Shown here: positions 1 through 19,406 of the stretch, in pieces
How positions within the stretch are numbered: the stretch's first letter is position 1
Layout: each line of letters starts with the position of its first letter
Assembly (NCBI GenBank): GCA_028711875.1
Contig: JAQTRJ010000005.1
Coordinates: forward strand, 1-19,406
Direction of reading: 5' to 3'
Source: a bacterium
GTDB lineage: Bacteria > Electryoneota > RPQS01
Length of the DNA: 19,406 bases
The notes under the pieces: model-generated
Database searches by the model: none
Told to the model about the DNA's origin: nothing
What the model saw: the letters and a program-made list of their open reading frames with translations, nothing else
Position numbers and translations under genes: made by a program

Positions 1-2
1 TG

Positions 3-368
3 ATGATGGTTGAGGGATGTGACAGAGAGAATCTCACATTTCCCTCTGGTTTGGTGTGCTATGCGGCGGATGGGACCTACATTCCTCCCCAGCCTGGCAT
101 GGCAGATATTATCGTCCTGCACCCATGTTATCCTAATCCCTTTAACAGCACAACAACGATTCAATATGAATTGATGGAGCCCGCATTCATTTCCATTCGA
201 ATCTACGATACACTGGGACGCGACGTGGGAATCCTCGCCGATGACGTGTTCGCCGCCGGAGAGCATTCGGTAGGTTGGAACTGCGCGGACTGCGCCAGCG
301 GAGTGTATTTCATCACCATGAGCGGTGCGGGAGTCCACCTTACCCGAAAAGCGATTTTATTGCGATAG
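3..368 (+). CDS. C-terminal part of a secreted protein with type IX (Por) sorting domain (5' partial)
   Basis: The reading frame is open to the left window edge, so this is almost certainly the 3' end of a longer gene. The first ATG at 3 is not a convincing start, as there is no room to see a ribosome site and no signal peptide. Residues about 38-121 form a typical type A sorting domain: YPNPFNST near residue 43, a beta-rich stretch with IRIYDTLGRDV, then a GVYF turn near 100 and a basic, hydrophobic end. In T9SS-bearing bacteria this domain directs proteins across the outer membrane and is then removed. The upstream functional domains lie outside the window, so the protein's role is unknown. 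The gene converges on the S8 protease gene. Its base composition looks less GC-rich than that of the rest of the window. Confidence 0.8.
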   Translation: MMVEGCDRENLTFPSGLVCYAADGTYIPPQPGMADIIVLHPCYPNPFNSTTTIQYELMEPAFISIRIYDTLGRDVGILADDVFAAGEHSVGWNCADCASGVYFITMSGAGVHLTRKAILLR

Positions 369-470
369 ATGTGAGGGGTGCTTCACACGAACACTCTCTG
401 CAATTGAGGGAAATGAGATGTTAACATTCTTGGTGTTGATCCGGTAGGGGCAACTTGCACATCGGGCGGC

Positions 471-504
471 AAAAAACAGCCGGGCACCTTGCGATGCCCG
501 GCTG
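471..504 (-). terminator. Rho-independent terminator of the S8 protease genes
   Basis: A perfect 10-bp inverted repeat (477-486 with 495-504, CAGCCGGGCA) encloses an 8-nt loop. On the minus strand it is followed directly by six T residues (471-476). It lies 28 bases past the stop codon of the minus-strand protease gene, which is the normal place for an intrinsic terminator. In the plus direction no T tract follows, so it should not terminate the converging gene that ends at 368. Confidence 0.9.
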
Positions 505-531
505 TGGCTATTCGAGAAATGAATCGGAGGG

Positions 532-3282
532 CTACTTGAGCAGAACCATCCGCTGCGTCGCGGAGAAATCACCGGCCTGCAAGTGAGCCAGATACACGCC
601 GCTGGCAAGGCCACTCGCATCGAACGTGAGTTCGTGCGATCCGGCCGACATGACATCGTTCACCAACACCGCCGCTTCGCGGCCCTGAATGTCAAACACC
701 CGCAATGTGACCCGCACCGACTGCGGCAAATCAAACGCGATGGTGGTCGTCGGGTTGAAGGGATTCGGATAGTTAGCCCGCAACGCATAACCGCTGGGGA
801 TACCACTCGCGACTCCCGGCTCTTCGACCGAACTTACCGGCGCGCCGAGCCAGGCCATCGTATTCTGCAGAATCTGCGAGTAGTGGGTGGTGCTGCTCAG
901 GCCGCAAGCGGCTTCAATCGCAAACGCGAAATAGGCGACTTTGTAGGTTCCGTTCTCAAACCGTACAGCACCCGTGCCGCCCTGCGTATAGTTGTAGAAC
1001 GCGGCCGCGCCACCCGTCGGCAGGATTTTGGAGGGACCGACCAGTCCGTTTCCGGCACACGAACCGCCGACCAGCAGCAGCGACGTTCCGCCGGAAATCG
1101 GATCTCCGTCCACACCGGCAAGCTGCCGCTGCGTACCGGCCGTGCCGTCGCTCTGCGCGTGCAGATAGTCGCTGTAAAACGGAGTTCCCGAAATGTCCTC
1201 GTCAATGTTCTGTCCGGCCAGCAGCAGACGACCGCCGCCGCCGAGGAAATTCGCCAGCAGGGTTTGATCGCTCGCGGTCAGCGTGCTGCTTCCTTCGTTT
1301 CCGCACACCCACACGATGTATTCGTACTCATAGATGTCGTCCACCATCAGCTCGCCGTCGTTCTGCACCGACCACACGTCGTGGTTGTAGCCGACCGCGC
1401 TTTCATTCATCATGCCGGCCGAGAAATAACTGTGAAAGCCGGCACCGGCGTCGTCGGCTACCACCAGCGTCGCCGGACGTCCCACCCGCAGAATGAACGT
1501 CTCGGTGTGCGGATAGTCGCCGCCGTCGCTGAAGGTGATGTTCAGCGACGCCCAATAGGCGTCAGTCACCGCGTTCGAAATCGTAATCTGTACCGGGCTG
1601 CCGGCGTTGTTCGCCGATTGTCCCGGCTCGATCACTCCAAATGTTTGAAATCCGTTGCCGATGACAATATTCGGATCGCTGCTCGTCACGTCCATCTGAG
1701 CATTGTAGGCCGTGCTCCAGCCGGCTTCGTTGGCGATGGTCAGAACCAACTGGCCCTCTTCGCCCGGTTCCAGCCGGTCGTCGCCGTCCGTGTCGTTCAG
1801 CACGGCAGCGCTCTGGAACAGCAGATAGGGAAACACCGTCATCAGCGGCCGCATCGCGTCAATCCGTCCCCGTCCCAGATGCGCCGGATTATAGCCCGGA
1901 TTCAGGGCGCTGATATCCACGCAGCCGTCGAGCACGAAATCCTCAATCTCCTGATTGTCCATGACCGGAAACAGCGACCAAAGCAGCGCGAACACGCCGG
2001 CCGCGTTGGGCGAGGCCATCGAGGTGCCGTCAAGAGCCTCGTAGCGGGGACTCAGCGACGTGGACATGATGTTGCTTCCGGGCGCGAAGCAGTCCAGCGT
2101 GGTGCCGTAATTCGAAAAATCCGAGACGATATCACCGCTGGTCGTGCTGCCCACCGAAATCACGTGAGCGTATCCCGACGGATAGTGCGGGGCGCTGCTG
2201 CTCTCGTTTCCGGAAGCTCCGCACAAGAGCGCTCCGTTGTTCCACGCCGCCAGACAGGCGTTTGCGCCCGCGCTGCTGTAGCCCGGTCCGCCATACGACA
2301 TGTTCAGCACGTTCGCGCCGTTCGCCACCGCCCAGGCGATCGCCGGAATCGTCGCCGCTTCCGGCAGTGCGCCCTGCAAATGGCCCTCGTTGTCCACGTA
2401 CATATAGCCCGCGCGGCAGAGCATGATGCGGATGTTCGGATTCACGCCCGTCACCCCGAAGCCGTTATTCCCCACCGCGCCGATGATCCCGATCACGTGC
2501 GTGCCGTGATTGTCAATGCTGCGCGGATTATTGTCTTCCTGACTGTCGCAATCCTCCCCGTCCGCGCAGTTGCCGATGTTGCGAATGAAATCCCAGGCGA
2601 TGAAATCGTCCACCTTCCCGTTCGCTTCATCGTCATTGCCGTTCAGATCGTCGTTGTCCCCCGGATAGGTCGTGTCCGTGTAGGCCTCTCCGTCCCCGTC
2701 CATGTCTTCGCCCGGATTAATCCAGAGATTGGCGCGGAGATCCTCGTGCAGCCACAGCACGCCGATGTCAATTGCACAGGCGATGATGTCGCGCGATCCG
2801 GTCGTGAAATCCCAGGCGCGCGGGCAGTTCATGGTGCGCTTGTCCCATTGATTGCCCCACAGTCCGTCGTTGGGAATGAAATCGCACGTCTTGCGCAGCA
2901 AGTCCGGCTCCGCATACTCCACGAGAGCGTCCGCTTCGAAATCCCGGGCCATGCTCAGGATGTCCGTTTCCTGAGGACACTCGATCAGCATCAGCCGGAA
3001 AAAATCGGGCGTGAATCTCAGCTTTCCCAGAATCTCGTCGTCAACCAGCCGCGTCATGCGCGTCACCTCGTAGCGCCGGAACAAGTCGTCGAGGGACGCG
3101 ATGCCGAGACTCATCGCCGCACCGCCGGTCTCGATGTCCTGCAGTGTGCCGGTGCTCTCCGCAAAGTTGACGATCAGATGACCCGGAACCCATTCGCAGC
3201 CGGTATAGTCTTGACCAGCCGCCGCGAACGCGGGGAACAGGCACACCGATAGAACTACGAAGCCAATCAGCAAGCGAAACAT
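532..3282 (-). CDS. Secreted subtilisin-like (S8) serine protease with GATase1-like domain and sorting domain (paralogue A)
   Basis: This is a 916-residue exported peptidase. The start is placed at the ATG at 3282 because AAGGAG sits 6 bases upstream; the longer TTG start would place that site inside the gene. Residues 1-22 are a signal peptide and about 30-135 a propeptide. The S8 catalytic domain spans about 145-480 with Asp172 (in AIDIGV), His259 (NHGTHV), oxyanion Asn359 and Ser421 (GTSMASP). An acidic, probably calcium-binding insertion (about 189-252, with DMDGDG) lies between Asp and His. A beta-sandwich stalk follows (about 485-600), then an alpha/beta GATase1- or ThuA-like domain (about 603-813), then a type A sorting domain from YPNPFNPT at 838 to the end. 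The usual DTG around the catalytic Asp is DIG here. It is a tandem paralogue of the next gene, lying 55 bp downstream of it, and is probably co-transcribed with it. Substrate is unknown; extracellular proteolysis is inferred. Confidence 0.93.
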   Translation of the reverse strand: MFRLLIGFVVLSVCLFPAFAAAGQDYTGCEWVPGHLIVNFAESTGTLQDIETGGAAMSLGIASLDDLFRRYEVTRMTRLVDDEILGKLRFTPDFFRLMLIECPQETDILSMARDFEADALVEYAEPDLLRKTCDFIPNDGLWGNQWDKRTMNCPRAWDFTTGSRDIIACAIDIGVLWLHEDLRANLWINPGEDMDGDGEAYTDTTYPGDNDDLNGNDDEANGKVDDFIAWDFIRNIGNCADGEDCDSQEDNNPRSIDNHGTHVIGIIGAVGNNGFGVTGVNPNIRIMLCRAGYMYVDNEGHLQGALPEAATIPAIAWAVANGANVLNMSYGGPGYSSAGANACLAAWNNGALLCGASGNESSSAPHYPSGYAHVISVGSTTSGDIVSDFSNYGTTLDCFAPGSNIMSTSLSPRYEALDGTSMASPNAAGVFALLWSLFPVMDNQEIEDFVLDGCVDISALNPGYNPAHLGRGRIDAMRPLMTVFPYLLFQSAAVLNDTDGDDRLEPGEEGQLVLTIANEAGWSTAYNAQMDVTSSDPNIVIGNGFQTFGVIEPGQSANNAGSPVQITISNAVTDAYWASLNITFSDGGDYPHTETFILRVGRPATLVVADDAGAGFHSYFSAGMMNESAVGYNHDVWSVQNDGELMVDDIYEYEYIVWVCGNEGSSTLTASDQTLLANFLGGGGRLLLAGQNIDEDISGTPFYSDYLHAQSDGTAGTQRQLAGVDGDPISGGTSLLLVGGSCAGNGLVGPSKILPTGGAAAFYNYTQGGTGAVRFENGTYKVAYFAFAIEAACGLSSTTHYSQILQNTMAWLGAPVSSVEEPGVASGIPSGYALRANYPNPFNPTTTIAFDLPQSVRVTLRVFDIQGREAAVLVNDVMSAGSHELTFDASGLASGVYLAHLQAGDFSATQRMVLLK
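1148..1220. repeat. Conserved nucleotide block shared with the paralogous protease gene (copy A)
   Basis: Bases 1148-1172 and 1196-1220 are identical to 3936-3960 and 3984-4008, with a diverged 23-base middle of equal length. The block encodes the GQNIDEDI and DYLHAQS motifs of the GATase1-like domain. It marks gene duplication or strong protein-level constraint, not a mobile repeat. Confidence 0.75.
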
Positions 3283-3288
3283 GGTGAA

Positions 3289-3294
3289 CTCCTT
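3289..3294 (-). promoter_or_regulatory. Shine-Dalgarno site that decides the start of protease A
   Basis: The minus strand reads AAGGAG, then 6 bases (TTCACC), then ATG at 3282. This spacing supports the ATG over the in-frame TTG at 3297. Confidence 0.8.
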
Positions 3295-3309
3295 CAAACA
3301 ATGCCAAAC

Positions 3310-3327
3310 GCGGCGTTCCAGCGCCGC
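3310..3327 (-). other. GC-rich hairpin between the two protease genes
   Basis: GCGGCG (3310-3315) pairs with CGCCGC (3322-3327) around a 6-nt loop, in the 55-bp gap between the tandem protease genes. On the minus strand only a short GTTTGG follows, so it would be a weak or attenuating terminator at best. No promoter is visible in the gap, which favours co-transcription of the pair. Confidence 0.35.
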
Positions 3328-3337
3328 CCGATAGTAG

Positions 3338-6055
3338 TCACTTAATCAGCAGCATCCGCCGCGTCCGCTCGACTCCGGCGGCCTGCAGGCGGATAACGTA
3401 GACGCCGCTCGGAAGCGGATCGCCGCGAAACGAAATCTCGTGAGTTCCCGCCGCCATCGGCGCGTTGATGAGCTGAGCGACGCGCCGTCCCAAAACGTCG
3501 AACACGTCCAACGTCACCCGACCCGACGCGGCCACGTCGAACGCGATCCGCGTGGACGCGTTGAACGGATTGGGATAATTCCCCAGCAACGCCGTCTGTG
3601 CGGGAGTCATGCGGGGCCGCACGGGCGGTGCAGCAAGCGTTCCCATCCAGCGCAGCGCGTCGGCGATCACGTCCTGATGATGAGTCGTCCCGCCCAGTCC
3701 GCAGGCCGCTTCGAGAGCAAACGCAAAGTAGGCCGTGCGATAATCGCCGGAGTACAGCGTGGCGCCGACTCCGCCTTCGCTATAGGTAAAGAGCGCTTCG
3801 CCGCCATTGACCGGAAGAACGCGGGACGGGCTGGTGCTGTTGCTTGCGCAGCCGCCGCCCTGCAGCAGCAACGACATCCCCGCCGACACCGGATTATCCG
3901 TCACGCCCGACAGTTGTCGGTTCCCTCCCAGATTCTCGCTCTGCGCGTGCAGATAGTCGCGATAAAACACCGTCGTCGCAATATCCTCGTCAATGTTCTG
4001 TCCGGCCACAATCAGATTGCCGCCGCCGTCGAGATAGGCGGACAGCACGGTCTGATCTTCCGCCGTCAGCGTTTGCCAGCTCTGATTGCCGCAGTGCCAA
4101 ATCACGGCGTTATACTGCGAAATCTCTCCGACGGGCACGGCGCTTTCGGTCAGAACGGTCCAGACGTCGAATGCCGCACCGGCATCCGTAATCGCCGATT
4201 CATAGTAAGACTGATACTCCATCCCGCCGTCGTCATCCACGAGCAGCACGGCTCCGCGTCCCACCCGCACCTCGATCGTCCGCGTCGTCCGGTAGCCGGC
4301 GGGCGAACTGAACGTGACCCGCAGCTCGGCCCAGAAGGCCGTGTCGAGCTCGGCCGCCGCCGCGACGATCACCGGATTCTCCGCGTTGTCGGCGGATTGT
4401 CCGGATGGAATCGCGCCCAGAAAAACGGAATCATCCGAAATCGTGACAAAGGGAGCATCGGTAGACACGATCATGGAAATGTCGTTGCCATCCGCCCAAC
4501 CCGGCACGTTGGCGCAGGTGATCACGAGCCGGCCGCTCTCACCGCGTTCCAGCCGGCCGTCGCCGTCGCCGCCGACAACGTCTGAAAGAGCAACCTCCGT
4601 CACCTCCAACTGCGGATAGAACGAAGCCACCGCGTTCTCGGCGTCCACTCGTCCGTGTCCAAGGTACGAGGCCGGAATTCCCGGATTCTGCGCCGTGATA
4701 CTCTGTGCCGTATTCAGCAGCAGGTCCCGCAGCTGCGCATTGGTCATCTCGGGAAACAGCGACCACACCAGCGCCGCCACGCCCGCCGCATTGGGGCTGG
4801 CCATGGATGTGCCGCTCATCGTTCCATAGGAATTGATTACCGTGCTCATGATCCCCGAGCCCGGCGAGCAGAGATCCGTCCACGTCCCCCGGTTCGACCA
4901 CCACGATAAACGATCATTATCTTCGGTCGAGTTGACGGCGATCACGTTTTCATACGCGGCCGGATATTGCGGTTCGGTGGAACCGTCATTTCCCGATGCC
5001 GCGAATAAAATCGCGCCCGCGTCCCACGCGGCGTTCATCACCTCTTCCGAATATCCCGAGCTGCCGCCGCCGCCGTAAGACATGTTAATCACGCGCGCGC
5101 CGTTGGCCACGGCATAAAGAATCGCCGGAAGCTCCGCACTGGCCGGAATTCCTCCCTCGCCCTCCCGGTCCAAGTACCCGGCGCGAACTCCCATTAATCT
5201 GCCCACCCAGCACATCCCCGCCATGCCGACATTGTTGTCGCCGCGGGCGGCCATGATTCCACCCACGTGCGTGCCGTGCGGATGCAGGCCGAACACGTCG
5301 TTGTCCATCTGACTATCGCAATCCTCGCCCGTGGCACAGTTGCCGATGCCATAGATAAAATCCCAGCCGAGGAAATCATCCCGGTAGCCGTTGCCGTCAT
5401 CGTCCGTTCCGTTCAGATCGTCATAGTCGCCCGGATAGCCGGGATCGGTCCACGCCACGCCATCGCCGTCCAGGTCTTCGCCGGGGTTCACCCACAGATT
5501 CGGAGTGAGATCGGGATGATTCCAGTCTATGCCGGTGTCAATCCCCACGCAAATCAGCTCCGAAGAACCGACGGTCACGTCCCAGACCGCCGGCGCGCCT
5601 ACGATCCGTTTGTCCCACTGCGAACTCCACAGCGCGTCGTTGGGAATCCGTCGGATGCGATAGACCACGTTCGGTTCGACGCGGATCACGCCGGGATCGG
5701 ATTCCAGCCGGGACAGTACGTTGAGCGCCGGGTAGTCTTCTCGAAAGCTCACGAGATAGGTTCGATAGAAATCGGGAGCAACGCGCAATTTGGATAGAAT
5801 GCCGTCGGGCACCAGCCGCCGCGCCTGAGTGACGTCGAATTCGCGGAAAATGTCGTTCAGCGACACGGAGTTCGTTGACAACACCCCGCTTTCCTCATCG
5901 AGACGGGAATTTATCTGAATATCATCGGAAAATGTTACGATTAGTTGCCCCTGAGTGAAATTACAGGAAGACCACCGATCCACACTGCCCGCTATCGCTC
6001 CGCCAGCGGTCAATCCGAGAACCAACCCCAAAATCATCCATGCGCGATGAGACAT
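3338..6055 (-). CDS. Secreted subtilisin-like (S8) serine protease with GATase1-like domain and sorting domain (paralogue B)
   Basis: This 905-residue protein has the same architecture as its downstream paralogue. The ATG at 6055 is preferred because CGGAG lies 8 bases upstream; a GTG three codons earlier would overlap that site. A signal peptide covers about residues 1-22 and a propeptide about 28-135. The S8 domain (about 148-475) has Asp173 in the canonical DTG, His260 in PHGTHV, Asn356 and Ser417 in SGTSMASP. An acidic insert with DLDGDG and a DDDGNG loop (about 190-250) resembles calcium-binding loops. The stalk spans about 485-600. The GATase1-like domain (about 601-806) opens with VLLVDDDGG. 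The sorting domain starts at YPNPFNAS near 827 and ends with basic and hydrophobic residues. It is the promoter-proximal gene of the pair. Degradation of extracellular protein is the likely role; the substrate is not evident. Confidence 0.94.
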   Translation of the reverse strand: MSHRAWMILGLVLGLTAGGAIAGSVDRWSSCNFTQGQLIVTFSDDIQINSRLDEESGVLSTNSVSLNDIFREFDVTQARRLVPDGILSKLRVAPDFYRTYLVSFREDYPALNVLSRLESDPGVIRVEPNVVYRIRRIPNDALWSSQWDKRIVGAPAVWDVTVGSSELICVGIDTGIDWNHPDLTPNLWVNPGEDLDGDGVAWTDPGYPGDYDDLNGTDDDGNGYRDDFLGWDFIYGIGNCATGEDCDSQMDNDVFGLHPHGTHVGGIMAARGDNNVGMAGMCWVGRLMGVRAGYLDREGEGGIPASAELPAILYAVANGARVINMSYGGGGSSGYSEEVMNAAWDAGAILFAASGNDGSTEPQYPAAYENVIAVNSTEDNDRLSWWSNRGTWTDLCSPGSGIMSTVINSYGTMSGTSMASPNAAGVAALVWSLFPEMTNAQLRDLLLNTAQSITAQNPGIPASYLGHGRVDAENAVASFYPQLEVTEVALSDVVGGDGDGRLERGESGRLVITCANVPGWADGNDISMIVSTDAPFVTISDDSVFLGAIPSGQSADNAENPVIVAAAAELDTAFWAELRVTFSSPAGYRTTRTIEVRVGRGAVLLVDDDGGMEYQSYYESAITDAGAAFDVWTVLTESAVPVGEISQYNAVIWHCGNQSWQTLTAEDQTVLSAYLDGGGNLIVAGQNIDEDIATTVFYRDYLHAQSENLGGNRQLSGVTDNPVSAGMSLLLQGGGCASNSTSPSRVLPVNGGEALFTYSEGGVGATLYSGDYRTAYFAFALEAACGLGGTTHHQDVIADALRWMGTLAAPPVRPRMTPAQTALLGNYPNPFNASTRIAFDVAASGRVTLDVFDVLGRRVAQLINAPMAAGTHEISFRGDPLPSGVYVIRLQAAGVERTRRMLLIK
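3936..4008. repeat. Conserved nucleotide block shared with the paralogous protease gene (copy B)
   Basis: Partner of 1148-1220: two 25-base identical stretches at the block ends and an ungapped, diverged 23-base middle. It encodes the motif-bearing core of the GATase1-like domain in paralogue B (about residues 686-708). Confidence 0.75.
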
Positions 6056-6063
6056 TCCATTCA

Positions 6064-6068
6064 CTCCG
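6064..6068 (-). promoter_or_regulatory. Shine-Dalgarno site that decides the start of protease B
   Basis: The minus strand reads CGGAG, then 8 bases, then ATG at 6055. The alternative GTG at 6064 overlaps this site and is therefore unlikely to be the start. Confidence 0.7.
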
Positions 6069-6083
6069 AAGTCTTTTTGAACT

Positions 6084-6116
6084 CAAAATTATAACAATTT
6101 AGCTGGTCAAAGTCAA
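6084..6116 (-). promoter_or_regulatory. Near-consensus promoter for the tandem protease genes
   Basis: The minus strand carries TTGACT (6111-6116), a spacer of exactly 17 bases, and TATAAT (6088-6093), which matches the general sigma-70 consensus almost perfectly. The same stretch also contains TAATTTTG (6084-6091), which fits the TAnnTTTG -7 element described for Bacteroidetes. The expected transcript start lies near 6080, leaving a leader of about 25 bases before the ATG at 6055. It sits just downstream of the pilus-operon terminator, so the protease genes have their own transcription unit. Confidence 0.8.
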
Positions 6117-6173
6117 TTCATATACGGAAATTGTGCCAATTCCTGTTGAATTCATAAAATAATAATATACAAT

Positions 6174-6200
6174 AAGAAAGCCTCCGGCGGAGGCTTTCTT
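6174..6200 (-). terminator. Rho-independent terminator of the type IV pilus operon
   Basis: A perfect 12-bp inverted repeat (6174-6185 with 6189-6200) encloses a 3-nt loop. On the minus strand the stem ends in CTTTCTT and runs into a very T/A-rich tail (ATTGTATATTATTATTTT). It follows the pilQ stop by about 85 bases and precedes the protease promoter. The stretch 6201-6284 holds no gene and nothing else I recognise. Confidence 0.92.
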
Positions 6201-6284
6201 CCATGCGAATAATGCGCATGACTCTGCAAATGTTCCATAGCCAGGCCATGAGATGCAGGCGAAACACCTCAGTACCCGCGAACA

Positions 6285-7514
6285 TCACTTCGTAGCCACG
6301 CGCGCCGGAATCACATGCGGAGTCACGAACACCATGATCTCCGTCTTGTCAAGAGTCTTGGCCTGATAGCTGAAGAGCCGGCCGAACAGCGGGATCGCGT
6401 TTAGAAGCGGAATCCTCCGCTCCACAAGACCGTCCTTGGATCGGATCACCCCGCCGATAACCACCGTCTGTCCGTCTTCCACCATCAACGTCGTGGTCAC
6501 CTCGGATGTCAGAATAATCACTCCGCCCGAAACGGTGGCCTCGCCGGATAAATCGGAGACCTCAGGATTCAGCGTCATGAGCACGTCTTTGTCGGGATTG
6601 ATATGCGGCGTGACCTTCAGCCGCACCGCCACATCAAAGAATTCCGTGACCAGATTTCCGGCTTCATCGAGCACGTTGATGGGAATCTTCTTGCCCGACA
6701 GAATCTCCGCCGTCTCGTTGTCGTTGATGAGAACCGACGGCTGCGAGAGTATTTCCGCCCGCCGATTCTCCTCGAGCGCTTGAATTTTGGCGTTGATATC
6801 CACCCCGTTTTCGAGCCGCCCGAACGTGAAGGTGCCCTGAGGATCCTGAATACCCAGGTCCACGCTGCCGCCGGCACGGGTATTCGCCAGCGGATTACTC
6901 AGATTTCCGATGGACCAATCCACGCCGATCTCCTGCGCCGTCGCGAAATCCACCTCGACGAACTTGGATTCGATCAGCACCTGCGCGGTCGGTTGATCGA
7001 GCGACACCATGATCTCTTCCATGTCCTCGATCACCGAGGGAATATCGCTGACGATCAGCGCGTTCGCCCGCACGTCGGCCTGACAGCGGCCGCGTTCGCT
7101 GAGCAGCTTCATCACCACCGTTTGCAGCTTCTCGGAGCGCGCGTACTTGATCTGATAGACTCTCGTCTCCAGATTCTCGAGCTTGCGCGCCTCCTCAAAA
7201 TCCTTGTGCGTGGAGACGCGGATGATCCCCTGGTTCTCGATCGCCACGAAATCGTTCATCTTGAGGATGTTGTCCAACGCTTCGCGCCACGGCACGTCAT
7301 GCAAGAGCACCGTTACCGATCCTTTGACCTCGCTGCCGGCCACGATGTTCATTCCTGAAAATTCCGAAATGCTGCGTAGAACAGCCCGGATGTCGGACTC
7401 TTCCACGTTCATGGAGATTCTGCCTCCCGTGCCGCGATAGGGTGCGGTTTGGCCGAATGCGGCCACCGCCGCGCCGATGCCGATCAGGAGGAAGAGGGTA
7501 ATTTTCCGTGTCAT
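6285..7514 (-). CDS. pilQ: Short type IV pilus secretin PilQ
   Basis: This is the outer-membrane secretin through which the pilus passes. I place the start at the ATG at 7514, where AAAGG lies 8 bases upstream and a signal peptide follows directly (residues 1-22, ending AAFGQ); longer starts add a non-hydrophobic leader. The protein has 409 residues. An N0/STN domain (about 33-85) is followed by one N1 domain (about 112-175) and the secretin beta-barrel domain (about 176-405), with VEDGQTVVIGGV and a C-terminal IPLFGRLF...KTEIMVFVTPHVI segment typical of the family. Proteobacterial PilQ is usually 600-900 residues, with AMIN domains and extra N-domains that are absent here. It is the last gene of the operon and overlaps the preceding pilP frame only if a longer start is used. 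Confidence 0.93.
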   Translation of the reverse strand: MTRKITLFLLIGIGAAVAAFGQTAPYRGTGGRISMNVEESDIRAVLRSISEFSGMNIVAGSEVKGSVTVLLHDVPWREALDNILKMNDFVAIENQGIIRVSTHKDFEEARKLENLETRVYQIKYARSEKLQTVVMKLLSERGRCQADVRANALIVSDIPSVIEDMEEIMVSLDQPTAQVLIESKFVEVDFATAQEIGVDWSIGNLSNPLANTRAGGSVDLGIQDPQGTFTFGRLENGVDINAKIQALEENRRAEILSQPSVLINDNETAEILSGKKIPINVLDEAGNLVTEFFDVAVRLKVTPHINPDKDVLMTLNPEVSDLSGEATVSGGVIILTSEVTTTLMVEDGQTVVIGGVIRSKDGLVERRIPLLNAIPLFGRLFSYQAKTLDKTEIMVFVTPHVIPARVATK

Positions 7515-7542
7515 CGCCTGCACCTTTTCCATTTGGAACCGG

Positions 7543-8148
7543 TTAATTCGTGTCGGATGCTCGGTCACCCGTGATATTCAGCGTCACTCGTTCATAGTCG
7601 CCGAATTCCCACACCTCCAGAGTGACCATGGAGTTGGTTACCGAGACCACGCGTCCCTGATAGATGGGATCTTCTTCCCGCAAAAAGAACGTCTGACCGT
7701 CCTTGTCGCGGATCATCGCCAGATATTCCCCCTCCGACCAGACGACGCCCGTCAACACGGCGCCTTGATAAAGAAGCAGGTCGGTTTTCACTTCCTCATC
7801 ACCCTTGTCGTCGCGAATGAGCGGACGAAACGGATCGCGCCGCCCCGACGGTTCGTAACGCACCGGCTCCTGACGGCGAAACACGGTGCTCTCGAGACTG
7901 ATTCTCCTCGTGCCGCCGCCGAACGACGTGATCATCTCGGTGGGCAGGACGTCCAGGGAATCCAGCCCCTGCATCTCCGTTGAAATTTCTTCCGATTCCC
8001 GTGCATCGGAGCCGACATCGGCCTGAGTCGGCGCGTTTTCCGAAATCGCTTTCGCATCGGTCATCGCGTCCGGCGCGTCGGCGGCGCGCAGCGACGGCGC
8101 TGCCGCCACCACGACGCCGAGCATCAGGACTAATAGCACGCGCTTCAT
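7543..8148 (-). CDS. pilP: PilP-like type IV pilus periplasmic protein
   Basis: The protein has 201 residues with an N-terminal signal peptide (about 1-23, ending SLRAA). A disordered, acidic stretch (about 24-90) leads to RRDPFRPL (103-110), the hallmark linker motif of PilP, and then a small beta domain (about 128-192). In known systems PilP binds PilN/PilO at the inner membrane and the secretin N0 domain. Unlike proteobacterial PilP it has no lipobox cysteine, so it may be periplasmic or kept by its uncleaved signal. The start codon overlaps the pilO stop as ATGA, which implies translational coupling, and pilQ follows 28 bases after its stop. The position between pilO and pilQ supports the call. 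Confidence 0.88.
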   Translation of the reverse strand: MKRVLLVLMLGVVVAAAPSLRAADAPDAMTDAKAISENAPTQADVGSDARESEEISTEMQGLDSLDVLPTEMITSFGGGTRRISLESTVFRRQEPVRYEPSGRRDPFRPLIRDDKGDEEVKTDLLLYQGAVLTGVVWSEGEYLAMIRDKDGQTFFLREEDPIYQGRVVSVTNSMVTLEVWEFGDYERVTLNITGDRASDTN

Positions 8149-8795
8149 GTTCGGCGTCCTCCCGGTTTGGCGGCCGCGGGCCGGCCCGGCGCCCCCGGCG
8201 TCTCTTCTTCGGACTCAATCCGCACCGGCGCTCCCAAGTCCTTGAAGATATAGATGGACGCGATGAATTCCGCTTCCACCGTTTCCGGACTGTGCTTGCG
8301 GCGCGGATTATAGGCCCGAAGTTTGACCTCATTGACGTTCACGATCCGGTCGAGCGCCGCCACGTCCGAGAGAAAGGTTCCCAGTTCGTGATAGGTGGAC
8401 AGCGTGCGGATCTGAATCGGATTCTCCCAGTAGTACGGGTTTTCCACCGGGTCCATCGGACGGAACAGCACGAACGTCACGCCGCGCTCCTGACCGGCCA
8501 GCGTGATCGTCTTGAGCAGGCCTTCCATCTCGCGCTGCGTGGGAAGCAGTTCGTGAGCGATCTCCCAGCTTCGCATCAGCCGCTCGTAATCGTCCTGCAC
8601 CGTTTGGTAGTTGGCCGCGATGCGCTTGCCTTTAATCAGCAGATCCGTCTCCATCCGAATCTCGCTGGTCAGGCGTTTCGCCTTCTCGCCGCGCGGAACA
8701 TACACGAAATTCACGAATCCGTAAACCATTCCGAACGCCAGCGTGACGAGAATGATCCACTTCTGTGTGGCCGGACTTCTCAGGTTGATTTGCAT
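8145..8795 (-). CDS. pilO: PilO-like inner-membrane type IV pilus protein
   Basis: This 216-residue bitopic protein has a short cytoplasmic start, a transmembrane helix (about 13-33), a coiled-coil region (about 36-85) and a ferredoxin-like periplasmic domain (about 86-190, including PIQIRTLSTYHELGTFLSDV). That order and the motif near the domain centre match PilO. A proline- and glycine-rich tail ends the protein. PilO pairs with PilN in the alignment complex. The ATG at 8795 is chosen because GAGG lies 5 bases upstream and the helix follows; longer forms overlap the preceding lipoprotein gene. It is separated by 7 bases from that gene and overlaps pilP by 4 bases. Confidence 0.9.
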   Translation of the reverse strand: MQINLRSPATQKWIILVTLAFGMVYGFVNFVYVPRGEKAKRLTSEIRMETDLLIKGKRIAANYQTVQDDYERLMRSWEIAHELLPTQREMEGLLKTITLAGQERGVTFVLFRPMDPVENPYYWENPIQIRTLSTYHELGTFLSDVAALDRIVNVNEVKLRAYNPRRKHSPETVEAEFIASIYIFKDLGAPVRIESEEETPGAPGRPAAAKPGGRRT

Positions 8796-8802
8796 GGCTG
8801 CC

Positions 8803-9228
8803 TCACTGCCCTCCCACGATCGGAGCGAACATCGTGGTGTCCACCGCCGGCAGCGTGAAATGAGATCCGGGACCAACGGTCACGCCGCCCTCCCATGAGA
8901 ACGTTTTGCCCTTCCAGAAATAGCCGACGCTCAGATCGGCCACGTAGTGGTACTCGCCCTCCTTGTTGCCGAGGAAGACGTTGCCCTGGAAGTGACCGTT
9001 TCCGTCGGACACCACCCAGCGATCCGGACCTTCATAGGGATTCTGTGCGTCCGGATCGGATTCGAACACGACCTGGACTCCTTCCACGCCGCCCGTGTGG
9101 CCGGCGTCGGTGTACACGTAGCCCGAGATCGTCGCGCTGCCGCTCCAGTCGTCTATCCCCTCTTCGCAGGCGGATACGACGAGCAGAACCGGCAAAAGCA
9201 ACAGGATGAATCGGGTGGACTTGCTCAT
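8803..9228 (-). CDS. Small lipoprotein with carboxypeptidase-regulatory-like beta domain in the pilus operon
   Basis: This 141-residue protein has a classic lipoprotein signal: MSKSTR, a hydrophobic core and VVSAC, giving lipidated Cys21. The mature part begins with acidic residues and then looks like one beta-sandwich of the carboxypeptidase-regulatory or SdrD-B kind (about 30-130, ISGYVYTD...GVEGVQVVFE...SDGNGHFQG). The ATG at 9228 has GGAGG at good distance; an ATG at 9234 lies too close to that site but cannot be excluded. The gene sits between pilMN and pilO, where no lipoprotein is normally found, and within tight spacing of both. Since PilP here lacks a lipobox, this protein could supply the lipid-anchored partner. 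That role is inference. I do not recognise it as a named family. Confidence 0.85.
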   Translation of the reverse strand: MSKSTRFILLLLPVLLVVSACEEGIDDWSGSATISGYVYTDAGHTGGVEGVQVVFESDPDAQNPYEGPDRWVVSDGNGHFQGNVFLGNKEGEYHYVADLSVGYFWKGKTFSWEGGVTVGPGSHFTLPAVDTTMFAPIVGGQ

Positions 9229-9260
9229 TTTCATTCTCCTCCGAGGTCTATCGTCAAATA

Positions 9261-10985
9261 TTATTTAGCGGCTTGTGCCTTCAACTCATCCTCGACGGCG
9301 CGTTTCTCACGAATCGCCTGCGCGCCCCGCTTCAACAGGTCTTCTTTGGGCGGCGGCGGGGGCGGAGCCAGTCCCAGTTGATTCATCTGAAGCTGCAGCG
9401 TGAAGCGCGTCACGTTGACCGGTCCGATTTCCGCTTGCTCCGAAACCAGCAAATCCACGCCGCCAATCGCCTCACTCTGCAGAAGATTGCTCATGAACTG
9501 CGAGACTTTCAGATTGTTGCTGGTCACGCCGATCAGTTTGGCGCCCGCGCCGCGCGGAGTCGGCGCTTCCTGAACCTCGGTTATCCACGTCAATTCGGGC
9601 AGCGCCTGATTCACGATTTGCAGAAGCTGGATACGGGCAAAACGGTTGCGGTCGAGCTGAGCGACCACGTCCATTCGAGCGGCGATGTCGGCGCGCTTGC
9701 GGCTGAGTTCCTCTACCAGCGTGATCTTGTCGCGATAGAGATTCGCCTCTTCGCGCACCGTGTTCAGTTTGCTCGTCAGGGTTCCCAGTGTGTTTTCCTG
9801 AGAAAGATAGACCATCACGATCCCGAACAGCAGGACCGAAAAACCCATAATCGGCAGCACCGTCCCCAGACCGGCATTCTTCCCCCGGTGATGTCCCGGC
9901 CGATCCTGCGGAAGCAGAAGATTGAATCCGGTGTGATTCTCATCGAGAACGCGCAGCGCCAGCCCTACGGCGGCGGTGAAATCGGGAGCGCATTCCGAGA
10001 CCGTATCCGCATTCACAGTTTTCTCGTTGATCTCGAAGCGACGGAACGGATCGGCGATGGCGATGTCAATTCCGAAACGAGTCCGCAGCGCCTCTTCGAG
10101 CATCGGCAGATGCGCACCGCCGCCGCACAACACGAGGTGCGTGGTTGGACTCTCCGCGCCAAATCCGAAATACTCGGGGAAACTGCGCTCGATCTGCTCC
10201 GCCACCTTCTCGCTCACCATGTGCGCCACTCGCGCCAGCACCTCGTCTTCGTCGGAACCGCGCTCGCGGATGGCCAGGATCGCCGCCGCTCGTTCGAACG
10301 GAATTCCGAGCTCGTGGATCAGTCCCTCGACGTAGGTCTTTCCGCCGACGTTGATGCTGCGGTTGGTTTCGTACACGCCGTTCGCAAAGAGCGTGACTTC
10401 GGTGGCTTGGAAGCCGATCTGCAGCGCGGCGACAATACCCTGCTCGTCGAAATAACCGGCCTCCGTCAGCGCCGCCTGCAGCGCAAACGGCTCCGCGTCG
10501 AGAATCGCCGCCTGACCGCCCGCCCAACGCAGATGATCCACCGCATCGCTCACGACCTCGTTTTTGGCGGCCACCAGCAGCACTTCCATTCGCCCCGTAT
10601 CGGCGTCCTGCGGCAGCTTCGCGTAATCCAGCGACACCTCGTTGATATCGAAGGGCAGATTGCTGCGGGCTTCGTAGGCGATCGTTCCGCGAAGCTCCTC
10701 GTCGCTCATCTCGTCGGTGGTCACGCGTTTGATCAGCACGCGCCGTCCGCCGACCGACATGGCGATCTCGCGATTCTTGATCTGATTTTCCTTGAGCAGA
10801 TCGGCGATGCTGGTGCAGACCGCCTGTGAATCCAGAATCGCTCCTTCGACGATGGCGTCATGCGGCAGCTGTTTCGAAGCCAACCGCTCGACGCACACGG
10901 AACCGCGCTTGGCGTGCAGCACGGCCAATTGAATGCTCCGGCTGCCGATGTCGAGTCCGATTCCCAATTTGTTGCGTTTCGCCAT
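9261..10985 (-). CDS. pilM: PilM-PilN fusion protein of the type IV pilus alignment complex
   Basis: One 574-residue frame covers both normally separate proteins. Residues 1-348 are PilM, an actin-like ATP-binding fold with GLDIGSRSI (10-18) as the first phosphate motif, ALQIGF (187-192) and VLCGGGAHLP (285-294), ending in the usual GLALR. The PilN part follows at once with FNLLLPQ (354-360), the counterpart of the INLLP tail that docks into PilM, then a transmembrane helix (about 373-395), a coiled coil (about 398-445) and a ferredoxin-like PilN domain (about 448-536). A run of six prolines (541-546) and a charged helix end the protein. In other species the cytoplasmic PilN peptide binds PilM in trans, whereas here it is in cis. 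AAGGG precedes the ATG at 10985. The gene lies 28 bases after the kinase-like gene. Confidence 0.94.
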   Translation of the reverse strand: MAKRNKLGIGLDIGSRSIQLAVLHAKRGSVCVERLASKQLPHDAIVEGAILDSQAVCTSIADLLKENQIKNREIAMSVGGRRVLIKRVTTDEMSDEELRGTIAYEARSNLPFDINEVSLDYAKLPQDADTGRMEVLLVAAKNEVVSDAVDHLRWAGGQAAILDAEPFALQAALTEAGYFDEQGIVAALQIGFQATEVTLFANGVYETNRSINVGGKTYVEGLIHELGIPFERAAAILAIRERGSDEDEVLARVAHMVSEKVAEQIERSFPEYFGFGAESPTTHLVLCGGGAHLPMLEEALRTRFGIDIAIADPFRRFEINEKTVNADTVSECAPDFTAAVGLALRVLDENHTGFNLLLPQDRPGHHRGKNAGLGTVLPIMGFSVLLFGIVMVYLSQENTLGTLTSKLNTVREEANLYRDKITLVEELSRKRADIAARMDVVAQLDRNRFARIQLLQIVNQALPELTWITEVQEAPTPRGAGAKLIGVTSNNLKVSQFMSNLLQSEAIGGVDLLVSEQAEIGPVNVTRFTLQLQMNQLGLAPPPPPPKEDLLKRGAQAIREKRAVEDELKAQAAK

Positions 10986-11013
10986 AGCCCTTAACCCTTA
11001 CACTGGGGTGATG

Positions 11014-12171
11014 TCACTGGGAGTCCGCCGTAGCGGCCCATGATTCCGCCGACTGCATATGACCCATGTCCATCGGGCGTCGCGGGAGCGTGATGCGGAA
11101 TGCGCTGCCTTTTCCCACCCGACTCTGTACGGAGATTTTTCCGCCCATCGCCTCGAGCAGCAGCCGGACAACGGGAAGTCCCATTCCTGCTCCCTGAGTC
11201 CCGGCCGCCGCCGAACCCGCCCCGCGATAGTATTTATCGAATATCTGCGACAATTCGCTGTCGGGAATTCCCACTCCGCTGTCGCGCACGGTAATATCCA
11301 CGTAGGCTTCGTGATCTTCCGCGACCACCTCAATCGTTCCGCCCTGCGGCGAATGGTGCAGTCCGTTCTGGATCAAATTGATCAGCACGCGCTCGACTGC
11401 GTCGCGCGGCAGATACATCGGCGGCATGGCCTCCGGTACGGACAGCGAAATCACCGCGTTCCGCCGCGACGCCTCGTCGGCGCAGTGCGCTACCGACGCT
11501 TCGATCACCGTGCGCAGCGGCATCACGTCCGATTCAATCTCCAGCGTGGCATTTTCCAGCCGCCGCACGTCCAGAATGTTCTCCACGATGCGCCCCAAGT
11601 GTTCCACTTCCTCCTCGATGATCTGCGTATAGCGCGCATGCTGCGTTTCGGACAAATCGCGGAGGCGGCGCAGCGTATAGACGTATCCCTTAATTAAACC
11701 CAGCGACGTGCGAAGAGCGAAATCCACGGCGGTGCGCCGGCTCTCGGACGCATCCCACAGCTTCTGTTCCAACACGGCTTCCTGCGTGATGTCCCGGCCG
11801 ATCCCCGCGACCGCCCACGCGTCGCCGCCCTGCACCAGAGGATGCTCCATCACTTCGAATACCGCGCGTCGTCCCTCCGCAAAGCGGACGATCCGCGTGG
11901 ATCGCTCCGGCCGCTTGCCGGCGAGAATTTCCTTCAGAATCCGCTTCGCCGTCGCCACATTGTCGTCGTCCAGATAGTCGAACAGATTCGTTCCGAGAAT
12001 CGCCTCGCGCGGCGATTGGAACAGCATGCACAATCGCGGATTGACGCAAAGAAAGTCGCCGCTTGGGCTGAGAATATACGCAATGTCGGCGCACGTCTCG
12101 ATCACCTGTTGCCACGGATTCTCACCCAGCGGCACGTGGTGCGTGTCTTGGAGCTTGTGCAGGAGCGTCAC
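11014..12171 (-). CDS. PAS-domain histidine-kinase-like protein lacking the phosphoacceptor histidine
   Basis: The protein has 385 residues, no signal or membrane segment, and so is cytoplasmic. A PAS domain covers about 20-130. The dimerisation region (about 140-210) resembles HisKA, but where kinases read SHELRTPL this protein reads DFALRTSL (150-157), so Phe151 replaces the histidine. The HATPase domain (about 255-365) is intact, with Asn269 in the N box, DSGVGIP (297-303) and GAGMGLPVV (327-335). ATP binding is therefore expected, but ordinary autophosphorylation is not. It could be a phosphatase, an allosteric partner of another kinase, or a scaffold. It starts at a GTG overlapping the stop of the response regulator gene (GTGA), so the two are translationally coupled and probably work together. 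It precedes pilMN by 28 bases. Confidence 0.9.
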   Translation of the reverse strand: MTLLHKLQDTHHVPLGENPWQQVIETCADIAYILSPSGDFLCVNPRLCMLFQSPREAILGTNLFDYLDDDNVATAKRILKEILAGKRPERSTRIVRFAEGRRAVFEVMEHPLVQGGDAWAVAGIGRDITQEAVLEQKLWDASESRRTAVDFALRTSLGLIKGYVYTLRRLRDLSETQHARYTQIIEEEVEHLGRIVENILDVRRLENATLEIESDVMPLRTVIEASVAHCADEASRRNAVISLSVPEAMPPMYLPRDAVERVLINLIQNGLHHSPQGGTIEVVAEDHEAYVDITVRDSGVGIPDSELSQIFDKYYRGAGSAAAGTQGAGMGLPVVRLLLEAMGGKISVQSRVGKGSAFRITLPRRPMDMGHMQSAESWAATADSQ

Positions 12172-12566
12172 CGTTCTACTCCTCGAAGCGATCCTCGCAG
12201 TGCGGCCCGAATGTGCTGGACGAGTTCCGGCACGGAAAACGGTTTGGCGAGATAATCCGCTCCCATTCGGGCCACTCCTGCTGCGCGATGTTTGCCGTCG
12301 CTCCGCGCCGATACGAAAATCACGGGAATGTCCGACGTGCGCGAGTCCGCCTTCAGCCCGGCCGCCAAAGCGAATCCGTCCATGTCCGGCATCGTCACAT
12401 CGGTAACAATTACGTCCGGCCGCCGGGCAAGCGCTGCCTTCTGGGCCTCGCGCGGATCCTGAATTCGCGTCGCCTGAATGCCTTCGGCCGCGAGTGCGAT
12501 TTCCAGCATCTCCGTATAACGCGGATCGTCATCCACAATCATCACTTGTATCGGATTTCTATTCAC
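12168..12566 (-). CDS. Single-domain response regulator (receiver only)
   Basis: This 132-residue protein has a complete CheY-like receiver and no output domain. The acidic pocket is at residues 12-14 (VDDDP), the phosphorylatable Asp56 lies in VTDVTMPDMDG, Ser86 in VSA, Tyr105 and Lys108 in KPF. Such proteins act by protein contact, as CheY or the pilus regulators PilG and PilH do. The start is a GTG at 12566 with GAGAAG upstream; an internal ATG at residue 9 would remove the first strand. It overlaps the kinase-like gene by 4 bases. Since that partner lacks its histidine, the phosphate for Asp56 probably comes from another kinase, or the receiver works unphosphorylated. The link to pilus control is inferred from operon position. 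Confidence 0.93.
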   Translation of the reverse strand: MNRNPIQVMIVDDDPRYTEMLEIALAAEGIQATRIQDPREAQKAALARRPDVIVTDVTMPDMDGFALAAGLKADSRTSDIPVIFVSARSDGKHRAAGVARMGADYLAKPFSVPELVQHIRAALRGSLRGVER

Positions 12567-12642
12567 GGTCTTCTCGAATTGGTTGCGTTGTGTGTTCGGC
12601 TGTCCCTGCTCATGACGGCATGCGCGCTGGCGCAGTTCACCC
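12567..12642 (-). other. 76-bp gap upstream of the response regulator gene
   Basis: This is the longest gap inside the pilus operon. It holds a small hairpin (12621-12634, TGCGC paired with GCGCA) without a T tract, and no recognisable -35/-10 pair. It could hold an mRNA processing or weak internal promoter site, but nothing in the bases shows that. Confidence 0.3.
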
Positions 12643-14037
12643 TTACGGAGATCCGTCCGTTGTCGTCAACGGCAGGGCGGATCCCGTGTCCTTCGGAGGA
12701 TCGGACGTGCGAGTCGTGCCGATCCCGTTGTCGAGCAGAGTGCGGATTCGTTGTGACGCACGGGCCGTCATGTCCACTCCGCACTCCTCGGCAATCTTCC
12801 GCACGGCGGAAACGCTGACCTCCTGTCCCTCCAAAACGGTCATGGCAACGGCATGCTGGACGAGCCTCATCAGTTCCTCAAGATCCTCGCCGCTCTCGGA
12901 CGCCATGTACTCCACAACGTCTTCGGGAAGAGCCACCGTGCCCATGCGGTGCCGGATAATTTCCTGCTTGCCAAGCGCCGAATACGCCCCCACGTGCGCG
13001 ATCACTCCGGACTCGAGCGCCAACCGGAGTTCCGCGATCAGCCGCGGCTCGGCCGCCAGATTATTTTGCGCCGCCAACACCAGTTGCTTTTTATTCCGCT
13101 CCAAGTAGGTGTACGTCTCATGAAGCTCCCGCTGCGCCCAACTATGGGCCAGCAGAGCGTCCGCGTCGGCGATCATGAGCAGATCGAGTTCGCGATAGAG
13201 ATAGCGGAAGAAATTCAATTTCTTATCTCGGATGCACTCGAACAGATTTTCCAGAAAGCGCTGTCCGCTGATCATAATGCAACGCTTCAGCGGCGAGTGC
13301 GCCGCTGCGTAGTTGGCGATGGCGTGCAGCAGATGAGTTTTTCCGACTCCATGCGCGCCCCAGAGGTGAAACGGATTGTATCCCTGGTCCGGCTCGAAAC
13401 GCGAGACGGAGTGAGCGATGCTGAGCGCGAATTGATTCGCCGCGTCTTCGATGTAGCTGTCGAAGGTCGCTCCCCGCTGCGCTTGCAGGCTGCGTCCGAC
13501 GTGAGCAATGCTGCCCTCTTCCATCAGTCCCTGCCACGGACGGCTCCGCCCCGCATCCGGCGCCGGCTCCGCGGCGTCGGCTGTCTCGGACACGTGCGGC
13601 TCGCCGTAATGAAGATAGACCGCGTGCTCGATGGTGTCGTAGCGCGCCAGGAACGGCTGAATCTCGAAATCCGTCACGGAGCCCAGCGCCGCCAACGCCT
13701 CGCGATCCGTCGGATCGGACATCGCCACCGCCAGAGTGTGCCCGCTGCGGCGGATCGGAATCAGATGATGCCGATGTGCCACCGCCGCCGGAACATGGTG
13801 CACGGCTTCCGGATCAATTTCCACGTCTTCGAGTTTGATCGTCCGGATATTCAGCAGATCCTCGCTGATGGCGCGAATATCGTCTGCACTCAGCACTCCC
13901 ATCTGTGTCAGCGACTCGCCGACCGAGAGATTTTTCTCTTTCGCGAGGGCCGTCGCCTGATCGCACTGCTCCGGAGTGATAATCTGCCGTCGGATCAACA
14001 CATCCGTCAGCGAATCTTGTGATCGTTCCGACATCAT
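12643..14037 (-). CDS. MshEN (GspE N-terminal) domain fused to a DnaA-type AAA+ domain
   Basis: This 464-residue protein has two recognisable parts. Residues about 8-145 match the GspE/PilB N-terminal (MshEN) fold, with two helical repeats (LTDVLIRRQIITPEQ; SVGESLTQMGVLSADDI) and a following alpha/beta part (TLAVAMSDPTD). A linker (about 146-188) leads to a DnaA domain III-like ATPase (about 190-425): TFDSYIEDAANQFA, then YNPFHLWG, Walker A GAHGVGKTH (227-235), a Walker B-like LLMIADAD (286-293) and a lid ending in VRKIAEECG. There is no DnaA domain IV helix-turn-helix, so it cannot bind DnaA boxes in the usual way. Key catalytic arginines of DnaA appear to be lost (see findings). The start ATG at 14037 overlaps the upstream stop (ATGA). 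A role in controlling pilus ATPases or positioning is inference from the MshEN domain and the operon. Confidence 0.9.
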   Translation of the reverse strand: MMSERSQDSLTDVLIRRQIITPEQCDQATALAKEKNLSVGESLTQMGVLSADDIRAISEDLLNIRTIKLEDVEIDPEAVHHVPAAVAHRHHLIPIRRSGHTLAVAMSDPTDREALAALGSVTDFEIQPFLARYDTIEHAVYLHYGEPHVSETADAAEPAPDAGRSRPWQGLMEEGSIAHVGRSLQAQRGATFDSYIEDAANQFALSIAHSVSRFEPDQGYNPFHLWGAHGVGKTHLLHAIANYAAAHSPLKRCIMISGQRFLENLFECIRDKKLNFFRYLYRELDLLMIADADALLAHSWAQRELHETYTYLERNKKQLVLAAQNNLAAEPRLIAELRLALESGVIAHVGAYSALGKQEIIRHRMGTVALPEDVVEYMASESGEDLEELMRLVQHAVAMTVLEGQEVSVSAVRKIAEECGVDMTARASQRIRTLLDNGIGTTRTSDPPKDTGSALPLTTTDGSP

Positions 14038-14771
14038 ACGCTCTTCGCCATGTTTTCGCGATAGTCCAAAAATTTGATCTGTCGCCCCGCTTCCGCGCCC
14101 GCCCACAGCAGCGCTTCCGGAGTCGTCTGCGGCTGCGCCGATAGAATCGCCGCCAGACTCCCATGTCTCACCACCAGTACGGTGCGATTCCCCTGTCGGA
14201 GCAGCAGCGTTTCCGTCTGATCGTCGGTTTCATCCCGGAACGCTTGCCACTGCCGGTGGAGCCACTCGCGCCTCGTCGCATCGTGCTCGGTGCTCGCCGC
14301 CAAATCGTCGCCCGAACTGACGCTGACGCTCTCGATTCCCGGCACGCGGTCGCGCAAATGCGTGAGCAATGCCTCCAAATCCATGGGGCGCTCGGCAGGC
14401 GCTTGCGTGATCGCTTCGCCTCGTTCCGCAGCCGCCTCGGACAGTTTGTCCCGCAAGAGAGTTGCCATGTCTTCGCGGACTGATCTCTCCGGCGGCAGCG
14501 CCTCGTCATCCAGAAGATACGTGCCCTCGCTCCACGTCATCAGCCGTTCGAAGGCACGCCGCCCTTCCGCCTTGCGCCCCCCTTCGATCCACAAGGCATG
14601 CACAATTTCGCCGCCGACCATCCAGATGCTTCCGGTTCTGCGGGCGTGCCGCAATCGCAGCGCTCCGCTCCAGCCCTCGCGACAGAGCGGTTCTACGATA
14701 CGGATAACTCCGCCCGCACCGAGAGTTCCCATCCGGGATTTCATCACGCCCATGTCTGCCCTGCCCTTCAA
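14034..14771 (-). CDS. DUF4388 (PATAN) domain protein with roadblock/LC7-like C-terminus
   Basis: The protein has 245 residues, is cytoplasmic, and has no signal. Residues about 15-90 resemble DUF4388/PATAN, with a WSGALRLRHARRTGSIWM strand pair, GGEIVHALW and a helix then SEGTYLLDD. This domain is common in bacterial signalling proteins, often beside receivers and small-GTPase systems. Residues about 130-237 look like a roadblock/LC7 fold (LEALLTHLRDRVPGIESVSV, then NRTVLVVRHGSLAAIL), the fold of MglB-type regulators; this part is less certain. The start is a TTG at 14771, chosen because a full AGGAGG stands 6 bases upstream; an ATG at 14753 is the alternative. It lies 23 bases after pilT and overlaps the DnaA-like gene by 4 bases. 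A role in pilus regulation is inferred from context. Confidence 0.82.
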   Translation of the reverse strand: MKGRADMGVMKSRMGTLGAGGVIRIVEPLCREGWSGALRLRHARRTGSIWMVGGEIVHALWIEGGRKAEGRRAFERLMTWSEGTYLLDDEALPPERSVREDMATLLRDKLSEAAAERGEAITQAPAERPMDLEALLTHLRDRVPGIESVSVSSGDDLAASTEHDATRREWLHRQWQAFRDETDDQTETLLLRQGNRTVLVVRHGSLAAILSAQPQTTPEALLWAGAEAGRQIKFLDYRENMAKSV

Positions 14772-14777
14772 AGCCGA

Positions 14778-14783
14778 CCTCCT
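14778..14783 (-). promoter_or_regulatory. Perfect Shine-Dalgarno site supporting a TTG start
   Basis: The minus strand reads AGGAGG, then 6 bases, then TTG at 14771. The in-frame ATG six codons later has only GGGCAGGGC upstream, so the TTG is the better start for the DUF4388-like gene. Confidence 0.75.
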
Positions 14784-14794
14784 GTCCTGTGGCG

Positions 14795-15910
14795 TTACGT
14801 CGCGGCCCCGACCGAATCCGTCGTCGACAAGCGCGAACCGGAGCTGTTGATGCCGCGCACCGCCATCTCCACGTCGTGCGGGTTGCTCGCGCTCTCCATC
14901 GCCGTCTCATAGGAGATGTATTGCTGCCGCAGCAGCATCAGGATGGACTGATCGAACGTCTGCATTCCGTGCACTCCGCGATCGTCCTCCAGCAATCCTT
15001 GCAGCATGTGCATCTTATCCGGTTCGGCGATGCACTCACGGATCGCCGCCGTGTTCATCAAGACTTCCACAATCGGCACCCGTCCGCTCCGATCGGCGCG
15101 CGGCACCAATCGCTGCGAGACAATCGTCTGAATCGTTCCCGCCAAAATGGATCGAACCTGTGCCTGTTCGTTCAGAGGGAAAAAGGAAATAATTCGATTG
15201 ATCGCTTCGACCGCGTTCAGCGTATGCAGCGTGGTCAGAACCAGGTGCCCGGTTTCCGCCGCCTGCATCGCGACCTTCATCGTGTTCGGATCGCGAATCT
15301 CTCCGACCATGATGACGTCGGGGTCTTCGCGCAGCGCATGCGTCAAGGCCGAGTAGAAATCGTTCGTGTCAATCGCCACTTCCCGCTGCGCGATCAGCGA
15401 CTTCTTGTTATTGAACAAATACTCGATCGGGTCTTCGATCGTCAGGATATTTGCGCTGCGCTGACAGTTGATGTATTCGATGATCGCCGCCAGCGTCGTG
15501 GACTTCCCCGATCCCGTCGCTCCGGTCAGCAGAACGATCCCGCGCTTCAGTGCGGCGATCCGATCCATGACCGGCGGCAGCATCAACTCGCTGAACGTGG
15601 GAATCTGTGTCTTGATGGAACGAATCGCCAGCGCCGGTGTCCCCTTCTGAAAGTAGATATTGACTCGCGTCCGTCCGTGGCCGGGCACGCTCCACGCCAG
15701 ATCCAATTCCCGATCCCGATAGAAGGCTTCCGATTGCTGCGGAGTGAGCGTGCTCTTGAGAAACGCGTCCATTTCCGCCGCGGTCAGGCGCTCGGCGCGC
15801 GTCGCGTAGAGTTCTCCGTCAATACGCAGCACCGGCATGGCGCCGACCCTCAGATGGAGGTCGGATGCCTTCTTGACAAACAGGAGTTCCAACAGGCTTT
15901 GGATGTCCAT
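14795..15910 (-). CDS. pilT: Type IV pilus retraction ATPase PilT
   Basis: This 371-residue hexameric motor ATPase depolymerises the pilus. An N-terminal PAS-like domain (about 1-100; ASDLHLRVG near 15) precedes the RecA-like domain with Walker A GATGSGKS (130-137), Asp box TIEDPIEY (157-164), Walker B DPDVIMVGEIRD (196-207) and His box HLVLTTLHT (222-230). AIRECI at 289-294 stands where PilT has its AIRNLI retraction motif, so it is close but not identical. A variable, Ser/Gly-rich tail of about 20 residues follows. Length fits PilT (340-380) rather than PilB (about 560). PilU is a possible alternative because no second PilT is in view. No strong ribosome site precedes the ATG at 15910; the gene is 42 bases downstream of the TPR gene. 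Confidence 0.95.
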   Translation of the reverse strand: MDIQSLLELLFVKKASDLHLRVGAMPVLRIDGELYATRAERLTAAEMDAFLKSTLTPQQSEAFYRDRELDLAWSVPGHGRTRVNIYFQKGTPALAIRSIKTQIPTFSELMLPPVMDRIAALKRGIVLLTGATGSGKSTTLAAIIEYINCQRSANILTIEDPIEYLFNNKKSLIAQREVAIDTNDFYSALTHALREDPDVIMVGEIRDPNTMKVAMQAAETGHLVLTTLHTLNAVEAINRIISFFPLNEQAQVRSILAGTIQTIVSQRLVPRADRSGRVPIVEVLMNTAAIRECIAEPDKMHMLQGLLEDDRGVHGMQTFDQSILMLLRQQYISYETAMESASNPHDVEMAVRGINSSGSRLSTTDSVGAAT

Positions 15911-15952
15911 TCACGTGGTCCGCGTTAATCCCGTTCAACCGGATCAAACTGC

Positions 15953-17143
15953 TCACATGGTCGTGTCGCCCGCGAGCCGTCCGTTGAGTTCCGTGATCCG
16001 TTCCTGCACGTCTCCGTAGCCCGGATTCTGCTCCCGGACGGCTTCGAAGTGCCGCAGGGCTTCTTGAAGATTCCCCAGCAATTCATGAAGGGTCGCAATC
16101 TGAAACGTGAGTACGATCCGCGCTTGCTCATCCCCGGCTTGCGAATCCCGCTCGCGTTCCAGCAGGTCCAACGCGCCCACGAGATCGTCCATTTCGTGCA
16201 GGCATTCGGCCAGCGACAGCGTGGCGCGAATCCGCATCGTGGGATCCTTGCGCGCCTGTTCGAATTCCGCCACCGCCGCATCCCACAGCTTCATCTCGCG
16301 ATAGACGGTGCCCAGATCGTAGTGATCCTTCCCTTCTCCGCTCGGCGGTTCCGCGGCGCTATCCATCGGACCGCGCGACATCGCGGTGTCCTCAGCCGCG
16401 GACATGCTGGCAGAACGACTCGTGGGCATGTACGCCGCGTCGGCGGCTCCGGACTCTGCGAACACTTCCATACTCTCGAGACCGATCAATCCGTGTCCGT
16501 CATCGCGGGCTGAACCAGCCGTCGGTGCCGCACGGTTGGCTCCTTCCGCCGGCGCCGCCGTGTCTTCTTCGACGGGAGTCTCCCGACGACTCTCGTGCTG
16601 CTCGAACTGCCGAGCGTACTCCGTCAACTGCTGCTGCAGTTCAAAATCCTCGATGTGACTGTCCGCCCAGATCGCCTGAAGTTCCTCGACCAGATGACGA
16701 TGTCCCACGGAGGACTTCAGAATCCGCTTGATGAGCGCCCGCAGATCCTGCTCGGCCGGATGAGCGGCTAATTTCAGATAGCTTCGCAGAGACGCCAGAC
16801 AGTCCGAGTAGTACTCCAGCCCGAGATAGGCGTCAGCCAGCTTCAGATGGATGGTCTCTTCGTCGGGCGTCAGCCGCAGGACTTTGCGCGCCACCCCCAG
16901 CGCGTTCTCATACAATCCTTCGGATGCGAACCCTTCGATGGCCGTTCGCCAGGCGTCCGCCGCCTTCGCCCGCACGTGATGGTTCCAATAGAAATCCCCC
17001 AGACGATTCCAAGCGGAGAAATCCCGGTCAGCATCCTGCACGCGCCGCTCATAATGTGCGATCGCCGATGCCCATTTCCGCTTGCGAATCGCTTCGCGGA
17101 CGCTCTGCTCCGTATCCTCTCGACCACGAAGCGCTTTTTTCAT
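15953..17143 (-). CDS. TPR-repeat protein of the pilus operon
   Basis: This 396-residue soluble protein has no signal peptide. Helical TPR repeats fill residues about 12-130 (WASAIAHYERRV, AWNRLGDFYWNHHVRAKAADAW, IHLKLADAYLGLEYYSDCLASL) and again about 272-385 (HYDLGTVYREMKLWDAAVAEFEQA and further pairs). A disordered Ala/Ser/Glu-rich linker of about 85 residues (185-270) separates them. TPR proteins act as scaffolds for protein complexes; in T4P operons similar proteins such as FimV or PilF/Tgl help assemble the machine, but I cannot assign it to either, since Tgl and PilF are lipoproteins and this is not. GAGG lies 8 bases before the ATG at 17143, just 10 bases after the PilX-like stop, which rules out the longer frame that runs into that gene. 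Confidence 0.88.
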   Translation of the reverse strand: MKKALRGREDTEQSVREAIRKRKWASAIAHYERRVQDADRDFSAWNRLGDFYWNHHVRAKAADAWRTAIEGFASEGLYENALGVARKVLRLTPDEETIHLKLADAYLGLEYYSDCLASLRSYLKLAAHPAEQDLRALIKRILKSSVGHRHLVEELQAIWADSHIEDFELQQQLTEYARQFEQHESRRETPVEEDTAAPAEGANRAAPTAGSARDDGHGLIGLESMEVFAESGAADAAYMPTSRSASMSAAEDTAMSRGPMDSAAEPPSGEGKDHYDLGTVYREMKLWDAAVAEFEQARKDPTMRIRATLSLAECLHEMDDLVGALDLLERERDSQAGDEQARIVLTFQIATLHELLGNLQEALRHFEAVREQNPGYGDVQERITELNGRLAGDTTM

Positions 17144-17153
17144 GCTCGATTCC

Positions 17154-18806
17154 TCAACTGATTTGGCGCCATACTCCGCGCTGGACCGTCTGCACTCGTG
17201 GAGTGCCGGGAGGCCAATTCGCGGGCGAAAGCAAGTCCGTATCGAACGCCCAATTTCGATTCGGTGCGATGTAGAACGATCCGTAGCTCCAGTCCGACGT
17301 GGCGCGCCGGCTGAACCACAAATCAATGATGCTGCCTCGATAGGTGACCGTTTTCCCGTCCCATTTTTCCAGGAAGCGGAACAGATTTTCCAAACCGCCG
17401 CTGTAGGTTGAGCAGGAATCCGTCGGCACATGGCCGGTCATGACGCAGGCATTAATGTTCAAGTTCGACGCCACGCGCCCGTTCAAAGATCCGCCCGAAA
17501 CCGCGTCGTTCCAGGAGGGCGACAACAACGTGATCGCGTCACACAGCAGCGCCGATCCTCGCTTGGGAGTGGTGTTGTAATGACCCTTGATAAAGAGCGG
17601 GAGATCGGTGGCGATCGTCAGTCCGCCGACGGGCAGAGTCTGTGCGTTGATGATTCGCACCGCCGGATAATCGCCGCTGGAATGGCTGATATAGAGGATC
17701 CCGTTCGATGGCGAATGCCCACCGGAAATCATGGTGTTGATGTTGATGTCCACCACGTCCACCCACCGGTTCTCCCGATCGTCGTAGAATTTGTTGCCGG
17801 TATAGGTGAAGACGCCCGGCTGTGACAGGGCATGACCGGCGCTGTCCGTTAGAGCGCCATCCACGTAGCGAACCGTCGCCTTGTACCAGTATTTCGCATC
17901 GCGTTCCTGCAATCCATCGCCGGCCACGCCGCGCTCGACGATGAGGTGCTGATCCGCCGCCGGAGGAATCGGCAGCCGAAGCGTCGAAAGCCCGTGCGAT
18001 CCGTCGCGGAAGTTTCCGTTCCACACCGCCAAGGCTTGATTCGCCCAATCCGCCTGACGATTGTCGAGCCAGTAGCTGCCGCGCCAGACGTTTTGCCAGA
18101 CGCCGAACTGATTCTTGACATTCACAGGCCCCGGCGTGTCATGGTTGTCGGTGTCCTTTCGGATGTGCCAGTACTTGCCCACCGCCGTCACCGTGGCTTG
18201 GCACTGGATGCTGGTCTCGGCGCCCATATACAGACTGCCGTTGGTGTGGATCGGTCCGGCGAACTCCATCGCAGGTCCGGGAAATATCTCCAGGTCCTTC
18301 TCATAGAACACGCCGAATTGAAAGAGCGGAATGAACTGATGCTGAATCTCCCGCACGATCGCCGCGCTGCGCCGTTCGCTCGACACTTGGGACTGAACCG
18401 TATACCGCTGGACGTAGCCCCGCAGTCCCGTGTAGTCGCCCGAGGAAATGATCTCTTCGGTCAGCGCGCCGACTTTCGTGATCTGGTATTGATCAATTGT
18501 ATATCCGGTCAGACTGGGGGGACTTAATTGATCCAATTGCGCCTGCGTCGGATCTAAGGACGTCTCCAGCAGAGTGCGCAACGAACCGCATCCCCATTCC
18601 ACCGCGCCTTCCGCGGCGTAGAATGTGCGAACGTTGTCGAGCTGCACGGCGGTCACCTGCGTCTGCCGCGTGGAACGCAACGCCGACGTAGCCGCCACGA
18701 ACAGCAATCCGGTCATCAGCAGCATCGCCACCAGCATGACCAGCCCGCGCTCGTTCCGGCTGCGCCCCTTACCCTGCCCTGTTCGCCCCGTCGCCGTCTT
18801 AGACAT
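17154..18806 (-). CDS. Large PilX-like minor pilin or pilus assembly protein
   Basis: The protein has 550 residues. After a basic, polar leader (1-20, ending RNERG) comes a hydrophobic helix (about 22-43, LVMLVAMLLMTGLLFVAATS) and a FYAAEGAVEWG segment (63-73), which is the arrangement of PilX N-terminal domain proteins. The Glu at position 5 of classic pilins is absent, as in other PilX/GspK-like members. The rest (about 75-550) is a large, beta-rich extracellular domain with AGPIHTNGSLYMG (183-195) and several Cys, far longer than PilX of Pseudomonas (about 200 residues). It probably caps or modifies the pilus tip. GGAG lies 7 bases before the ATG at 18806. It directly follows the PilW-like gene and precedes the TPR gene by 10 bases. 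Confidence 0.85.
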   Translation of the reverse strand: MSKTATGRTGQGKGRSRNERGLVMLVAMLLMTGLLFVAATSALRSTRQTQVTAVQLDNVRTFYAAEGAVEWGCGSLRTLLETSLDPTQAQLDQLSPPSLTGYTIDQYQITKVGALTEEIISSGDYTGLRGYVQRYTVQSQVSSERRSAAIVREIQHQFIPLFQFGVFYEKDLEIFPGPAMEFAGPIHTNGSLYMGAETSIQCQATVTAVGKYWHIRKDTDNHDTPGPVNVKNQFGVWQNVWRGSYWLDNRQADWANQALAVWNGNFRDGSHGLSTLRLPIPPAADQHLIVERGVAGDGLQERDAKYWYKATVRYVDGALTDSAGHALSQPGVFTYTGNKFYDDRENRWVDVVDININTMISGGHSPSNGILYISHSSGDYPAVRIINAQTLPVGGLTIATDLPLFIKGHYNTTPKRGSALLCDAITLLSPSWNDAVSGGSLNGRVASNLNINACVMTGHVPTDSCSTYSGGLENLFRFLEKWDGKTVTYRGSIIDLWFSRRATSDWSYGSFYIAPNRNWAFDTDLLSPANWPPGTPRVQTVQRGVWRQIS

Positions 18807-18830
18807 GCGTTATCTCCGCCTTATCCGATG

Positions 18831-19406
18831 TTATACGCCCAAACTCAGGTTTCGGCCGCGCACCCAGAAGCGGTGAACTTCCCGCCGATACCCGTCGTAG
18901 AAGTAGGTGCCGTCCGGTAAATAAACGTACTGAGGATTTTCGTTTTCCTGCCGATCGGATTTCGTCACCACAATAATCTCCATCGCGGTAATCTGGCTCC
19001 GTTCGCCGGCGTTCAAGGTATATCCCGCTCCCACCACGTATCCGCTGGGCGGAATTCGATCCTCGTTGCGATCTACGAAACCGAACATCAGATAATCCAC
19101 TTTCGTCGCCACCGTTTTCGTCACAGGTGGCGCCCACCCCAGCGAGTCGCGCGACCACTCCCAAACCGTCTGTTGTATCGTCGAAGCGGCCGCGTTGCGC
19201 GTATAGCGAACGGTCTCCGTACGCCCGTCGTTGTCAATGTCCGCGGTGAACACCACGTCGTACGTGTTCGCGTATTCAAAATCACTTCGCACCGAATCGC
19301 TCCATGCCTGACCGGGCACGTCGCGGTTGATGTCGTCCGCGTCGCCGTCCGCCTCCTGCAGAGCCATGAGTCCAACCATCCTGAAATCGCGTCCCAGCCG
19401 CTGCAC
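18831..19406 (-). CDS. PilW-like minor pilin (5' end outside the window)
   Basis: The frame is open to the right window edge, so the start is missing; 191 residues are visible. It opens with QRLGRDFRMVGLMA, which in PilW-like prepilins follows directly after the N-terminal hydrophobic helix. The prepilin signal and helix therefore lie just upstream. The remainder is a pilin-type beta domain with DIDNDGRTETVRYT (calcium-loop-like, near residue 57), IIVVTKSD near 144 and a C-terminal RREVHRFWVRGRNL. It is probably a minor pilin that initiates assembly together with the PilX-like protein encoded 24 bases downstream. Confidence 0.8.
   Translation of the reverse strand: MQRLGRDFRMVGLMALQEADGDADDINRDVPGQAWSDSVRSDFEYANTYDVVFTADIDNDGRTETVRYTRNAAASTIQQTVWEWSRDSLGWAPPVTKTVATKVDYLMFGFVDRNEDRIPPSGYVVGAGYTLNAGERSQITAMEIIVVTKSDRQENENPQYVYLPDGTYFYDGYRREVHRFWVRGRNLSLGV

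What the first reader, a model, noticed from the sequence alone, without database searches (positions are those of the whole stretch)
12643..14037. MshEN domain fused to a DnaA-type ATPase inside a pilus operon
The sequence shows a GspE/PilB-type N-terminal domain joined in one frame to a DnaA domain III-like AAA+ module, with no DNA-binding domain IV. MshEN domains are known from pilus and secretion ATPases, where some bind c-di-GMP; DnaA/Hda-type modules act in replication control. I know of no described protein with this pairing. One hypothesis is an adaptor that binds PilB/PilT-type motors or c-di-GMP and uses an AAA+ contact surface to position or gate the pilus machine. A link between replication state and pilus activity is a more speculative alternative.
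Basis: partly seen in the sequence, partly recalled or inferred. Interest (0 to 1): 0.78.

Follow-up and report, generated by a model that had tools for sequence, protein, structure and literature searches.

The report
Pilus-operon protein with DnaA-type ATPase module
A gene inside a bacterial type IV pilus operon joins the N-terminal domain of pilus motors to an ATPase module of the kind found in the replication initiator DnaA, and the same join recurs beside pilus genes in several phyla, which suggests an undescribed kind of pilus regulator.

Summary
The minus-strand ORF 14037..12643 (464 aa) carries MshEN (Pfam 5e-19) and a DnaA domain III AAA+ module (1e-33), without domain IV. It is no assembly error: the fusion is in 11 of 13 genomes of the order, in the same pil operon, and in four other phyla: at least 41 of 195 genomes. 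In one phylum it lies directly upstream of pilM-pilN in 20 of 20 loci fetched (21 found), in another beside pilB in 3 of 3. One origin of the AAA+ module is not rejected.

In the order, the P-loop is kept in 11 of 11 copies; the arginine finger is lost in 11 of 11 but kept in 28 of 28 DnaA controls. The MshEN c-di-GMP motif is poor, and the neighbouring histidine kinase lacks its phosphoacceptor His in 11 of 11. One relative has the operon without the four-gene cassette.

Best reading: an ATP-binding adaptor at the pilus motor base. A replication role is unsupported; c-di-GMP binding by this copy is unlikely. No structure could be predicted; partner and mechanism are inferred.

The parts
12643..14037 (-). 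Fusion protein, 464 aa: MshEN domain plus DnaA domain III AAA+ module, no domain IV
13855..14013 (-). MshEN N-terminal helical part (residues 9-61), c-di-GMP motif degenerate
   Evidence: NF053729 below cut-off; motif alignment and score
13594..13851 (-). MshEN C-terminal part (residues 63-148), the stretch matching Pfam MshEN and, weakly, the start of GspE
   Evidence: Pfam; TIGR02533 positions 2-70 on residues 80-148, E 0.0054
12793..13473 (-). DnaA domain III-like AAA+ module (residues 189-415)
13330..13359 (-). Walker A GAHGVGKTHL (residues 227-236); GK kept in 43 of 43 fusions examined
13006..13032 (-). Arginine-finger box (residues 336-344): ELRLALESG against RLVSRFDSG in the genome's own DnaA; Ala340 in place of the finger Arg
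14034..14771 (-). DUF4388 protein directly upstream of the fusion, 4-base overlap
   Evidence: Pfam 4.9e-9; with the window, 10 of 11 fusion-bearing loci of the order
12168..12566 (-). Single-domain response regulator; phosphoacceptor Asp kept in 10 of 10 copies aligned
11014..12171 (-). PAS/HisKA/HATPase protein without the phosphoacceptor His (pseudo-histidine kinase)
   Evidence: H-box in 11 of 11 copies; 6 of 6 kinases of another phylum keep the His
9261..10985 (-). PilM-PilN in one ORF
   Evidence: PilM_2 5.6e-54, PilN 1.8e-10
8803..9234 (-). Small conserved probable lipoprotein between pilMN and pilO, no Pfam match
   Evidence: 'lipoprotein' is from reading its N-terminus
8145..8876 (-). 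PilO
7543..8148 (-). PilP-like protein
   Evidence: Pfam below cut-off, position in operon
6285..7568 (-). PilQ secretin
14795..15910 (-). PilT
   Evidence: TIGR01420 440 bits against cut-off 319
15953..17431 (-). TPR protein (ORF limits; most orthologues are about 390-420 aa, so the start is probably about 95 codons further in)

Best explanation
The protein is a pilus-dedicated nucleotide-binding adaptor. Its MshEN domain is the kind by which GspE binds GspL, and by which PilB is thought to dock on PilM, so it probably sits at the cytoplasmic base of the type IV pilus. Its DnaA-type AAA+ module binds ATP and changes shape or partners with nucleotide state; in this lineage it probably does not hydrolyse ATP in the usual AAA+ way. 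The DUF4388 protein, the receiver and the pseudo-histidine kinase of the same cassette are its likely input, and the output would be gating of PilB or PilT at the stator. Shown: domain make-up, operon, conservation, motif states, absence of the whole cassette from the operon of one relative. Inferred: ATP binding, PilM/PilB docking, direction of the signal, effect on the motors.
For: Domains. Same operon in the ten fusion-bearing relatives of the order and the window. In another phylum directly upstream of pilMN in 20 of 20 loci fetched (21 found), and beside pilB in 3 of 3 of a third. In G011 the pil operon is present but the four cassette genes are not in it, pilT being next to pilMN, so the cassette seems not needed to build the machine. 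Walker A GK in 43 of 43 fusions; arginine finger 0 of 11 in this order, 28 of 28 in DnaA controls. HK phosphoacceptor His 0 of 11. PilB is described as docking in a PilM socket, its N1 domain as likely making the contact, and GspE N1E as binding GspL 1:1 (passages of PMC11656802 and PMC6882859). PATAN regulators are reported to contact PilB in Synechocystis (passages of PMC10519157 and PMC7690835); that DUF4388 is the PATAN domain is recalled, from no call.
Against: No structure, binding or genetic data. Docking to PilM is inferred from motor homologues. In the G290 phylum the fusion lies with DUF4388 and, in 2 of 3 loci, GTPase and Roadblock genes, with no core pil gene recognised in the stretches fetched; 2 of 6 fusions of the G186 phylum also lie without recognised pil neighbours, so pilus linkage is not universal in the wider family. 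Members with intact AAA+ motifs may be true ATPases, so the adaptor reading need not hold for the whole family. Walker B Asp is kept in 9 of 11 of the order (not in the window copy), so some hydrolysis cannot be excluded. Cassette genes diverge faster than PilT and PilQ but not faster than the TPR gene of the core operon, so divergence is no special mark of a regulator. Whether the cassette genes lie elsewhere in G011 was searched for the fusion only.
Confidence: 0.5

Rival explanations
1. c-di-GMP receptor: the MshEN domain binds c-di-GMP and passes this to the AAA+ module, which switches the pilus.
For: MshEN is a known c-di-GMP domain (PMC5013675, passages). Relatives in two other phyla keep glycine 3 in both motifs: 6 of 6 in the G186 phylum and 2 of 3 in the G208 phylum. 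The glycine test is strict: 0 of 5 aligned PilB proteins with this region pass it in both motifs, 4 of 5 in motif I only, the window genome's own PilB in neither. PMC5013675 says perfect conservation may not be required.
Against: 0 of 11 copies of the order keep both glycines; the first Arg/Lys/Leu is missing in 9 of 11 for motif I and 11 of 11 for motif II. The window scores 5 and 5 of 11 strict positions; own PilB 8 and 5, the other four PilB 10 and 6-9. NF053729 is below its cut-off.
Confidence: 0.18
2. Motor loader: like DnaC/DnaI/DnaA, which load the ring-shaped helicase (recalled), the AAA+ module helps PilB/PilT hexamers assemble on or leave the stator.
For: The module is of the DnaA kind (DnaA about 1e-88, Hda about 1e-20 with the family profile). 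It lies beside motor or stator genes in four phyla. Members in four other phyla keep Walker B, arginine finger and sensor II.
Against: DnaI scores 1e-13, no better than the unrelated AAA+ protein p97. In the window's order the arginine finger is lost in all 11 copies and the sensor II Arg in 8 of 11, so an ATP-driven cycle is unlikely there. No data on motor assembly.
Confidence: 0.15
3. Polarity regulator: the DnaA-type module, DUF4388 protein and MglA/MglB-like proteins form a system that places pili at a pole.
For: G290 phylum: Roadblock, Arf-like GTPase, DUF4388, fusion in 2 of 3 loci (Pfam on one locus). Gemmatimonadota: Roadblock, Ras/Arf-like GTPase, tandem DnaA-domain protein, DUF4388-TPR, CheB (one locus scanned for all of these). 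MglA and MglB genes near PATAN genes are noted in PMC4316618 (passage).
Against: Roadblock genes were found in 0 of 13 genomes of the window's order.
Confidence: 0.12
4. Replication-linked protein: a DnaA or Hda-like factor that couples replication state to pilus activity.
For: AAA+ module closest to DnaA.
Against: No domain IV match in the window protein or in eight other fusions scanned; DnaA and Hda cut-offs not met; arginine finger lost in 11 of 11 of the order, and the B/H-motif arginine too, though 7 of 28 DnaA controls also lack the latter; own DnaA elsewhere in the genome.
Confidence: 0.04

Closest known systems
DnaA (chromosomal replication initiator)
   Same: AAA+ domain III with P-loop
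   Different: No domain IV; MshEN at the N-terminus; arginine finger lost in this order; lies in pil operons
Hda
   Same: DnaA-type AAA+ module without domain IV (recalled for Hda)
   Different: MshEN N-terminus; arginine finger lost; NCBIfam score 79 against cut-off 195
PilB / GspE motor ATPases
   Same: N-terminal MshEN (N1) domain, same kind of gene cluster
   Different: No T2SSE motor domain; a DnaA-type module instead
MshEN regulators (REC, HD-GYP, CheA, CheX, cyclase, Ser/Thr kinase combinations named in PMC5013675)
   Same: MshEN joined to a signalling module
   Different: A DnaA partner is not named; the word DnaA does not occur in that main text (passages and term count; supplement not read)
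PATAN response regulators of Synechocystis that contact PilB (passages of PMC10519157, PMC7690835)
   Same: Probably the domain of the neighbouring gene (recalled), pilus control
   Different: Here the DUF4388 gene is separate from the receiver gene and coupled to the fusion
MglA/SgmX/FrzS/SopA control of pili in Myxococcus (abstract start and passages of PMC11580455)
   Same: MglA/MglB-like gene neighbours in two other lineages of the wider family
   Different: No Roadblock gene found in the window's order

Membership tests
DnaA | AAA+ domain III | tested here: met
   Pfam Bac_DnaA 1.3e-33
DnaA | Domain IV DNA-binding domain | tested here: not met
   No Bac_DnaA_C match up to E 0.01
DnaA | NCBIfam equivalog score | tested here: not met
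   139.5 bits against cut-off 343.9
DnaA | Arginine finger | tested here: not met
   Ala340 in the window; 0 of 11 in the order, 28 of 28 DnaA controls have it
Hda | NCBIfam equivalog score | tested here: not met
   79.1 bits against 194.8
Hda | Beta-clamp binding motif at the N-terminus | not tested
   No clamp-motif search was made; the N-terminus is an MshEN domain
PilB/GspE motors | MshEN/N1 domain | tested here: met
   Pfam 5.3e-19; PilB chains by sequence
PilB/GspE motors | T2SSE motor domain | tested here: not met
   No PF00437 match in the fusion
c-di-GMP-binding MshEN | Two 24-residue motifs with RLG/KLG/LLG start | tested here: not met
   SLT and SVG; 5 and 5 of 11 strict positions; the genome's own PilB also misses the glycine in both motifs
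c-di-GMP-binding MshEN | Binding of the ligand | not testable with these tools
   needs ITC or similar
Type IV pilus operon gene | Conserved synteny with pil genes | tested here: met
   10 of 10 fusion-bearing relatives of the order; 20 of 20 fetched next to pilMN in another phylum
AAA+ ATPase, active | Walker A, Walker B Asp, arginine finger, sensor II Arg | tested here: not met
   Window: Walker A kept; first Walker B Asp, arginine finger and sensor II Arg replaced; second Walker B acid kept

The most novel reading that the evidence does not exclude
A DnaA-derived AAA+ family was recruited once to the type IV pilus, as a loader or exchange factor that puts PilB and PilT hexamers on the PilM stator, as DnaC and DnaA do for the replicative helicase. 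Some members with intact motifs are ATP-driven and c-di-GMP-gated; the window's lineage has turned it into a nucleotide-bound lock run by a cassette with a second pseudoenzyme.
Probability: 0.13. Interest if true: 0.88.

Novelty: new variant of a known kind. Interest (0 to 1): 0.62.

Why it matters
Type IV pili use an extension and a retraction motor at one base, and how the exchange is controlled is, to my knowledge, not settled. A conserved protein of pilus gene clusters in several phyla that joins the motors' N-terminal domain to a DnaA-type AAA+ module, with natural members that keep or lose the catalytic residues and one relative whose operon lacks the cassette, makes the question testable. 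It would also be a use of a DnaA-type module away from replication.

Tried and rejected
Replication factor: set aside on missing domain IV, cut-offs not met and lost motifs. Assembly error: rejected, since 41 genomes carry the fusion. Order-restricted oddity: my reading, overturned. Fusion supplying MshEN in trans for a PilB that lacks it: dropped, because the window genome's PilB has MshEN and the one PilB checked in the G163 phylum has the C-terminal part of it. Viral source: one scan of viral contigs with the family gave no relative, a scan with PilB meant to gather sequences for folding, also gave none. It did give the Gemmatimonadota tandem-DnaA proteins. One search read wrong frames because these loci are not strand-turned; one search replaces it.

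Limits of the counts. with the narrow profile A1 missed fusions later found with A2 (G061, G346), so its six extra fusions among 386 genomes, and the 11 of 39, are lower bounds. One of 21 fusions of the G163 phylum (G520) was not fetched. The 43 fusions of the motif tally leave out the two 983-aa proteins of the G186 phylum (the one scanned has both domains). Of 29 loci tried for DnaA controls, L122 gave no ORF; 3 of the 28 controls lack my crude domain IV string and one is a 352-aa ORF. In the tree, 10 near-duplicate rows of 79 were dropped (6 fusions, 4 DnaA); the window's order is on a long branch and its place is unsure. Neighbour genes are named by profiles I built from the order's own genes, not by Pfam, except where searches are cited. 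The rank correlation of c-di-GMP score with AAA+ score over 43 fusions was weak (rho 0.37, p 0.016, rows not independent) and is not used.

Structure prediction: alignment A3 (window plus 41 sequences of loci of the search for related loci) was offered; each time the machine was busy. No model was made and no fold search run.

Full report
What is there. The ORF lies on the minus strand, 14037 to 12643, 464 aa. Pfam finds MshEN at 63-148 (5.3e-19) and Bac_DnaA at 189-346 (1.3e-33), with neither a DnaA domain IV nor a T2SSE motor domain. NCBIfam places the PilB model on 10-148 and the DnaA model on 170-419, both well below their equivalog cut-offs. By sequence, PilB and MshE chains of the PDB match 8-148 and DnaA chains 190-410; a profile of 16 family members reaches about 1e-39 and 1e-88. 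The fold was not predicted.

Operon. The genes run on the minus strand in this order: pilus-like genes, TPR protein, pilT, DUF4388, the fusion, a single receiver, a PAS/HisKA/HATPase protein, pilM-pilN in one ORF, a small probable lipoprotein, pilO, pilP-like, pilQ, then two large ORFs of which the one scanned is a subtilase. The fusion start overlaps the end of the DUF4388 gene by 4 bases, as do the receiver and kinase-like genes.

Relatives in the order. A full-length fusion is in 11 of 13 genomes. The two without are G003, 56% complete, and G011, 96% complete. In the other 26 genomes of the phylum none passes 1e-45 with the narrow profile A1. In the ten fusion-bearing relatives the gene lies in the same operon. 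Counting the window, the fusion and the kinase-like gene are in 11 of 11, the receiver in 10 of 11 (not found in G007) and DUF4388 in 10 of 11 (not found in G012). In G011 the operon is otherwise present and none of the four is in it, pilT being followed by pilM-pilN. The four genes thus look like a cassette that the machine can do without.

Relatives outside the phylum. A search of 386 genomes found six further full-length fusions; five of the six were scanned and have MshEN plus Bac_DnaA. With the broader profile A2 the counts are 3 of 3, 3 of 3, 3 of 3 and 21 of 147 genomes in the phyla of G208, G290, G186 and G163; with 11 of 39 in the window's phylum this makes 41 of 195, a lower bound. 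Context: G163 phylum, directly upstream of pilM-pilN in 20 of 20 loci fetched, 21 being found; G208 phylum, beside pilB in 3 of 3, with a histidine kinase gene on the other side in 3 of 3; G290 phylum, DUF4388 directly upstream with GTPase and Roadblock genes in 2 of 3 (the third contig starts at the fusion), and no core pil gene recognised; G186 phylum, two loci with pilD and a row of four MshEN-type genes (one locus also with pilB), and two further fusions without recognised pil neighbours. Gemmatimonadota records, which are named, hold an unfused protein with two DnaA modules in tandem (Pfam on two), beside a DUF4388-TPR protein in the four loci scanned for it and, in the one locus scanned for them, Roadblock and Ras/Arf-like genes.

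Origin. In a tree of 69 AAA+ modules the 26 fusion rows of the four other phyla form one supported clade (96/96) apart from DnaA; the window's order is one clade (100/100) on a long branch. The free tree did not join the two. Holding all 37 fusion rows together raises the likelihood by 7.2 units, so the free search had missed it, and is not rejected (p-AU 0.71). One origin fits the data but is not proven.

Catalytic state. In 43 fusions against 28 DnaA controls: Walker A GK 43 of 43 and 28 of 28. Arginine finger: window's order 0 of 11, G163 phylum 11 of 20, G208 3 of 3, G290 3 of 3, G186 2 of 6, DnaA 28 of 28. Sensor II Arg, same order: 3 of 11, 16 of 20, 3 of 3, 3 of 3, 6 of 6, 28 of 28. First Walker B Asp: 9 of 11 in the order (Ala in the window), all of the others. 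The B/H-motif position, tied to single-strand binding in DnaA by recalled knowledge, holds Arg or Lys in 0 of 11 in the order and 21 of 28 DnaA, so it is weak evidence. Nucleotide binding thus seems kept, and the parts for assembly-dependent hydrolysis are lost in this lineage; they were lost in part of two other phyla as well.

c-di-GMP. The motif and its extension are from passages of PMC5013675 and PMC11731258. Glycine 3 in both motifs: 0 of 11 in the order, and 0 of 20, 2 of 3, 0 of 3 and 6 of 6 in the G163, G208, G290 and G186 phyla; 0 of 5 PilB proteins aligned as controls, of which 4 have it in motif I and the window genome's own PilB in neither (a sixth PilB lacks the region). The test is therefore strict. 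On 11 strict positions the window has 5 and 5, its own PilB 8 and 5. This copy probably does not bind c-di-GMP; some relatives probably do.

Partner genes. The kinase-like protein has Phe or Tyr where the phosphoacceptor His should be in 11 of 11, with ATP-binding boxes kept in 8 of 11; the receiver keeps its Asp in 10 of 10. Six of six kinases beside the fusion in the G208 phylum keep the His, so the loss belongs to this lineage. The two enzyme-like members of the cassette are thus degenerate in parallel. Median identity to the window is 40-45% for the four cassette genes, 43% for TPR, 51-52% for PilP and PilMN, 62-71% for PilO, PilX, PilQ and PilT.

Mechanism. PilB is described as docking in a PilM socket, its N1 domain as the likely contact, and GspE N1E as binding GspL one to one (passages of PMC11656802 and PMC6882859). 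A protein with this domain and a different AAA+ module, encoded next to pilM or pilB, most simply shares or competes for that dock. PATAN proteins are reported to contact PilB in Synechocystis (passages of PMC10519157 and PMC7690835). I therefore favour an ATP-bound adaptor at the motor base, fed by DUF4388, the receiver and the pseudo-kinase (0.5). A loader of motor rings is the boldest reading not excluded.

Print check, all from listings. MshEN with DnaA: one paper, an unrelated c-di-GMP study by title and abstract. DnaA-like with type IV pili and ATPase domain: one, on the tree of life (37). Three of DnaA, PATAN, MglA, type IV pili: eight, none on this by title (65). Two of Bac_DnaA, GspE, pilus: 10 of 135 shown, none with Bac_DnaA (66). 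Three of DnaA ATPase, twitching, PilM, AAA+ ATPase: eight, none with DnaA ATPase (78). DUF4388 with type IV pili: none (31); DUF4388 alone: one, on nitrite reductase (77). PMC5013675 names other MshEN partners, and DnaA does not occur in its main text. The library lacks most subscription papers.

Noticed in passing
window 11014-12171 (-): Conserved pseudo-histidine kinase: H-box without His in 11 of 11 copies of the order, beside a receiver with its Asp intact.
   Followed up: yes
L069, L046, L076, L078, L032, L094, L099 (Gemmatimonadota): Roughly 640-aa proteins with two tandem DnaA domain III modules (Pfam run on two, no domain IV match), beside DUF4388-TPR genes in the four loci scanned.
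   Followed up: partly
L168 9443-15424: 1993-aa protein that by reading has MshEN, a DnaA module, a long repetitive stretch and a second DnaA module; fourth in a row of four MshEN-type genes (not itself scanned with Pfam).
   Followed up: partly
window 8803-9234 (-): Small probable lipoprotein between pilMN and pilO, no Pfam match, conserved in the order and found at the same place in many loci of the G163 phylum.
   Followed up: no
window 532-6064 (-): Two large ORFs downstream of pilQ; the one scanned is a subtilase with a Por_Secre_tail sorting domain, and at least one relative of them follows pilQ in the order's loci that reach so far.
   Followed up: no
window 9261-10985 (-): PilM and PilN in a single ORF; ORFs of like length in the order's relatives match over their length.
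   Followed up: no
L210 1862-3433: PilB whose ORF has the C-terminal MshEN part but starts too late for the c-di-GMP bundle.
   Followed up: no
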